Notes under the pieces: model-generated
What the model was told of the DNA's origin: nothing
What the model saw: the letters and a program-made list of their open reading frames with translations, nothing else
The model's database searches: none
Source of the DNA: Paenibacillus jilunlii
GTDB taxonomy: Bacteria > Bacillota > Bacilli > Paenibacillales > Paenibacillaceae
Direction: 5' to 3'
Assembly (NCBI RefSeq): GCF_900102965.1
Contig: NZ_FNGM01000003.1
Coordinates: forward strand, 419,100-483,099
Length of the DNA stretch: 64,000 nt
Program-made: the position numbers and the translations under genes
Part shown: positions 1-64,000 of the stretch, piece after piece
Numbering within the stretch: position 1 is the first letter of the stretch
Layout: each line of letters begins with the position of its first letter

Positions 1-171
1 GGAATCAGAGGTACTTTTACCTCTCATTTGGCGCAGCGGATGATCAGGTTGCTTAGCCAGTTCAAAAAAACCATGCTTATAGTACTTTTGAGTCATCAAA
101 AAATATGCCGGTTGGGTGAGAATATAGGCAATAGGCGGATTGACTTGAGTTCATAGAGAGGGGCTGCCTCA
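1..171. other. Left edge, no identified gene
   Basis: The first 171 bases hold no gene I can name. The plus strand is open in frame 1 from the edge to a TAG at 151-153, so this may be the last ~50 codons of a gene starting outside the window. The minus strand is also open from an ATG at 96 to the edge, without a convincing ribosome-binding site. The two readings exclude each other and I recognise neither protein. The bases just before 172 (GAGAGGGG) serve the next gene. Confidence 0.3.
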
Positions 172-1068
172 ATGGAGCAGGAACGGCGTTATTCCACACT
201 GATTGCGGACCAATTCCCGGAATTGAACATTCGAACTGTGGAGTCGCTTGGCGAAGGCTACCGGAATTATGCGATACTTGTGAACGGGGAATGGGTATTT
301 CGTTTTCCGAAGAGTCAGCAAGGTGCGGATGAATTGAACAAGGAAATGCATTTGCTGCCTCTGTTGGCCGGGCGCGTCAAGGTCGGGATTCCGAAGTTTG
401 TATACAGAGGAACACAGGAGGATGGACGCCCCTTTGCAGGCTACCGGAAGGTCGAGGGTGAAATCCTGGGGGAAGACGGAATCGCCTCCGTCTCCGATTA
501 CGCAAGAGAGCGGCTGGCGATACAGCTTGGGGATTTCTTGAATGACCTGAACGCATGCCCGGTTGAAACGGCTATTCAGGCCGGTGTCCCCGTACAACAG
601 CTTGCGAATGAAATCCATTTGTTGAAGGCTGCTGCGGAGAGGCAGGTTTTTCCTCATATTGAACCGTCTTGGCGCGAATATCTCAACCGGCGGTTTCAAG
701 CCTATCTGGAAGATTCAGCATATACCCGATATATACCGGCGCTGATTCACGCCGATTTGTCGCCGGATCACTTTTTGACGGATTGTCATCGGTCCGTACT
801 TACAGGGATTATCGATTTCGGTGACGCTGCGATAAGTGACCCCGATTACGATTACTTGTATTTGCTGGAGGATTGCGGCGCGGCATTTACTCGTCAAGTG
901 ATGGCGCATAAAGGCGAGACTGGCCTCGACGCCCGAATGCGAAAAATCTCGTTGTTCGTGACATTCGATCAGGTCCGCTATCTGTTGGAGGGCTTGGAGT
1001 CCAAGGACCCGGATTGGATTCAGGAAGGGTTTGAGTCAGTGGAACAGGATATGCGAATCAATCGGTAG
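172..1068 (+). CDS. APH-family phosphotransferase (aminoglycoside/macrolide kinase-like)
   Basis: The 298-residue protein has the aminoglycoside phosphotransferase fold signature. The catalytic-loop-like segment is HADLSPDHFLTD near residue 195, with the metal-binding IDFGDA about 20 residues later, followed by the Asp/Tyr-rich SDPDYDYLYL stretch typical of APH(2'')-like and related small-molecule kinases. The N-terminal lobe contains VESLGEGYRNYAILV, the nucleotide-binding loop. A GAGAGGGG ribosome-binding site lies 8 bases before the ATG and an intrinsic terminator follows the stop, so it is probably a single-gene unit. The substrate cannot be read from sequence; many chromosomal relatives do not confer resistance. 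Confidence 0.85.
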   Translation: MEQERRYSTLIADQFPELNIRTVESLGEGYRNYAILVNGEWVFRFPKSQQGADELNKEMHLLPLLAGRVKVGIPKFVYRGTQEDGRPFAGYRKVEGEILGEDGIASVSDYARERLAIQLGDFLNDLNACPVETAIQAGVPVQQLANEIHLLKAAAERQVFPHIEPSWREYLNRRFQAYLEDSAYTRYIPALIHADLSPDHFLTDCHRSVLTGIIDFGDAAISDPDYDYLYLLEDCGAAFTRQVMAHKGETGLDARMRKISLFVTFDQVRYLLEGLESKDPDWIQEGFESVEQDMRINR

Positions 1069-1070
1069 AA

Positions 1071-1094
1071 GCAGCCGGGGACGGCTGTTTTTTG
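1071..1094 (+). terminator. Intrinsic terminator after the phosphotransferase gene
   Basis: A CAGCCG/CGGCTG stem with a four-base loop is followed by six T residues, 3 bases after the stop codon. Confidence 0.85.
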
Positions 1095-1248
1095 TTGCGA
1101 AAGAAATCCCCTGTTAAACCGCTTTGGAATTACAGGTTATTATCGGTTAGCCATCGTCTCCTGCGATTAAGTCATGTATTCTATGATTCTTTATGAAGCA
1201 TATAGGGTATTATACTAGGTAAATTAATTCCGAAAGGGGATTCTAACG

Positions 1249-1488
1249 ATGGCAAAGGAAACTGAACTAACCTCCTTCTCTAGCCGTGAAGAGCGTGAAG
1301 AAATAGGCCGCCGGGCGAATGCCGGCTTCGCCCGTGTGGAACGGACAGAAGCTGCAGCAAACGCCGGCGGCATCCCGACAGGACCTGTGGCACAAGAGCT
1401 CTCAGAAGAAGAAATCCGCCGGAGAGTAGGCTCCGGTAATTTTGAAGCAGCGAAAAACGACCTGCAAACCGGATCAATCAATAGTTAG
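1249..1488 (+). CDS. Small hydrophilic hypothetical protein
   Basis: This encodes 79 residues with no membrane segment or signal peptide. It is rich in Glu, Arg and Ala, with a central Ala/Gly stretch and an acidic ELSEEEIRRRVGSG segment. The ATG has a good AAAGGGG site 9 bases upstream, and AT-rich promoter-like DNA with a TATACT hexamer near 1213 precedes it, so it is probably real. It is convergent with moaA, with only 7 bases between stop codons. I do not recognise the family. Confidence 0.6.
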   Translation: MAKETELTSFSSREEREEIGRRANAGFARVERTEAAANAGGIPTGPVAQELSEEEIRRRVGSGNFEAAKNDLQTGSINS

Positions 1489-1495
1489 TGCACGC

Positions 1496-2512
1496 TTATC
1501 CGCCTATATAGGACATGCTTATCTTTTTCCGGTCAGCTGCCGTGTGCTCCTGACGCTCATCGGAATACCGGTCCGTACGTTTCTCCCAGACGTCTTTGAT
1601 CACGTTCAATAGTCTGCTGTCATCAGCACCGCTGCGAAGCAGTGCCCGCAGATCCATACCGCCCGAGGCAAAGAGACAAGTGTAGAATTTACCGTCAGAG
1701 GACAACCGGGCCCGGGTGCAGGATGAGCAGAAGGATTCTGATACCGAAGTAATAAACCCGATCTCTGCATCACTGTTTTTGTAACGATAGCGCTGTGCGA
1801 CTTCCCCATAGAAATCCTGCTCCAAAAACTCCAACTCATAAACATCCCGGAGGTTTTGGAGTATTTCCTTTTTGGTAACCACTTTTGCCAAGCTCCAGCC
1901 ATTGTCATTGCCGGCATCCATGAACTCAATGAAGCGGAGGGTGATTTGGCGTTCCTTAAAATATGCTGCCATCGGCAGGATTTCCGATTCATTTACCCCT
2001 TTTTGAACCACCATATTGACCTTGACCTCAAAACCAAGCTCGCGGGCCTGATCGATATGTTTCAGGATAAGAGAAGGCTTAAGCCCTCTTCCATTCATTT
2101 GTCCGAAGATCTCCGGATGCAGCGCGTCCAGACTGATGTTTAACCGCCGCAATCCTGCTGCGTACAGTTCTTTAGCCTGCTGCCCCAGTAAAACGCCGTT
2201 CGTCGTCAGCCCTATGTCCTCCACCCCGCTAAGCGACAGGATTCCTGCCACAAGCTCGGGAAGATCTTTCCTCAGCAGCGGCTCTCCTCCGGTCAGACGG
2301 ATTTTGACAACCCCTAAGGATACAAACAGCTTGGTCAACCGCAGAATTTCAGCAAAGGACAACATCTCCCGGGCCGGCAAAAAGGCGTAATCCTCACCGA
2401 ATATTTCCTTCGGCATGCAGTAGGTGCAGCGGAAATTGCAACGGTCTGTCAGGGAAATCCTCAAGTCACGGATGGGCCGCTTTAGCTGATCCTGTATGGG
2501 TGTAGTATTCAT
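1496..2512 (-). CDS. moaA: GTP 3',8-cyclase MoaA (molybdenum cofactor biosynthesis)
   Basis: MoaA is the radical-SAM enzyme that starts molybdopterin synthesis from GTP. The radical-SAM cluster motif is [10 protein letters not shown] near residues 24-33, followed by the [12 protein letters not shown]-binding motif. The C-terminal [4Fe-4S] cysteines appear as [12 protein letters not shown] with a further Cys (FYTCLFA) downstream. I start at 2512 because GGGAGGGG precedes that ATG; the longer reading overlaps narK. The 338 residues fit the family. It follows narK by under 40 bases, so it is probably co-transcribed and supplies cofactor for NarG. No other moa, moe or mob gene is in the window. 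Confidence 0.95.
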
Positions 2513-2549
2513 GCGCCCCTCCCTCCCCTTTGCATGTGAATGCCTCTCT

Positions 2550-4040
2550 TTACTTCTGCGTAATATCGCTGAATGTACCGACATAACGGATGTCTACCCC
2601 TGTCTCATCCTTGACGGCACTGATATTCAAAAGCTGCAGATACTCTTCACCATTTTTCCTTCTGTTCCAAATCTCTCCCTGCCATACACCCTTTGCCCGG
2701 ATCTCGCTCCACATGCTGCGGTAGAAATCCTTGGATTGCCTGCCAGACTTCAGTACGTTTGGCTGTTTGCCGAGCACTTCCGCTTCTGTGAAGCCGGTAA
2801 GCCTCGTAAATGCTGGATTGACGCTCTTAATGACCCCCGCCGCATCCGTTACCAGAATTCCCTGGGCTGTGGAGTTGAACACTTCAGCAGTAAGCGCCAG
2901 CCGGTCATGATAATAGAGCCATATCACAAGCACAAGACTGGCCAATGCCACTTGCGATAGCAGCATGAACCCGATTGAATATTGGCCTGTGATTGAAAAA
3001 ATAATCGAGAGCATAATCGGCGGGAAAAAGCCGCCAAGTCCGCCCATCATGGAGACAATTCCGTTGGCAATCCCTGCCTGCTTATTGAAATAGAACGGAA
3101 CTAATTTGAAAATCACTCCATTCCCTATACCCGCACTCACAGCAATAGCCAAACACCCTACCGTATAAAGCCCGATGGACGGCAGAAAAGCCAGAAGGAT
3201 CGCTGCAACGGTATAGATGCTGAATGTTCCGATCAGCAGAACCAAAGGCTGGAATTTATCTGCGAGCCAGCCGCCGACGGGCCGGAAAAACGTGGCAACC
3301 GCAATAAAACCGGCTGTCCGCATGCCTGCATCCACCTTTTCCAGTCCGAAATTAGAAACGAGAAAGTTGGGCAAATAAATCGTGAATGCCACGAATGATC
3401 CGAATGTAATGAAATAGAAGAGTGAGAACAGCCACAGCTTCTCATTTTTAGCAACACCCTTGATCTGTTCTATAATCGGTGTTTTCACCTTCGGTTCATG
3501 ACGGTCTCCGAAAAAGAAATTCAGGACAATAAACACCAGCAGAAGAATCAGATACAGCTTTACCGCTGTTGCCCAGCCGTAATGTGCGGCAATGATCGGT
3601 GCCGTAAATGTAGTGAGGGCTGTGCCAAGATTCCCGACGCCGTAAATCCCGTTAACGAACCCATGCTTTTCTTTCGGAAAATACTTGGGCAGTGAGGTAA
3701 CCCCTACCGAAAAAACAGCTCCGCCAATACCAAGAAACAAACCGCCGATAATCAAGTCTGTATACGTGGACGCTTCACTAATATAGAATACCGGAAACAG
3801 CAGCAGCACGAAGCTGACGAGAAAGATGATACGCGCCCCGAAAATATTCGCATAATAGCCAATCGGTATTCGAAGTATGGAACCAAGCACTACGGGAATC
3901 GCCGTAACCATTGCCAGTTTTCCCGCCGGAATGTGAATATCCTCGGAAATAAAAGGCATCAGAGAGGAAATGATTACCCATACCATGAAGCCAACAATCA
4001 AGTTCAATGTTTGTAACGGCAATTGCAATTTTTTAATCAT
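2550..4040 (-). CDS. narK: NarK-type nitrate/nitrite MFS transporter fused to a PAS domain
   Basis: Residues 1 to about 375 form a 12-helix major facilitator of the nitrate/nitrite porter family, with the Gly-rich signatures [16 protein letters not shown] and [13 protein letters not shown] and the motif [12 protein letters not shown]. After a last helix ([13 protein letters not shown]), residues from about 388 to 496 form a PAS domain: [12 protein letters not shown], then [10 protein letters not shown], then [10 protein letters not shown] and the closing [11 protein letters not shown]. Ordinary NarK proteins of about 390-400 residues end before this. The start at 4040 has AAAGGTGA 5 bases upstream. 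The role is nitrate import and/or nitrite export; the PAS domain implies a sensing or gating function, which is inference. Confidence 0.9.
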
Positions 4041-4098
4041 ATAACTCACCTTTTCCGCCAGTTTTGTCTGCTGAATGTCTTCTTCACTTCCTGTCCTT

Positions 4099-4143
4099 AT
4101 TGTATCTGTCCATACTCAATCTGAGATATAGGGGAGTACCCTT
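4099..4143 (-). promoter_or_regulatory. Candidate narK promoter with NreC-like half sites
   Basis: Reading leftward, TACAAT at 4104-4099 can serve as the -10 element. TAGGG at 4129-4133 followed five bases later by CCCTT (to 4143) is an imperfect version of the NreC dyad and would sit near -44. Confidence 0.4.
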
Positions 4144-4150
4144 TCCCTTA

Positions 4151-4164
4151 GAGGGGAATCCCTA
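4151..4164. promoter_or_regulatory. NreC-box-like dyad upstream of narK
   Basis: GAGGG-GAAT-CCCTA differs at one base from the TAGGG-N4-CCCTA sequence described for staphylococcal NreC. It lies about 110 bases before the narK start, near -65 of the proposed promoter. Confidence 0.55.
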
Positions 4165-4174
4165 TTTTACACAA

Positions 4175-4215
4175 AAACGGCTTCCCCGTCCCCGATAAGG
4201 ACAGTGAAGCCGTTT
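4175..4215 (-). terminator. Intrinsic terminator after the hemerythrin gene
   Basis: A perfect 10-bp stem (GAAGCCGTTT pairing with AAACGGCTTC) is followed leftward by TTTTTGTGT. It starts 4 bases after the stop of the leftward hemerythrin gene and separates the nar-nre operon from narK. Confidence 0.85.
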
Positions 4216-4218
4216 GGA

Positions 4219-4752
4219 TTATTGAGTGATAAGGGTATTCATCCTGGAATACAGCCGCCTTGCATCCGGTTCGCTCAGCTGGCTTTCCGCCATTGGAAAG
4301 ATGACGGTCTCTTCTTTTACAAAATGCACGGTTAACACTTCAAAAGCCTCTCCTGCATCTCTTACTGCGGAAGCAATCTTTGGCAGGGGCATAAGATCAA
4401 TATCCCCTTCCGTATAATGAAGAAAATGTCCGAGGTATCCGTCAATCTCGGCATGTTCCTGCTGAATCCCGACCAGCGGCCCTTGTTCAAAGCCGATATA
4501 GGTTCCCAGCAGCGGAAAAAAGTGTGCTTCCTCTTTTTGCATATGTTTATCCAGCGGAACTTTGAAATCAAGAATAAGCCTGCGCAATTCCTTGACCCTC
4601 CGCCGGCTTTCTTCCAAACTTAGCTGCTTCTCCTGTTCAAAGGAGAGAACAATGGCATGCCACTCTCCCATTAGGAATGATAAATAGCAATGCTCGTTCT
4701 CAAGAATACGCATGGCTGGTGAAACAAAACGCAGCCCGGAAGGATTCGGCAT
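4219..4752 (-). CDS. Hemerythrin-domain protein (nar-nre operon)
   Basis: The 177-residue protein matches the hemerythrin cation-binding fold, a four-helix bundle holding a di-iron site. Candidate ligands, in order, are the N-terminal ENEHCYLSF and GEWHAI histidines, HMQKEEAHFFP near residue 92, QQEHAEID near 120 and HFVKEETVIFP near 150. The start has GGAGG 6 bases upstream. It closes the narGHJI-nreABC operon and is followed by a terminator. Operon position suggests a role in sensing or repairing NO or O2 damage during nitrate respiration, like the YtfE/ScdA class; this is inferred from context. Confidence 0.85.
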   Translation of the reverse strand: MPNPSGLRFVSPAMRILENEHCYLSFLMGEWHAIVLSFEQEKQLSLEESRRRVKELRRLILDFKVPLDKHMQKEEAHFFPLLGTYIGFEQGPLVGIQQEHAEIDGYLGHFLHYTEGDIDLMPLPKIASAVRDAGEAFEVLTVHFVKEETVIFPMAESQLSEPDARRLYSRMNTLITQ

Positions 4753-4771
4753 GGTGTACCTCCATTCAGCA

Positions 4772-5419
4772 CTAGAAATCCAGCAGCTTTTTTTTCAAGG
4801 CATATTCGACCAGCTCCGGCCGGCTTTTCAGGTTTAATTTCTCCATGATTTTGGATTTATGGGCCTCCACAGTTTTCACAGAGATGAACAGCCTTTCCGC
4901 GATCTCTTTGTTGCCGTAACCCTTAGCGATCAGCGGCAATATTTCCAGCTCCCGCTTAGAGAGCAGCTCAAACAAATCTTCTGTCGAGGCCGTTTTGTCC
5001 TTCTTGATAAATTCACGCACCAGAGAGGTTGCCATCTTGGGATGAATATAGGTGCCTCCCTCATAAATGGTGCGGATGGCAAGCAACAGTTCCTCATCAG
5101 GTGCACTTTTCAGCACATATCCGGACGCTCCGTTCTTCAGGACATGAAACAAATATTCTTCATCATCATGCATGGTCAGGATCAAGATTTTGGTGTCGGG
5201 ATAATCCTCTTTGATTTTACCTGTGGCGATCAGCCCGCTTTCTCCAGGGGGCATGCTAAGATCCATGATCAGAATATCCGGTCTCCGTTTCGCTACCATG
5301 GCATATGCCTCAATACCGTCTGCCGCCGCTCCAATGACTTCGATGTCGTCCTGAAAGTTCAGAATCATGGAGAACCCGCTGCGCACCATGGCGTGGTCGT
5401 CTGCGATAACGATCTTCAT
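4772..5419 (-). CDS. nreC: NreC, NarL/LuxR-family response regulator
   Basis: This is the output regulator of the NreABC oxygen/nitrate system. The receiver domain begins [13 protein letters not shown], has the phospho-acceptor in ILIMDLSMP (about residue 54) and the switch Thr in ILILTMHD. The C-terminal LuxR-type helix-turn-helix reads [20 protein letters not shown] to [17 protein letters not shown] start at 5419 rather than at an upstream in-frame ATG because residues then match the canonical receiver start and the gene follows nreB by a few bases. Dyads resembling its known target occur before narG, narK and the second hemerythrin gene. Confidence 0.93.
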
Positions 5420-5426
5420 CCGGGGA

Positions 5427-6497
5427 TCATTCCTTTCCATTTCCATCTGCAACAGGGACTTGAACGATGATTGTGGTTCCCATTCCCGGTTGTGTTCTTA
5501 TGCTGAAGCTGCCTCCTACTAATTCTGCACGCTCCTGCATACCGTATAGGCCCAGTCCGGTTCCGTCCGGCTCATCACCCAGGTGGAATCCGACACCATT
5601 ATCTTCGATCGTGAGCTTCAGCATCCGGTCCTGCTCAGTAAGCTTTACTTGAACCAGATCTACCTGGGCATATTTCAAGGCATTAAGCACGGCTTCCTGA
5701 CAAACCCGATAGATCACCGTTTCGATTTCACTGCCATACCGGTTCTCAGAAAGATCGGATTCGAACTCAATCATTAGCCCATAGAGTTGCTCCATCCGCT
5801 TAAAGTGCGAGCGGAACGCTGCTTCCAATCCGAAATCATCAAGAGCAGCCGGACGAAGCTCCACAGAGAGATTGCGGATGTCACTTAAGAGCCTTGTCAT
5901 GGATACTTCCGTTTGTTTTACCTTTTTGAGCAGCTCTTCATCTCTAGTCATATATTTAAGCACCCGCAGATCGACTACAGCACTCATAAGCTCCTGGGCA
6001 ACGCTGTCGTGCAGCTCCCGGGAGATCCGTTTCCGTTCGTTCTCCTGGGCTTCGATAACATGCTTCATCATTTTATTCTGATAAAATTTCTCCTGCGTCT
6101 TGAACTGCCTGGTGAGATCCCTCAGCATAAGCACCCGTATTCCATTCTCTGAATCGATGGTATGAAAGCTGGCTGCAAAAGGGATAATCCCTTTGTATTT
6201 GGTCTCAAGATAGACCTGATAGGAGGTAAAGTCCTCAGATTCCGGCACATGAAAAAAACAATTGAGACAGGTGCGCAGCTCCAGGTCGCTGGTATATCCT
6301 CTGCAAGTGCTGCATAGGGCAAGGGAATTCCCTTGCTCCAGCTGCTTCAGAAAGTCGCTGTCAACAATATGGGCGGCTGCCGGATTCATCGCCAGCGTTC
6401 TTCCTTCACTGTCAAAAAAGAAAATAGCCTCCGTACTGTTCTCAAACAGCTTCAGCATCAGCATATTTAATGAATCCATCCCGGCTCGCAGCTTCAA
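5427..6497 (-). CDS. nreB: NreB, oxygen-sensing [4Fe-4S] sensor histidine kinase
   Basis: A soluble kinase of about 356 residues. The N-terminal PAS domain carries [19 protein letters not shown] near residues 57-75, which is exactly the C-x2-C-x11-C-x2-C spacing that binds the O2-labile cluster in NreB. The HisKA_3 dimerisation helix [14 protein letters not shown] holds the phospho-accepting His near residue 164, and the HATPase domain has [10 protein letters not shown] and EDNGVGF followed by GTGLGLYGM. The start is probably the TTG overlapping the nreA stop; an ATG six codons later lacks an obvious ribosome-binding site. Under anoxia it should phosphorylate NreC. Confidence 0.95.
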
Positions 6498-6952
6498 CTC
6501 AGCAACAGTTCCTTTCCGTTCAAGTCTCCGATTCCGTGGCGTGCCGTATTTTGCAGCTCACGAAGCATCGTTTCATTCACCTGCCGGTCTCCTCTGAATC
6601 CGCCGAGAAGGACCCCGGCCACGCGGGCGTCATTCCACAGCGGTACAGCCCCGATGCTGTTTAGCTTCTCTGAATTGACAATCGGATAACTAAACAGCAT
6701 TTCCTGCTTTACCTGTTCTTGTACAGAGTAGAGTAAAAACGGCTTTCCGGTTTTGAATACGATTCCCGCTATGCCTCTTCCGGACTGCAGCACAATCCGC
6801 TTATACCGGGAATTCAAGTTGCCGGAGGCGTATTTCCATCGGATCACATAGTCATATTCCGCAGGGTCAGCAAATGCCAATGACATGAAATCAAACCCTA
6901 GGGCTTGCCGGATTTGGTCAAGCTCCAGCTGGTAATTGACCTGGTTTTTCAT
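6494..6952 (-). CDS. nreA: NreA, GAF-domain nitrate sensor
   Basis: A 152-residue single-domain GAF protein immediately before nreB and overlapping it. In Staphylococcus carnosus NreA binds nitrate and restrains NreB. The GAF core is recognisable: GFDFMSLAFADP, VLQSGRGIAGIVFKTGKPF and SIGAVPLWNDARVAGVLLGG. A GGAGAGGA site precedes the ATG by 4-5 bases. It follows narI by about 50 bases and is probably part of the long nar transcript. Confidence 0.9.
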   Translation of the reverse strand: MKNQVNYQLELDQIRQALGFDFMSLAFADPAEYDYVIRWKYASGNLNSRYKRIVLQSGRGIAGIVFKTGKPFLLYSVQEQVKQEMLFSYPIVNSEKLNSIGAVPLWNDARVAGVLLGGFRGDRQVNETMLRELQNTARHGIGDLNGKELLLS

Positions 6953-7000
6953 CGTTTCCTCTCCTATTGAACAGGGAAAGAAGTTTGGGCTTGCTTTCCT

Positions 7001-7687
7001 TTAATTCGATTTATGCCTTCTATATAGAATATAACTTCTGCCTACATAATTCAACGGAACACTCCATACATGAACAAGCCGGGTAAACGGCCAAAACGCA
7101 AAGATGGCGAAGCCGGACAAGATGTGGATTTTAAAGGATACCGGTACATCTTTCATGAGCGACGGATCGGGACTGAACATAAACAAGCCGCGGAACCATA
7201 CGGAAATCGTCTCCCGGTAATCAAATTCCGGCTGTACTGCATTCGTGACAAGGGTGGAGTACATGCCCATAAATACAATGAACAAAAGCAGGGAATTGAC
7301 AATCAAATCAGAGGCGCTGCTCAGACGGCGGACATTCTTTATTGAAAAACGCCGCGAGGTGAGAATCAGCATGCCGGCAAGTGTTGCCATTCCGAATATG
7401 CCCCCGATGTATACGGCTCCGATATGGTACCAATGCTCGCTAACCCCTATTGCCTCCATCCATGACTTCGGGACCACCAGACCGCCGATATGCCCGAAGA
7501 TGACCGGAATAATCCCGAGGTGAAAAAGAATACTCCCATATTTCAGCTGCTTTTTCTCAATGAATTCGCTGGATTTGGCTGTCCAGTTAAACTGATCTCT
7601 CCGGTAGCGGTAAATATGGCCAACGATAAAAATGGCGAGGCAGATATATGGAAATATGACCCATAAAAATTGATCGAACATATTCAT
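7001..7687 (-). CDS. narI: NarI, respiratory nitrate reductase gamma subunit (cytochrome b)
   Basis: The membrane subunit takes electrons from menaquinol and passes them through two b hemes to NarH. About 228 residues form five membrane helices; His residues in FIVGHIYRYRRD, LFHLGIIPVIFGHIGG and RLVHVWSVPLNYV are the expected heme ligands. The start at 7687 overlaps the narJ stop and has AGGAGG about 10 bases upstream. The C terminus ends in a basic RSYILYRRHK tail. Confidence 0.95.
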   Translation of the reverse strand: MNMFDQFLWVIFPYICLAIFIVGHIYRYRRDQFNWTAKSSEFIEKKQLKYGSILFHLGIIPVIFGHIGGLVVPKSWMEAIGVSEHWYHIGAVYIGGIFGMATLAGMLILTSRRFSIKNVRRLSSASDLIVNSLLLFIVFMGMYSTLVTNAVQPEFDYRETISVWFRGLFMFSPDPSLMKDVPVSFKIHILSGFAIFAFWPFTRLVHVWSVPLNYVGRSYILYRRHKSN

Positions 7688-8250
7688 TGACTGAGAGCCT
7701 CCTGTTCGATGCAAGCTTTGAGTGTTTCCCGCAGTCCTTTTACCAGGTGGAAATACGGGCTTTTATGTTTGTCCAGGGCCTGAAGCAAATGATACGTGCC
7801 ATCTTCAAGAATCGCTGTCAGCATCCGGAAATTCTCCGGCGCAGCCGGGTCTTTCAGCCACTCCGCAGCATACAGGAATTCGCACATGAGCGGCAGGTAA
7901 TCCGGCAGCTCGCCTTCAGGCATTTCAAGACCGTACATTTCATACATTATTTTTAGTTTGGCCAGGATTTGTCCGCGCTCCTTGGCATCCTCGAACTTAA
8001 AATAGGTCATATAAAGGGCACAGTCCCGCTGAAAATCAAAGGTTGCGGCATAGTTCTCCTGAATCTCATCCAAGCTGAAGCTCTGCATGAGTGACCAATA
8101 AGCATGCACATGAGAGTAAGCCGGATGTCCGGCTTCAAATGCCTCTTCCAGAAAGGCCGGATGAAAATCCAGCTTTTCCGGATACATCAGCTGCAGGGCA
8201 AAATAACCGAAGGACTGCTTGAAATTATGGAGCTTGCTTAGATCAATCAC
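7684..8250 (-). CDS. narJ: NarJ, nitrate reductase assembly chaperone
   Basis: NarJ is the cytoplasmic chaperone that inserts the molybdenum cofactor and holds the NarGH complex before membrane docking. I start at a GTG at 8250 because GGAGGG lies 8 bases upstream and the gene then overlaps the end of narH by a few bases; the longer frame only reads through narH. The 188 residues fit the TorD/NarJ helical family. The central YLPLMCEFLYAAEWL segment corresponds to the conserved NarJ core. Confidence 0.92.
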   Translation of the reverse strand: MIDLSKLHNFKQSFGYFALQLMYPEKLDFHPAFLEEAFEAGHPAYSHVHAYWSLMQSFSLDEIQENYAATFDFQRDCALYMTYFKFEDAKERGQILAKLKIMYEMYGLEMPEGELPDYLPLMCEFLYAAEWLKDPAAPENFRMLTAILEDGTYHLLQALDKHKSPYFHLVKGLRETLKACIEQEALSQ

Positions 8251-9820
8251 GCCAGATCCCTCCGTAGAAATTCTCTTCGTACATTTCTTTTGCGGTCTTC
8301 GTGTCTCCGCCGGCAGAGCTGGCCGGTCCACAGCCATCGCATCCGGAGCCGAAACCGGAACCCATATCGCCCATCCGGTTGCCGTATCCGGCTGAGCCTT
8401 GGGCGCGGTAAGGATTCATGGTCTGTTCCTTATGTGAGGTCGGAATCACAAAACGGTCCTCATATTTGGCAATAGCCAGCAGCCGGTACATCTGCTCTGT
8501 CTGCTGTGCAGTCATGCCTACCCGATCAAGGCGGGAAAGATCAAACGGTTGATCTGCTGTTTTCGCCCGCATATAGGAACGCATCATCGCCATCCGCTGC
8601 AGGGCTTCTTTTACAGTCTGCGTATCGCCTGCGGTCAGCATATTGGCTAAATACTGGATTGGTGTCCGCATTTCCTCAATGGCCGGAAAGATCATGTCCG
8701 GGTTCCTCAGGGAATCCTTCCCTTCAAAATAGTTCATAATCGGGCTGAGCGGCGGCACATACCAGACCATCGGCAGCGTCCGGTATTCCGGGTGCAGCGG
8801 GAACGCCAGCTTATGCTCAATCGCAAGCTTATAAACCGGTGAATTCTGTGCCGCTTCCAGCCAGTCCTCCGAAATGCCGTCTTTTCTGGCCTGAGCGATA
8901 ACTTCAGGATCATGGGGATTCATAAATAAATCGCATTGTGCTTTATACAAATCCTTTTCATCCGGTGTTGAAGCGGCATCAAGCACCTTGTCTGCGTCAT
9001 ACAGCAGTACACCCAGATACCGGATACGGCCTGTACAAGTCTCGGAGCAGACGGTTGGCAGCCCGGCTTCCACACGCGGGAAACAGAAGGTGCACTTTTC
9101 CGCTTTGTTGGTTTGCCAGTTGAAGTAGACTTTTTTGTAAGGACAGCCTGTCATGCAATATCTCCATCCACGGCAAGCCTCCTGGTCTACGAGGACAATG
9201 CCATCCTCCTCCCGTTTGTACATCGCACCAGAAGGACAGGAAGCAACACAGCTGGGATTCAGGCAGTGTTCACAGAGACGGGGCAGATAAATCATAAACG
9301 ACTGTTCGAAGTTGAATATGATTTCCTCTTCAATCTTCTGGATGTTCGGATCTAGGGGGCCCGTTACGTGTGCGCCGGCCAAATCGTCCTCCCAGTTCGG
9401 ACCCCATTCCAGATCCATTTTCTCTCCGGTTACTGCGGAATGAGCGCGTGCCACCGGAGAATGCTTTTGTTCCCCTGCCTCGGTCAAATGCTCATAATTA
9501 TAAGTCCACGGCTCGTAATAATCCTTCATTTCCGGCATGTCGGGGTTATAAAAAATCTTTCCGAGGGCTACCTTGGACAGCTTGTTGCCGGATTTCAGCT
9601 CAAGCTTGCCTTTGCGGAGCTGCCAGCCCCCTTTGTAAAGCTCCTGGTCTTCCCAGCGTTTCGGATATCCAATGCCGGGTTTCGTTTCTACGTTGTTGAA
9701 CCACATGTATTCCGCGCCTTTGCGGTTCGTCCAGGTTGTTTTGCAGGTAACGCTGCAGGTATGACAGCCTATGCACTTATCGAGATTCATCACCATTGCC
9801 ACTTGAGCTTTAATCTTCAA
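8243..9820 (-). CDS. narH: NarH, nitrate reductase beta subunit (iron-sulfur)
   Basis: This electron-transfer subunit carries one [3Fe-4S] and three [4Fe-4S] clusters. Cysteine groups are CIGCHTCSVTC near residue 16, CEHCLNPSCVASCPSG near 184, CRGWRYCMTGCPYKK near 217 (a Trp takes the place of one Cys, as in the [3Fe-4S] cluster) and CTFCFPRVEAGLPTVC near 244. The start codon is TTG at 9820, 9 bases after AGGAGGT and inside the last codons of narG. The C-terminal ~40 residues are Gly-rich with a Cys-containing GSGCDGCGP segment not typical of enteric NarH. Confidence 0.96.
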   Translation of the reverse strand: MKIKAQVAMVMNLDKCIGCHTCSVTCKTTWTNRKGAEYMWFNNVETKPGIGYPKRWEDQELYKGGWQLRKGKLELKSGNKLSKVALGKIFYNPDMPEMKDYYEPWTYNYEHLTEAGEQKHSPVARAHSAVTGEKMDLEWGPNWEDDLAGAHVTGPLDPNIQKIEEEIIFNFEQSFMIYLPRLCEHCLNPSCVASCPSGAMYKREEDGIVLVDQEACRGWRYCMTGCPYKKVYFNWQTNKAEKCTFCFPRVEAGLPTVCSETCTGRIRYLGVLLYDADKVLDAASTPDEKDLYKAQCDLFMNPHDPEVIAQARKDGISEDWLEAAQNSPVYKLAIEHKLAFPLHPEYRTLPMVWYVPPLSPIMNYFEGKDSLRNPDMIFPAIEEMRTPIQYLANMLTAGDTQTVKEALQRMAMMRSYMRAKTADQPFDLSRLDRVGMTAQQTEQMYRLLAIAKYEDRFVIPTSHKEQTMNPYRAQGSAGYGNRMGDMGSGFGSGCDGCGPASSAGGDTKTAKEMYEENFYGGIWRD

Positions 9821-12800
9821 GCCAGTTGACCTCCTTCATTTTTCGCACGGCTACGTAAACATCACGCTGGTTGCCGATTGGACCGTAGTAGTTGAAACCA
9901 TAGCTGAGCTGTGCGTAACCGCCGACCATCTGGGTTGGCTTCAGATGAATGCGGGTGGGTGCATTATGACTGCCTCCGCGGGTATCCGTAATCTCGGAGC
10001 CAGGCACTTGGATATGCTTGTCTTGCGCGTGGTACATGAACATGGTGCCTCTTGGCATCCGGTGGCTGACGACCGCGCGGGCCGTGACCACGCCATTGCG
10101 GTTATAGACCTCCAGCCAATCATTATCTGAGATGCCGTGCTGCTCTGCATCTTCGTTGTTGATCCACACGGTTGGACCGCCGCGGAACAAGGTCAGCATA
10201 TGCTGGTTATCCTGGTAGGTCGAGTGGATATTCCACTTGCCATGCGGCGTTAAATACCGCAGCACAAGCGCATCCTGCCCGCCTTTCACTTCCCTGTCGC
10301 GCGGACCGAGTACCATCGGCGGCAGGGTGGGTTTATAGACCGGCAGCGCCTCGCCAAACTGCTGGAAGATCTCGTGGTCAATGTAGAAATGCTGCCTTCC
10401 TGTCAAGGTACGGAACGGGACCAGCCGTTCAATATTGGTGGTAAACGGTGAATAACGGCGGCCTTGTTTATTGGAACCGCTGAACACCGGAGTTGGAATC
10501 ACTTCCCGGGGCTGCGCAGTGATGCTCTGGAACGTAATCTTCTCTGCCGCCCGGTCCGCAGAAATATCTCTCAGCACAACACCGGAGTCCTTCTCTGCCT
10601 GCTCGTAAGCTTTCTGTGACACACGGCCGTTGGTCGCTGAGGACAGATGGAGAATAGTATCAGCCACCTGGCGGGCGGTTTGGATTTTGGGAAGTCCGTT
10701 TTTGATCGTTTCATCATAAAAGACCCCGTTGAGCCGCTTGAGCTCTTCGTATTCTTCCGCCACGGAGAAGCTGATGCCATGAGCGCCTGCTTTGCCAATG
10801 ACCAGATTGGGCCCTAGTGAGACGTATTTATCGTGGATCTTGGTATAATCCCGCTCCACAATGCTTAAGTTCGGCATCGTTTTGCCGGGAACTGCTTCCA
10901 CTTCCCCTTTGGCCCAGTCTTTGACCAGACCCATCGGCTGGGAGATCTCACTGATCGAATCATGCGCCAGCGGTGATGCGACAAGATCTTTGTAGACTCC
11001 CGGCAGCTCCGATTTCGCCATTTCCGAGAAAACCTCCGACAGCTGGCGGTAGATATCCCAATCCGAACGGGATTCCCACAGCGGATTCACCGCAGGATTA
11101 AACGGATGAACGAACGGGTGCATATCTGTGGAGGACAAGTCCGTCTTTTCATACCACGTCGCAGCCGGAAGTACAATATCTGCATACAGCGGAGTGGTCG
11201 TCATCCGGAAATCCAGCGCGACCATAAGATCGAGCTTGCCTTCCACATCCTCCCGCCACACGATTTCTTCAGGTTTCTGCTCTTCATTCGGCTTGGCTAG
11301 AAGCCCATCGGATGCGCCCAGCAAATGCTTCATGAAATATTCCTGTCCTTTGGCGGAGCTGGAAATCAGATTGGAGCGCCAAATAAACAGAGAACGCGGA
11401 AAGTTCTCGGGTGCTCCGGGATCTTCCACCGCAAAACGTGTCTTTCGTGATTTGATGCCCTCCAGAGTGTGGGCAATGATTTCTGCATTCGACTTCTTGC
11501 CCTGCTGTGCAGCTTCTTCTGCGAACAAGAGACTGTTCTTGTTGAACTGCGGGAAGGAAGGCAGCCAGCCGAGCCTTGCGGCAAGCACATTGTAGTCTGC
11601 AGGGTGCTGGTAAGCTACCTCTCCGGCTGTCGGCGACTTCAGCGAATCGGTGCCGCTCTCCTCATAACGCCACTGTTCAGTTGCGAAGTAGAAGAATGAC
11701 GTGGCATTCTGCTGCCTTGCCGGCCCTTGCCAGTCCTTCGCAAAAGCAATGGTAGACCAGCCTTCGATAGGGCGGCATTTCTCTTGCCCGACATAATGCG
11801 CCCAGCCGCCGCCGTTCACCCCCTGGGAGGCTGTCAGAACAACAAGGTTCAGTATCGAGCGGTAGATGGTATCGCTATTGAACCAGTGATTAATTCCGGC
11901 ACCCATAATAATCATGGAGCGCCCGCCGGTATCGAGGGAATTCTGGGCAAATTCACGGGCAATCTGGACCACTACGCTGGATTTCACACTCGTAATCTTT
12001 TCCTGCCATGCAGGGGTATAATGAGAGGCGCTGTCGTCATAATCCTTGGCATTCCAAGGACTCGCTGTTCTGGCAATGCCGTATTGGCTCAGCATCAGAT
12101 CATACACGGTTGCGGCGTATCTTTCCGTCCCGTCGGCCAGCCGTATTTTCATCGCCGGGATGATACGCTTGAACGTTCCGTTCCCCGCCTGATCAAAGTA
12201 AGGGAAGACGATTTCTTCCCACTGCCCGCCATGGCCTTCTACAGAAAGTGCCGGATCAATCTTCGTCCCGTCTTCCTGTTCGAGAATGAGGTTCCATTTC
12301 TTATCCGTTTCCCAGCGCTGCCCCATCGTTCCGTTAGGCACAATCAGCTCTCCGGAGACCGTGTCATAAATCACCGGTTTCCAGTCCGCATGCTGAGAGG
12401 TATCACCGAGATCGCTTGCCCGCAGGAACCGACCGCCCTTTAAGCTGGACTTATGCGGGTCGAGCAGGATGATAAACGGCATGTCCGTAAATTGTTTGGC
12501 ATAATTAATGAACATGGGTTCTTCCCGTTCATTGTAGAACTCCTTCAGAATTACATGTGTCATCGCCTGCGCCAAGGCGGCATCTGTTCCGGGGTTCGGT
12601 GCGAGCCAGTTGTCAGCGAATTTGACATTTTCGGCCAAATCCGGCGCCACTGACACCACTTTGGTTCCTTTATAGCGCACTTCGGTCATGAAGTGGGCAT
12701 CCGGGGTCCGGGTAAGCGGCACATTGGAGCCCCACATCATCAAATAGCCGGCATTGTACCAGTCGGAGGATTCAGGGACATCCGTCTGCTCGCCCCAAAT

Positions 12801-13484
12801 CTGCGGGGACGCTGGAGGCAGATCCGCGTACCAGTCGTAAAAGCTGAGCATTTGCCCGCCAAGCAGCGAGATGAACCGCGCACCCGAAGCATAGCTGACC
12901 ATCGACATGGCCGGAATCGGAGTGAAGCCTGCAATCCGGTCGGGACCATACTTGCGGATCGTATAGATCAGCTGGGCCGAGATCAGACGAAGCGCATCCT
13001 CCCAGGCTACACGGATATGGCCGCCTTTGCCGCGGGCTTTTTTGTAGGTATCGGCTTTCGCAGGGTCTTCTACGATGCTGGCCCATGCATCCACAGGATT
13101 GTCATGCTCAAGCAGTGCAGCCTTCCACAGCCGCCACAGCTTCCCTCTCATATAGGGATATTTCACCCGGAGCGGGCTGTATTCATACCAGGAGAAGGTG
13201 GCTCCTCTGGGACAGCCCCGGGGTTCAAACTCCGGCATATCGGGACCGCAGGACGGATAGTCAATCTGCTGGTTCTCCCAGGTGATGATCCCGTTCTTCA
13301 CAAAAACCTTCCAGCTGCAGGAACCCGTACAGTTGACTCCGTGCGTAGTGCGGACTACTTTATCATGGGACCAGCGCTGGCGGTACATGTCCTCCCAATC
13401 CCTGTTCTTTTCCTCCAGAATGGACCAGTTCCCGGAATAGCTTTCGACCGGTTTAAAAAAGTTGAGACCGTATTTTTTCTTCAT
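9810..13484 (-). CDS. narG: NarG, respiratory nitrate reductase alpha subunit
   Basis: The catalytic subunit reduces nitrate to nitrite at a molybdo-bis-MGD centre on the cytoplasmic side. At 1224 residues it is full length. The N-terminal FS0 cluster motif THGVNCTGSCSW (around residue 48) has His in the first position, as in NarG, and is followed by YPSCGPDMPEFEPRGCPRGA. The Mo-ligand Asp is expected near the segment that ends in the WYNAGYLMMWGSN motif. The C-terminal molybdopterin-dinucleotide-binding domain contains HRMPRGTMFMYHAQDKH. There is no Tat leader, as expected. It heads the operon, with NreC-like dyads upstream. Confidence 0.97.
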   Translation of the reverse strand: MKKKYGLNFFKPVESYSGNWSILEEKNRDWEDMYRQRWSHDKVVRTTHGVNCTGSCSWKVFVKNGIITWENQQIDYPSCGPDMPEFEPRGCPRGATFSWYEYSPLRVKYPYMRGKLWRLWKAALLEHDNPVDAWASIVEDPAKADTYKKARGKGGHIRVAWEDALRLISAQLIYTIRKYGPDRIAGFTPIPAMSMVSYASGARFISLLGGQMLSFYDWYADLPPASPQIWGEQTDVPESSDWYNAGYLMMWGSNVPLTRTPDAHFMTEVRYKGTKVVSVAPDLAENVKFADNWLAPNPGTDAALAQAMTHVILKEFYNEREEPMFINYAKQFTDMPFIILLDPHKSSLKGGRFLRASDLGDTSQHADWKPVIYDTVSGELIVPNGTMGQRWETDKKWNLILEQEDGTKIDPALSVEGHGGQWEEIVFPYFDQAGNGTFKRIIPAMKIRLADGTERYAATVYDLMLSQYGIARTASPWNAKDYDDSASHYTPAWQEKITSVKSSVVVQIAREFAQNSLDTGGRSMIIMGAGINHWFNSDTIYRSILNLVVLTASQGVNGGGWAHYVGQEKCRPIEGWSTIAFAKDWQGPARQQNATSFFYFATEQWRYEESGTDSLKSPTAGEVAYQHPADYNVLAARLGWLPSFPQFNKNSLLFAEEAAQQGKKSNAEIIAHTLEGIKSRKTRFAVEDPGAPENFPRSLFIWRSNLISSSAKGQEYFMKHLLGASDGLLAKPNEEQKPEEIVWREDVEGKLDLMVALDFRMTTTPLYADIVLPAATWYEKTDLSSTDMHPFVHPFNPAVNPLWESRSDWDIYRQLSEVFSEMAKSELPGVYKDLVASPLAHDSISEISQPMGLVKDWAKGEVEAVPGKTMPNLSIVERDYTKIHDKYVSLGPNLVIGKAGAHGISFSVAEEYEELKRLNGVFYDETIKNGLPKIQTARQVADTILHLSSATNGRVSQKAYEQAEKDSGVVLRDISADRAAEKITFQSITAQPREVIPTPVFSGSNKQGRRYSPFTTNIERLVPFRTLTGRQHFYIDHEIFQQFGEALPVYKPTLPPMVLGPRDREVKGGQDALVLRYLTPHGKWNIHSTYQDNQHMLTLFRGGPTVWINNEDAEQHGISDNDWLEVYNRNGVVTARAVVSHRMPRGTMFMYHAQDKHIQVPGSEITDTRGGSHNAPTRIHLKPTQMVGGYAQLSYGFNYYGPIGNQRDVYVAVRKMKEVNWLED

Positions 13485-13555
13485 TGCTTACGAACACTCC
13501 TTTGCAGAATGAAGGACATGGAAGAGTCACACTCACTTTTCATTCGAATAATTTC

Positions 13556-13561
13556 ATTATG
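13556..13561 (-). promoter_or_regulatory. Candidate -10 element of narG
   Basis: CATAAT read leftward, which places the NreC-like dyad at 13586-13599 about 43 bases upstream of the expected transcript start. Confidence 0.4.
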
Positions 13562-13585
13562 GAGGTCCGGGGCATGAGTTCCCAT

Positions 13586-13599
13586 TAGGGAATGTCCTA
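13586..13599. promoter_or_regulatory. NreC-box-like dyad upstream of narG
   Basis: TAGGG-AATG-TCCTA has one mismatch to TAGGG-N4-CCCTA and lies about 100 bases before the narG start. A weaker copy (GCGGG-AAAT-CCCTT) follows at 13607-13620. Confidence 0.6.
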
Positions 13600-13633
13600 T
13601 AGTCCCGCGGGAAATCCCTTGATTCCGCCAAAA

Positions 13634-13672
13634 GCGAAAAAAGCCCGCCTCTTCAAGAGGTGAGCTTTTCGC
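13634..13672 (-). terminator. Hairpin between narG and the divergent hemerythrin gene
   Basis: A long interrupted stem (GCGAAAA...GCTTTTCGC with an inner CCTC/GAGG stem) is followed by six Ts when read leftward. It would stop leftward transcripts before the narG control region and so insulate narG from antisense read-through from nsrR. Confidence 0.5.
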
Positions 13673-13706
13673 ATGTTCATGTCAGGAAGGATATCCGCTG
13701 AGCAGT

Positions 13707-13777
13707 CAGGGAGTTCCCTCTTTTTGCACAGGGGATGTCCTAACCGGAATTTTCACAGCTCTTCTATATGCTATACT
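13707..13777 (+). promoter_or_regulatory. Promoter of the second hemerythrin gene with two NreC-like dyads
   Basis: CAGGG-AGTT-CCCTC at 13707-13720 and CAGGG-GATG-TCCTA at 13729-13742 each differ at two positions from the NreC consensus. TATACT at 13772-13777 fits a -10 element, placing the dyads near -70 and -48. This is similar to the spacing at narG. Confidence 0.5.
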
Positions 13778-13802
13778 GAAAAAAAATCGGGGAGGATGAA
13801 CA

Positions 13803-14228
13803 ATGACAGGACCCTCATTACGCCAATTGCACGCCCATCACGCGATTCATCAAGGCGGATTGTCCGGAGCAGTTGCCAAAACGGAAGAAGTGGAGAAGCT
13901 GCTGGAGCTTCACGAATTAGAGATCGCGAGACAAGCGGCAGATCACCTCGTCGAGTACTGGGAAACAAGGATACTCAGCCACGCGGAAGCAGAGGAAGAA
14001 GGATTCTACCCGGAAATGGCAGCAAATCACCCAGGTCTGCAGGATGCTGTAACGAAGCTAACCCGTGATCATGAGCTGCTGCGCACAATCGTCACGGATA
14101 TCAAAAGCATGCTTAGTGAAGACGGCCTCACACCGGAGGTTCTTCAACAGTTTCATGCCCTCTTGGTCGTGAACGCTATTCATAGCCGGGATGAGGAAAG
14201 GCTGCTGCTGGAAGAGCCGTCACTATAA
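13803..14228 (+). CDS. Hemerythrin-domain protein (divergent from narG)
   Basis: A 141-residue hemerythrin-like protein. Candidate di-iron ligands are LHAHHAIHQGG near residue 10, HAEAEEEGFYPE near 60, TRDHELLRTIV near 85 and NAIHSRDEERLL near the C terminus. GGGGAGG lies 7 bases before the ATG. It is transcribed away from narG behind its own promoter bearing two NreC-like dyads, so it is probably induced by anoxia and nitrate. It overlaps the 3' end of nsrR on the other strand by 49 bases. Binding of O2, NO or iron repair are all possible roles. Confidence 0.8.
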   Translation: MTGPSLRQLHAHHAIHQGGLSGAVAKTEEVEKLLELHELEIARQAADHLVEYWETRILSHAEAEEEGFYPEMAANHPGLQDAVTKLTRDHELLRTIVTDIKSMLSEDGLTPEVLQQFHALLVVNAIHSRDEERLLLEEPSL

Positions 14229-14701
14229 TCGTTATCGTTACCGGATTGCCGGGTGGTATCTAATGATTCCCTCTGAAAAATAGCCTGCAGATCATGCTTA
14301 TTCAGCAATAAATCCTGTAATGTATATTCGCTGAGCACCTGCAAGTAGGCAGCCAATGCTCTGCCAAGCACTCCCTTTAAATTGCACACCGGAGAGATCG
14401 GACAGTTGTTGCCGGAAGGGTCAAAGCATTCTACAAGATGAAAATCATCTTCCATCCGGCGCACAACTTCTCCGATGTTAATCAGCTCAGGTGCCTTGGC
14501 CAGACGGATCCCCCCTCCTCTGCCTCTTACCGTTTCAATATACCCCGCTTGCCCAAGTTCATGGGATACCTTCATCAGATGATTTTTGGATATATGATAG
14601 GCATTTGAAATATCTTGTATCGTTGACAGCTCGCCCCGCTCTTTCGTCCCGAGGTACATGAGGACCCGCAAAGAAAAATCCGTGTACATAGTAAGTCTCA
14701 T
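14180..14701 (-). CDS. nsrR: NsrR-like Rrf2-family nitric-oxide-sensing repressor
   Basis: An Rrf2 winged-helix protein. The N terminus MRLTMYTDFSLRVLMYLG and HISKNHLMKVSHELGQAGYI form the DNA-binding part, and a wing region follows (VRGRGGGIRLAKAPE). Three cysteines in ECFDPSGNNCPISPVC fit the NsrR [4Fe-4S] cluster. It sits divergently beside hmp with an NsrR-like operator between them. The start is uncertain: ATGs at 14701 and 14710 are both possible. The Ser-rich C-terminal tail, encoded where the gene overlaps the hemerythrin gene, makes the protein longer than typical NsrR (about 145 residues). Confidence 0.85.
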   Translation of the reverse strand: MRLTMYTDFSLRVLMYLGTKERGELSTIQDISNAYHISKNHLMKVSHELGQAGYIETVRGRGGGIRLAKAPELINIGEVVRRMEDDFHLVECFDPSGNNCPISPVCNLKGVLGRALAAYLQVLSEYTLQDLLLNKHDLQAIFQRESLDTTRQSGNDNDYSDGSSSSSLSSSRL

Positions 14702-14728
14702 TTGATTCATCATTCCTTGGTTGCAGTA

Positions 14729-14744
14729 TGTGATCTTTGTTACA
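14729..14744. promoter_or_regulatory. FNR-type site candidate upstream of nsrR
   Basis: TGTGA-N6-TTACA differs at one base from the bacillar Fnr palindrome TGTGA-N6-TCACA. It lies just upstream of the preferred nsrR starts. Confidence 0.35.
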
Positions 14745-14774
14745 AATGATACCATATAAATTGACGATTTTGTT

Positions 14775-14800
14775 AAAGTGGTATTTTAAATATATCTTTT
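14775..14800. promoter_or_regulatory. NsrR-like operator between nsrR and hmp
   Basis: An AT-rich imperfect palindrome centred on TATTTTAAATATATCTT resembles known NsrR sites in Bacillus. The position between the divergent genes fits autoregulation and repression of hmp. Confidence 0.5.
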
Positions 14801-14852
14801 GACCATAAAAGAGTATATATTAAATTTGTAATAATGAGAGGAGTGAACGGTT

Positions 14853-16034
14853 ATCTTATCCAAACAAACACGCGAAATCGTCAAATCCACAGCCCCAGTC
14901 TTAGCGGAACACGGCACTGCCATTACATCGGTATTCTATCGGAATCTGTTTGCGGCCCACCCTGAACTTCTGAATGTATTTAATCATGCCAACCAGGCGC
15001 AAGGCCGGCAGCAGGCAGCACTCGCGAATGCAGTGTATGCAGCAGCAGTTCACATTGACAACCTGGAGAATATTTTGCCGGCGGTTGTCCAGATTGCCCA
15101 CAAGCATGTCAGCCTTGGCATTAAACCGGAGCAGTATCCGATTGTCGGTGAGTTTCTGCTGAAAGCCATCAAGGAAGTGCTTGGCGATGCTGCAACAGAT
15201 GACATCCTGCAGGCCTGGGAAGAAGCCTATGGCGTGATTGCCAATGCCTTCATCGGTGTTGAAGCGAATATGTACAAGGAAGCCCGGGAGCAGGAAAACG
15301 GCTGGAATTTCTTCAAACCGTTTACGATTGTCCGCAAGGTACAGGAAAGCGACAGTATTACATCCTTCTATCTGAAGCCGGCAGACGGTTCCGGTGTACC
15401 GGCATTCAAGCCGGGGCAGTATATCTCTGTGCGTGTTCTGATTCCGGGTGAACAATACACCATGATCCGCCAGTACAGCCTGTCCCAGGCGCCAAAGCCG
15501 GATGAGTTCCGCATCTCCGTGAAGCGGGAAGCCGATAATGATCCAAACGGTGTAGTCTCCGTCTACCTTCACAAACAGGTGAACGAAGGGGATACAGTCG
15601 AAGTAAGCGCTCCTGCCGGTGAATTTTTGCTGGATGCTACAAAAACCACGCCAGTGGCTTTTATCTCAGGCGGTGTAGGAATCACCCCGATGATGAGCAT
15701 GCTCGAAACGGTGGCCGTGTCCACGCCGGACCGTCCTACGGTTTTCCTCCACGCTGCACGTAATGAATCACTGGCCGCTTTTGGTGAGGATATTGAAAAA
15801 CATGCGCTCAACATGAGCAACATTCAATATAAAACTTATTACTCAAGCGGACCCGATGGTCAAATCACCCGTGAAGCATTAGCGGCGTATGTTGATCCTG
15901 CAGGTGATGCCTATGTATGCGGGCCTGTTCCCTTCATGGAAGCCATGATCCGCGAACTGCTGGCGCTTGGGATGAAAGAAGAACAAATTCATTATGAGTT
16001 TTTTGGTCCGGCCCTGCAATTAGAACAAGCATAG
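14853..16034 (+). CDS. hmp: Flavohemoglobin (nitric oxide dioxygenase) with apparent AUC start
   Basis: Hmp oxidises NO to nitrate with O2 and NAD(P)H. The 393-residue reading covers a globin domain (residues 1-140: VLAEHGTAITSVFYRNLF, then the heme-proximal QIAHKHVSLGIKPEQYPIVG), an FAD domain (RQYSLSQAP, GVVSVYLHK) and a NAD domain (FISGGVGITPMMSML, YVCGPVPFM). The globin homology continues upstream of the first in-frame ATG (15033) to LSKQTREIVKST, where the only start-position codon is ATC at 14853, 9 bases after GAGAGGAG; an in-frame TGA lies just before. So it begins at a rare AUC or the sequence has a base error there. Confidence 0.93.
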   Translation: MLSKQTREIVKSTAPVLAEHGTAITSVFYRNLFAAHPELLNVFNHANQAQGRQQAALANAVYAAAVHIDNLENILPAVVQIAHKHVSLGIKPEQYPIVGEFLLKAIKEVLGDAATDDILQAWEEAYGVIANAFIGVEANMYKEAREQENGWNFFKPFTIVRKVQESDSITSFYLKPADGSGVPAFKPGQYISVRVLIPGEQYTMIRQYSLSQAPKPDEFRISVKREADNDPNGVVSVYLHKQVNEGDTVEVSAPAGEFLLDATKTTPVAFISGGVGITPMMSMLETVAVSTPDRPTVFLHAARNESLAAFGEDIEKHALNMSNIQYKTYYSSGPDGQITREALAAYVDPAGDAYVCGPVPFMEAMIRELLALGMKEEQIHYEFFGPALQLEQA

Positions 16035-16047
16035 TTACACCATTACA

Positions 16048-16091
16048 CCAAACGGGTACACCGTCCTTCGCCGGACAGTGTACCCGTTTGG
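16048..16091. terminator. Bidirectional terminator hairpin between hmp and the Crp/Fnr gene
   Basis: A 14-bp perfect stem (CCAAACGGGTACAC with its complement) carries an inner GTCC/GGAC stem. It lies between convergent genes. A near-identical hairpin occurs at 51447-51482. Confidence 0.85.
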
Positions 16092-16104
16092 TTAGGTTTA
16101 TGGT

Positions 16105-16812
16105 TTAATCGATGTATTTCTCCAAAGAAGGCCTGTTCCGTATAACCATCCGTTTGTTGCCGATCAGCTCAATCAGTCCCAAGTCTTCAAAGATGGCGAA
16201 TTTCCGGCTGATGGTTTCCCGGGTAACACCTGCATAATTGGCCAGCTCTTCACGGGACAGCGGGAGATCAATATGAATTCGGCCGCCGCGCATTTTGCCA
16301 TAGATATCGCTAAGCTCCAGAATCATGTAGGCAATACGGATTTCAGGGTCCTTGGTTGCCAGACTTTGCGCCAGATTTTCAGTATGGGCCAGTCTTTTGG
16401 TAACCGTCTTTAGCAGCTTGAAGGCGATGTCCGGATTTTCCAGCATGATCCGCTCCATATCCGCTCTGGTCAGCATGCAGATGCTGGTGTCTTTCAGTGC
16501 ATAAGCACTAAAGTTGCTGAGCTCATCGCTGTTAAAGATGCTTAACTCACCAAAGAAATCACCTGCGGTTAAAATATGCAGGATCTGCTCCTTCCCCTGC
16601 GGCGTCATTTTGGACAATTTAACTTGCCCCTGCTGAATTATGAACAAGGTATCGGTCGGCTGCTCTTCCAGAATCAGCGGCTGTCCTTTGGTATATTTCC
16701 GGTGGATAATCATAGCGCTGATCCGGGAGAGATCGGCACCAGACAACGAAGCGAAGATCGGCACCTTGCGGGTACAGGGCTCTGCGGCATTTTGACAGGA
16801 ATGTTCCGGCAT
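16105..16812 (-). CDS. Crp/Fnr-family transcription regulator
   Basis: A 235-residue regulator. The cyclic-nucleotide-binding-like beta roll runs from about residue 20 to 130 (FIIQQGQVKLSK, GDFFGELSIFN), and the HTH domain ends the protein with LSREELANYAGVTRETISRKF, whose E-x2-SR recognition helix is that of FNR-type proteins. There are N-terminal cysteines at about positions 6 and 13 (SCQNAAEPC) and one in TSICML near 113. That is fewer than the four cluster ligands of E. coli FNR, so oxygen sensing is uncertain. The location inside the nitrate/NO island suggests control of anaerobic or NO genes. Confidence 0.85.
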   Translation of the reverse strand: MPEHSCQNAAEPCTRKVPIFASLSGADLSRISAMIIHRKYTKGQPLILEEQPTDTLFIIQQGQVKLSKMTPQGKEQILHILTAGDFFGELSIFNSDELSNFSAYALKDTSICMLTRADMERIMLENPDIAFKLLKTVTKRLAHTENLAQSLATKDPEIRIAYMILELSDIYGKMRGGRIHIDLPLSREELANYAGVTRETISRKFAIFEDLGLIELIGNKRMVIRNRPSLEKYID

Positions 16813-16837
16813 CTCGGGTCTCTCCTTTTCTTAAAAT

Positions 16838-16999
16838 CTATGAAATGGGTGAAAAATGGCTGGTGTCTTCTCCGCAGACCGGGCAGACCCAATCCTCCGG
16901 CAGATCTTCAAATGCAGTGCCCGGTGCCACATCCTCATCGGGGTCGCCAATCGCAGGATCATAAATATAACCGCAGGGTTCACATACATATTTTTTCAT
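16838..16999 (-). CDS. Rubredoxin
   Basis: A 53-residue rubredoxin with both Fe-binding loops, [15 protein letters not shown] and [14 protein letters not shown] start at 16999 (MKKYVC), the usual rubredoxin N terminus, with GGAG 9 bases upstream. The last gene of the leftward trio flavodiiron protein - reductase - rubredoxin, it probably carries electrons from the FAD reductase to the flavodiiron protein. Confidence 0.93.
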
Positions 17000-17021
17000 C
17001 AGGTTCATCTCCAGTTTATAA

Positions 17022-18245
17022 TTAGTTTTGTAATCTTGTTTGAACTTCCGACATGATCTCTGGGAGGCTGCTGGAAAGATCAATGCCCTCCAGGCTGCAG
17101 CCCGTCTCAATGGCAGATTTATAGACCAGTGAAGCCGCTGCGCCTTCCCAGGAAATAGCACCGGTTATTGTGTTATCTTTCACAAATATCTGTGTGTAAA
17201 TGCCGTTCTCCTGCGCGGACATACTCACGTCACACTGTGATTCATCGGTCATTCCAATGGAAAAAAGCGATATTCCAAACGCATTAAAGTAGGTAACCGG
17301 AACGGCTTTGCGATAAGCCGCAGGTTCACTCGCTGCCATATTGTTGCCGGCAACACGGCCCTGCTCCATAGCTCCTCCCCATAAGCCTTCAACTTGTCCG
17401 TTCATTTCGGCGATATCCCCGGCAGCATATACATGCGGAGCGCTGGTCTCCATATTGGGGTTAACGATAATACCTGAACGGGTATCAATCGGTGTATCCT
17501 GCACAAGCTTTGTGTCCGGTACGATGCCAATCGAATAAACGACATGATCGCAAGCAACTGCAGATTCATCGTCAAGTGTAACTCCAGTAACGGCCTCTTC
17601 TCCCGTGATCGAGGTTACGCCGGAATGAAGAATGACTTTTACCCCAGACTGTTCGAGGGTCTGCTTGAGCATCTGTGAAGAAGTTTCATCCAGTTGTCTG
17701 ATCATCAACCGTGGTGCCGCTTCGACAACGGTCACTTCGTATCCGGCTTCATGCAAGGCCCATGCGGTTTCCAGCCCCTGCACCCCACCGCCGATGACAA
17801 CGATACGGTTGCCGCTTTCGAGGCTGGCTTTCAGCCTATCGGCATCTTGTAAATTCCGGATAGTATGAACGTTCTTCAGCCCCGCACCTTCCACAGGGAG
17901 CGCGCGGTTTCTCGCCCCCATGCAGAGCAGAAGCTTATGATACGCAATCTGTCGGCCGTCAGCAGTTTCCACCTGCTGACGGTCCGTGTTGATATGAGTG
18001 ACACGGGTAGAAGTGTGGACGTTGATTCGGTTGTCCTTGTACCATTTTTCCTTTTTGATCAAAACCTTCTCACTGTGCAAATCGGTGAACAACCCCTTGG
18101 TCAGCTTAATCCGGTTATACGGAAGATGCGCCTCCTCCCCAAGGATGGAGATCTCCGTATCCGTATCCGGCTCCCGATCACGAATCGCCTTGGCGGCATG
18201 AACGGCGGCCACCCCGCTGCCTACAATCACATAATGTTTGGACAT
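17022..18245 (-). CDS. NorW-like NAD(P)H:rubredoxin oxidoreductase (FAD)
   Basis: A 407-residue pyridine-nucleotide-disulfide oxidoreductase-type flavoprotein. The FAD-binding GxGxxA motif starts the protein ([17 protein letters not shown]), the NAD(P) motif is [16 protein letters not shown] near residue 147, and the second FAD motif is [12 protein letters not shown] near 270. No redox-active CxxxxC pair is present, as expected for rubredoxin or ferredoxin reductases. GGGGGG precedes the chosen ATG by 9 bases. Gene order with rubredoxin and the flavodiiron protein indicates a complete electron chain for NO or O2 reduction. Confidence 0.88.
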
Positions 18246-18260
18246 GTGCATTCGCCCCCC

Positions 18261-19496
18261 TTAGTAAGCACTGAGCAGCAGATCCGAAACAAATTCCGCA
18301 GCATTTTTGATTTTTTGCACCTTATCAGCATCCTTCGGTGAGAAACGCACCCGGATCGGAAATTCCACATGGATCATCCCTGTTGATTTGATTACTTCGG
18401 ATGTACTCTGTACGGTCATGTTGGTAGCGTTCAGATAATCCTGAATGACCTCTATGGCTTCCCCGCTCCATCCATAGGAACCAAAAGCAGCTGCGAGTTT
18501 GCCTTCCAGATTCATATTTTGCATTTCTTTCAGAATAGGCTCCAGGTTGCCGATCATATCCGCATATCTGGTAGAGCTTCCGACAAATACGGCGTCGGCT
18601 GAGGCGATGCTGCTCAGAATTTCCGCTGCGCTGCTCTTGTCAGCATCCCATACTTCGGTCTCGATATGATTTTCCTTCAGGCAATCCCGGAGGATGTTCG
18701 CCATTTTTTTGGTATTGTTCTTGAGCGTGGTGTAGACAATTGCCGCTTTTTTGCCTTCATTCGTTTCACGGCTGAGCACATCGTAGAGATCAATATATTT
18801 CCGGATATTTTCCCGGATTAAGAACCCGTGGGAAGGTGCGATCATCTCAATATCCAGGTCCTGGACGGCGTCGATTAGTGTTCTGACATATCTGCGGTGA
18901 GGGTGAATGATTGCACTGTAATAGCCCTTGAAATCCTCCGTAATGTCGAACCCTGCTTCATCGCTGAACAGCTTCTCTACCGCAACATGGGTGCTGAAGA
19001 TATCGCAAGGGAAGAGGATTTTATCTTCCACACAATAGGTGATCATCGTTTCAGCAGTATGAAGATAGGGTGTCTCTTTGAACAACAGGGTTTTACCGCC
19101 GATATCCAGCGTATCCCCATCGTTCACAACGAGAAAGTTCCGGCTGTGAAGCTTATACATTTCCTGCAGCTCCGGCACAGCAATCGCGGTGCAGACAATC
19201 GTGGCGTTCAAAGCCCGGGAGGCCAGCGCAGCCAATCCCCCGGAATGGTCAGGCTCTGTATGGTTGATGACGATATACTCAATATCCATGGGATCAATGA
19301 ACTGGCTGAGCCGCTCCGCATACTCACGTCCAAATTCCATATCCACGGTATCAATCACCGTCGGCTTGCCGGTTTTTAGCAGGTAGGAGTTATAGGTTGT
19401 TCCCTTCGCCAGAATCAGACGATGAAACGGGACCTCGCGGTTATCAATTTTACCGACCCAATACGTATCTTGTGCAATCTTATATTCTGTGTTCAT
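18261..19496 (-). CDS. Flavodiiron protein (FprA/NorV-like NO or O2 reductase)
   Basis: About 411 residues with a metallo-beta-lactamase-like di-iron domain and a C-terminal flavodoxin domain. The di-iron ligand motif HTEPDHSGG (H-x-E-x-D-H) is near residue 79, further ligands are in TPYLHTAETM and LFPCDIFSTHV, and the FMN domain starts AAIVYTTLKNNTKKMA. I start at 19496 because AGGAGG lies 8 bases upstream. It heads the operon with the reductase and rubredoxin, and reduces NO to N2O or O2 to water in the cytoplasm. There is no fused rubredoxin domain, so the separate one is probably its partner. Confidence 0.92.
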   Translation of the reverse strand: MNTEYKIAQDTYWVGKIDNREVPFHRLILAKGTTYNSYLLKTGKPTVIDTVDMEFGREYAERLSQFIDPMDIEYIVINHTEPDHSGGLAALASRALNATIVCTAIAVPELQEMYKLHSRNFLVVNDGDTLDIGGKTLLFKETPYLHTAETMITYCVEDKILFPCDIFSTHVAVEKLFSDEAGFDITEDFKGYYSAIIHPHRRYVRTLIDAVQDLDIEMIAPSHGFLIRENIRKYIDLYDVLSRETNEGKKAAIVYTTLKNNTKKMANILRDCLKENHIETEVWDADKSSAAEILSSIASADAVFVGSSTRYADMIGNLEPILKEMQNMNLEGKLAAAFGSYGWSGEAIEVIQDYLNATNMTVQSTSEVIKSTGMIHVEFPIRVRFSPKDADKVQKIKNAAEFVSDLLLSAY

Positions 19497-19513
19497 AAGC
19501 TCAGCCTCCTGAA

Positions 19514-19528
19514 TGATAATGTTTATCA
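19514..19528. promoter_or_regulatory. Palindrome in the flavodiiron gene leader
   Basis: TGATAA-TGT-TTATCA is a perfect inverted repeat directly upstream of the ribosome-binding site, just downstream of a TAGAAT -10 candidate (19537-19542). A repressor site is likely; the regulator is unknown. Confidence 0.4.
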
Positions 19529-19542
19529 ACAACCTCATTCTA

Positions 19543-19995
19543 TAATGGAGGCTAAGTGAAAAGGAGGATTACAATCACATTTTGAAAACTTTCAAAGCAC
19601 AGCTTAAAAGTTTCAAACTATATTTATACTTTGAATATACACCGTTATCGCCAAAGGATTATGCGTTGGATCACTTTTGAGATATGACTATATAAACTGA
19701 ACTTGAGATTTTTCGATATTGGGTTGGCCGTGACTCCAGAGCTTCTCTGCTAATATTAGTTGGAAAAAGTAGACCTAATCCGAGCAATTCGCAGCTTTGC
19801 AGGTGAAATCGCTAAAATTAACTCTACTAATTCCCACTATTCCCTCTGCAGAAGGCATTTGAGCACATCTAAAGATACTTATTCCACTTCAGTTTCCTGC
19901 CACTCCCTGCCAACTTCCTGCCACTCCCTGCGATTCTACCCTTCCAGCTTCCGATTTCGTGGTCCTTCTGCAAAGCCACTGTATACTCGATGGCA
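19543..19995. other. Non-coding stretch with short tandem repeat
   Basis: No gene is supported here. The only structure I see is a 21-bp direct repeat: TTCCTGCCACTCCCTGC occurs at 19894-19910 and 19915-19931, close to the end of the leftward WYL gene. The rest is AT-rich. It resembles decayed intergenic repeat DNA but I cannot place it in a named family. Confidence 0.4.
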
Positions 19996-20949
19996 TTACC
20001 TTTCATACCGCTTGAACATCTTTTCCGCCTCTTCCCGAATCCGGCAGCGGAAAAACTCCGGTTCCAGCACTTCGGCATCTCCTCCCCATCCCAGGACATA
20101 GGGCAGCAGTTCCTCCGGCTGCCGGATGCGAAAAGTAACCAGAAGACCGTCCTCCCGCTCTTCGGTGGTCTCCAAATAATAATTAACAGTCTCGATAATT
20201 TTGTCGGCAATATTCAGATTCACCCGAACGACTACGCGTAAGTTACGGTCGTCAGGCGGGCGGTAACGGCTCAGGTTAAATCCGGCCGGGACGGAGAAGC
20301 GCTCTTCCAGCACCGCAAGCTCTGTCATCCGTGACAACCGGAAATGGCGGATATCCTGCCGGAGACCGCAGCGGGCGATCAGCGTCCAGTTCCCCTGGAC
20401 GAGCGCCAGGCCATAGGGGTCAACCTCACGGCTGCTCATGCGGCTGCCGTCCGCATCCGGCATTTTTTTCAGATACGTAAAGCTTAACTTGCGCCGCTCC
20501 AGGATCGCGCGCCGGGTTTGTCCGAGGTAGTCCTTTTCCTTCCGGTGGGTTACCGGTTCTCCCGCTTGAAGAAGCCTCATCGTTTCCCGTACGCGCGCCG
20601 ACTCGGCACGCACCGGCTCCGGCAGAATCGCTTCAATTTTGCGTCTGGCAGATTGTGACATGCTGCCGTACTCCGCATCCAGCCTTTGTTCAATGAAATC
20701 CGTCCCCATTAGCAGGGCTACAGCCTCTTCAGCTGTCAAGCCTACCGGGGGCAGGAAATACCCTTCCATCAACGAATATCCCTGCCCGGGAGCGCCAAGA
20801 ATCGGAACTCCCGCTTCGCTCAGGGCTTGAATATCGCGGTAGATCGTCCGCACGCTGGTCTCGAATTGAGCCGCCAAATCTTCCGCTCTAAGCACTTTGC
20901 TCCGCTGGAGCTCTAGTGTAATGGCAAGCTGCCGTTCCGTTTTGTTCAT
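19996..20949 (-). CDS. HTH/WYL-domain transcription regulator (YafY type)
   Basis: A 317-residue regulator. An N-terminal HTH_11 winged helix is seen (KVLRAEDLAAQFETSVRTIYRDIQAL written in parts: RAEDLAAQF, VRTIYRDI), followed by a central WYL domain (SFTYLKK, REVDPYGLALVQGNWTLIA) and a C-terminal WCX extension (RVNLNIADKI, VLGWGGDAEVLEPEF). The ligand is unknown; WYL domains often sense nucleic acid or nucleotides. The ribosome-binding site before the ATG is weak. It has no obvious operon partner. Confidence 0.85.
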   Translation of the reverse strand: MNKTERQLAITLELQRSKVLRAEDLAAQFETSVRTIYRDIQALSEAGVPILGAPGQGYSLMEGYFLPPVGLTAEEAVALLMGTDFIEQRLDAEYGSMSQSARRKIEAILPEPVRAESARVRETMRLLQAGEPVTHRKEKDYLGQTRRAILERRKLSFTYLKKMPDADGSRMSSREVDPYGLALVQGNWTLIARCGLRQDIRHFRLSRMTELAVLEERFSVPAGFNLSRYRPPDDRNLRVVVRVNLNIADKIIETVNYYLETTEEREDGLLVTFRIRQPEELLPYVLGWGGDAEVLEPEFFRCRIREEAEKMFKRYER

Positions 20950-21082
20950 CTTCTTGTCCCCCGCTGCTGTATAGGTCTGTTACATCTTATAATAATCGCG
21001 GCTGACGAACAACTCCATGCGGCTGAGACTGTGGTTAATGTCGCCTATCCTCCAGGTATGGTATGCAATAATTCCGCGAAAA

Positions 21083-21123
21083 ACAGCCTGTCCAAGGAGC
21101 AGCGAGTTCCTTAGGCAGGCTGT
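21083..21123 (-). terminator. Terminator downstream of the GH85 gene
   Basis: The stem ACAGCCTG/CAGGCTGT with an inner AAGGA/TTCCTT pairing is followed leftward by TTTT. It lies about 118 bases beyond the GH85 stop. Confidence 0.75.
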
Positions 21124-21124
21124 A

Positions 21125-21241
21125 TTGTTGAAAACGTAAAATTAACGGGCATCATTCATAATGAACTGTACCGCATTGCTCCTGGTAGCCGGACTGGCGG
21201 GAACGATCTCTCTCCACGTGCGGCCATTGGCTTAAGAGTAA
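21125..21241 (-). pseudogene. Possible decayed 3' extension of the GH85 gene
   Basis: Between the GH85 stop and its terminator, a different leftward frame reads about 28 residues that look protein-like (for example NGRTWREIVPAS, then SNAVQFIMNDAR) before a stop. This could be the remnant of a lost C-terminal domain. A plus-strand reading is also open, so the assignment is weak. Confidence 0.25.
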
Positions 21242-24037
21242 TTAATGGCTGCCCTTCAAATACACCGGTTCAGAGCGGTTGCCTGCATAGTCCTCCATCA
21301 CCACATACACAACATTGGCCGTTGAGCGGAAGCTTAGAGAGGCTTTGGTTGTCCGTCCCCGGACAATCATCGGCTTATTGCCGGAGCTGTAGGTGGTTGC
21401 AAAAGATTTCGCCACCCCATCCTCATAAACATACAGATACCGCCAGTCTCTGGTGTTCGGCATCGGCAAATTCAGCATGTCTTGATTCCAGGACCACGCT
21501 TCCGCATACGGCTCGGAGATCGTATCAATGAAATGTCCGCTCACCGAAACCGGATCAGCTGTGCCTGCCGTGACGGTGACGATGTAATCATCGCCGTTCA
21601 CCGGCATCCCGGTGAATTCTGTTGAAGTGGAGCCTGCTGGAACAACGATGTGCTGCTGCACCGGCTCCGCAGTTGTAATCCAGTTCACGGACTGCACGCG
21701 GACGGTGATGTCCCCTGCTGCACCGCCTGAATTCGCCCAGCTTACAGCAAACTTCCCGTCTGCTTGGGAATTCACCTTCAGATTGGAGACTGCCGCATTC
21801 AGGTTAAAAGCCAGGCTGGCTGCTTCCCCTTCCCGTCCGTCCGCACCGACGGCCACAACTTTAAGTGTCCCGGATTTAGCCGGAAGGCGCTTAAGGTAGA
21901 ACACCTCATCATATTTACCGCCCATATAGACATCATTGACATAGACATTGTATTGCTTAACCTTATTGTAGTCAGGGTCCAGTTTCCACTCTGCGACCAT
22001 TTCTTTCGTATCGGGAAATGCATTAGCAATTGTAAGGCCAGCCGGAGCGGCAGGTTTTACGGCAGTACCGTCCGTTATCCGGATCTGACCGATATTCATC
22101 TGATAATTGTTCACAACCCCTTGGCCGGGATTAAAGACGAGTCCAAACGCGGCAACCGTCCGGCCTGCATAGGCGCTCAGATCCAGCTCCTTGGTGGCCC
22201 AGCCGCTGGTTTTACGGCCGCTGTCCGGAACCGGCACTTTGACCACAGTATTCGGATCATCTGCCAATATGATGCCCACCGCCATCGAAGATGAATTCGC
22301 ACCCGCCGGCTTGTTGTAGCTAATGGACAGCTTGGAGCTTGTCTTCAGGCTGAGCTCTGTTTTGTATAAACGCAGGAAATTCTCTGCATTCAGATTTCCG
22401 TTCACCACCAGCGAGCTGCCGCCGTTAAACCCGCCGATCTGCTTATACATATAACGTTCCGTACCAGACAGGTTGTATTCGGGCCCATAGTCAAAATCCA
22501 CAGTAAGCCTGTTGCCTGTAGTCTCCTGCCACCATTGCCAAGTGACGGGAATGTCCTGCAAGCTCATATTGGACCATTCCTCATTGTTGGAGACTGCACC
22601 GTTCACATAATACGACAACCCGTGCCCGGTATTGAAATTAGTATAAAAGTTATTGTCCTTAATAACCGAACGTTCTGCAATCACAGAAGAAATCCCCGGC
22701 CAATAGCGGTTGTCGGCATAGACATCCGAGACGGTGTTGGCGGCTGGCTTCGCGGTATTCTTGGGATTCACGTTGGGTCCCGACCACCACAGCTGCTCAC
22801 GCAAATGCGTCATCCACTGGTAATCATTCTCCGATCTGCGGGAGACTGGATATGATTGCCCCATATCTTCATCGAGACCGGCATGTACAAAATCGGCCCC
22901 AAGCGTAGCGAGACTAAGTCTCGGCAGACCGCCCGCATCCAGCTTGGCCGCAAGTGCTGAACCATTAACCGACTTGAAACGGTCCCGGCCCGCCTCCAGG
23001 CCTGCATACCCCACATCATATAAGCTGTAGCTGGTGCCCAGGCTGCTATTCAGATTGGCCAAATAATTGTTGGCACCCGTAATCTGGGTGTTTCCGGCCC
23101 CATAATCGAAGAAAAAGGAATTGGATACCGGCTCCTTTGTGCTTTTATCGACCAGCATGGAGATGTTGGACTCATTCAACGTCCGTGCGAACGTGTTAGA
23201 GCCGGTAGTGGTATTCAGTGAATCGTACCATTGTACATACAGTCCGCCCTTTTGTAGCGCTTTCATAAATGCGGTGTATTCCGGAATATCTGCTACTGCA
23301 ACATTCGGATTCATTTCCTCCTGATTGACAAAATAGCCGTCAAAGCCAAAATACTCTGCCATTTCAATCATTTTATCAGCTACAGGAAAATTTCCATTCT
23401 TATCCCGGACGATCATCTGCTTGTAGGTCTGCTGGCCGCGGTCATTGTTGGAAAAGAAAATGCCGGCCAGGGACATTACGCCATTTTTATGCGCTGCATC
23501 GGTATAGGTTGGATTGGGGATATTCAGCATCCCGAACTCAAACCATTTCTGCTGCCAGTCCTTCTGGGCCAGCTCATCATAATATTCCGGAGGGGTATAA
23601 GCGGTAGCCGTGCCATGCCAGTAAGAGTAATAATCGATATATTGCCAAAAGTTAAAGTGGTACTGCGCAAACTTGTTCGTATACGGGGCATTCTCAATAA
23701 ATGCGTTGCCGTAGTCGCCAGCCACATTCATCATCCGGGTCTGCGGGCTGAGCGACGGATTCGCCTGGGTCGCAGCAAAAGGGGCGATCCGCTGCTGCAG
23801 CGGCACACGTGATCTAAGCAGTTCAGCATCCGGATCGGTCTGTGGACTCCAGTTGGCAATATGGCTGCTGGTATAACCATGAACATTGGGCTGGTTGGCA
23901 CCAGGAGCACTGTCTCCTTGAAAAGGCCATGTGTCGCCGGCATACGCCGTTAAGGGAAGACCTGAAACTAACAAAGCAGCAGCCAACAATGCAGATGTCA
24001 GCTTAGGAAGTGATCGGGTACCGGTGGGAATATTCAT
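21242..24037 (-). CDS. Secreted endo-beta-N-acetylglucosaminidase, GH85
   Basis: About 931 residues. A signal peptide of about 33 residues (hydrophobic core LTSALLAAALLVSGLPL, cleavage after AYA) indicates export. The GH85 catalytic barrel contains FDGYFVNQEE, where Asn and Glu two apart are the assisting and acid residues of the family, and nearby NFWQYIDYYSYWHG and YVQWYDSL. Downstream are a jelly-roll region around residues 500-620 and fibronectin-like segments (AAPAGLTIANAFP...; YNVYVNDVYMGG). The start at 24037 has GAGGAGG 8 bases upstream. The enzyme cleaves the chitobiose core of N-glycans. A terminator and a possible lost domain lie downstream. Confidence 0.9.
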   Translation of the reverse strand: MNIPTGTRSLPKLTSALLAAALLVSGLPLTAYAGDTWPFQGDSAPGANQPNVHGYTSSHIANWSPQTDPDAELLRSRVPLQQRIAPFAATQANPSLSPQTRMMNVAGDYGNAFIENAPYTNKFAQYHFNFWQYIDYYSYWHGTATAYTPPEYYDELAQKDWQQKWFEFGMLNIPNPTYTDAAHKNGVMSLAGIFFSNNDRGQQTYKQMIVRDKNGNFPVADKMIEMAEYFGFDGYFVNQEEMNPNVAVADIPEYTAFMKALQKGGLYVQWYDSLNTTTGSNTFARTLNESNISMLVDKSTKEPVSNSFFFDYGAGNTQITGANNYLANLNSSLGTSYSLYDVGYAGLEAGRDRFKSVNGSALAAKLDAGGLPRLSLATLGADFVHAGLDEDMGQSYPVSRRSENDYQWMTHLREQLWWSGPNVNPKNTAKPAANTVSDVYADNRYWPGISSVIAERSVIKDNNFYTNFNTGHGLSYYVNGAVSNNEEWSNMSLQDIPVTWQWWQETTGNRLTVDFDYGPEYNLSGTERYMYKQIGGFNGGSSLVVNGNLNAENFLRLYKTELSLKTSSKLSISYNKPAGANSSSMAVGIILADDPNTVVKVPVPDSGRKTSGWATKELDLSAYAGRTVAAFGLVFNPGQGVVNNYQMNIGQIRITDGTAVKPAAPAGLTIANAFPDTKEMVAEWKLDPDYNKVKQYNVYVNDVYMGGKYDEVFYLKRLPAKSGTLKVVAVGADGREGEAASLAFNLNAAVSNLKVNSQADGKFAVSWANSGGAAGDITVRVQSVNWITTAEPVQQHIVVPAGSTSTEFTGMPVNGDDYIVTVTAGTADPVSVSGHFIDTISEPYAEAWSWNQDMLNLPMPNTRDWRYLYVYEDGVAKSFATTYSSGNKPMIVRGRTTKASLSFRSTANVVYVVMEDYAGNRSEPVYLKGSH

Positions 24038-24186
24038 CCTTCCATCCTCCTCGTCAATTGTGGTTTCGTCCTGCAAGTGTTGCCATCCCTCACCCCTTCT
24101 TTGCTTATTTGCTTTCCCACCCAATCTATCCCGGATCTTCGCTTACAAATAGTGGAGAAATTAAAGAAATGCTGGACTAATTAAAG

Positions 24187-24555
24187 TTAGCTGGGATTTT
24201 GAATTGATTCACGGATGCTTTTAGGAAGCTTTTTGACTACTAAATCATAGGAATGGTCGATCATGTAAAAAATATCCTGCTCCGGCACGGAACCGTCGAG
24301 GGTGACTGAGTTCCAGTGTTTCTTGTTCATATGGTACCCTGGCCGCACATTGTCATATTGCTCCCGCAAATTTGCGGCGATTACAGGATCACATTTTAGA
24401 TTGATAATCATTTGGTTGGCTATATTCTCAAAAATAAGTGCAAACATTCTATTTTCGACTTTGATCACCAGTGAATCCAGCCCAAAGGGATGCGTTGGGA
24501 CTGCCCCCTTCTTCTTCAAACCATATTCTATTATGTTTTCTTTCATATTTTTCAT
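24187..24555 (-). CDS. MmcQ/YjbR-family protein
   Basis: A 122-residue protein matching the YjbR/MmcQ fold (CyaY-like, putative double-wing DNA binding). The N-terminal THPFGLDSLVIKVENRMFAL and central KCDPVIAANLREQYDNVRPGYHMNKKHWNSV (given in parts: CDPVIAANLREQY, GYHMNKKHW) are the family hallmarks. An AAAGGA site precedes the ATG. The function is not established for the family. Confidence 0.8.
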   Translation of the reverse strand: MKNMKENIIEYGLKKKGAVPTHPFGLDSLVIKVENRMFALIFENIANQMIINLKCDPVIAANLREQYDNVRPGYHMNKKHWNSVTLDGSVPEQDIFYMIDHSYDLVVKKLPKSIRESIQNPS

Positions 24556-24591
24556 AGCAGCAACGTTCCTTTCCTGATATTTTCCCTCGTT

Positions 24592-26991
24592 TTAGCGGTT
24601 CCGGTTAATAATATAGTCCAATAAATGGTTCAGAAAAGATATTTTGCGGGGAACTGCATTTAGTGCCTCAACGGCATGGCAGTAGTGATCCCACATTTCG
24701 ATTCTGGCGGCTTCCGGACCAAGGACGGACACAAAGGTCGAATTGTTATTTTCCACATCCATCCGCGTATTTTTGCCCAGCAGTTGATGGTCCCCTTCCA
24801 AGTCCAGCAGATCATCTTTGATCTGAAAAGCAATGCCTGCATGGTAGGCGAATTTCTTCAACGCTTCGATTTCAGCAGATTGTACCTCGGCCAGAATGGC
24901 CGGCATGACCAAAGAGGCTTCAAACGCCAACCCGGTTTTGTAAAAACACATCATATTCAATTGCTCCAGGGTCATTGCTTTTCCTTTGGAGTGCAAATCC
25001 ATCGCCTGCCCCATACACATATCCTCTGCCTTTTCGGCCGAATATTGCATGAGAGCCAGCACAGTTACAGGATTGAAAGCCTGAAGCGACGCCTGTTCCT
25101 GAATCGCTTTTTGAATCAGATACAGGCCGGTTAGTTCCGCCGTAGCGCTGTTATGCACCTGATGTAAGGTTGGCCGTCCTCTGCGGGTGGGCGCATTATC
25201 CTGGGAGGGCAGATCATCGAAGATCAAGGATGCGGTATGCATAAATTCCAATGATCTCAGAAGCGGCTCAATCGCAGCTGCCTGCAGTCCATACACCTCA
25301 ACACCCAGCACCCAGGTCAAAATAGGACGTATCCGCTTCCCGTCCCCCGTCAGACTATAATTCGCCGCCTCAATCAGTGATTCTTTCATCGGAGGGCTTC
25401 CGGCCGGCCTGGGAATCTTCAGCAGAGCGTTGATTTGATCCCGGACCGTGCGGATGGTCGTCTGAAACTTCTCTTTTTCCATCCGGTCGTTTTTCAATTG
25501 GGTATTGATCTGATCCCGGAGCAGCTTGTCGAAGAAATCCACATCGTCTGCTTTGCGGACCATAGCCTGGATGAGGCGGTTGAACTCCGGATTTCCGGAA
25601 GCAAAAATCTCCATGATTTCATTATACTGTTCTGTACCTACGCGTTCTTTGCAGCGTTTCAGTCCGTTGATTGCCCGGTCTATAATCACCTCAAGGGTCT
25701 TGGCATCGGAATGATATACATTATGGATCAAGTGGGAGATTACCGTCCAGTAGAGTTCATAGGGATTGATTAGATCGGGACGCTGCTCCCGGTATTTTAA
25801 ATAATAGGTATAAGGCGTGACCGCCCCGTCCCTCATATCGTCATACATATCCGCAAAATCATCGGCCAGCTGGTTATAGATTCCATAAAAGAAGGTCCGC
25901 TCCTCAAAACCTTTATCCTCAGAAGCACTAATCACCGAACGGACAATTAACCTCGAAGAAGAAGATTTTAAAATGACAGGGATATACAGCTCTTCATTGG
26001 TGTACTTCGCATTAGCCAGATCCTTGTTACGGTCGGTGTCCTGGGAATGAAAAAACACATACGACTGTTCAAAAAAGGTCGCTTCGGTTTCGGGCTTCTG
26101 CAGGCTCTTGATATATTCAAAAGCAGTCCGCAGCTCTGTATGGACGTATTGAATAATTTCCATATGGACTCCAGGCCACTCGCTCAGCTCCGGTACATTT
26201 CCCGTCAGAAGTGCGGTGCGTATCATTGCGGAATATTGTTCTTTTTCGGGAGGCGTTAAGACTTGGGAATCCAGCAGATCGTCAATAAAAGGATAGGTCA
26301 AACCATAGGAATACCCGATCCGGATAGCTTCATCCAGTCTGCGGGTACGTTCAGCGGAAGTGGTCTGTTCATCCATTTCTTCTACCACATGCAGAATAAC
26401 CCCGACGATGATTTTGATCAGCTTACGCTCGGCTTGGCCGGCATCCATTTCCTGCGGAAGATGGGAAGAGACATTCTTAAGTTTGTCTATCACCCAAATC
26501 GCGGCGCTTTCGATTCCTTCCTTCTGGGCCCAGCGGTAAAATCCGGCTAAGCTGGTCAATCCGGTCAATCCAGGTCGGTCCTCCCGCGCATTTGTGCCGG
26601 AATGCATCAAGTGTCTTTTCAGGTCAGTGACTACGCGCTGAATCCGGGTCTTGGTGCGGGGATCATCCAGCGCTTTGCCCAGGTCTCTCATGTAAATATA
26701 GGATACACTCCGATCCAAATAGTCATCCAGTTTGCCTGAATAGTTCAGCCATTCCAGGTACTTCTGATCACCCTGTGTACCCCCTGCTCTCTTTCCGCGT
26801 GTAAAAAAAGACAGCCATGACCGTTGATGGACATGGTTCTTCTTCCACAACTGAATATCTTTAGTCAATATAGGGACATAAGTTTTGTCCATGACCTGCC
26901 TATACAGGGCTGCAAAATACTGGGCTGCCTTATGCTCCGCCAAACGGTACACCGTATCGCCCTTCTCCGTAAAGTTCTTATTCATATGCAT
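24592..26991 (-). CDS. Two-domain isoprenoid (polyprenyl) synthase-like protein
   Basis: A 799-residue protein. The C-terminal ~290 residues are a trans-polyprenyl diphosphate synthase: first Asp-rich motif DDLPSQDNAPTRRG near 592-605, GKRIRP near 551, and second motif FQIKDDLLD near 722-730. The N-terminal ~500 residues are helical and also hold an Asp-rich pair, FIDDLLD near 235-241 and QLADDFADMYDDMRDG near 374-389. Those are about 140 residues apart, the spacing of class-I isoprenoid synthases. It may therefore be a bifunctional prenyltransferase/terpene-synthase-like enzyme; the N-terminal assignment is inference. The start at 26991 has AGAGG nearby and overlaps a short upstream ORF. Confidence 0.8.
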   Translation of the reverse strand: MHMNKNFTEKGDTVYRLAEHKAAQYFAALYRQVMDKTYVPILTKDIQLWKKNHVHQRSWLSFFTRGKRAGGTQGDQKYLEWLNYSGKLDDYLDRSVSYIYMRDLGKALDDPRTKTRIQRVVTDLKRHLMHSGTNAREDRPGLTGLTSLAGFYRWAQKEGIESAAIWVIDKLKNVSSHLPQEMDAGQAERKLIKIIVGVILHVVEEMDEQTTSAERTRRLDEAIRIGYSYGLTYPFIDDLLDSQVLTPPEKEQYSAMIRTALLTGNVPELSEWPGVHMEIIQYVHTELRTAFEYIKSLQKPETEATFFEQSYVFFHSQDTDRNKDLANAKYTNEELYIPVILKSSSSRLIVRSVISASEDKGFEERTFFYGIYNQLADDFADMYDDMRDGAVTPYTYYLKYREQRPDLINPYELYWTVISHLIHNVYHSDAKTLEVIIDRAINGLKRCKERVGTEQYNEIMEIFASGNPEFNRLIQAMVRKADDVDFFDKLLRDQINTQLKNDRMEKEKFQTTIRTVRDQINALLKIPRPAGSPPMKESLIEAANYSLTGDGKRIRPILTWVLGVEVYGLQAAAIEPLLRSLEFMHTASLIFDDLPSQDNAPTRRGRPTLHQVHNSATAELTGLYLIQKAIQEQASLQAFNPVTVLALMQYSAEKAEDMCMGQAMDLHSKGKAMTLEQLNMMCFYKTGLAFEASLVMPAILAEVQSAEIEALKKFAYHAGIAFQIKDDLLDLEGDHQLLGKNTRMDVENNNSTFVSVLGPEAARIEMWDHYCHAVEALNAVPRKISFLNHLLDYIINRNR

Positions 26992-27028
26992 TCTTTACCT
27001 CTGCTCGAATTTTTGTTTTGGGCTTCAT
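26978..27028 (-). CDS. Possible 16-residue leader ORF overlapping the isoprenoid synthase start
   Basis: An ATG at 27028 with AAGGGG 7 bases upstream opens 16 codons (sequence MKPKTKIRAEVKNAYE) that stop inside the first codons of the synthase. This would suit translational coupling. It may be chance; I see no other evidence that the peptide has a function. Confidence 0.25.
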   Translation of the reverse strand: MKPKTKIRAEVKNAYE

Positions 27029-27163
27029 AATCATACCCCTTATACGCTCAAAAATCTTTTTGGTTACCTATCGGCAACGAAGTGAGGTAAATCGACCAGA
27101 TGCATATGGACAGTATTAACCTGGCTCCTATTAAGCCTATCATGCTTCCATCCGTCTGCAAAA

Positions 27164-27204
27164 AAAGAAAGGCCCGGTTTAAAAACCAAGGCCTTTCCTT
27201 TTTA
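27164..27204 (-). terminator. Terminator after the GNAT gene
   Basis: AAAGGCC/GGCCTTT stem flanked by A-rich and T-rich tracts on both sides, so it could act in both directions; it follows the leftward GNAT gene stop. Confidence 0.8.
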
Positions 27205-27227
27205 GTCAGAGAGCTTACCTGTTGTTT

Positions 27228-28166
27228 TCATTCAGAGGAAAGAGTAAACGGTTTTTCATAAATGCTGATTGCATACTCAGATTTCATTCCGGCTTGTTCA
27301 TAGAGGCGGTATGCACCCGAAGGGTTGGCTGCATCGACACCCAGCGAAACAAGCATTTGCCCTGCGTGATAGGATGCCCCGAACAGGCACTGCAGCAGTG
27401 CCAGGGCAAGACCGCGCCCACGGAACGGCCGTCGTACGCCAATCTGCTCAATGAAGAGCAGGTCGTCGCGCATGCGGCTGAGCGCAAACCCCGCAACGTC
27501 TCCCTTCGAGTCCCGGGCGATCAACCACCAGCGTTCCTCAAAGGTAGGCAGCAGCGTCTTTTCGGCCCATTTCTCGAAAGGCGGCGCTGTAAAATCCCAG
27601 TGATCGGCAAACGACTCTACATAAGCCTCATATACGGCTTGTTCGTCCCGCCCCTTCATAAACGGCTCAAGGGTGAAACCTTCCGGCGGGATGGCCGGAG
27701 CCGGTTCGGTCTCCAGCCGGATTCCCATCCGCTTGAAATAACGGACCGGGGCATAGCCCTGTGCTTCAAACAGCCGGACAGCATCTTCGCATAACGTCGG
27801 GATCATACTTTGCAGACGCTTCGGGACACCCGTTGCATTCCGGAGTTCTGAGGCCCGCGCTTCTAACGCCTTAACGAGCGTCGCGCCTACGCCACGGCCG
27901 CGGGCAGCAGGCAGCACGCAGCCGTAGCTGAACAGCTTTTCTTCACTATCCTCCTCAAGAAAAGCATAACCGACTAATGCCGAGTCTCTGTCTTCAACGA
28001 TCCAGACATTGTTGTCCAGATCGAAGCGGGACCACATGTCCAGAACGTCGTCGAGAACGATGTCAGGTGCTCCGAGGTCTTCGGTATCACAGGCTGCCAC
28101 CAGGTCGCAAACCGCCTGAGCGTCATTTAATGAAGGGCGGCGTATGCGGAAGGTTGAATTCGTCAT
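27228..28166 (-). CDS. Tandem GNAT-domain N-acetyltransferase
   Basis: A 312-residue protein with two GNAT folds. Domain 1 (about 1-150) has the acetyl-CoA loop VLPAARGRGVGATLVKALE; domain 2 (about 155-312) has GVRRPFRGRGLALALLQCLF with ASLGVDAANPSGAYRLYEQ-like closing strand (read here as SLGVDAANPSGAYRLYE). Double-GNAT proteins of this type acetylate small amines or antibiotics. AAGGAG lies 8 bases before the ATG and a terminator follows. The substrate is unknown. Confidence 0.85.
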   Translation of the reverse strand: MTNSTFRIRRPSLNDAQAVCDLVAACDTEDLGAPDIVLDDVLDMWSRFDLDNNVWIVEDRDSALVGYAFLEEDSEEKLFSYGCVLPAARGRGVGATLVKALEARASELRNATGVPKRLQSMIPTLCEDAVRLFEAQGYAPVRYFKRMGIRLETEPAPAIPPEGFTLEPFMKGRDEQAVYEAYVESFADHWDFTAPPFEKWAEKTLLPTFEERWWLIARDSKGDVAGFALSRMRDDLLFIEQIGVRRPFRGRGLALALLQCLFGASYHAGQMLVSLGVDAANPSGAYRLYEQAGMKSEYAISIYEKPFTLSSE

Positions 28167-28309
28167 AGACCATACTCCTTAGGGGGGATCAAACTCCGGT
28201 TGCAGATTATTGACCCCTCTTTTTCTATAAAATGTATTACAATCATTTTAGCAGAAAAGGTTCTCCCTTCCCATTGAGTTATCGCTGCATACGCCGTCTG
28301 AGCATGGTC

Positions 28310-28358
28310 ACATCAAAAGCAGGCACCCCGAACTTGCGGAAGCGCCTGCTTTTGATGT
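28310..28358. repeat. 15-bp inverted repeat between convergent-spaced genes
   Basis: ACATCAAAAGCAGGC and its exact complement flank a 19-base loop. The hairpin starts 10 bases after the stop of the leftward 28368-29294 gene. It has no T tract, so it is an atypical terminator or a small intergenic repeat. Confidence 0.6.
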
Positions 28359-28367
28359 TGTCACCAT

Positions 28368-29294
28368 TTATTGGGCTGTACCCCGGCCCTTTTCTATTCG
28401 CTCATAACTCAACTTCTGCCGCAGTAATACGGCCAGTTCTTCAGACGTGTCCCATACGATTGGTCGGATAGTCCCGGCATGTACATTCAGTTTATCTGCT
28501 GCGCTGTTGTTTACAGTCCAGATTACCGGGATGTTCAAGCCAAGGGCATATCCTGCCGCAAAATACACCTCAGGAGACTGTCCGGTTAAATCCGCAATAA
28601 TAAGTCTGCTGTCCGCGATTAGCGCCAAAGTATCGTGATCACGGTTCTGTGTGTTGTCATGGGTAAGCAAGCGCGGCAGATAACCAAGCTGCTCAATTTT
28701 TGGCAAAAGCGTTTCCTGCCACTCCCTGCACAGCTCCTCTTTCTCGGCGGTCAGAATGAGACACGGCTTTAATTTTTTGCCTCCGGCGCTCGCCGCAGCC
28801 TCACTCCAGCCTTTATCGGTAAGCTTAAAGGTCATGCCTTCACGTATAAGCAGCTGCTCATTAATGAGCTTATCGATGATATATACCAGTTCCTGCAAAT
28901 TGGGGGAATACGTCAGGTTATAGCTGCCAGAGAGCGGCTGAATAACAACAGGATCTCCTGCGCTCTCAGAATGCCTGTACAAATATTGCAGCAGACGGTT
29001 CCCTTTATCCTCAATCGTCACTGGAATTTTGGGGGAATTTGCGATGGTCTCTAAGTCGCTGAACGTTAGCGTAACCTTCTCTTCACAATCGGTCCGCTCC
29101 CGGATGTACCCTGAGATCAAATGGAGCATGTCGCGTTTCTTAGGATGCGGGAGTGAATTAATGGATTCATAGCTGTCCCTTAGCAGAATGTAGTACCCGC
29201 CGGGCGAACAAGAACAACCGAGATATCTATCGTAATCGCCCTCCGTTGCAATGGGGACAATCTCATCGCAGAACAAACAGTGTTTCTTCGTCAT
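28368..29294 (-). CDS. Zinc-ribbon, winged-helix and deoxyribosyltransferase-like domain protein
   Basis: I do not recognise a named family for the whole protein. The N terminus has HCLFCDEIVPI and LGCSCSPGG, a probable zinc-binding knuckle. The middle (about 80-175) reads like a winged helix (LTFSDLETIANSP, LINEQLLIREGMTFKLTDKG). The C-terminal ~120 residues (KPCLILTAEKEEL, then ADSRLIIADLTGQSPEVYF and GYALGLNIPVIWTVN) match the nucleoside 2-deoxyribosyltransferase/TIR-like Rossmann pattern, with a Glu in the expected catalytic position. The start at 29294 has AGGTG 10 bases upstream. Nucleotide sensing or hydrolysis is an inference. Confidence 0.65.
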   Translation of the reverse strand: MTKKHCLFCDEIVPIATEGDYDRYLGCSCSPGGYYILLRDSYESINSLPHPKKRDMLHLISGYIRERTDCEEKVTLTFSDLETIANSPKIPVTIEDKGNRLLQYLYRHSESAGDPVVIQPLSGSYNLTYSPNLQELVYIIDKLINEQLLIREGMTFKLTDKGWSEAAASAGGKKLKPCLILTAEKEELCREWQETLLPKIEQLGYLPRLLTHDNTQNRDHDTLALIADSRLIIADLTGQSPEVYFAAGYALGLNIPVIWTVNNSAADKLNVHAGTIRPIVWDTSEELAVLLRQKLSYERIEKGRGTAQ

Positions 29295-29297
29295 CAC

Positions 29298-29551
29298 AAC
29301 TCTTCACCTCTTATTCATTGCTACCCCCTACCTTAACAATTTTCGTGTGAAAAGTAGACAAGAAGATATTTCCTATAGTATCTCTAGATTTCTGTGCCGT
29401 TAAACTCAAATCGAGCAGCTCAACTGGATGATCCGGAATGCCAAGTATTTAGCATCTCTTGAGATTTTTGAGGATCGTCCATAAGCAAAGTCCGATACTT
29501 TGATTAATAACACTGGACTAACGTCCTGTTAGAGGAGGATCCCAAGCTACA
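29298..29551. other. Intergenic, nothing identified
   Basis: AT-rich DNA with no supported gene or hairpin. The upstream part should hold the promoter of the 28368-29294 gene, but no convincing hexamers stand out. Confidence 0.4.
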
Positions 29552-30031
29552 TTAAATATCGAACAATCCCCTTCGAATCAAGTTTGCGGTAACCGGCTGC
29601 TTACCCATTTCCCGCGACCAAATCGACAATTGGCCGAAATGGTGGATCTCATGGGCGAGAACATGTCGCATAATCTCCCCATATCTGAAGCTCTCCCATT
29701 CGCCCGTTGCGTTCTGGTCGGATAAAATGCGAGTTTCCATGCTGCTATCCCAAGTGTAGATGAATGGAGCGATTTCAGCATGGCAACGCGCGGAATAATC
29801 TCTTATCTTTTGCATACCGATATAGTCCTCGAACGGTGGCTCTTCAGGCATCGGCTTTCCTTGCAATGCGCTTATCCAACTGTACTCGCACTCTACAATG
29901 TGAAACAGCGTATAGAAAATGCTGCCCGGACCGCCTGTGCGTCTCTTTATCAGCTCTGTCTCGTCCACCGAGTCGCACCAGTCAAACCATTCTTTGCGTA
30001 CTTGCCAGTTATACTCGAATAACTTCAACAT
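29552..30031 (-). CDS. DinB-family protein
   Basis: A 159-residue four-helix DinB/YfiT-like protein. The metal-ligand histidines are in TLFHIVECEYSW near residue 43 and HVLAHEIHHFGQLSIW near 128-143. These are putative metal-dependent enzymes, often thiol transferases. GGAGG lies 8 bases before the ATG. No co-transcribed partner is evident. Confidence 0.85.
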   Translation of the reverse strand: MLKLFEYNWQVRKEWFDWCDSVDETELIKRRTGGPGSIFYTLFHIVECEYSWISALQGKPMPEEPPFEDYIGMQKIRDYSARCHAEIAPFIYTWDSSMETRILSDQNATGEWESFRYGEIMRHVLAHEIHHFGQLSIWSREMGKQPVTANLIRRGLFDI

Positions 30032-30206
30032 GGGAGCAGCCTCCTCCTATAACTTTGATATTTCTACCTTCAATAAGTATTCCTGAAATTATCGCATTAT
30101 CCTGCTCGTTAGCTTAACGATACCTGCCGCATATTAAAAGGCCAAACACAAAGCGTTTCCCCGAAAGCCCGCCATCTAATGGTGCCGCGAAGGAGCGGCA
30201 TGAATG

Positions 30207-30420
30207 TCTATTGCACTTTGTGCAGCAGATGCCCTCTAAATCAGCCGAAAAACCGGTTCTATTGCACTCTATACAACAGAACTCGCTGAAAAAGCGGCCT
30301 TTTATCGAAAATCCAAAAATCTATTGCACCGAATACAGCAGAACACGGTCATTCGCAGAATATCGAGCGTTCTATTGCACAGAATGCAATCAGGCAGCAA
30401 ATTTGCTACAAAATATCTCA
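30207..30420. repeat. Imperfect tandem repeat, four units
   Basis: TCTATTGCAC recurs at 30207, 30258, 30320 and 30371, giving spacings of 51, 62 and 51 bases. Each unit continues with a similar ten-base stretch ending in CAGCAGA, CAACAGA or a variant. A plus-strand frame stays open across it, but composition and repeat structure argue that this is not a gene. It looks like an intergenic repeat array. Confidence 0.65.
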
Positions 30421-30447
30421 TAGGAGTTACCGGATATGAACACAACA

Positions 30448-30477
30448 GATTTCAAGCTCAAGCCTGAGCTTGAAATC
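30448..30477 (-). terminator. Palindromic hairpin at the end of the amidohydrolase operon
   Basis: A 13-bp perfect stem (GATTTCAAGCTCA with its complement, loop AGCC) overlaps the amidohydrolase stop codon. There is no long T run, so it may stabilise the mRNA end as much as terminate. Confidence 0.6.
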
Positions 30478-31636
30478 ATTTAATCAAATCCGATTCCTGC
30501 GCTCCGGTCATGACCGAAACAATGCTTTTCCGAAGCTGCTCTGCGTTTTGTGCCTGATACGGGTCAGCATTGTAAATAACAGCATCGGCGATATAACCTT
30601 CGGCGATACGCCCCAACGCATTGCCGCTGCCGAGAATTCCGGCAGCACTCTCTGTGGCAGACTTCCACACTTCTGCCCGGGTCAGCCCATACTCCATTAA
30701 GGTATCGAGTTCCTGCAGGTTGTACCCGTGCAGCGCAGGTGTGGCATAATCCGTGCCGAATCCTATGCGGACGCCTGCCTTTTTGGCGAAGCTGATGGCT
30801 TTTGCGTGGGCTTCGGCAGCACGCGCAGCCCGGTCGCAAATTACCGGGTTCAGTCCCAGCACACCCTTCGGATCTGCTGCAATGCGGTAGATCGAGGTTG
30901 TCGGCACAAAAGCTACTCCAGATTCGGCAAGTCTCCCGGCCTGCTCCGCACTCAGGAACATCCCATGCTCGATGGATTCCACACCGGCCTGGATGGACCA
31001 GTCTATCGTCACTCCGCCCCAGGTATGTACCAGAACCTTTTTATGATGCTCATGAGCATGGCGGACGATGAAGGCAAACTCCTCTTCCGAAAAATTCGGA
31101 TCGATTACCTTCTCGGGAGGTGCGCCTAGGCCGCCTGTAGCCATGATTTTGATCCACTCTGCCCCGGTATCGAAAATTTGCGCCATCCGCCCGCGCAAAT
31201 GCTGAATACCCCGGGCATTGGCTGCCCCCAGCATATCGCTGCTGGTCTGCACCCGCAGAGGGTGCTGATAATGCTGGACAAGATGCCGGATGGTGCTGGG
31301 CAGAATCCCGCCAGCATCACGTGCCGTTGTAACACCCGTCAGCAAAGTAGCTGCAAACGCGTCAGCCTGCATCGCTTCGATCTCACGGCTGTCGCGTTTC
31401 AACTGATCGTCATGGTCAAAGTCGGTCCAGGCCAAATGCGTGTGAAGATCAATGATCCCCGGAGTTATCCATAACTGCTGATCGGGGTGAACAGGCTCCT
31501 CTAACTGCGGCTCCAGCTCAACAATCGATGAGAAACGCCCGTCTTGGACTATAATATCGAACCGTTTGCTCTGAACATCTGCGATATAAATACCGCTAAA
31601 GGTCTGAAGTGCGGGCCGTTTATGGATGATGCTCAT
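30476..31636 (-). CDS. Metal-dependent amidohydrolase (imidazolonepropionase/dipeptidase-like)
   Basis: About 386 residues with the amidohydrolase barrel. Metal-site motifs are IDLHTHLAW (H-x-H) near residue 63, the likely carboxylated Lys in EWIKIMATGG near 165, LVHTWGG near 205, ESIEHGMF near 225 and FGTDYATP near 300. The start at 31636 has GGAGGT about 9 bases upstream and overlaps the aminotransferase stop. Last gene of the ABC-transporter operon, it probably hydrolyses an amide or cyclic amide delivered by the transporter; the substrate is unknown. Confidence 0.85.
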   Translation of the reverse strand: MSIIHKRPALQTFSGIYIADVQSKRFDIIVQDGRFSSIVELEPQLEEPVHPDQQLWITPGIIDLHTHLAWTDFDHDDQLKRDSREIEAMQADAFAATLLTGVTTARDAGGILPSTIRHLVQHYQHPLRVQTSSDMLGAANARGIQHLRGRMAQIFDTGAEWIKIMATGGLGAPPEKVIDPNFSEEEFAFIVRHAHEHHKKVLVHTWGGVTIDWSIQAGVESIEHGMFLSAEQAGRLAESGVAFVPTTSIYRIAADPKGVLGLNPVICDRAARAAEAHAKAISFAKKAGVRIGFGTDYATPALHGYNLQELDTLMEYGLTRAEVWKSATESAAGILGSGNALGRIAEGYIADAVIYNADPYQAQNAEQLRKSIVSVMTGAQESDLIK

Positions 31637-32691
31637 TCCCCCCACACCTCCCGGACAGCCTGCAAGGCCTCCCCAGGTTCTTGCTCTAATAATTGGGCCA
31701 GAGCCGCTATGGCTTTCTCTACACTATTCCGGGATGCATTTGCCCCAAAATGATTGATCCGCAAAAGCTGGCCGAATAGCTCGCCGTCCCCGGGTGCAAC
31801 AATACCGATCGGCTGATTAATCTGTAAGCCCTCTTTCCCGTTGATCCGGACCGTTGTAGTCAGTGTAGAATAATGTCTGAAGTCCTTCTGCCACGGATCA
31901 AGACCCAATGCTGTGATCCCGGCTACAGCAGAGGCGGCGGCGCGTTCATGGCGCTTGATAACCTGCTGCAATCCCTCTTCCTCCACCTGTGTCAGAGCCG
32001 CGATCAGTGCTCTGGCCTCGAGGGTGGGAATGTTGGGTGGAACCCGCAGCGGCGCGGCCCCATCCGGGGACGGTTTCAAATCCAGCAAAGACAGAATGGA
32101 GTTGCGGGGAGCTGCAGGATTGGACTCCAGAAATTCCCAGCCACGCGGTGAAATGCTCACCGCACTGACGCCGTTAGGCCCAGCCAAGGCTTTTTGTGCA
32201 CCGATCACCGCAAAGTCTACTCCCCATTCATCCACATTCAGCGCTTCTCCCCCGACTGCTGAGACAGAGTCCGAGACGGTAATAAGCTTGTATTTCTGTG
32301 CAAGCTTAAATATGTCTTGAGCGGGATTTGAGCCGCCGGTAACCACTTCAGCGTGAACGAAGGATAACGCATCCGGCTGGTACTGTTCAATCGCCGATGC
32401 AATCACGCCGGTTGTTGCGACTTCGTCAAATGGCACTTTAACCTCTACAACCGCTGACCCGCCCCGCTCCAGCCATTGTCCAAATAATCTCCCGTATGGG
32501 CCTGTCACCACATTTACAAAAGTACGGCCAGGCGCAGCTATCCCGGCAGCAACGGCTTCAATACCCAAAATCGCCTCACCCGGGATAATGACCGGGGGAT
32601 GTTGTGTGTACAAGAGTTTGGAGAGCAAACCGGTAAGTGTATGGAACTCTGCCAGTGACAACGGCACAAATCCTTTATGTTCTGGGTTCAT
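31633..32691 (-). CDS. Class-V aminotransferase (alanine-glyoxylate/ureidoglycine type)
   Basis: A 352-residue PLP enzyme. The Schiff-base Lys is in IGAQKALAGPNG near residue 180, the cofactor-phosphate segment is TVSDSVSAVGGEAL near 155, and NVVTGPYGRLFGQW is the conserved N-terminal stretch of the alanine-glyoxylate/PucG/serine-pyruvate group. I start at 32691 because AGGAGG lies 5 bases upstream; the longer frame only reads through the ATPase gene. It overlaps both neighbours, so it belongs to the transporter operon. Confidence 0.88.
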   Translation of the reverse strand: MNPEHKGFVPLSLAEFHTLTGLLSKLLYTQHPPVIIPGEAILGIEAVAAGIAAPGRTFVNVVTGPYGRLFGQWLERGGSAVVEVKVPFDEVATTGVIASAIEQYQPDALSFVHAEVVTGGSNPAQDIFKLAQKYKLITVSDSVSAVGGEALNVDEWGVDFAVIGAQKALAGPNGVSAVSISPRGWEFLESNPAAPRNSILSLLDLKPSPDGAAPLRVPPNIPTLEARALIAALTQVEEEGLQQVIKRHERAAASAVAGITALGLDPWQKDFRHYSTLTTTVRINGKEGLQINQPIGIVAPGDGELFGQLLRINHFGANASRNSVEKAIAALAQLLEQEPGEALQAVREVWGE

Positions 32692-33460
32692 AATAACCTC
32701 CTGCTGTAGTGGTGTTCGGCATTTTGGGAACCGCGGACAACAGCTCTCGGCTGTAATCATGTTCCGGGCGGGTAAAGAATTGGTCCTTGGCGCTCTTCTC
32801 AACAAGCTTGCCCTGCCGCATAACGGCTACCGTATCGCTGATGGCATGAATAACTCCCAGATCATGGGAGATGAACAGCATGGTAAGATTAAGTTCGGTT
32901 GTGAGCGTCTTGAACAGTTCAAGCACACTAAGCTGTACGGACACATCGAGCGCACTCGTCGGTTCATCCGCAATCAGCAGGCTGGGCTCCACACTTAATG
33001 CACGGGCAATTGCAATCCGTTGACGTTGTCCGCCGGAGAATTCGTGAGGGAACCTGTCCAGAGCCTTCGCCTCCAGGTGAACACGGGCCAAAAGCTCTTT
33101 GCATCTCTGCTCCACCTGCTGCCGGGGTACAATCTTATGAAACAACAGCGCTTCGGCGAGAATCTGCCGGATGGAATGCTTGGGATTCAGTGAAGCATCC
33201 GGATTCTGAAAGATCATCTGGATCTTTTTATGCTGCTCCCGGCTTCTCTTCTTCAGCAATTCCTGAGATCCCAGCAGAATCTTCCCTTCGTCTGGAGCGA
33301 TCAGCCCGGCTATAACCCGCGCCAGCGTAGATTTCCCTGAACCCGACTCCCCAACAAGCCCGAGGGTAGTATGCTCCTCCAGATTCAGGCTGATATTATC
33401 CAGCGCAGTGAATCCCCCATACCGGACCGTTAAATTTTGAACTTGCAGCGTGCTACCCAT
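32675..33460 (-). CDS. ABC transporter ATPase, OppF/DppF type
   Basis: A 261-residue peptide/nickel-class ATPase. Walker A is GESGSGKST near residue 37, signature SGGQRQRIAIARAL near 141, Walker B LLIADEPTSALD near 162 and switch His in FISHDLG near 194. It ends with a short C-terminal oligopeptide-type extension. It overlaps the preceding ATPase and the following aminotransferase. Confidence 0.92.
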   Translation of the reverse strand: MGSTLQVQNLTVRYGGFTALDNISLNLEEHTTLGLVGESGSGKSTLARVIAGLIAPDEGKILLGSQELLKKRSREQHKKIQMIFQNPDASLNPKHSIRQILAEALLFHKIVPRQQVEQRCKELLARVHLEAKALDRFPHEFSGGQRQRIAIARALSVEPSLLIADEPTSALDVSVQLSVLELFKTLTTELNLTMLFISHDLGVIHAISDTVAVMRQGKLVEKSAKDQFFTRPEHDYSRELLSAVPKMPNTTTAGGYYEPRT

Positions 33461-34217
33461 TCATTCTGCCCCCTTCCAGCTCCGGCAATGGAAGCACTGA
33501 ATCAATCAGCATTTGCGTATAAGGATCTGACGGATGCTGCAAAAGATCAAGCGTATCTCCGTGCTCCACAATCTCCCCCGCCTTCATCACATATAGTCTG
33601 GAGCACAGGTTGGCGGCAATCGCCAGGTTATGGGTGACAAAGACCATGGCGAACCCGAGTTCCTGCTGCAGGCTGGTGATCGTCTCAATAATTTGCCGCT
33701 GAACGGTTACATCCAGCGCCGTTGTCGGTTCATCACAGAGCAGGATGCCTGGTTTGCAGGCCAGCGCCATGGCAATGACGATCCGCTGACACTGGCCGCC
33801 CGAGAGCTGGCTGGGATACCGGTCAGACCTCTGTAGAGAGTCAGGCAAGCCGAGCCTTTCGAGCAGCTCCAGCGCGATCATGCGTGAAGCCTTCCGGCTT
33901 ACCTGCTGTCTGTAATACACCACTTCCGCCAGCTGTTTCACCACCGGACAGAGCGGGTCAAGCGCACCTCTCGGGTCCTGAAACACCATCGCGCTCCTTG
34001 CCCCGCTCTTAATGACGCCCCCCGTCTGTGTCACACCGCGCGGCAGCAGCCCAAGAATGGCCCGCAGCGTGAGCGATTTGCCGGAACCCGACTCCCCTAC
34101 CAATCCCAGAGTCTCCCCTTTTCCAAGCGAAAAGCTGACATTATGGACTAATGCCTCATTAGACTTTGCCGCCAGCGACAGTGCCTCTATTTCCAAAACC
34201 GGATGTGTAGACATCAT
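33453..34217 (-). CDS. ABC transporter ATPase, OppD/DppD type
   Basis: About 254 residues. Walker A GESGSGKSLT, signature SGGQCQRIVIAMAL, Walker B ILLCDEPTTALDVT and H-loop FVTHNLA are all intact. The start is one of two adjacent ATGs (34217 or 34214), 5 and 8 bases after GGAGG; the frame is open much further upstream but only across the permease gene. The signature has Cys (GGQCQR) where most have Gln-Arg-Val, a minor difference. Confidence 0.92.
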   Translation of the reverse strand: MMSTHPVLEIEALSLAAKSNEALVHNVSFSLGKGETLGLVGESGSGKSLTLRAILGLLPRGVTQTGGVIKSGARSAMVFQDPRGALDPLCPVVKQLAEVVYYRQQVSRKASRMIALELLERLGLPDSLQRSDRYPSQLSGGQCQRIVIAMALACKPGILLCDEPTTALDVTVQRQIIETITSLQQELGFAMVFVTHNLAIAANLCSRLYVMKAGEIVEHGDTLDLLQHPSDPYTQMLIDSVLPLPELEGGRMNG

Positions 34218-35080
34218 TTTTTCCTCCAAATATCGGCCAATCCATCCCCAACCAGAGATAATGCAATCCCTGTATATACTACTGCGAATCCGGGCACTGC
34301 CGAGAGCCACCAGGCTGTCGTAATGAAGGGTTGTCCATCTGAGATCATGGTTCCCCAGTCCGGAGTGGGCGGTGTTATGCCTATCCCGAGATAACCGAGT
34401 GTAACAATGGCGACAAGCAGACCGACCATATCGGTCATCAGAACGACCACCGCTTGAGGCAGCACATTGGGCAGCAGATGACGCAGGATAATTCTTACGC
34501 CGGGAAGTCCCAAAGTCTGCGCAGATGCAACCCACTCCTGCTTGCGGAATGAAGCGCTAAGGCCTCTGACGACACGGGCAAACACGATCCATCCGACCAG
34601 CATAAAAGTGATATAAATGCCCCGTTCTCCCGCTCCGCTGGCAAAGGCCACGATAATGACAATCAGATAAAAGGGAAAGGCAATAAATGTGTCTGTCAGC
34701 AATGAAATAGCGGCATCGAGCCATTTTCCATAATACCCTGCCAGCATTCCAAGAAATACACCTGTGCAGAAGGGGATGATCTCCGCCAAAACCATGATTT
34801 TCAAATCTGTACGCGCAGCATAGATCAGTCTAGTAAACAAATCACGCCCCAGCTGATCTGTTCCCAGCCAATGTGCTGCCGACGGAGGCTGCAAAAAAGC
34901 GCTCAGATTCTGCTCAGTAGGCGAATAAGGACTTAAGTACGGGATGAATACAGCCAGAATAATCAGTACGGCAAACATAATGCTTCCCACAAGCAGTGAA
35001 GGTGTATTCCATATTCGTTTCAAGCGGTTAGCGGTTCTGCCGCCCTCATGTAAGTGTGGATCTAATTGTATATAGTTCAT
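34214..35080 (-). CDS. ABC transporter permease, DppC type
   Basis: A 288-residue inner-membrane permease. An N-terminal membrane helix (LLVGSIMFAVLIILAVFIPY) precedes the DppC cytoplasmic signature HWLGTDQLGRDLFTRLI near residue 71. The EAA loop is in the segment that includes VASAQTLGLPGVRIILRHL near 182, followed by NVLPQAVVVL. It overlaps the adjacent permease and ATPase genes by a few bases. Confidence 0.92.
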   Translation of the reverse strand: MNYIQLDPHLHEGGRTANRLKRIWNTPSLLVGSIMFAVLIILAVFIPYLSPYSPTEQNLSAFLQPPSAAHWLGTDQLGRDLFTRLIYAARTDLKIMVLAEIIPFCTGVFLGMLAGYYGKWLDAAISLLTDTFIAFPFYLIVIIVAFASGAGERGIYITFMLVGWIVFARVVRGLSASFRKQEWVASAQTLGLPGVRIILRHLLPNVLPQAVVVLMTDMVGLLVAIVTLGYLGIGITPPTPDWGTMISDGQPFITTAWWLSAVPGFAVVYTGIALSLVGDGLADIWRKK

Positions 35081-36066
35081 TGTTTTCCTTTCGTTCTGGG
35101 ATCAAGCCACCAGGAAATGATTTCAATCACTAGACTGATGATCACCACTGAAAGTGCACAGTACAGGGCTATGCCTTGAATAACCGGAAAATCCCGCTTA
35201 GAAATGGAGGTGAACAACAGGCTGCCAATGCCCTTGATGCCATACACCTGCTCAACAACCAGTGTACCGCCAATCAGATAAGATATATTGACTCCAAGCA
35301 GCATCAGGGTGGGAAGCGCCGAGTTGCGCAGCACATGCTTAAACAGAATAACCCTGTTCGGGATTCCGGCAGCCCTTAGGGTCACTACAAAATCGGATTC
35401 CAGCACTTCAAGCATTTGCGCTCTTAACGACCGGACAAGGGTCGGGATTTGTGAAAAAGCGACGGTTACCGCCGGAAGCGCAAGACTGTGCAGGGTTCCG
35501 CTCCATCCTTCTCCTGCACCGCCAACCGGAAACCAGCCCAGCCGGACACTGAAGAGCAGAATCAAAAGAAGGCCAACCCAAAAGATTGGCATACCCAGAG
35601 TGATGGCAGGAATTATACGGATCAAATGATCGAGCAGCTTATCCTTATGCGTGGCTGCAAGCGTAGCAAGCAGAAGCGCTATGATGATTGCCAGCACACA
35701 AGCCAGCAGAATGAGCAGCAATGTAATGGGTGCTCGCTGTGCAATCAATTCTCTGGCCGAGGTCCCCGTAATGATGGAATTTCCAGTATCCCCTTGGGTA
35801 AAGAGTGTGTTCATAAAACGGAGGAATTGATCCCATAAAGGGAGGTCAAGCCCGAGAGCATGATGCATGCTCTCGAGCGCCTCAGGTGTGCTGTATTCTC
35901 CTAAAATCATTTTTGCGGGGTCTCCCGGCACAATGCGGATGATGAAAAAGACCGCTGTCATCACGCAAAGGATCACGGCCAATGCTCTCACAAGGGCTAT
36001 GAGTAGCCACTTGTGAGAAGCATTGCCGTCCGTCCGCTCCGTTGGCGCCAGCTTGAATTTCATCAT
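35077..36066 (-). CDS. ABC transporter permease, DppB type
   Basis: A 329-residue permease with an N-terminal helix (ALVRALAVILCVMTAVFFII), the DppB-type loop RIVPGDPAKMILG near residue 46, and an EAA-loop segment VVTLRAAGIPNRVILFKHV near 231. It pairs with the DppC-type permease. The gene overlaps the solute-binding-protein stop, so translation is coupled. Confidence 0.92.
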   Translation of the reverse strand: MMKFKLAPTERTDGNASHKWLLIALVRALAVILCVMTAVFFIIRIVPGDPAKMILGEYSTPEALESMHHALGLDLPLWDQFLRFMNTLFTQGDTGNSIITGTSARELIAQRAPITLLLILLACVLAIIIALLLATLAATHKDKLLDHLIRIIPAITLGMPIFWVGLLLILLFSVRLGWFPVGGAGEGWSGTLHSLALPAVTVAFSQIPTLVRSLRAQMLEVLESDFVVTLRAAGIPNRVILFKHVLRNSALPTLMLLGVNISYLIGGTLVVEQVYGIKGIGSLLFTSISKRDFPVIQGIALYCALSVVIISLVIEIISWWLDPRTKGKQ

Positions 36067-37682
36067 TTGCTGATGCTAACCGCTTCTAGGCGCACGCTGC
36101 CGTTAGGCAGAACAACCAGGCCTTGAACGGACGAACGGGAACCGATCAAGATATCAGGATAGTACAGCGGAATGTACGGTACTTCATCGGCCAGGGTCTG
36201 CAGCAGCTTGGAGTAGATCTCTGCACGGCCATCACCATCCGCTGTTTTTTGTCCTTCATGAAGGAGCTTGGTTACTTCATCGTTAGTATAGTGGGTCCAG
36301 TACGATTTGCTGAAGCCTTCAGGGTCCGTCTGGAAAGCAAGGATCGAGTTCGCTTCCGGAGAGTCGGCTTGGCCGCTGTTCAGCATTGCTGCGAAATCGT
36401 AAGCGAAGAATCGTTCACGGAAAGCGGCCAATTCAACCGATTCAATCTCAATCTTGATGCCAATATTCTGGCCCGCTGCCTGGATAATCTGCGCCTCTTG
36501 CGCTCTTGTGCTGTTGCCGGAAGCTACCAGCAATTTCGTGCTGAACCCGTCAGGGAAGGCAGATTTGGCAAGCTCTGCTTTGGCTTCATCCACATTGAAA
36601 TTCAGTGACTTGATCGTGTCATTAGCATTATATGGAATCGTTACCGGCAGCAAGGAATTTGCCGTCTTCGCATAACCAAAGGTAAGCGCCTTGGTCAACC
36701 CGTCACGATCCAGTGCCAGAGCCAGGGCACGGCGGACGTGGACATCCTTGAAATGCTCGTCCAGTGTATTGAAGAACAGCTGCTCCGTTACCCAGCTGCC
36801 ATTCGTCAGTACGGCAGTGTCAGTACCATTTTTGATTTCATTGGCATTTTGCAGCGCCAGGGATTCAATCGCGTTTACTTCGCCCGCTTTTAACTGGTTG
36901 ATGGCCTGGCTGTCGTCTTCGATCAGCTTGTACACAAGCTTGTCGATATACGGTTTGCCTTCCTGCCAATAGTTCGGATTCTTGGTAAACGTCAGATCGC
37001 CTGCCGGGTCCCAAGACTCCACAACGAAGGGTCCGGTACCTACCGGTTTTTTGAAAAACTCTGCTTCGGCCACTCCGCCGAAATTGTTCGGAAGAATGCC
37101 GTTGGAGAAGTTGGACAGCTCTGAGATAAACGGTGTGTATGGCTCTTTAAGCGTAATGACCAGCGTTTGCTTATCCTGCGCTTTGACGGTAGCAACCTTA
37201 GCTGATATCTCCAGCGGACCGCCCACCTTCAGATGACGATTCAGTGAAAATACTGCATCTTCAGCCGTTACATCTGTACCGTTCGAGAACTTCAACCCAT
37301 CGCGGAGTACGAACGTGTACGTCAAGCCGTCTTCACTGATGCTGTGTGACTTGGCAAGCCAGTCCACAATTTCGCCTTTGCTGTCAAAAGCAACCAGAGA
37401 CTCAAACACTTTATCAATCGCAAACGCGTTGTTCGACGTAATTTCATTATGCAGATCGAACGAGGTTACCGCCGCAGGCCGTCCATATACAAAAGTTCCT
37501 CCTGTTGCCGGTTCCGCCGCAGCGGCACTCTGAACCGGTGCCGGACTGGCACTTTCCTGGGCAGTATTCGCTGGATCAGCTTTGTTGCCCGACCCGGAGC
37601 ATCCTGCAAGCAATACTAAAAACAGGATTGCCAATGTCCCTAACCCCATCGGTTTTCTAAATACTTTTTTTGAATTTGACAC
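36063..37682 (-). CDS. Extracellular solute-binding lipoprotein, family 5 (peptide/opine/nickel)
   Basis: A 539-residue lipoprotein: a signal peptide with hydrophobic core and the lipobox LLAGC puts the acylated Cys at about residue 28, followed by a Ser/Ala-rich linker. The family-5 signature is present: LVAFDSKGEIVDWLAKSH and SFSLNRH-like VFSLNRHLK region, then PVGTGPFVVESWDP and ALALDRDGL. Translation starts at a GTG, 8 bases after GGAGTG. It is the first gene of the operon with dppBCDF-type genes and the two enzymes, so it selects the imported substrate. Confidence 0.92.
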   Translation of the reverse strand: MSNSKKVFRKPMGLGTLAILFLVLLAGCSGSGNKADPANTAQESASPAPVQSAAAAEPATGGTFVYGRPAAVTSFDLHNEITSNNAFAIDKVFESLVAFDSKGEIVDWLAKSHSISEDGLTYTFVLRDGLKFSNGTDVTAEDAVFSLNRHLKVGGPLEISAKVATVKAQDKQTLVITLKEPYTPFISELSNFSNGILPNNFGGVAEAEFFKKPVGTGPFVVESWDPAGDLTFTKNPNYWQEGKPYIDKLVYKLIEDDSQAINQLKAGEVNAIESLALQNANEIKNGTDTAVLTNGSWVTEQLFFNTLDEHFKDVHVRRALALALDRDGLTKALTFGYAKTANSLLPVTIPYNANDTIKSLNFNVDEAKAELAKSAFPDGFSTKLLVASGNSTRAQEAQIIQAAGQNIGIKIEIESVELAAFRERFFAYDFAAMLNSGQADSPEANSILAFQTDPEGFSKSYWTHYTNDEVTKLLHEGQKTADGDGRAEIYSKLLQTLADEVPYIPLYYPDILIGSRSSVQGLVVLPNGSVRLEAVSISK

Positions 37683-37822
37683 GTAGGACCCACTCCTTCA
37701 TATAAATCATATGTGTTTAGTATGGATTGAATTATGGATTACTCGACCTTATCTGTCAAACAAAAAATCATATCCAGACTCATTGTTGTTCTAATTTATC
37801 CAGTACAGGAAATGAATTCGCT

Positions 37823-38683
37823 TCAATTCTGTTTTTCCGCAGTCAGCTTCCCTTCTTCTATATTTTCCAGCAAGGAAGGTTCTCCCAAAAGCAGGGAAAT
37901 TTCATGCAGCACACCATGCTGATTATTGCTCACCGTATGATAATTGACTATAGCCTTGACTTCGGGCGAAGCGTTCTCCATCGCGTAACTGTATTTGCAC
38001 AGCTTCAGCATCTCAATATCATTGCTGCTGTCTCCAAACGCTGCACATTCATCCGGCCGGACACCATAGCGCTTCAGCAGGCGTTCAAGCCCCGAGGCCT
38101 TATGGCAGCCAGGGATGATCAGATCAATACACTGGTGTCCACTGGTCACCGGGTCTACGACTCCCTTCAATTCTTCCATCAACAGGGGCAGATATTTATC
38201 AACCCCGCCAGCAGCCAAGTCAGGAGTAATTAAGGAAAATTTGAAAATCTGGTCTTTGACCTGCCCAAATGTGCTTACCTTCTCCAGCCTCGGATAATAA
38301 CGGCACATGAGCTCATAGAATTCATTGCTGGCGCTCTCGAGAACATACGCTCCATTCACTCCGCACATGACGGCAGAAATCTCCTCATATTGACCCAGCT
38401 TCTCCACGATTAGCTTCACCTGATCCGGTGCAATCTCACCGGTAAACAATACTTCGGTCCCATCGATGACATAGGCGCCGTTCTCCGCAACATATGCGAG
38501 CTCATCCTGGATATCTTCAAAAATCGTTTTCAGCTTATAGTACTGGTTCCCGCTCGCCACCACAAAATGGACACCTTTAGCCTTCATTACTGCATATAGC
38601 TGTTTGAACCATTTCTGATGGTAGTTCTTTTTATCGTCTAAAAATGTACCGTCCATATCGACTGCAATTAACTTGATGTTCAT
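37823..38683 (-). CDS. HAD-family phosphatase (Cof type)
   Basis: A 286-residue Cof/YbjI-type sugar phosphatase-like hydrolase. Motif I DMDGTFLDD holds the nucleophile Asp, motif II is in VASGNQYY, motif III Lys near CHKASGL and motif IV GDSSNDIEML. GGGGAGAA precedes the ATG. It is transcribed in the same direction as the transporter operon but ends about 140 bases upstream of it. The substrate is unknown. Confidence 0.88.
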   Translation of the reverse strand: MNIKLIAVDMDGTFLDDKKNYHQKWFKQLYAVMKAKGVHFVVASGNQYYKLKTIFEDIQDELAYVAENGAYVIDGTEVLFTGEIAPDQVKLIVEKLGQYEEISAVMCGVNGAYVLESASNEFYELMCRYYPRLEKVSTFGQVKDQIFKFSLITPDLAAGGVDKYLPLLMEELKGVVDPVTSGHQCIDLIIPGCHKASGLERLLKRYGVRPDECAAFGDSSNDIEMLKLCKYSYAMENASPEVKAIVNYHTVSNNQHGVLHEISLLLGEPSLLENIEEGKLTAEKQN

Positions 38684-38827
38684 CGTAAGTTCTCCCCATA
38701 TCTATTTATATTGTCTCCCCTTTACTGTAAATTGTGAAATGCATTTCATGTCAAGCGGGGGCCAGTTACCATCACAAAAAAGCGAGCCGCCCAAATTCAG
38801 TGAGCCTCCCGCGTATTATCATTTATC

Positions 38828-39259
38828 CTATAGATTCGCATTTACCTTGAGCAGCAATTTCATTAGCGTCTCCGCTTCCTCAGCCGTAAGGCCATCGGTG
38901 ATGCTTTTTTCCACTTCTGCAAAAATCTCATTGAACTCTTCCACCAGAACCGCTGCTTTGTCCAACAGGTATATTTTTTTCTGCCGTTCGTTTTCTTTCG
39001 GGATCACGCGTTTGATATACCCTTTTTTCTCCAGGCCTTGAAGCATGCTGGTGATGCTGGCTTCCTTGCGGTTGAAATGCTCCGCCAGATCTTTTTGAAT
39101 CAGGCCCTTGTCCTCATGCTCTGCAATGTAGCCGATCATTTGTCCCTGCTGTGCATTAAGACCCAGTTCAGCTAATCTGTCATCAGCGTCTTTTTTCTTT
39201 TTCAGCCCGATTTCCCGGATCAGATCTGAAAATGGCGTGTTCGACATTCGTTTAGTCAT
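38828..39259 (-). CDS. MarR-family transcription regulator
   Basis: A 143-residue MarR winged helix. The recognition region reads KDLAEHFNRKEASITSMLQG and the wing KKGYIKRVIPKENERQKKI. AAAGGAG lies 7 bases before the ATG. A perfect 12-bp palindrome lies 28 bases upstream, probably its own operator. The divergently placed gene is the M4 protease, a possible target. Confidence 0.88.
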   Translation of the reverse strand: MTKRMSNTPFSDLIREIGLKKKKDADDRLAELGLNAQQGQMIGYIAEHEDKGLIQKDLAEHFNRKEASITSMLQGLEKKGYIKRVIPKENERQKKIYLLDKAAVLVEEFNEIFAEVEKSITDGLTAEEAETLMKLLLKVNANL

Positions 39260-39286
39260 ACAGCTGCTCCTTTACTAAAAATAAAG

Positions 39287-39298
39287 TTAGATATCTAA
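39287..39298. promoter_or_regulatory. MarR-type operator palindrome
   Basis: TTAGATATCTAA is a perfect 12-bp palindrome 28 bases upstream of the MarR gene start. Confidence 0.5.
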
Positions 39299-39392
39299 TT
39301 ATATGAGAATCATACACTTCATCAATCTAACAGTCAACTTCGTATTTACTAATGATTCCATAAATATTATTTTTTGAATTTATTTTATTAAT

Positions 39393-39408
39393 TGTGATTT
39401 TAATCACA
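39393..39408. promoter_or_regulatory. Perfect TGTGA-N6-TCACA site (Crp/Fnr type)
   Basis: TGTGA-TTTTAA-TCACA matches the palindrome used by Bacillus Fnr and by Crp. It lies about 235 bases upstream of the protease start and about 135 bases from the MarR start. Confidence 0.6.
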
Positions 39409-39625
39409 GTTGATGAGAAACTCTGTAAATATAATGTAAATACTATAATTACATTTTTTGCTATATCTACAAAATTTTTTGGTAGATTAAGAATGTAGCT
39501 ATAAGTCTCACGAAAAACGAAAGGGGTTGTGTCCGCTCTTCTACTTTACATCACAGATCGCAGCTTGAGTAGGCCAGATAAAAAATGTCTGCAGGAACTC
39601 GGCAAGGTTAAAACCAACTTTTTAG

Positions 39626-41248
<1,623 letters not shown>

Positions 41249-41256
41249 ACGCTAAA

Positions 41257-41302
41257 AGAACAGGCCAAATGATCAGAAATGATCACTGGCCTGTTTTATT
41301 TT
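41257..41302. terminator. Terminator between the M4 protease and TetR genes
   Basis: AACAGGCCA/TGGCCTGTT with inner TGATC/GATCA stem, followed by a T-rich run; it serves the protease gene and possibly the convergent TetR gene. Confidence 0.88.
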
Positions 41303-41303
41303 T

Positions 41304-41882
41304 TTAAATACTGAAGCTTTTCCAGCAGGAATCCAGCAGCCCCCGGATGGCTGCTTCGTCCATCGTCAGATCATGGTTCAGCGAGGCTTTGACGGTATAT
41401 ACGATAGATCCGTAATGCATTTGTACCATGAATTTAGGCTCCATAGCCCGGAACAGCTTCGCTTCGATGGCTTCCTGGTATACTTTTTCCAGCGAAAGAC
41501 ACCAGCCTTCCTTATACGCCGTTTTTTTCACTTCATCATAGATATAAGGTGAAAAGGAATATTGCTCAATGAACTGAAAGCCGTGCGGGTACTTCAGAGA
41601 TACCCGGATCAGATTCTCCCAGGCCCGCTCCAGCCGCGTACGAATCGGCTCATCTGTGAAAAAACCCTCCAGCACCACCTGGCCGTTGAAGCTGACGATG
41701 CCTTTGTACAGCTCATTGATAATGGCTTCCTTGCTCTCAAAGTAATGATAAATGCTACCCGTTGAGATCCCGGATTTCTTGGCAATCAAAGACATGGATG
41801 TAGCCTGGAGCTCCTTCTCGATAATCAGCGCCAGCGTAGTTTCAAGTACCGCTTTCTGTACCTTGTTGTACTTATCGAACAA
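41304..41882 (-). CDS. TetR-family transcription regulator
   Basis: A 192-residue TetR protein: the HTH reads ATSMSLIAKKSGISTGSIYHYF, the usual N-terminal signature. The start is TTG, 8 bases after AGGAGG, in the AGGAGGTAAGCCTT leader. It lies 90 bases from the SDR gene. AGAAC-N4-CATTCT-like sites occur upstream of both genes, so it probably represses itself and the SDR gene. Confidence 0.88.
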   Translation of the reverse strand: MFDKYNKVQKAVLETTLALIIEKELQATSMSLIAKKSGISTGSIYHYFESKEAIINELYKGIVSFNGQVVLEGFFTDEPIRTRLERAWENLIRVSLKYPHGFQFIEQYSFSPYIYDEVKKTAYKEGWCLSLEKVYQEAIEAKLFRAMEPKFMVQMHYGSIVYTVKASLNHDLTMDEAAIRGLLDSCWKSFSI

Positions 41883-41923
41883 AAGGCTTACCTCCTAATT
41901 ATAAGATGAACGTCTCGTTAGAC

Positions 41924-41937
41924 AGAACATTCATTCT
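41924..41937. promoter_or_regulatory. TetR-operator-like site near the TetR gene
   Basis: AGAACATTCATTCT resembles the two palindromes upstream of the SDR gene, with two base differences from AGAACGATCATTCT. Confidence 0.45.
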
Positions 41938-41971
41938 AATTTAAGGCATGACCTTCCCCTTGTCAAGCAGT

Positions 41972-42793
41972 TTACTTGTAACCCTGCGCGATAGCCTCCA
42001 GATATTGCTCGATGGGTACCGAATTCCGCATTGCGAGCAGACGATTTCCGTCTTCCCCAATGACAGTACGGAACCTGCTGCTCTCTCCTGTCGCCAGCGC
42101 TGCTATCGCATCAACAATGGTCTGCGGATCATCGAGACGGCTGCTGTCTGCATGCTGCATCATTCCTGAAACTTTGCCGATCATTTCATCGTAGACGTCC
42201 ACATTTGGGTCCCTGTTCCATACCATATTATTCTGGAAGTTGTTGCCGGTCGACCCGCCCTGTTCAATCAGCCGGAGTTCAATATTCTGGGGCTTCAGCT
42301 CATAATACAGCCCTTCAATCAAACCTTCCAGCGCAAATTTGGACATGTTATATAATGACCCCAGCGGTACTGCTGTAGTCACACCCATGAACGAGCTGAT
42401 ATTAATGAACATCCCTCCGCCGTTTGCTCTGAAATGGGGAACAAACTTGCGGATGATGTTAATCGGACCCCGCGTATTTACAGCAAACTGCCAGTCGATA
42501 TCCTTTTCTTCAGCAAGCTCCAGCGGCCCGTAGGTACCCATTCCCGCATTGTTGACCACCACATCAATCCGGCCGAAAGCGGCGATCGCCTGATCTGCAG
42601 CCGATTGAACCTGATCCACCTTCGTTACATCCAGCTTGAACAGCTTCACATTCTCATACTGCTGAAGCTCCTTTTTCTGTTCCGGTGTACGCATTGTCGC
42701 AGCTACATTCCAACCCAGCCTGGCAAAATGTATTGCAGTCAGCCGTCCCAATCCGGTGCTTGTTCCAGTAATAAAAATTGTCTTATTAGCCAT
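41972..42793 (-). CDS. Short-chain dehydrogenase/reductase
   Basis: A 273-residue classical SDR. The cofactor motif is TGTSTGLG near residue 9, the NNAG motif is near residue 84, the catalytic Ser is in FINISSFMG and the catalytic Tyr/Lys in LYNMSKFALEG. The start at 42793 has GAGGAGG 8 bases upstream. It is probably controlled by the adjacent TetR protein. The substrate is unknown. Confidence 0.88.
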   Translation of the reverse strand: MANKTIFITGTSTGLGRLTAIHFARLGWNVAATMRTPEQKKELQQYENVKLFKLDVTKVDQVQSAADQAIAAFGRIDVVVNNAGMGTYGPLELAEEKDIDWQFAVNTRGPINIIRKFVPHFRANGGGMFINISSFMGVTTAVPLGSLYNMSKFALEGLIEGLYYELKPQNIELRLIEQGGSTGNNFQNNMVWNRDPNVDVYDEMIGKVSGMMQHADSSRLDDPQTIVDAIAALATGESSRFRTVIGEDGNRLLAMRNSVPIEQYLEAIAQGYK

Positions 42794-42820
42794 TATAACA
42801 TCCTCCTCAATCATTAGATC

Positions 42821-42832
42821 GAATGATCATTC
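42821..42832. promoter_or_regulatory. Operator palindrome upstream of the SDR gene (site 1)
   Basis: GAATGATCATTC is a perfect 12-bp palindrome, 28 bases before the SDR start. Confidence 0.5.
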
Positions 42833-42862
42833 TAAATTAGTGCAAAAAAAATATCGCTCACT

Positions 42863-42876
42863 AGAACGATCATTCT
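42863..42876. promoter_or_regulatory. Operator palindrome upstream of the SDR gene (site 2)
   Basis: AGAACGATCATTCT is a near-palindrome centred 43 bases from site 1, about four helical turns, which suits cooperative binding. Confidence 0.5.
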
Positions 42877-42950
42877 ATCCCATTATGCCCATTCCGGGGA
42901 TTTCTGTCAAGCAGTCTTCGGCAGCCAGACTAAAAGCAGCCTCTTTATGA

Positions 42951-43301
42951 TCAAAATGCCATCTGCACCGATCCATCCGCATAGATATCAACCCGCTGGG
43001 TGCAGAGCAGCATGCCAAGCCCGTTGGCTGTGCCTTTTTCTCTCAAATCTTTTTGCCGGCGCTCCCAGAACTCCCTGTCATGAATAATATCATAGAGATA
43101 GTATTTCTCAGAATTGGCTGCATCCATTTCTTCAACGAAGATAAAATTGTCTCCAAACAGACTTCGGAACCAGGAAGCAGCCTCTTCCCGGGAGGTAAAC
43201 GCAGGCAGGTCTTCCGCAAAACGCTCCTGTAAATATCTCTGTTTCAGTCTGCCAATCCTAACGTAATATTCTTCAAGCGTTTCCGGAGTAATCATATCCA
43301 A
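42951..43301 (-). CDS. Hypothetical protein, 116 residues
   Basis: I do not recognise the family. The sequence is soluble with mixed helix and strand character, including VEEMDAANSEKYYLYDIIHD and GLGMLLCTQRVDIYADGSVQ. It lies alone between the SDR region and the L7/L12-like gene. An AGGGGG-type site upstream supports translation. Confidence 0.65.
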   Translation of the reverse strand: MDMITPETLEEYYVRIGRLKQRYLQERFAEDLPAFTSREEAASWFRSLFGDNFIFVEEMDAANSEKYYLYDIIHDREFWERRQKDLREKGTANGLGMLLCTQRVDIYADGSVQMAF

Positions 43302-43433
43302 GCCCCCTCTGGTTCATCCAAAACTTTTGAACAAAATATCACGTTTGCAACCGGAGGGATATGACATTCTTCATTAAAGAGAGTATTGATAAGCTATACA
43401 GGATCGGGTATGTTAATAGAAAAGAGGGAGGGT

Positions 43434-43781
43434 ATGTCCTTGGAAAACACAGATTGGATCTCCATCACCGCACTGGTTCTTGCTATGCTGTTATTGCTCA
43501 GGGTATTTAGCCTCAATAGACGCATCAAAGATTTGGAGTCACAGCTTGAGCGGATCGACAGCCGTTCAGTAATGGGCGGAGGGATAATAACACCGGGGAT
43601 AGATGCTCCGACACCCCAGTATATACAGAACATGGAGGTTGCACCCGATCTGGAGCGCAGGCTGCACCTGCTGCTGGCCGAAGGCAAGAAAATTCAGGCC
43701 ATTAAGGTACTGCGTGAAGCACGGGATTTATCCCTGAAGGATGCCAAGAATTATGTGGATCGTATGGAACAAGGCAGATGA
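43434..43781 (+). CDS. Membrane-anchored L7/L12 C-terminal-domain-like protein
   Basis: About 115 residues. One N-terminal membrane segment (WISITALVLAMLLLLRVF) is followed by a short coiled region (RIKDLESQLERID), a Gly/Pro linker and a C-terminal stretch matching the L7/L12 C-terminal fold (GKKIQAIKVLREARDLSLKD, then AKNYVDRM). The start is uncertain: ATG 43434 follows AGGGAGGG closely, and a TTG at 43440 is also possible. The role is unknown; the ribosomal-like domain may bind another factor at the membrane. Confidence 0.7.
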   Translation: MSLENTDWISITALVLAMLLLLRVFSLNRRIKDLESQLERIDSRSVMGGGIITPGIDAPTPQYIQNMEVAPDLERRLHLLLAEGKKIQAIKVLREARDLSLKDAKNYVDRMEQGR

Positions 43782-43867
43782 ACCTTTTTATGATTCCAGG
43801 TAGTTTTTACGTCTGCTTACTGCAGAATTCAACTCTACTATAAATAAGCTTAAGACCCTTTCCTTGG

Positions 43868-43908
43868 GTACAAAAAAAACCACACCCTATGCTGAGTATG
43901 GTTTGTAC
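43868..43908 (-). terminator. Terminator of the GntR/ABC operon
   Basis: AACCATAC pairing with GTGTGGTT around a short loop, followed leftward by eight Ts; it follows the ABC permease stop by about 70 bases. Confidence 0.7.
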
Positions 43909-43978
43909 TAAAATATGCTTCTGGATAAATACTACTTCATTCGTGATCAGGATTCAGTTTGGATACTATTAATCCAAG

Positions 43979-44617
43979 TTAAATATCTTTCTTAACAAAA
44001 ACCCGTAGCGAGATTAGATAAGAGCAGTAAATAAAGAATAGATAGGCCATACCGCCGATAGCCCACAATAGGATATTGTCTGTGGTTGCCGAGTTTATCC
44101 AGTCAAACAGTCCGGGAAATTTTTTGTTTACACTGGGAATTGCTGGGTAGCCTATCATGACCAGCATCATGAAGATCATATTTACAATTTGCATCCCTTT
44201 TTGTCCCAGCCAGTAATATAGCGGAAAATAAAACGAAGCAAGAAGCGGGAAGCACGCGATGACGAGCAATAATTCTCTCCAGGCAATCGGTTCAATGGTT
44301 CGCCCTGTTGCAACCCCGGCCAGATAAATAAGCAGCGTACAGGTCAGACTGATAGCAGCATACGGCAGCAGACTCAAATATTTGGCCAGCACGAGTTGAT
44401 GACGCGGTAGCGGAAGACTGACAAGGAAGCGCTGGTTATTATGCTGCACATCCAGGGAGCAGGCGTTCATCAGCATCAGCATGGATGGGAACAGTGCAGA
44501 CACTATGTAAGATTCCAGATTAGAATAACCTATGACCATGTAAAAGAGAAGAAGAAGCAAAAGATATTTGCGTGTCAGGATAAAGTCCTTGCGGATCAGG
44601 TAGAACGAGCTATACAT
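43979..44617 (-). CDS. ABC-2 type transporter permease
   Basis: A 212-residue membrane protein with six predicted helices, for example LLLLLFYMVIGYSNL and GGMAYLFFIYCSYLISL. The N terminus is RKDFILTRKYLL-like, typical of ABC-2 permeases. The start at 44617 has AAAGGA 10 bases upstream and the gene overlaps the ATPase. The substrate is unknown; Ytr-type systems in Bacillus respond to cell-wall antibiotics. Confidence 0.8.
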   Translation of the reverse strand: MYSSFYLIRKDFILTRKYLLLLLLFYMVIGYSNLESYIVSALFPSMLMLMNACSLDVQHNNQRFLVSLPLPRHQLVLAKYLSLLPYAAISLTCTLLIYLAGVATGRTIEPIAWRELLLVIACFPLLASFYFPLYYWLGQKGMQIVNMIFMMLVMIGYPAIPSVNKKFPGLFDWINSATTDNILLWAIGGMAYLFFIYCSYLISLRVFVKKDI

Positions 44618-45479
44618 GAGCTTCACTTCCTTTTACCGTAAAATACATAATCTCCTCCAGCGTAGGCATCTCGCAAATGGCGGTATCCTTGAAATAGCGC
44701 TCCCCTTCCACCCTGTTGCCGATCAGCCCTTCAAAACCCACACCAGTCTCCCGGATGCCGATGAACATGTGCCGGACGTCCCGGTCGAGCAGTTCCCTTC
44801 CGCCTTTAACCAGCAGGTACTTCTCTGTGAGCGTCTCCCTCATCTCGTTAAAGACAAGCCGCCCCTCATTAATAAATACAATATAATCTGCAATCCGGTC
44901 CAGATCCGAGGTGTTATGTGTGGAGAACACAATCGACTTCTTCTCATCCTGGATGTGCTCACTGAGCAGCTCCAGCAGCTCCCTGCGGAAAATCGGGTCC
45001 AGCCCTGAAGTGGGCTCATCCATAATCAGCAGATCCGCTCCATGTGACAGGGCAACCGCAAGCGAGAACTTGATTTTCATTCCTTTGGACAGATCCTTGA
45101 TCTTCTTGCCGGGCGGAAGCTTGAATTTCTCCTGGTACTTCAGGTAAGTCTTCTCATCCCAGCGTGTATAAAATGGGGCGATGACCCGTTTCATATCTTT
45201 GACCGTGAGGTGCTCGTAATAGATATTTTCATCTGAAACATAGCCTATCCGATCCTTGTTCGCCGCCTGCTGCTGCAGATGGTTCTTCCCGAACAGCTGA
45301 ATGTCACCCTGGTCCGGATAGACCATGCCCATAATCATTTTGATCAGGCTGGTTTTGCCCGCCCCATTCGGGCCGATCAGTCCCGTAATATACCCCTCCT
45401 TGATACCTAGCGAAATATCGCGCAGTGCAAAACGGTCATAGCTTTTGCTTAAGCCCTGCAGCTTAATGACGTCGCTCAT
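44610..45479 (-). CDS. ABC transporter ATPase (YtrB-like)
   Basis: A 289-residue ATPase. Walker A GPNGAGKTS, the ABC signature in LSKGMKIKFSLAVAL, Walker B LLIMDEPTSGLD and H-loop STHNTSDLD are intact, and a C-terminal ~70 residues follow. It overlaps the GntR gene start region and precedes the permease, giving a three-gene unit. Confidence 0.88.
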   Translation of the reverse strand: MSDVIKLQGLSKSYDRFALRDISLGIKEGYITGLIGPNGAGKTSLIKMIMGMVYPDQGDIQLFGKNHLQQQAANKDRIGYVSDENIYYEHLTVKDMKRVIAPFYTRWDEKTYLKYQEKFKLPPGKKIKDLSKGMKIKFSLAVALSHGADLLIMDEPTSGLDPIFRRELLELLSEHIQDEKKSIVFSTHNTSDLDRIADYIVFINEGRLVFNEMRETLTEKYLLVKGGRELLDRDVRHMFIGIRETGVGFEGLIGNRVEGERYFKDTAICEMPTLEEIMYFTVKGSEAHV

Positions 45480-45856
45480 TCTTTTTCCTCCTCATAGAGC
45501 AGTTTAAGCATTTCCGCAAGCTCGGTATATTCCATTCCCAAAAGCCTGCTCTCGTCGATAATCTCTTTCAGCTTCCCCTCCATAATCCGCAGCCGTTGTT
45601 CCCGGATGAATTCCTGATCTGCCCCGGATACGAACGATCCCTTGCCGACGACAGAGTTAATGAGGCCTTCCCGTTCGAGCTCCTCATACGCACGTTTGGT
45701 GGTGATGACGCTGATTTGCAGATCTTTGGCCAGCTGGCGGATGGAAGGCAACGGTGTTCCGGAGACCAGTTCACCCTGGAGAATCAGTTGGCGGACCTGT
45801 CCTGCTATCTGCGCATAGATCGGCTCGCCGGAAGTACTAGAGATCAAAATATTCAT
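45476..45856 (-). CDS. YtrA-subfamily GntR regulator
   Basis: A 126-residue GntR protein: winged helix IYAQIAGQVRQLILQGELVS, LPSIRQLAKDLQISVITTKR and a short C-terminal helical tail, the YtrA type. It overlaps the ATPase gene by 4 bases. A GTGTA-N5-TACAC palindrome 46 bases upstream is probably its operator. Confidence 0.9.
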   Translation of the reverse strand: MNILISSTSGEPIYAQIAGQVRQLILQGELVSGTPLPSIRQLAKDLQISVITTKRAYEELEREGLINSVVGKGSFVSGADQEFIREQRLRIMEGKLKEIIDESRLLGMEYTELAEMLKLLYEEEKE

Positions 45857-45901
45857 GTTGCGGCATCAGCACCTTCTGTACTTACTGTATTTAATGTATA
45901 T

Positions 45902-45916
45902 GTGTAATATATACAC
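45902..45916. promoter_or_regulatory. GntR/YtrA-type operator
   Basis: GTGTA-ATATA-TACAC has perfect 5-bp arms and lies 46 bases upstream of the GntR gene start, as for YtrA-type autoregulators. Confidence 0.55.
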
Positions 45917-45982
45917 TATTCATTTGCTTGTCAAGATTTCCACTGCCATCAGAAATAAAGGATTAGACTGACCTTAGAAATT

Positions 45983-46034
45983 AAAACAGCGACAGCAAAG
46001 GACGAGAAAATAAGGTCCCAGACTGTCGCTGTTT
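45983..46034 (-). terminator. Terminator after the 62-residue ORF
   Basis: A 12-bp stem AAACAGCGACAG/CTGTCGCTGTTT with T-rich flanks follows the leftward small gene directly. Confidence 0.75.
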
Positions 46035-46222
46035 CATTGAACGAATGTTCTCCGTAGCGTAATCATCATTGATTTAACCATACCATAATGAACTAAATCT
46101 TCGTACATACCGGACTCTAAGATTTGTTTAGGCAAATTGTCTTCTGGCTTCATCCCAATTTTCTGCATAACCTTGTAAGCCTCAAAACCAAATTTAACTA
46201 TCTTTTGTGCTGCTTCAGTCAC
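46034..46222 (-). CDS. Small hypothetical protein, 62 residues
   Basis: A GTG start with GGGGG 9 bases upstream and a terminator directly after the stop support a real small gene. The product is helical and amphipathic (AAQKIVKFGFEAYKVMQKIG). I do not recognise it; it may be a fragment of a larger gene. Confidence 0.5.
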   Translation of the reverse strand: MTEAAQKIVKFGFEAYKVMQKIGMKPEDNLPKQILESGMYEDLVHYGMVKSMMITLRRTFVQ

Positions 46223-46521
46223 ATAACCTTACCCCCAAAAAGGACGGCCTAGCCAATAGCCTAGCTCAGCTTGATTTACACTTTTTCAAACACGTAAGCT
46301 TACGCACCCAATAAGCATTACTTGTTCGTTAGGAGCATCAATAATTTATTTTACACTTGGTTTACTGAAATAATTCTACCCTTCAATTTAATGCAAAATA
46401 AACGCAGCTACCGGGATTACAAGCTGTTCCTCGTTTCATTGAACTGTGTAGTGTTCTCGTGCAAAAAGGTAGATGGCCTAATATATCTTCTCTCGTATTA
46501 TAGGTTGAACCACTTTTGAAA
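46223..46521. other. Intergenic AT-rich stretch
   Basis: No supported gene. A plus-strand frame is open for 65 codons at 46322 but lacks a ribosome-binding site and looks non-coding. It may be a decayed gene. Confidence 0.35.
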
Positions 46522-47445
46522 TCATATTTTTGTCTCTAGTTTATTTAACTCAATGTTTACCCCTCTGTTCTCGATATAGAATCCCTTTTGATTATTCCAC
46601 TCTTTTATTTGTACAAAAGCTTCCTTAGCCTTTTCATATTGACCTATCTCCATTAAATAGAATGCTATAGAATAACGGGCATCGATCATCTCAGAATCAA
46701 TTTCAATTGCCTTGTTCCAATGTTCTAAAGCTTTATCGAACTCGCTAAGATGTTTATAGGTATCACCTGCATATACGTGCAGTATTGCATCATTCGGAAA
46801 AATAGAAAGTCCTTTTTGTGCGATTTTTATTGCATTTACATTATCACTAGCACATTTGTATGCTGCCACTAACGATGAATAATTCATAGGGTCATTCGGT
46901 TCTTGCTCCAGGAGTGAAACATGCCGATTTATACTCTCTTCATGTCTACCCAGCCGAGAAAGAAAAAGTATATATTGTCTTTGGTTTTTATAAAACGATA
47001 CATCTTTTTGTTTTTTACCTTCCTCGTTCGCTTGTACGTAAAATGATTCTGCTAATTTCAAGTAGTGCTGTGAACGTAAATCATTTAAATAAGCATAACT
47101 CCCTAAATCTGTCGCTGCAGCGTTCTTCTCTGAAATAAGTTTAGTATATTCCTTGTTTGCTAATTCAAAAGTTTCAGAATTATTAATGTCGCTTTCGTAT
47201 TTCGACATAAGTCGCTCTGCTTTATTACGATAAGCTGGCATGCTAGGTTTAAAAAGATCATCAATTGTTACGCTAAAATAATCTGCTATTTCTGGTAACA
47301 CTGCAATATCCGGAACCGTAGTACCGCACTCCCATTTACTTACCGCTTGAAAGGTTAACCCGAGTGAATCAGCAAGTTGTTGTTGTGTAATATTTCTTTC
47401 ATCACGCAACTTCCTGATATTTTGACCAACCGGTATAATATTCAT
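46522..47445 (-). CDS. XRE-family regulator with TPR repeats
   Basis: A 307-residue protein: an N-terminal HTH_3 domain (IRKLRDERNITQQQLADSLG, then LTFQAVSKWECG) followed by tetratricopeptide repeats from about residue 90 to 290 (for example YAGDTYKHLSEFDKALEHWN and YSIAFYLMEIGQYEKAKEAF). The start at 47445 has GGAGG 8 bases upstream. The architecture resembles Rap/NprR/PlcR-type peptide sensors, but no signal peptide gene is adjacent, so the ligand is unknown. Confidence 0.82.
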   Translation of the reverse strand: MNIIPVGQNIRKLRDERNITQQQLADSLGLTFQAVSKWECGTTVPDIAVLPEIADYFSVTIDDLFKPSMPAYRNKAERLMSKYESDINNSETFELANKEYTKLISEKNAAATDLGSYAYLNDLRSQHYLKLAESFYVQANEEGKKQKDVSFYKNQRQYILFLSRLGRHEESINRHVSLLEQEPNDPMNYSSLVAAYKCASDNVNAIKIAQKGLSIFPNDAILHVYAGDTYKHLSEFDKALEHWNKAIEIDSEMIDARYSIAFYLMEIGQYEKAKEAFVQIKEWNNQKGFYIENRGVNIELNKLETKI

Positions 47446-47596
47446 CTTGTCATCCTCCAACCAAGAAATATTGAAACAGCGCTGTTTCCACTTTTATTAT
47501 ATTAAGGATTCATTTTGGAAACTATAACCGCCTAGGATAGCCGAACTCGCTTTAGAGTTGAGTTTATCGCTAAACTGTTGCCCGTTAGCTTAATGC

Positions 47597-47622
47597 AAAA
47601 AAGGCCTGATTTCTCAGGCCTT
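47597..47622 (-). terminator. Terminator after melA
   Basis: AAGGCCTGA/TCAGGCCTT stem with four-base loop and TTTT tail, about 27 bases after the melA stop. Confidence 0.85.
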
Positions 47623-47648
47623 CTCCGCTTCAGATCTGTTGTCCAGTT

Positions 47649-48947
47649 CTATTTAAACTCCGGAAGCCATTGGCCATGGGCAGCTATCAAGTCGTCGCAC
47701 ATGGCTACAATGTCATCCATCGACAGCTCGGCGGATGTATGCGGGTCCAGCATCGCCGCGTGATAGATATGCTCCTTTTTGCCGGTTACAGCCGCTTCAA
47801 TAGTCAGCAGCTGCGTATTAATATTCGTGCGGTTGAGGGCAGCGCATTGCGGCGGGAGATCGCCAACATAGGTAGGAGTCACTCCGCTGGCATCGACAAG
47901 ACAAGGCACTTCAACACAGGCTTCCCGCGGGAGATTCGTGATCAGTCCGGTATTCAGCACATTGCCGCCGATTTTGAATGGCACATCGGTTTCGATGGCT
48001 TCAAGAATATAAGAAGCATATTCATGGGAGCGTTCATGATGCAGCGCTGTATCATGAACCAGCTCCTCGCGCATCTGCTTCCACTTGCTGATCTGCTCCA
48101 CACACCGGCGCGGATATTCGTCCAGCGGAATTTGAAACCGTTCGATCAGCTCAGGGTAGTTCCGTTTGATGAAATAGGGATGATATTCGGCATTGTGCTC
48201 TGAAGATTCCGTAATGTAATATCCGAACTTCAGCATCATTTCATAACGGACCATATCATGATGGTGCTCTTGTTGCTTCTCAGCAGCCCGGCGCTTAATT
48301 TCCGGATACAGATCCACTCCATCCTTCGTAACTTCCAGCAGCCAAGCCATGTGATTAATACCGGCGATCTTCGCCTGCACACCTGTCTGGTCCATACCAA
48401 GCGCTTCGAATAAGCCGGGAATACAGTGCTGCACGCTGTGGCACAACCCCACCGTCTGCACTCCGCCATACGTGTTCATTACATTAGTCAGCACTGCCAT
48501 CGGGTTGGTGTAATTCAAGAAAAGAGCGTCCGGGCATACCTCACGGATATCGGCGGCAAAATCAAGCATAACCGGTATCGTGCGCAGGTTGCGGAAAATT
48601 CCGCCAATGCCGACTGTGTCTGCGATCGTCTGGCGGAGTCCGTATTTCTTAGGAATCTCAAAATCTGTAACCGTGCATGGCTCATAGCCGCCTACCTGGA
48701 TCGCATTAATCACGTACTTGGCATCACGCAGCGCTTCCTTCCGGTCCGTGTAGGCCTTCACAATACATGTGCTGCCCGTACTGGCCTTGATATTGTTCAG
48801 CATCCTTCTGGAATCCTCAAGCCGCTCCAAATCTATGTCGAACAAAGCAAGCTCAAAGCCCTGCAATGCCGCTGTCCCCATGCAGTCACCCAACACATTC
48901 TTAGCAAAAACTGTACTTCCGGCACCGATAAATGTAATTTTAGACAT
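47649..48947 (-). CDS. melA: Alpha-galactosidase MelA, GH4
   Basis: A 432-residue NAD+- and Mn2+-dependent glycosidase. The dinucleotide motif is ITFIGAGSTVFAKNVLGD, the metal/substrate region is LNYTNPMAVLTN near residue 150, and GLCHSVQHC near 173 holds the Cys/His metal ligands. Length and sequence match Bacillus MelA. GGAGGAGAA lies before the ATG. It hydrolyses melibiose and related alpha-galactosides in the cytoplasm; the uptake system is outside the window. Confidence 0.92.
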   Translation of the reverse strand: MSKITFIGAGSTVFAKNVLGDCMGTAALQGFELALFDIDLERLEDSRRMLNNIKASTGSTCIVKAYTDRKEALRDAKYVINAIQVGGYEPCTVTDFEIPKKYGLRQTIADTVGIGGIFRNLRTIPVMLDFAADIREVCPDALFLNYTNPMAVLTNVMNTYGGVQTVGLCHSVQHCIPGLFEALGMDQTGVQAKIAGINHMAWLLEVTKDGVDLYPEIKRRAAEKQQEHHHDMVRYEMMLKFGYYITESSEHNAEYHPYFIKRNYPELIERFQIPLDEYPRRCVEQISKWKQMREELVHDTALHHERSHEYASYILEAIETDVPFKIGGNVLNTGLITNLPREACVEVPCLVDASGVTPTYVGDLPPQCAALNRTNINTQLLTIEAAVTGKKEHIYHAAMLDPHTSAELSMDDIVAMCDDLIAAHGQWLPEFK

Positions 48948-48995
48948 CCCTGCTTCTCCTCCTCATTAGTTGCACTATTCATTAATAAATATAGA

Positions 48996-49009
48996 TGATA
49001 GCGTGTACA
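48996..49009. promoter_or_regulatory. cre-like site between melA and the AraC gene
   Basis: TGATAGCGTGTACA matches the catabolite-responsive consensus at 12 of 14 positions. It lies in the divergent promoter region, where CcpA control of melA would be expected. Confidence 0.35.
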
Positions 49010-49117
49010 ATGAATATGGATAAAGACAAGAGAAGTATGGATAATTGTTGCATTTAAGACATTCCTGTTGTAGCCTGACAATAGTGTGTCTCAAGCTATT
49101 AATAAGGTGGACTGTCC

Positions 49118-49978
49118 ATGATACCTGAACATTATGACTTTAAAGCCGGATTCAATCTGCTGCCGGAGGAGCAAGACCTCGCCGTTCTGTTCAGCGGCGA
49201 AGGCAAACCGTTTCCCGGCCATAAAATCGGACCCTCCGTACATGATTATTATCTGATCCATACTGTTTTGGATGGTAAGGGTCATTTTCAGAGCAGCACG
49301 GTCACTCAGCAGTGCCGGAAGGGTGATACCTTCGTGATCTTCCCCGGTTCGCTTTTCAGCTATCAGGCGGATGAGCACACCCCTTGGCACTATGCCTGGG
49401 TTGCACTTCAAGGTACAGGTGTATCCGGACTTCTGGCCGATATCGGCATTACGAAGGAGCGGCCGCTGCTGCAAACAGAGAATACATCTGAGCTGCACAG
49501 CTTGTACGAACGAATCCGCTTGTGCTTTAAGCAATCTGCCTATCCCCGCCTGGAAAGTCTGGAGGCTTCCGGCTGGACAAGACTGTTGCTCCACCATTTC
49601 GGGCAGGACAACCTTGCCCTTCTGCCCGCAAGGCCCAAGGAGCTGCCGGAAATCATCGACCGCCAGATTGACCAGGCTATCCGCTGGATCTCGCTGCAGT
49701 TCCATCAGCAGATCAGCATTGATCATATGGCGGCTACGCTAGGTTACCATCGTGCGCATCTTTCCAAGGCTTTCAAGCAGAAAACAGGACTGTCGCCCAA
49801 GCAGTATCTGCTGAAAATGCGGATGGACAAAGCCAAAAGTCTGCTCTCCGGCACACTCACAATTGATCAGGTGGCTTCTTCCGTCGGCTTCAACGATGCC
49901 CTGTATTTCTCCAGGCAGTTCCGCAAATTCAGCGGCATGTCGCCCAGTGAATACCGCTCGATGCTGCGGCAGGGATAG
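49118..49978 (+). CDS. AraC-family regulator (MelR/MsmR type)
   Basis: A 286-residue regulator. The N-terminal cupin sensor (residues 1-150) has GDTFVIFPGSLFSYQADEHT, and the two HTH motifs are ISIDHMAATLGYHRAHLSKA and TIDQVASSVGFNDALYFSRQF, followed by the GMSPSEYR closing signature. It is divergent from melA, so it most likely activates melA in response to an alpha-galactoside. AAGGTGG precedes the ATG by 7 bases. Confidence 0.9.
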   Translation: MIPEHYDFKAGFNLLPEEQDLAVLFSGEGKPFPGHKIGPSVHDYYLIHTVLDGKGHFQSSTVTQQCRKGDTFVIFPGSLFSYQADEHTPWHYAWVALQGTGVSGLLADIGITKERPLLQTENTSELHSLYERIRLCFKQSAYPRLESLEASGWTRLLLHHFGQDNLALLPARPKELPEIIDRQIDQAIRWISLQFHQQISIDHMAATLGYHRAHLSKAFKQKTGLSPKQYLLKMRMDKAKSLLSGTLTIDQVASSVGFNDALYFSRQFRKFSGMSPSEYRSMLRQG

Positions 49979-49993
49979 ACTGGGCTTGCCAGT

Positions 49994-50371
49994 TTATACG
50001 GTACGTTCTTTTCTCCGCCGCATCAGCCATAGAATGATCAGGATAACGGCTGCTCCGCAAATGGCATAGCTTACCGGGCGCATGTACTTCTCAACAATGG
50101 TACAATTGTCACCCAGGCGGTATCCCAGATAGACCAGCGCGATATTCCAGGGCAGGGAGCCAAGTGCGGTAAAAAAGATAAACTTCCCGGTCTTCATCCC
50201 GGCGATTCCGGCGGGCAAAGAGATAAAGGTGCGGATAAAAGGCAGCATTCGGGTGAAAAATACGGTCCCCTCCCCGTAACGTTCGAACCAGCGCTGGGAC
50301 TGCTCCAGGTGGCGGGAGTTAAAGAGAATATATTTCCCATACTTCTCCAGCAATTTTCTGCCGCCATGCAT
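49994..50371 (-). pseudogene. 5'-truncated DedA-family membrane protein gene
   Basis: The 125-residue reading contains only the C-terminal half of a DedA protein: KYILFNSRHLEQSQRWFERYG and TRMLPFIRTFISLPAGIAGM are the conserved core, followed by the last helices. The N-terminal ~75 residues with their helices and the acidic motif are missing, and the remaining start is a Met just before GGRKLLEKYG. DedA proteins maintain membrane lipid flipping; this copy is probably not functional. Confidence 0.7.
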
Positions 50372-50510
50372 CCCTACGTGTAACTCCCGTTCCTTAAAGA
50401 ATCATTAATTTATGGCTTATGGCTAGAAAAAGCTAACCGAGAATGGCGTTTGGATTACTCAACAAAGATTGATGATGATATAATGAATAGTGAAACGGAG
50501 TTGATCTTTC

Positions 50511-51404
50511 ATGGAGCTTCTTAACCCTAGAAATGATTTTCTATTCAAACGGATTTTTGGCAGCGAAGAGAACCGCGATGTTTTGCTTGCTTTTCTTAAT
50601 CGTACTTTTGCTGAAGCCGGGAAGCCACCGCTAAGTGAGATTATCCTGCTTAACCCGTACACCGAGAAAGACTCTCCTCGAGATAAACAGTCTATACTGG
50701 ACATACGGGCCAGAACAACCGAAGGTGAGATCATCAATGTAGAAATGCAGTTGTTTAATAAATACGATACTGAAAAAAGGACGTTATTTTATTGGAGTAA
50801 GCAGTACTCAGGGCAATTACAAGAAGGACAGGCTTACAGCAGACTTAAAAGATGCGTGACCATTAACATTTTAAACTATGCTTTTCTGCCAAACGATTTG
50901 TATCATAGTGTTTTCCATTTAAGGGAAGACCGGACTGGTATAGAGCTGATCGATGACATTGAGGTACACTTTCTCGAGCTTCCGAAGCTGGATGAGCAAG
51001 CTGTCTCTATCGAAGAAGGCGGGCTAGTGAATTGGCTGCTGTTCCTAAAGGGTACAGATCAATCTAAGTGGGAGGTGCTGACAATGAATGAACCTGTATT
51101 AAAAAAGGCAATGGATACCTTAGAGTTTTTGAGTCAGGATTTGGAAGCCCGCAGACAATATGAAGACCGGCAGAAGTATCTTCACGATGAAGCGTCTATG
51201 TATGAAGCGGCTGAGAGAGCGGCAATACGTGCGCGTGCTGAAGGGGAAGCTAAGGGAAAAGCCGAAGGAAAAGCTGAGGGAGAAGCTGAAGCAAAAAAAG
51301 AAGTGGCCAGAAAACTGCTTGCTCTAGATGTCAATCCTTCTGTAATAGCCGAAGCATCGGGGCTATCAGAGGAAGAGATTAGGGCGTTAAAGCCATTGCA
51401 GTGA
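50511..51404 (+). CDS. Rpn-family recombination-promoting nuclease (PD-(D/E)XK)
   Basis: A 297-residue protein of the Rpn/transposase_31 type. The nuclease core motif LDIRARTTEGEIINVEMQ holds D...E-x-Q, and the N terminus NDFLFKRIFGSEEN is typical. A Glu/Lys/Gly/Ala repeat (GEAKGKAEGKAEGEAEAK) near residues 242-262 is followed by a VARKLLALDVNPSVIAEASG-like tail in parts. Its stop codon lies in a stretch matching the hmp 3' end. Mobility or recombination-promoting activity is inferred from the family. Confidence 0.85.
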   Translation: MELLNPRNDFLFKRIFGSEENRDVLLAFLNRTFAEAGKPPLSEIILLNPYTEKDSPRDKQSILDIRARTTEGEIINVEMQLFNKYDTEKRTLFYWSKQYSGQLQEGQAYSRLKRCVTINILNYAFLPNDLYHSVFHLREDRTGIELIDDIEVHFLELPKLDEQAVSIEEGGLVNWLLFLKGTDQSKWEVLTMNEPVLKKAMDTLEFLSQDLEARRQYEDRQKYLHDEASMYEAAERAAIRARAEGEAKGKAEGKAEGEAEAKKEVARKLLALDVNPSVIAEASGLSEEEIRALKPLQ

Positions 51405-51488
51405 GAAAAGAACAAATTCATTATAGAACATGCATAGCTACAACAAACGGGTACACTGTCCTTAGCCGGACAGTGTACCCGTGTTTTT
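51401..51488 (+). pseudogene. Decayed copy of the hmp 3' end and its terminator
   Basis: 51401-51424 matches hmp 15972-15995 at 21 of 24 bases, including the codons for KEQIHY. After a gap that skips about 26 bases of hmp, AGAACA-N-GCATAG-N-TAC and the hairpin copy follow. The alignment was done by eye. Confidence 0.6.
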
Positions 51489-51490
51489 TA
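51447..51490 (+). terminator. Terminator after the Rpn gene (copy of the hmp hairpin)
   Basis: A 15-bp perfect stem (ACGGGTACACTGTCC with its complement, loop TTAGCC) is followed by GTGTTTTTT. It is almost the same as the hairpin at 16048-16091. Confidence 0.88.
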
Positions 51491-51520
51491 GGATTAGGGT
51501 TGCCTGGGTTGCCTTGTAGT

Positions 51521-51844
51521 TCACCCTTTCCGGAGATCCTTAACCCTAAGATTGGAGCTGAACAGGCCGGAAGGACTGGTGAGCTTATAAGAAGGATAAT
51601 TTTCTTCTGCGGCCAGGGTCATAGAGGAATCGAATAAGGATTCCTGCTGGCGGTCACACAAGAAAGTATAGGGTTCGTTCTGAATAACGATGTCTGTAGC
51701 ATTGGGTGAGTCTACGATCTGAATGACAAGGACACCATTGCAGCCGCAATCTTCGGTATCATAGAACAGCTTGAGGAAGCCCGGTCTGCCATCCAGGCTC
51801 TCTCCCAGCCGTCTGACGGTTAATGGGTCAAGTTGAATTTGCAT
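51521..51844 (-). CDS. HesB/IscA-like iron-sulfur biosynthesis family protein
   Basis: A 107-residue protein with the FeS_biosyn fold: MQIQLDPLTVRRLGESLDGR and TEDCGCNGVLVIQIVDSP, with a CGC-like cysteine pair but no second C-terminal Cys pair typical of IscA, so it is closer to YqkB-type proteins. The start at 51844 has GGAGA 10 bases upstream. It is convergent with the Rpn gene. Its place beside the nirBD operon may reflect iron-sulfur or siroheme supply, but that is only context. Confidence 0.7.
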   Translation of the reverse strand: MQIQLDPLTVRRLGESLDGRPGFLKLFYDTEDCGCNGVLVIQIVDSPNATDIVIQNEPYTFLCDRQQESLFDSSMTLAAEENYPSYKLTSPSGLFSSNLRVKDLRKG

Positions 51845-51974
51845 CTCACAGTTCTCTCCTTTGATCTGTAAAGTACGTAGCGGAACCTGTGCAAAACAGT
51901 ATAGACCTATTCTTCCCGCAACTCCTGTGATTGCAGTCACTTCAATTATGACACCATATAACCGTTAGCGATAG

Positions 51975-52742
51975 CTAGCCGATCCGGGAACGCGCTGCCT
52001 TTTCCATACTTAGCAGCTGATCTCTTACGGTAATTGACTCCCCAATGATGATGATGGCCGGATTGCTGATCTTCATAGCGGCAGCCAGCTTATCTATATT
52101 GCCTAACGTTCCTGTAACTGTGCGTTCACGGACCGTCGTTCCATTCTCAATCAGCGCAGCAGGTGTCGCAGGGTTCTTCCCATACTTCAATAGCTGCTCA
52201 CGGATTTCAGCTAATGTGCTGACTCCCATATATATGACCAGAGTATCCACGCTGTGGACAAGCCCTTCCCAGTGCACGGCTGAAGCATGATCATGGCAGC
52301 GGCTGCCCGTCACAATGGCAAAAGATGCTGCAAGCCCGCGGTGGGTCAGCGGAATTCCGGCCGAAGCCGCCGCGCCGATGGCTGAGGTGATGCCGGGAAT
52401 GACCTCATAAGCGATGCCGGCGGCCGCGACCGCCAGCGCTTCTTCCCCGCCTCTCCCGAACACATAGGGATCGCCTCCCTTCAGCCGGACCACTTGATTT
52501 CCGGCGGCTGCATATTTAATCATCAGCTTTTCGATGGCCTCCTGCGGCATGGAATGACGGCCAGGAGCTTTGCCGCAGTAGATTCTCAGTGCCTCCGGTT
52601 TCACGTAGCCCAGAATTTCTTCATTCACCAGCCGGTCATAGAGAATCACGTCAGCTGTCTGAATCCTCCGCACGGCTTTGACGGTAAGCAGCTCCGGGTC
52701 TCCTGGTCCTGCTCCGACAATCGACACACTCCCTTGGTTCAT
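51975..52742 (-). CDS. cobA: Uroporphyrinogen-III C-methyltransferase (siroheme synthesis)
   Basis: A 255-residue SUMT that makes precorrin-2, the first step to siroheme, the nitrite-reductase cofactor. Signatures are IVGAGPGDPELLTVKA near residue 8, KGGDPYVFGRGGEEALA near 83 and LTHRGLAASFAIVTG near 132. GGAGAGAAGCCT precedes the ATG. It follows nirB and nirD on the same strand, so it forms the nirBD-cobA operon. No chelatase or dehydrogenase domain is fused. Confidence 0.92.
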   Translation of the reverse strand: MNQGSVSIVGAGPGDPELLTVKAVRRIQTADVILYDRLVNEEILGYVKPEALRIYCGKAPGRHSMPQEAIEKLMIKYAAAGNQVVRLKGGDPYVFGRGGEEALAVAAAGIAYEVIPGITSAIGAAASAGIPLTHRGLAASFAIVTGSRCHDHASAVHWEGLVHSVDTLVIYMGVSTLAEIREQLLKYGKNPATPAALIENGTTVRERTVTGTLGNIDKLAAAMKISNPAIIIIGESITVRDQLLSMEKAARSRIG

Positions 52743-52832
52743 AGGCTTCTCTCCGTGGCTGCTATTCTGCTGACCGGTTCACTTAGTTTCATATTATTCA
52801 TGAATAGCCCCCCTAATATGGACTCATAAGGA

Positions 52833-53150
52833 TTACAACGTCAGATAGATTGAACCATTGCTCTGGTCCACTTCGACCTCATACGTAACTACATGGCCAT
52901 GATCCGGCTCCTGGACCACACCGGTGTGCAGATCAATGCGCCAATCATGGAGCGGGCAATGCACCTTTGAGCCACAGACCATTCCCTCCGACAAGGCTCC
53001 GCCTTTGTGCGGGCACTTATTCTCGACCGCCAGCACTTCTCCATCCGACAGGCGGAACAGTGCAATCTCACGGTCACCTACTCTGACGATACGGGAGCCT
53101 TTAATATCAATATCTGTCACCTTGCCCACAAGCATTTTGGTCATTTCCAT
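52833..53150 (-). CDS. nirD: Nitrite reductase [NAD(P)H] small subunit
   Basis: A 105-residue Rieske-type [2Fe-2S] protein. Ligand motifs are CPHKGGALSEG near residue 46 and CPLHDWRIDL near 65. It partners NirB. GGAGGGG lies 6 bases before the ATG, and the gene follows nirB by 12 bases. Confidence 0.93.
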   Translation of the reverse strand: MEMTKMLVGKVTDIDIKGSRIVRVGDREIALFRLSDGEVLAVENKCPHKGGALSEGMVCGSKVHCPLHDWRIDLHTGVVQEPDHGHVVTYEVEVDQSNGSIYLTL

Positions 53151-53162
53151 CAGGTTCCCCTC

Positions 53163-55592
53163 CTATACCGTCTTCATTTCGGACAACTGCTCGAAATTTT
53201 TACGCAGCTCCGGCTCATTCACAATCTGCTTCCAGGGATCGGTTGTCACACTAAGCGCAGTGTGGATTCTCTCCTGAAGGGCAAGCCGGTTCTCCCGTAC
53301 CTCCAGCACTTCCTTGATACTGTCCAGTCCTACCCGCTCCACCCATTGCGCGGTCCGCTCATTCCAGCCGGCCTGTTCGCGGTAATATTGCAGGAATGCG
53401 CTGGCCCACTCCAGGACCTCATCATCGGTTTTGACCACACAGAGCAGATCCGTGGCCCGCACATGCACGCCGCCGTTACCTCCGATGTGAAGCTCCCAGC
53501 CGCCGTCTATGGCGACCACGCCAAAATCCTTAATCGTTGCTTCCGCGCAATTGCGCGGGCAGCCGGATACCGCAAGCTTCACCTTGCCCGGTGTATTCAG
53601 CCGCTCGAATGCTTTCTCCAGCCGGACTCCCATACCCATGGCATCCTGGGTACCAAACCGGCAAAAGGTTGAGCCGACACAGGTTTTGACTGTGCGGAGC
53701 GTCTTGCCGTAGGCATGGCCTGAAGGCATATCCAGCTCTTCCCACATCTTGGGCAAGTCTTCTTTTTTGACACCGAGCAGATCCAGTCTCTGCCCTCCGG
53801 TGAACTTCACCAGCGGAACCTCGAATTTGGCGGCAACCTCGGCAATCTTCATCAGTTCAGCAGGTGAGGTTACACCGCCGTATATCCGTGGAACAACGGA
53901 GTAGGTTCCGTCTTTCTGAATATTGGCATGATAACGCTCATTGGTGATCCGGGATTCTTTTTCATCGATATATTCTTCAGGCCACAGCATCCCCAAATAG
54001 TAATTCAGAGAAGGACGGCATTTGGCACAGCCTTCTTCCGTATTCCATTCCAGGACGTTCATGACTTCCTTAACGGTCTTCAGCTCCATGCGCTTGATTT
54101 CCGCGACAATTTCGTCCCGTCCCAGTGTGGTGCAGCCGCAGATGCCTTCCTTCACTGTCATTACATTATCTCCGGCGTAAAGCTGCAGGAGTCCTTCCAC
54201 CAGCGGTTTGCAGCCGCCGCAGGATGCGGAGGCCTTAGTGCAGGCTTTGATCTGGCCGACACTCGTACAGCCGCCGGACTGAATCGCTTCGGCAATAGTA
54301 CCTTTGGATACCCCGTTGCAGCCGCAGATGATCTCGTCATCGGCCATTCCTTCGAGCCGGTTGCCTTTGGGGGAAGCCAGTGCATCTGAGGATATGCCGA
54401 GCAGCAGCTCTTTTTCTTTGCCTTTAATGTTTTCGCCATTTTTGATCATGGAAAAGAGCTGGGCACCATCGCCGGTATCCCCGAACAAAACGGCGCCGAC
54501 CAGTTGGTCATCCTGGATAACCAGTTTCTTGTAAACCCCTTCGATCTCGTCCTGATACCGGAGGGCTCTGGTGCCGGGCTGCTCTGTGAATTGGCCTGCC
54601 GAGAAGACATCGACACCGGACACCTTCAGCTTGGTTGAGGTTACCGAACCGGCATAGCCGTCAGTTGCCGCACCGGCCAGTCTTTTAGCCAGAACCGCCC
54701 CCTGTTCGTAGAGCGGTGCCACAAGCCCGTAGGCAATCCCCCTATGCTCTGCACATTCACCCACGGCATAGATGCCGGGAATATTTGTTTCCATGTAATC
54801 ATTAACGACGATGCCCCGGTTCGTCTTGACTCCGCTTTTCTGCGCCAGCTCGACATTGGGCTTGATGCCGACAGCCATAACGATCAGATCTGCTTCGGCA
54901 ATTTCTCCGTCTGCGAACAACAGGCCTTTGACTCTTTTTTTGCCGAGAATCGCTTCAGACTGCTTATTCAGCAGAAACTTCATTCCCTGCTCTTCCAGCT
55001 CCTTGCGGAGCATCACGGATGCCGGTTCATCCAGCTGGCGCTCCATGATATAAGGATGGATGTGTACAACAGAGACCTCCATTCCCAGATGCAGCAGCCC
55101 TCTGGCCGCCTCCAGACCCAGAAGCCCGCCGCCGATCACCACAGCTTTGCGGTATCTTTGTGAGGTTTCCTGCATGATCTGGCAATCCTTGATATCGCGG
55201 AAAGCAATGACCCCTTCCTTCTCGGCTCCCGGAAGCGGCAGCATAAACGGATTGGAGCCTGTCGCCAGTATCAGTTCATCATAGGGCAATACGATTCCTT
55301 TATCGGAGTATACTTTTCGCTCAGCAGTATCAATAGAAGTAATCGTGTGGCCCATATATAACCGGATGCCATGGCTGTGATACCATTCCAGATCATTGAT
55401 AATGATCTCCTCCATGCTGGAGCCGCCTGCCAGAACAGAGGACAGCATAATCCGGTTGTAATTGGGATGCGGCTCTGAGCCGAAGATGGTAATCTCATAA
55501 GCCTCCGGGGACAATTTCAATAAATGCTCGATAGCCCGCACCCCGGCCATCCCGTTGCCCACCAATACGAGTTTCTTGCGAATGTCTGTCAT
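53163..55592 (-). CDS. nirB: Nitrite reductase [NAD(P)H] large subunit
   Basis: An 809-residue multidomain enzyme that reduces nitrite to ammonium with NAD(P)H. Order: FAD/NAD domain (LVLVGNGMAGVRAIEHLL, VVIGGGLLGLEAARGLL near 150), two BFD-like [2Fe-2S] segments (CGCNGVSKGTIAEAIQSGG near 415; CGCTTLGRDEI, then CAKCRPSLNYYLGML), and the siroheme/[4Fe-4S] domain with TCVGSTFCRFG and VSGCPRNCAEA near residues 635-680. I start at 55592 because GAGGAG lies 8 bases upstream. The preceding leader carries the ANTAR-type elements. Confidence 0.96.
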   Translation of the reverse strand: MTDIRKKLVLVGNGMAGVRAIEHLLKLSPEAYEITIFGSEPHPNYNRIMLSSVLAGGSSMEEIIINDLEWYHSHGIRLYMGHTITSIDTAERKVYSDKGIVLPYDELILATGSNPFMLPLPGAEKEGVIAFRDIKDCQIMQETSQRYRKAVVIGGGLLGLEAARGLLHLGMEVSVVHIHPYIMERQLDEPASVMLRKELEEQGMKFLLNKQSEAILGKKRVKGLLFADGEIAEADLIVMAVGIKPNVELAQKSGVKTNRGIVVNDYMETNIPGIYAVGECAEHRGIAYGLVAPLYEQGAVLAKRLAGAATDGYAGSVTSTKLKVSGVDVFSAGQFTEQPGTRALRYQDEIEGVYKKLVIQDDQLVGAVLFGDTGDGAQLFSMIKNGENIKGKEKELLLGISSDALASPKGNRLEGMADDEIICGCNGVSKGTIAEAIQSGGCTSVGQIKACTKASASCGGCKPLVEGLLQLYAGDNVMTVKEGICGCTTLGRDEIVAEIKRMELKTVKEVMNVLEWNTEEGCAKCRPSLNYYLGMLWPEEYIDEKESRITNERYHANIQKDGTYSVVPRIYGGVTSPAELMKIAEVAAKFEVPLVKFTGGQRLDLLGVKKEDLPKMWEELDMPSGHAYGKTLRTVKTCVGSTFCRFGTQDAMGMGVRLEKAFERLNTPGKVKLAVSGCPRNCAEATIKDFGVVAIDGGWELHIGGNGGVHVRATDLLCVVKTDDEVLEWASAFLQYYREQAGWNERTAQWVERVGLDSIKEVLEVRENRLALQERIHTALSVTTDPWKQIVNEPELRKNFEQLSEMKTV

Positions 55593-55620
55593 CTGTCTCT
55601 CTCCTCTCCATGTGGACAAC

Positions 55621-55684
55621 AGAAAAAGCCCGCTTCACTCCACACGGAAACATACATCTCCCGTTGTGAAAAGTGAAAGCAGGC
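55621..55684 (-). terminator. Attenuator terminator in the nirB leader
   Basis: A stem of GCCTGCTTTCAC and GTGAAGCGGGC (arms 55673-55684 and 55628-55638 on the plus strand) with one bulged T is followed by TTTTTC, 30 bases before the nirB start. Its upstream arm overlaps the second ANTAR hairpin, so the two structures exclude each other. Confidence 0.75.
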
Positions 55685-55697
55685 GCCATTGCCGCTT
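55677..55697 (-). promoter_or_regulatory. ANTAR target hairpin P2
   Basis: Leftward AAGCGGC and GCCTGCTT pair with one bulged T around the hexaloop AATGGC (A at 1, G at 4). The 3' arm doubles as the terminator 5' arm. Confidence 0.7.
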
Positions 55698-55701
55698 CAA
55701 G

Positions 55702-55721
55702 CGAATACACCATTGTATTCG
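55702..55721 (-). promoter_or_regulatory. ANTAR target hairpin P1
   Basis: Leftward CGAATAC and GTATTCG form a perfect 7-bp stem around the hexaloop AATGGT (A at loop position 1, G at 4). It is separated from P2 by four bases. Confidence 0.75.
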
Positions 55722-55746
55722 AAGACTTGTTGAAATTCTTACACCG

Positions 55747-55776
55747 ACTATACTACAGGAATTCAATTTACGTCAA
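55747..55776 (-). promoter_or_regulatory. nirB promoter
   Basis: TTGACG (-35, 55776-55771) and TATAGT (-10, 55752-55747) are 18 bases apart. The transcript would begin near 55740, leaving a leader of about 150 bases that holds P1, P2 and the terminator. Confidence 0.65.
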
Positions 55777-55787
55777 TATTGTTAACA
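55771..55787. promoter_or_regulatory. Weak TnrA/GlnR-like site over the nirB -35
   Basis: Leftward TGTTAACAATATTGACG keeps TGTNA at one end but has three mismatches to TGTNANAWWWTNTNACA, and overlaps the -35 element. Confidence 0.3.
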
Positions 55788-55833
55788 CATAAAATTTTAT
55801 AATTTTAATTTATCGACAAAATCACATAATTTG

Positions 55834-55850
55834 TGTTATATAATATTACA
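55834..55850. promoter_or_regulatory. Perfect TnrA/GlnR box
   Basis: TGTTATATAATATTACA fits TGTNANAWWWTNTNACA at every fixed position. It lies between nirB and the ANTAR gene, about 75 bases before the ANTAR start, and overlaps a TATAAT element for that gene. Confidence 0.7.
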
Positions 55851-55923
55851 TCACCTTTTTTTCTTATCTAAGATGTAATTCTTCCCCACCCGATGACTAC
55901 GAAGTAAAAAGGAGCGTCAAACT

Positions 55924-56520
55924 ATGCATTCCCTGTTGATTATTCAGAATAACAAAACAGAGAACGTCACAGAAGAGCGTTCATCAACAGGACCGGACTC
56001 CCTGCTTCGTTCCTGTGGTTATGTAGTCACGGCTGCAGCTTCTCCAGAGGAGGCGAAGCTGATGATCCGTGATGCGGATGCTTCCATCCTCGATCTGCCG
56101 GTTACAGAGATCAACACCTGGAGAGCATCGCTGATGCAGTGCAAAACCGCTCCCATTCTATGGTGGTGCACCTCATCAACGGCGAACTTGTCGGTTGCTG
56201 CCTGCGGGGATGATATTATGGTGGACGGAATTTTGTCCCCTTCCATGCAGCCTCAGGACATTCACTGGATTCTTCATTTCAGTGCCAGGCAATGCTTCGA
56301 GCGCCAGCAGTGGCTCAAGGAGCGGGAGCAGCTGTTGTCACGGATTGAAGAGCGCAAATGGATTGATATGGCCAAAGGCATCCTCTCCAAAGCCAAGAAT
56401 ATCAGCGAATCCGAAGCCTATGACCTTCTTCGCAAGCAAGCCATGAATGAACGCAAGCGGATGGTTGATGTAGCTACTTCTATAGTTAAGGTGTATCAAC
56501 TGCTGCAGGATCAAACTTAA
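55924..56520 (+). CDS. ANTAR-domain RNA-binding antiterminator (NasT-like)
   Basis: A 198-residue protein. The N-terminal ~125 residues resemble a degenerate receiver with LLIIQNN at the start and IDGILSPSMQPQ-like end, but I do not see a full phosphorylation pocket. Residues about 135-195 form an ANTAR domain: LSRIEERKWIDMAKGILSKA, then NISESEAYDLLRKQAMNERK and ATSIVKVY. AAGGAG lies 9 bases before the ATG. ANTAR proteins bind dual hexaloop hairpins to prevent termination; such hairpins lie in the adjacent nirB leader. Confidence 0.88.
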   Translation: MHSLLIIQNNKTENVTEERSSTGPDSLLRSCGYVVTAAASPEEAKLMIRDADASILDLPVTEINTWRASLMQCKTAPILWWCTSSTANLSVAACGDDIMVDGILSPSMQPQDIHWILHFSARQCFERQQWLKEREQLLSRIEERKWIDMAKGILSKAKNISESEAYDLLRKQAMNERKRMVDVATSIVKVYQLLQDQT

Positions 56521-56532
56521 GGAGAATCCCAT

Positions 56533-57585
56533 ATGATTAATATTCTAAAAGAAGTCGCCCGGGGCAAACGGGGAGCCCGTGATTTAAGCTACCAGGAAGC
56601 GGAATACGCAGCGGAGGCCATTCTCAGCCAGACAGCTTCACCTGTGCAGATCGGTGCTTTTCTGATTGCGGAACGGATTAAGCTGGAGAGCATTGAAGAG
56701 CTGGAGGCCTTTGTGTCCGTCTGCCGCAAATACGCCCACCGTGAACCGGTACAGCAGGGTCTGGATTGTGCCGGTCCTTATGATGGCCGGAAGAAGTCTT
56801 TTGCCGCAACGTTTCCGACTTCCTTCTTATGTGCTGCGGCGGGTCTTCCTGTCACCCTTCACGGGTCAGCCTCATTACCGCCTAAATGGGGGATTACCCT
56901 GCAGGATATTATTCAGGAATCGGGGATTGAGGCGACTGCGCTCAGCCGGGCGGAAGTGGTGGAATCTGCAGGCAAAAGCGGTGTGCTGTACGTCCATGCG
57001 GAAGCGTGGTGTCCGCCTCTTGCGTCTATCCGCCAGCTTCGTGAGGATATCGGCATGCGGACGATCTTGAATACGGTAGAAAAGTTCATTGATTACGCCT
57101 GCTCGCCTTACATCGTATTTGGAATCTATCATAATACGGTCTTTGACCGCATCTCCAGAATGATTCTTAAGCTTGGCTACCGCAAAGGCCTGGTTGTACA
57201 AGGAGCGGAAGGCTCCGAGGATCTCTATATCGACCGCCCGAACAGGGTATATTACGTGGCAGATGGAACAGCCCAATTAGACATTATTGATCCGGAGCTG
57301 TTAGGTTTGGAAACGCCGGTGCCGGAAATGGACTGGACTCCCCGGCTGCAATTGTCGGCAGCAGAAGCTGTGCTGCAGGGAGGCGGACATATCGCCTTTT
57401 ACAATCAAGTGCTGCTTAATGGGGCTGCCCGCCTGCATCTGGCCGGAAAAGTCAATTCGATTGAAGAAGGCCTCTATACCTGCAAGCATCTGCTGGATAA
57501 CGGTGACGCCTGGGTAGTCTATACGAAATGGAGAAGCTCACTGCTTGGCAGCAAAACCCCGTCAGAGTCTGGCTTGTCCATCTGA
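56533..57585 (+). CDS. TrpD2/YbiB-like anthranilate-phosphoribosyltransferase-fold protein
   Basis: A 350-residue protein with the phosphoribosyltransferase-III fold: an N-terminal helical domain (LSYQEAEYAAEAILS, QIGAFLIAERIK), then the C-terminal domain (GIRMRTILNTVEKF-like GMRTILNTVEKF, VVQGAEGSEDL). The GTGGD motif of true TrpD is replaced by CAGPYDGRKKSF, so it is probably not the tryptophan enzyme. TrpD2/YbiB proteins bind nucleic acid. AAGGAG precedes the ATG and the gene follows the ANTAR gene by 12 bases. Confidence 0.75.
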   Translation: MINILKEVARGKRGARDLSYQEAEYAAEAILSQTASPVQIGAFLIAERIKLESIEELEAFVSVCRKYAHREPVQQGLDCAGPYDGRKKSFAATFPTSFLCAAAGLPVTLHGSASLPPKWGITLQDIIQESGIEATALSRAEVVESAGKSGVLYVHAEAWCPPLASIRQLREDIGMRTILNTVEKFIDYACSPYIVFGIYHNTVFDRISRMILKLGYRKGLVVQGAEGSEDLYIDRPNRVYYVADGTAQLDIIDPELLGLETPVPEMDWTPRLQLSAAEAVLQGGGHIAFYNQVLLNGAARLHLAGKVNSIEEGLYTCKHLLDNGDAWVVYTKWRSSLLGSKTPSESGLSI

Positions 57586-57594
57586 AGCATAAAC

Positions 57595-57636
57595 CAAAAA
57601 AACGCGTACCCGTACTCAAACGGATGCGCGTTTTTA
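57595..57636 (+). terminator. Terminator of the ANTAR-TrpD2 operon
   Basis: Interrupted stem AACGCG/CGCGTT with inner CCGT/ACGG pairing and TTTTT tail, 10 bases after the stop. Confidence 0.8.
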
Positions 57637-57677
57637 CTTTTTACTGCCTTCTTTCAAATGCCTCAGAGGGTTCCCTC

Positions 57678-58172
57678 TTACTTCAAATTCAACGCCTGCT
57701 GCGGCTTGCCTGTTGTTGAATCCCTTTGCGGCTCACGCGCCCCTCCTAACTTGAACACCAGAATCCCTCCAACAATGACCAGCACTCCGATAAGCTGATT
57801 GAAGGAAAACGCCACCTTGGTCAGGCCCAGCCAGCCCAGTGAATCCCAGAGAAGTGCAAATCCCAGCTGCGAGGTGAGCACGATGGAAATGGCATAAGTA
57901 GGTCCAAGCAGCCGGGTGGCCTGCACCAGACAGATGACCACGCCTACGCCGATCATGCCGCTGAACCAATACCAGGGCTGCATATGCTGCAGGGTGAACA
58001 TATTTTTGCCTTCCATAATCAGTCCCATTAGCAGTGAGGCGATAAATCCCATACCTAACACCAAGGTTGTAGTGGACCAAGACCCCGTATGCTCATTGAC
58101 CTTAGTGTTGAAAATATTCTGTAAACTAACCAGCGAACCGGCGATCAGCGCCAATATTAATCCTATTAACAT
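57678..58172 (-). CDS. DMT-family transporter (DUF606/YdcZ), copy 1
   Basis: A 164-residue membrane protein with five hydrophobic segments, for example LIGLILALIAGSLVSLQNIF (family signature) and LIGVLVIVGGILVFKLG. Small DUF606 proteins often act in pairs, and copy 2 lies on the same strand at 58932-59357. Confidence 0.82.
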   Translation of the reverse strand: MLIGLILALIAGSLVSLQNIFNTKVNEHTGSWSTTTLVLGMGFIASLLMGLIMEGKNMFTLQHMQPWYWFSGMIGVGVVICLVQATRLLGPTYAISIVLTSQLGFALLWDSLGWLGLTKVAFSFNQLIGVLVIVGGILVFKLGGAREPQRDSTTGKPQQALNLK

Positions 58173-58211
58173 TTCTAATTCACTCCATTCAAAAGCATAA
58201 TCTTATGTCTT

Positions 58212-58916
58212 TCAGTTAGACTCATAGATGTTGCGGCTCGCAAGTGCGGTAAGCCCTGCCTTGTCTTTTACCAGAAGATGTCCGTTTTCCCTTTCGATCA
58301 GGCCGTCTTGTGTAAGCTTGTGAATGACCCGGTTCAAATGCCTGTAGCTTGTTCCAATAAAATTGGCGGTGTCGGTCAGGTTGATCGTACTCAGCTGGCC
58401 GGTAAAGTTAGGATCGGATTCATCATAGGAGATGGACAGCAAATAACTGGCTAGCCGCACTTCTACAGGATGCATCAGATTCAAGCTGAGGAAATTGGAT
58501 TTGCGGTAGAACTTCTGAGTGATCATTTCCAGCATAAAATGCAGCAGGGGCGGATGCTCCTTGCCGTATTTGTTCAGCCAGCGGTATTCTAGGCCAAGCA
58601 TATGCACCGGGGATACGGCCTCCACCGTATTAATCATTTCCGTGCCTTGAATGTATTCGACATCACCGATCAGCTCCAGCGGTGTTTTGAACGAGATAAT
58701 CAGCGTTTTTCCTTCAGGAGTGGTGGTGAAGATTTTCAGCTTCCCTTTGACCAGAACGTATAGATATTCGGAAGGATCACCTTTGGAGCAGATATGCTCC
58801 CCTTGTGCGAAGCTGTAGAGATGCAGATGCCCGCTAAGCTGTTCATTAAAAATAGCCGTCAGGGAATATGCTGCAATGTATGCCTGAAGCTGCTCCGAAT
58901 CCTGAATTTCTTTCAT
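58212..58916 (-). CDS. Crp/Fnr-family regulator (YeiL-like)
   Basis: A 234-residue regulator. The beta-roll core has EHICSKGDPSEYLYVLVKGK and LIGDVEYIQG; the HTH reads ANFIGTSYRHLNRVIHKL with the usual order of the family. There is a single Cys at about residue 46, so no iron-sulfur cluster is expected. It lies between two DUF606 genes on the same strand and probably controls them. Confidence 0.85.
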   Translation of the reverse strand: MKEIQDSEQLQAYIAAYSLTAIFNEQLSGHLHLYSFAQGEHICSKGDPSEYLYVLVKGKLKIFTTTPEGKTLIISFKTPLELIGDVEYIQGTEMINTVEAVSPVHMLGLEYRWLNKYGKEHPPLLHFMLEMITQKFYRKSNFLSLNLMHPVEVRLASYLLSISYDESDPNFTGQLSTINLTDTANFIGTSYRHLNRVIHKLTQDGLIERENGHLLVKDKAGLTALASRNIYESN

Positions 58917-58931
58917 GGCCTGCTCCCATTC

Positions 58932-59357
58932 TTAAAATTTCAAAATCACCACACCGGCAATCATCATCCCGATTCCGATAAACTGCGGCAGCCGCATCTT
59001 CTGCTTCATAACACCGAACCACCCTTTGATATCAATCAGAAAGGTCAGGCAGAGCTGGGCGATCAGCAGTGCGGAAATGGTAAGTGTTACACCGATGTCC
59101 TGAATAGCTGTAACTTCGCTGAAAATAACAAATGCGGCCAGCGCCCCGCCGAACAGATATAAAGGTTTGACCTGCTTAAATCCCTGTTTCTTCGCATCCC
59201 GCACGAACAGCAGAATCATCAGCGCCATTACGAATCCGGTAAATTGGGTAATCGTTGCAGCCTGCCAGGTGCCAATATCCTGGCTGATCCTGGCGTTGGC
59301 CACCCCTTGCAGGGTAATGCAGGCCCCGCCGATAAAGGCAAAAATAATCCCTTTCAT
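58932..59357 (-). CDS. DMT-family transporter (DUF606/YdcZ), copy 2
   Basis: A 141-residue protein with the signature GIIFAFIGGACITLQGVANA and closing FIGIGMMIAGVVILKF. It differs in sequence from copy 1, so the two may form a heteromer. It ends 16 bases before the Crp/Fnr gene starts. Confidence 0.82.
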   Translation of the reverse strand: MKGIIFAFIGGACITLQGVANARISQDIGTWQAATITQFTGFVMALMILLFVRDAKKQGFKQVKPLYLFGGALAAFVIFSEVTAIQDIGVTLTISALLIAQLCLTFLIDIKGWFGVMKQKMRLPQFIGIGMMIAGVVILKF

Positions 59358-59546
59358 AACTTCTCTCCTCTGTCTTAATCTCTGTATTCATTAAAAGACA
59401 TATTCATGATTTGCGGTAGGACATATGTCCTCAGCATCGTAACCGGTCCTCCGGGAAAAACTGTCCAGAGACAGCAGAAAGCCCGTCTTGGCCGCAAAAG
59501 GGCTTCAAACGGGCTTAAATCATGCGCTGTGCTGCCGCATTGAACG

Positions 59547-59951
59547 TTAATTCAGCAGCTTCTGCTTATAGAGCTGGTCAAAAATCATCCGGCTGACAGC
59601 CGACACCCGCTCCCGGTCTTCATAGGCAAGCCAAGCGATCTCGGCAATTTCCGAGGCCGGAGTCAATTCTCCGGTGTAATCGGCTGTAAAACAAGCCATC
59701 TTCACCTGAACGCCTTCAGCTTTGCCATGGGCGGCAGCTTCAAAACTGCCGAAAGGTGTGACTGTATCGGACAGGATGTCCACGGACAGCTCTTCTTTGA
59801 CTTCCCGGATCAGCGTCTGGACATCCGTCTCGCCGGACTCTCTTTTTCCTCCGGGAAAATAATAAGTATCTTTACCTTGAGAGCGTGCGCCCAGCACACG
59901 TCCTTCTGATATAACAATCCAGGCCACCTTATCGATGATTCCGTTCATCAT
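59547..59951 (-). CDS. Nudix hydrolase
   Basis: A 134-residue protein with the Nudix box in FPGGKRESGETDVQTLIREV followed by KEELSVDI, near residues 32-57. GAGGAGG lies 9 bases before the first ATG. It removes a nucleoside diphosphate from an unknown derivative, often an oxidised nucleotide. Confidence 0.88.
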   Translation of the reverse strand: MMNGIIDKVAWIVISEGRVLGARSQGKDTYYFPGGKRESGETDVQTLIREVKEELSVDILSDTVTPFGSFEAAAHGKAEGVQVKMACFTADYTGELTPASEIAEIAWLAYEDRERVSAVSRMIFDQLYKQKLLN

Positions 59952-60037
59952 TCCAGTAATCCTCCTCAGCTTCTTCTCTCCAGGTCCTAATTAAAAAACA
60001 TATCCGGAGATTAGGATAGGACATATGTCCCGGCGGA

Positions 60038-62011
60038 TCAGCTGATGGGTCCAAAGTCGTTTTTGATGTGCATATGCGCTTGTGCTTCATCCCAAGGGAC
60101 GGAATAGGACTGGCCTTTGGCGCAAAAGATAGATGATGAGGGATACGCCGGATCGGCATCCTTATTGTAATTTTTGAGTGCGATGACTGACTCCGTCTGG
60201 TGACAAGGCTGGTACCCCGCAACCTTTAGCGAGAGAGCGCCTTTCCCTTGGGTCATTGCAGCCAGCCGGACTGCGTAATTCAAAAAAGTGGCTACCGGTA
60301 CCTTGCCGGTGATAACCGCTTTGGTTCCGGTGATCTCCGGTGGACCAAAGCTGCCGTTCGCCTGCTGGATGTCTGTCATTACTTTCCCCAAGTCATCGGT
60401 GTCTATCCTGATTTTGAGGTCATAGACCGGTTCAAGCAGGATATTCTCAGCCTGCTCCAGCCCCTGGCGTAAGGCGCGGAGCGCTGCTTCCCGGAAATCG
60501 CCGCCATGCGTATGCTTGTTATGCGCTCTTCCGCTCAGCAGTGTCATCCGCAGATCGGTGAGCGGCGAACCCGTAAGCAATCCATGATGCCCGCTCTCCA
60601 GCAGATATTGCCCGATTTGGTGCTGGTAGCCCACTGCCAGATCATCGGGGTGGCACTCGTTGATGAACACCAGGCCGCCGCCCCGTTCACCCGGTTCAAT
60701 CCGCAGCAGGACCTCGGCATAGTGCTTCAGCGGCTCAAAATGTCCGCAGCCATACACCGGAGCAGCTATTGTCTCCTTGTATAGAATCTCCGGCGGGCCA
60801 AACGCCACCGGAATCATGAACCGGTCCCGCAGGATCTGCTCCAGAATCTCCAGCTGAATCTGGCCCATCACCTGAATATGCAGCTCCTGCAGCGTCATAT
60901 CCCAGCTAACATTCAGAGAAGGGTCCTCTGCTCCCAGCAGTTGAAAGGCCGTCAGCACCTCCTTCAGATGCACCGGCGGCTCGAACAGCACCCTGGACTT
61001 CAGCGTTGGGGCCAGTTCGCTGTCCCGTCTGTCCTGCAACACCCCAACACCGTCCCCCGGCCTAACGGCCGACAGCCCGGTGACTGCAAACAGCTCACCC
61101 GCCGCTGCCCAATCCACCGGGACATACTTCAGGGCATTCACTTTACGGATTCCGGTAATCCGCTCCGGTTCCGCCTCCGCTGACGCTCCACAATTCAGCT
61201 CTTCCCTTACCTTGAGCACTCCCTGAAGTGCTTTGATATAGGTCATCCGGGTCCCCTTCTCATCATGACGGATTTTGTACACTCTGCCTGCAAAAGGAAG
61301 TCCGGCATCATAATCCGTTACGGTCAGCGACTTCAGCCTGTCCAGAAAAACATCAATGCCCACATCCAGCAAAGCAGAGCCCGCCATGCATGGGAATATG
61401 GTGCCTTCCCGGATCATAGACCTCATCGCTTCCTGCCAATCTGCATCGTTCAATGACCCTTCAAGATAAGCGTCCAGCAGCCGTTCATCGCGTTCAGCCA
61501 GAAAAACCTTCAACTCCTCAGAGGTTTCTCCGCTTTCCGATTCCGGGAGCAGCACTGCACTGCCGCTCAGGCCGCTGTAGATTTCACCGAACACACGCTG
61601 TGGATCGGCACCGGTACGGTCTGTTTTATTGATAAAAAAGAAGGTCGGAATCCCGTGACTGCGCAGCAGCTGCCAGACGGTTTCCGTATGGCCTTCCACA
61701 CCTTCGACGGCGCTGACAATCACTACAGCATAATCCAGCACCTGCAGCGCGCGCTCCATCTCCGGTGAGAAATCGACATGTCCGGGAGTATCCAGCAGAA
61801 AATACCGCGTGTCGCCGAGGACAAACTCTGCCTGATCCGCAAACACGGTAATCCCACGCGCTTTTTCAATCTCATGGGTATCCAAAAAGGTATCCTTATG
61901 GTCCACTCTGCCCCGGCTGCGTATTGCCTGTGTATGATAAAGCAGCTGCTCGGCAAAAGTGGTTTTACCGGCGTCGACATGCGCGAGCAGTCCGATGGTA
62001 ATATTTTTCAT
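60038..62011 (-). CDS. TetM/TetO-like ribosomal-protection GTPase
   Basis: A 657-residue translational GTPase: G1 AHVDAGKTT, G3 DTPGHVDFSPE, G4 NKTD and a C-terminal EF-G-like domain region containing GGDFREAALRALRQGLEQAE. This is the ribosomal-protection class (TetM, OtrA, TetB(P)); chromosomal members in Paenibacillus may have house-keeping roles. GGAGGTG lies about 14 bases before the ATG. No regulatory leader peptide or mobile element is visible nearby, so acquired resistance is not supported. Confidence 0.85.
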   Translation of the reverse strand: MKNITIGLLAHVDAGKTTFAEQLLYHTQAIRSRGRVDHKDTFLDTHEIEKARGITVFADQAEFVLGDTRYFLLDTPGHVDFSPEMERALQVLDYAVVIVSAVEGVEGHTETVWQLLRSHGIPTFFFINKTDRTGADPQRVFGEIYSGLSGSAVLLPESESGETSEELKVFLAERDERLLDAYLEGSLNDADWQEAMRSMIREGTIFPCMAGSALLDVGIDVFLDRLKSLTVTDYDAGLPFAGRVYKIRHDEKGTRMTYIKALQGVLKVREELNCGASAEAEPERITGIRKVNALKYVPVDWAAAGELFAVTGLSAVRPGDGVGVLQDRRDSELAPTLKSRVLFEPPVHLKEVLTAFQLLGAEDPSLNVSWDMTLQELHIQVMGQIQLEILEQILRDRFMIPVAFGPPEILYKETIAAPVYGCGHFEPLKHYAEVLLRIEPGERGGGLVFINECHPDDLAVGYQHQIGQYLLESGHHGLLTGSPLTDLRMTLLSGRAHNKHTHGGDFREAALRALRQGLEQAENILLEPVYDLKIRIDTDDLGKVMTDIQQANGSFGPPEITGTKAVITGKVPVATFLNYAVRLAAMTQGKGALSLKVAGYQPCHQTESVIALKNYNKDADPAYPSSSIFCAKGQSYSVPWDEAQAHMHIKNDFGPIS

Positions 62012-62073
62012 AAAGTAATGCTATACACCTCCATGGATATGGGGGGCTGCTTCAGTCTTATAAGCCTCCCGCT

Positions 62074-64000
62074 CTAATGGTCTATCTGGTTTTCCTGAAT
62101 ATGATTTTGTAATTGTATTTGAGTGTGCAAACTGCGGATGTCTCTAATTCGCTCGGAATCTCCAAATTCGCATAAGCTTTCAACTGCTTGCGAAAAATTA
62201 TATTCTAGTGTCCCATTGTTGTTATAGATTTCAGTCAACTCACTTATTGCATAATCATACATAGTGTTATCCATATAATTAAGAATAATCAGGTAAGGAT
62301 CTCTATCCTTCTTGAATTCCTCATTCATCATTTTGCGTGAAGTGATAGGCTCCATTTTTCCCCATTCCTCTCTTATAACAAATATGGGTACATATTGAAG
62401 AATGGTTATATAAGAATTTAATAAGACCTTATCCTCGTAAGGCTGGTCAATCATGAGAAACCTTATAGTTGCACCAACGCCATATTCCATAGACCATGCC
62501 TTCAATATCTTACGTTTTTGGTGTTCCTCTGCAGTTTCCGACCAAGCCGTAAAAATCCGCTCAATATCCTCTTCATGATGCTCCATTAAAACCGGATAGC
62601 TGAAATGTACAGATAAATAGTTTTTTATCTGCTGTTTCAATCCTTCTCCACCAACCTTCTGCTCATAAATCATACCCAGCAAAGACAGATTTGTTTCGTT
62701 GTCATTAAACAGGATTTTAAGAGCAGACTGTTCTTCAGAGCTTCCATACAAACGGGCAAACAGCGAGATAATCGTTTTCCGTTTATAGCTGTATGAATAT
62801 GATCTCTCTTTGTTATACTCTTTATTGAATGTAGTAAATAAATATGAAAACAGCAGCAGGTTCCTTCCCTCTGTAGACAAAGCTATTTTCTCTCCCAGTT
62901 TCTTGTGAAATTCCTGTGGAGAGGTTTTGTTTACTAAATACGCCTGCTGCTTTTCAGCCTCCAAGAACCCTTGTTCCAGCGCTAAATAGAAAGAATCCGT
63001 ATCCGCCTCGGATAATTTTTGATACGGCATAGAGTACATGAAATAAGTCCAAAAGTGCTCAGGCGTACCTATTCTCTTTTGTATGATCCACTCCGTTTCG
63101 ATTTCTTTATAATTTATGGATGGAAACAGTTTTTTTAGAGGCGTAACATAGGGAGCATAGGCAGCTTTTAATTGATTCATCAATTCTGTCCCCATCTTAT
63201 CCTCCTTTAGCTTGCCAAGGAAAAAATCGCTATGCTTGAGAATGAATTCGAATAAACCGGGCTTTGACACTTTAATCAACAGTAAACTAAGCAGATCCAA
63301 TGGAAACACATCTCTATGCAACAATGGCAAATACAGCCGGTAAAGATTACTTAAGCGCTGCAAATTACGCGGAGAAATTTCCATCTGCATTAGAATATCT
63401 TTTACTTGTATCGGGGTAACAAGTATTCCCTCAGCCTTAAGAATGGGCTCGAGCATTTCCCACCCCAGGTTGGCCAGAAGCACGGGATCACAAGCAGGTA
63501 TGTACAGCGGGATCTGAATGAATTTTTCCAGATATTCTTTCCCTACATCTCTGACGAAGTCTTTGGAATACATCTGTGCCAGTGAATTTGTAACGATCTC
63601 CTCATCCATGGCAATTATATAAGTGGTCTTCGGGAAATCAGCGATCATCCGCACGAGCTTGAACACCATTTGAATCTCCTTGTTGTCCAGCCGGTCCAGA
63701 TCATCGATAAAAACGATAAGCTTGATATCAGCGAACTTAAGCCGTTCTACAATTTGCTTCCGCATCTCTTCGGCATCCATATATTCTTTGCTGAATTCGG
63801 TATTAACAGGTAAATCCTTGAAGTTAATGATTAATCCTGGCGGACGCAGACTGATTGGGGTGAGGAATTTCCGGTAAGCTTTCAGATCGCGGATCAGCCC
63901 GGCATCATAGGCTCCGGAATGCTCTTTAATAGAATCTATGAGCTTATTTAAAAATTCGGGTATCAGATTCATATAATCCTTACCGAAGAACCAGGGCTGG
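62074..64000 (-). CDS. KAP-type P-loop NTPase, partial
   Basis: The frame stays open through 63972 to the window edge, so the N terminus is missing. The Walker B segment LIVFIDDLDRLDNKEIQMV and the neighbouring FPKTTYIIAMDEEIV and FVRDVGKEYLEKFIQIPLYI are the KAP family signature. The expected Walker A lies beyond the edge. About 350 further residues, rich in charged residues, follow. KAP NTPases are often membrane-anchored and of uncertain function; some sit in defence islands, but no partner gene is visible here. Confidence 0.75.
   Translation of the reverse strand, partial: QPWFFGKDYMNLIPEFLNKLIDSIKEHSGAYDAGLIRDLKAYRKFLTPISLRPPGLIINFKDLPVNTEFSKEYMDAEEMRKQIVERLKFADIKLIVFIDDLDRLDNKEIQMVFKLVRMIADFPKTTYIIAMDEEIVTNSLAQMYSKDFVRDVGKEYLEKFIQIPLYIPACDPVLLANLGWEMLEPILKAEGILVTPIQVKDILMQMEISPRNLQRLSNLYRLYLPLLHRDVFPLDLLSLLLIKVSKPGLFEFILKHSDFFLGKLKEDKMGTELMNQLKAAYAPYVTPLKKLFPSINYKEIETEWIIQKRIGTPEHFWTYFMYSMPYQKLSEADTDSFYLALEQGFLEAEKQQAYLVNKTSPQEFHKKLGEKIALSTEGRNLLLFSYLFTTFNKEYNKERSYSYSYKRKTIISLFARLYGSSEEQSALKILFNDNETNLSLLGMIYEQKVGGEGLKQQIKNYLSVHFSYPVLMEHHEEDIERIFTAWSETAEEHQKRKILKAWSMEYGVGATIRFLMIDQPYEDKVLLNSYITILQYVPIFVIREEWGKMEPITSRKMMNEEFKKDRDPYLIILNYMDNTMYDYAISELTEIYNNNGTLEYNFSQAVESLCEFGDSERIRDIRSLHTQIQLQNHIQENQIDH

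Follow-up and report, generated by a model that had tools for sequence, protein, structure and literature searches.

The 64,000-nucleotide stretch of Paenibacillus jilunlii DNA analysed here (i.e. the window) carries a nirB-nirD-cobA operon whose leader faces a divergently transcribed gene for an ANTAR-domain protein. This arrangement raises the question of whether the neighbouring protein controls transcription into nirBD-cobA and, if so, which signal it follows. An initial annotation had proposed that the protein prevents termination in the nirB leader, probably in response to nitrate or nitrite sensed by its N-terminal domain. Features of the locus are collected in Table 1.

Table 1. Features of the nirB-ANTAR region (window positions)
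Feature	Position	Strand	Details
cobA-like uroporphyrinogen-III C-methyltransferase (SUMT; siroheme synthesis)	51975-52742	-	TIGR01469, 313.4 bits (cut-off 185)
nirD, Rieske-type small subunit	52833-53150	-	family match
nirB, nitrite reductase large subunit	53163-55592	-	ATG 55592 taken as start
Intrinsic terminator	55684-55623	-	5' arm is the P2 3' arm; U-tract TTTTT at end
Hairpin P2	55698-55675	-	GAAGCGGC-AATGGC-GCC-T-GCTTTC; hexaloop AAUGGC; one bulged U
Hairpin P1	55721-55702	-	CGAATAC-AATGGT-GTATTCG; hexaloop AAUGGU; sequence, folding, alignment
nirB promoter (putative)	55747-55776	-	-35 TTGACG (55776), 18 nt, -10 TATAGT (55752-55747)
GlnR/TnrA-type box 2	55771-55787	-	TGTTAACAATATTGACG; last base G not A; overlaps -35
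GlnR/TnrA-type box 1	55834-55850	-	TGTAATATTATATAACA; perfect TGTNAN7TNACA
ANTAR antiterminator, divergent pseudo-receiver N-terminus	55924-56520	+	Pfam PF03861, 2.4e-18
TrpD-fold (PRK07394/TrpD2-like) protein without PRPP motif	56533-57585	+	12 nt past ANTAR stop

The nirB leader RNA

Two consecutive hairpins (P1 and P2), separated by a spacer of 3 nt, were seen in the nirB leader both in the sequence and on folding. As initially annotated, each has a hexaloop with A at position 1 and G at position 4 (A1/G4), and the 3' arm of P2 lies within an arm of an intrinsic terminator; such loops and such an overlap are features of ANTAR target RNAs. The shared arm, GCCTGCTTTC (55684-55675), pairs at 9 of 10 positions with TGAAGCGGGC (55637-55628), after which TTTTT follows, and the TTG at 55619 that starts the listed nirB ORF falls just past this U-tract. 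Folding energies were -16.7 kcal/mol (z -2.65) for P1 and P2 alone and -38.0 kcal/mol (z -4.04) for the leader through the terminator, a value reached by none of 200 shuffles. Folding of the leader, a check suggested with the initial annotation, gave P1 and P2 and then a terminator that displaces P2: both hairpins were present in prefixes of up to 92 nt, P2 was gone at 93 nt and the terminator took its place in the full-length leader, i.e. the two structures are mutually exclusive. The folding program also paired A1 with U6 within the P1 loop of the window sequence; this pair is not general, because base 6 varies among the 81 sequences described below (U in 53, C in 22, A in 3 and G in 3).

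A composite descriptor of the leader, with thresholds chosen once the site was known, found one site in the 64-kb window, both strands included, as compared to three in total in 60 dinucleotide shuffles. The reality of the feature is decided by conservation of the leader rather than by this single-window count. The nirB-leader terminator was absent from the list produced by a simple terminator scan. Identity as an Rfam riboswitch was rejected, as nothing matched the leader at gathering scores and the two matches below these were weak and unrelated.

Conservation of the leader among relatives

Relatives of the locus were obtained by a scan with the ANTAR protein, from which the best 80 of 178 confirmed relatives were kept (i.e. 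Paenibacillus, Cohnella, Saccharibacillus and two records named Bacillus). Among these 80, nirB is divergent from the ANTAR gene in 79, the other (L032) showing no nirB. A leader of this kind could be placed in every one of the 81 loci, the P. jilunlii genome included, with the terminator arm set a few bases off in two (L027 and L028). The placing script demands A1/G4 loops, takes the best-scoring site and rewards pairing, so that invariance of A1/G4 is built into these placements. The stems were also searched with the loops left unconstrained in 79 leaders, L021 and L032 being left out as they could not be cut. The P2 stem pattern (GGC-N6-GCCTG) occurred 79 times in these 79 leaders, always around a loop with A1 and G4, and the P1 stem pattern enclosed A1/G4 loops exclusively. 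A first scan, which required at least 4 unbulged pairs in both hairpins, had overlooked the majority of leaders, as 3 pairs of P2 precede the bulge, and had listed chance pairs in many loci; a second scan gave some site in 78 of 80 loci, with certain leaders misplaced.

In an alignment of 81 distinct rows (alignment A1), standard pairs occupied 94.5% of the P1 and P2 cells, where shuffles gave 90.7% and slid controls no more than 45.1%; for P1 and the terminator the figure was 96.2%. Cells in which both sides of a pair had changed exceeded shuffles for P1 (43 versus 13.8), P2 (13 versus 2.7) and the terminator (19 versus 7.1). The number of pairs with both-side changes was not above shuffles, since several pairs never vary; it was reached by 28, 87, 56, 311 and 143 of 500 shuffles in the tests of P1 with P2, P1 with the terminator, P2, the terminator and P1, respectively. 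P2 is the weakest helix, with a covariation of 0.087 against 0.078 in the control slid by +1, and its outer pairs are variable, the outermost counted pair missing in 25, the next in 15 and the third in 9 of the 81 sequences. The same arrangement with compensatory changes thus recurs in the leaders of all 81 loci, and the lack of conservation in relatives that would have spoken against the initial annotation was not found. A chance fold was rejected on the basis of this conservation, the both-side changes and the A1/G4 loops recovered from the stems. It is also very improbable that the leader simply terminates transcription or insulates the two divergent genes from each other and is no ANTAR target; the terminator exists and Rfam gave no gathering-score match, as this would have it, but P1 lies outside the terminator and is itself conserved and covarying, and every loop found through its stem is A1/G4.

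Across 148 genomes of the family, an ANTAR match was detected in 123, a relative of the TrpD-fold gene (i.e. TrpD2-like, E <= 1e-40) in 75 and a leader (model R2, E <= 0.01) in 90; R2 derives from the 81 leaders, and the species of the two samples may overlap. A leader lies divergently upstream of the ANTAR gene in 74 of 75 ANTAR-TrpD2-like loci as compared to 12 of 65 other ANTAR places. One genome, G100, has the ANTAR and TrpD2-like genes with an undetectable leader. Eleven leader matches lie away from ANTAR genes, six of which were fetched. Those of L104, L105, L107 and L109 stand between divergent narK and nasB-like genes, where one strand scores 26.8-32.5 bits and its complement 14.0-18.9, and that of L108 (26.9 bits) is followed by an unannotated ORF and then by a nirB/nasB-like gene. 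The sixth, a dual-hairpin match within an amidohydrolase ORF of the opposite strand (L106:4007-4054, +; 30.4 bits), is probably due to chance and shows that false matches to R2 reach about 30 bits. In all eight loci fetched from a second lineage (L097-L103 and L115), narK comes after the ANTAR gene and a TrpD2-like gene was not detected; four of the eight have a weak leader before narK (15.9-22.7 bits). The likely regulon in relatives comprises genes with nirBD, narK and nasB-like leaders. In a genome of the same genus (L096), with ANTAR and leader but no TrpD2-like gene, a formate/nitrite-transporter-like gene (L096:2191-3123, -; 158 bits, cut-off 232) lies between nirD and cobA.

The ANTAR protein and a proposed double control

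The divergent gene beside the nirB leader encodes, as noted initially, an ANTAR protein. Its ANTAR domain is complete (66.1 bits, Pfam cut-off 27.3), and all 48 homologues match this domain as well. The alignment to EutV (PDB 6wsh) is free of gaps over residues 116-188. Ten of the 11 RNA-contact residues named for EutV in PMC8934654 are identical (i.e. R144, K145, K151, E162, Y166, R170, M174, N175, R177 and R179), the sole difference being Met in place of EutV K147. Nine of these ten are present in all 48 homologues and N175 in 47. No other ANTAR match was found in the P. jilunlii genome, which also has one strong leader; a weak match to the leader models R1/R2 (L088) has no ORF of 90 aa downstream on the + strand. 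A tblastn search of plasmids with the ANTAR protein covered 198 records and gave a best identity of 43.8% (P. cellulosilyticus).

The putative nirB promoter agrees with the consensus at 10 of 12 positions, in a region with 3 promoter-like sites against 1.3 expected. A TGTNAN7TNAC[AG] site occurs in 79 of 79 leaders, where shuffles predict any such site in 1.3 of 79, and each of the 79 contains at least one perfect TGTNAN7TNACA, which is the consensus for GlnR/TnrA. A box overlaps a -35 that has a -10 in 76 of 79 leaders; two boxes are present in 65, of which 61 have a spacing of 61-65 nt. Matches to the GlnR pattern in the whole genome (294 and 287) equalled those to a control (294 and 300), so that the box alone is uninformative genome-wide. 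In P. polymyxa, the promoter region common to nasA and nasD1 is bound by GlnR, as reported in PMC9948412; from the boxes found here, GlnR is predicted to control the nirBD-cobA promoter.

The conservation of the leader with covariation, the retained RNA contacts, the single ANTAR match of the genome and the constant linkage of leader and ANTAR gene make it very likely that the neighbouring protein governs read-through into nirBD-cobA by antitermination, in agreement with the core of the initial annotation. With considerable confidence, a double control is proposed, in which GlnR/TnrA-type promoter boxes are combined with ANTAR-dependent read-through that a partner would switch via the pseudo-receiver on nitrite or nitrate. 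At initiation, the boxes, one of which covers the -35, would set the promoter according to nitrogen status. RNA polymerase would then make P1 and P2; active ANTAR protein would bind and hold both hairpins, keeping the 3' arm of P2 from the terminator and allowing read-through into nirB. If the ANTAR protein is not active, the terminator would displace P2 and transcription would stop.

Comparable switches have been described. Antitermination by NasT, with NasS, acts in the nirBD-PA1779-cobA leader of P. aeruginosa (Romeo et al. 2012, via PMC12830290), a system alike in its nirBD...cobA target operon and its ANTAR antitermination in the leader. Unlike NasS-NasT, the locus here is Gram-positive, has a TrpD-fold gene rather than NasS beside the ANTAR gene and carries GlnR/TnrA-type boxes. 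According to PMC7496416, NasR of Klebsiella oxytoca senses nitrate by a NIT domain and acts on a leader whose hairpins precede an intrinsic terminator; the window protein shares the ANTAR domain (PDB 4akk matches residues 119-192) and the hairpin leader before a terminator, but no NIT domain was found in it. EutV of Enterococcus faecalis recognises a dual hexaloop A1/G4 RNA whose P2 overlaps the terminator (described in PMC3369931 and PMC8934654), to which the present leader corresponds in its dual loops and P2-terminator overlap and the present protein in 10 of 11 contacts. NasR and EutV are thus models for the RNA step of this locus and not for its signal. ANTAR RNA matches upstream of nitrite reductase and nitrate/nitrite transporter genes, the class of target to which nirB belongs, were predicted by Ramesh 2012 (PMC3369931), in the main text of which Paenibacillus has 0 occurrences, although these loci may stand in the supplementary tables. 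Among the matches listed in a literature search, none dealt with regulation of Paenibacillus nirB by an ANTAR protein. This type of mechanism is therefore already known, the variant being the Gram-positive arrangement with GlnR-type boxes and a constant TrpD-fold partner. Such a leader would add, beside GlnR, a second layer of control to nitrite assimilation in Gram-positive soil bacteria.

Signal input and the TrpD-fold neighbour

At the RNA step, the locus resembles a textbook ANTAR switch; its input is unusual (i.e. a pseudo-receiver, no NasS and a TrpD-fold neighbour). No NIT, PAS or GAF domain was detected at E <= 1 among the 48 homologues, whose profile aligns with EutV and Rv1626 across both receiver and ANTAR. 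Residue 57, aligned with the receiver Asp of the EutV type, is Asp in only 6 of 48 homologues (the window protein included), and Lys at residues 104-108 is absent in all 48. The N-terminus of NasT is receiver-like and is not known to contain a NIT domain. By this alignment, the N-terminus of the window protein is a divergent pseudo-receiver of the NasT-like class. EutV is phosphorylated by EutW; a phosphorelay input was rejected for the present protein, as the phospho-Asp is not conserved among the 48 homologues, and the protein does not conform to the NasR (NIT-ANTAR) type, a NIT match at E <= 1 being found in none of the 48. The signal thus probably reaches the protein by a route other than phosphorylation or a NIT domain. 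The initial annotation of nitrate or nitrite sensing through the N-terminal domain was thus not upheld.

Some features of this domain could nevertheless suit a sensor. Residues P77, W80, C82, D101-G102 and M108 are common to nitrate/nitrite ANTARs with or without a TrpD2-like gene (17 of 18 aligned), the divergent exception, L164, retaining P77 and D101-G102; three EutV-type ANTARs lack the signature. C82 is Cys in 48 of 48 homologues and Thr in the three EutV-type receivers, and could mark a redox or NO input. Direct sensing of nitrate, nitrite or redox/NO by the N-terminal domain, perhaps through this invariant Cys, would fit the conservation of these residues irrespective of the TrpD2-like gene and the Thr of the EutV type, but is considered unlikely, given that no known sensor domain was found among the 48 homologues at E <= 1.

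Pseudo-receivers are described in PMC7496416 as a class regulated through a partner protein. No NasS-like gene adjoins the ANTAR gene, the three NMT1_2 matches of the genome lying elsewhere. The gene directly 3' of ANTAR encodes a TrpD-fold protein in all 80 loci (i.e. the best 80 of the 178 confirmed relatives). The same holds for each of the 75 carrier genomes among the 148 surveyed, in which the gene lies 45-117 nt from the ANTAR domain. The window protein scores below the cut-offs of both PRK07394 (170.3 bits, cut-off 287) and the YbiB model (89.9 bits, cut-off 185). GTGG is the PRPP motif of TrpD; in its place, the window protein has AGPYDGR and most relatives have AGPY(D/N)GR, with LPPK close by. 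A GTGG-bearing TrpD (L091) is encoded elsewhere, within a trp operon. A role as the TrpD of tryptophan synthesis was rejected on account of this lost motif and separate trpD. E. coli YbiB, of the TrpD2 family, also has a TrpD fold without TrpD function (PMC10123104); unlike YbiB, the window protein is linked to nitrite reductase. A tblastn search of plasmids for TrpD2-like proteins covered 60 records and, among the 40 listed, identities were at most 29%, mostly to proteins named trpD.

A relative of the TrpD-fold protein at E <= 1e-45 was found in 49 of 299 genomes from the class (presumably Bacilli). Of these 49, 22 belong to the family of P. jilunlii and 27 do not; all 28 places in the latter were read. 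Seventeen of the 28 lie with nirB, nasC, sulfite/nitrite-reductase-like, cobA or chelatase-like genes, one of these (L149) with pieces of narK and nasC only; the other 11 have no such neighbour, three being on stretches of less than 9 kb. An ANTAR gene is directly upstream in five of these places, from three other families (L143, L144, L146, L148 and L164), and the pair is accompanied there by nas genes or cobA; an R2 leader is present in L143 (34.8 bits) and, in part, in L148 (25.4 bits). In four places (L154, L157, L159 and L160), a sulfate-assimilation operon contains sat, apsK, reductase-like, TrpD2-like and chelatase-like genes, with cobA in three of the four; the TrpD-fold gene follows the reductase-like gene and precedes cobA and/or the chelatase-like gene. 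The reductases and chelatases of these operons score under their model cut-offs, and the reductase, for which ferredoxin-nitrite reductase is the best model, is termed sulfite-type from its context. Two copies are present in G164, of which L160 belongs to the sulfate operon and L163 lies by nirB-nirD-nasC. The sulfate copies group in a tree (99/97), and ANTAR-paired copies fall together with others with weak support (82/74). Among the matches listed in a literature search, none linked a TrpD-like protein to siroheme reductases.

Two roles of the TrpD-fold protein were weighed against this distribution. An accessory or maturation factor for siroheme nitrite/sulfite reductases, merely co-regulated and not itself a regulator, is a tentative reading to which we give close to an even chance. 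The 17 of 28 outside places with siroheme-reductase-type or siroheme genes, the four sulfate operons and the split copies of G164 point to such a factor; the 11 places without such a neighbour and the bare narK/nasC pieces of L149 speak against it, and it would leave unexplained the position of the gene in Paenibacillaceae after ANTAR rather than after nirBD. Alternatively, the protein may be the NasS-like signal partner of ANTAR, inactivating or activating it according to nitrite, nitrate or nitrite-reductase status. This is possible but rather doubtful. A pseudo-receiver with no recognised sensor, the position of the gene directly 3' of ANTAR in all of the 80 loci and 75 genomes, recurrence of the pair in three other families and the lack of an adjoining NasS-like gene are consistent with partnership, but 12 ANTAR places of the same family have a leader without a TrpD2-like neighbour, all 9 aligned ANTARs without that neighbour keep the signature from P77 to M108, and elsewhere the gene stands in nas, nir and sulfate operons with no ANTAR directly upstream. 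The accessory role is thus more likely than a gate on ANTAR, and both may hold.

Such a gate would unite the two roles: a TrpD-fold pseudo-enzyme serving siroheme reductases would report nitrite or apo-reductase by holding or releasing the pseudo-receiver. This idea is speculative and probably incorrect as it stands. If true, assembly of nitrite reductase would be coupled to nirB transcription, NasS would have a replacement of unrelated fold, and a mechanism would be on offer for the CnaT/NirB-type factors of the cyanobacterial nirA operon, a link that would depend on a TrpD-like nature of cyanobacterial CnaT and that makes the gate attractive. According to PMC9430850, cnaT acts as a positive element on nirA, and PMC10161378 reports an 'anthranilate phosphoribosyltransferase' gene, called unrelated, flanking nrtABCD in freshwater Synechococcus. 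More broadly, a TrpD-fold family tied to siroheme reductases and ANTAR could explain how pseudo-receiver ANTARs are switched without NasS or NIT.

As to the signal itself, no NasC match at E <= 1e-180 was found in the P. jilunlii genome, as compared to matches in 2 of 16 genomes of the genus (G070 and G106) and 77 of 148 in the family, and a family search identified NarG in the same window (ORF 9810-13484). Without NasC and with NarG, nitrite fits at least as well as nitrate, and nitrite of respiratory or external origin is at least as plausible a signal in P. jilunlii. In the relatives with leaders next to narK and nasB-like genes, nitrate is a plausible signal.

Two other observations were made in the window. 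A nitrate-respiration/NO-defence block spans 1496-19538 and contains, besides NarG, members recognised by eye from translations, i.e. moaA, NarK with a PAS-like tail, NreABC-like proteins, narHJI and NsrR-like, flavohaemoglobin, Fnr-like and flavorubredoxin genes. A Crp/Fnr-type regulator, nearest to YeiL (112.1 bits, cut-off 180), is encoded at 58212-58916, and relatives of this regulator lie downstream of the TrpD2-like gene in six other loci (L002-L006 and L014).
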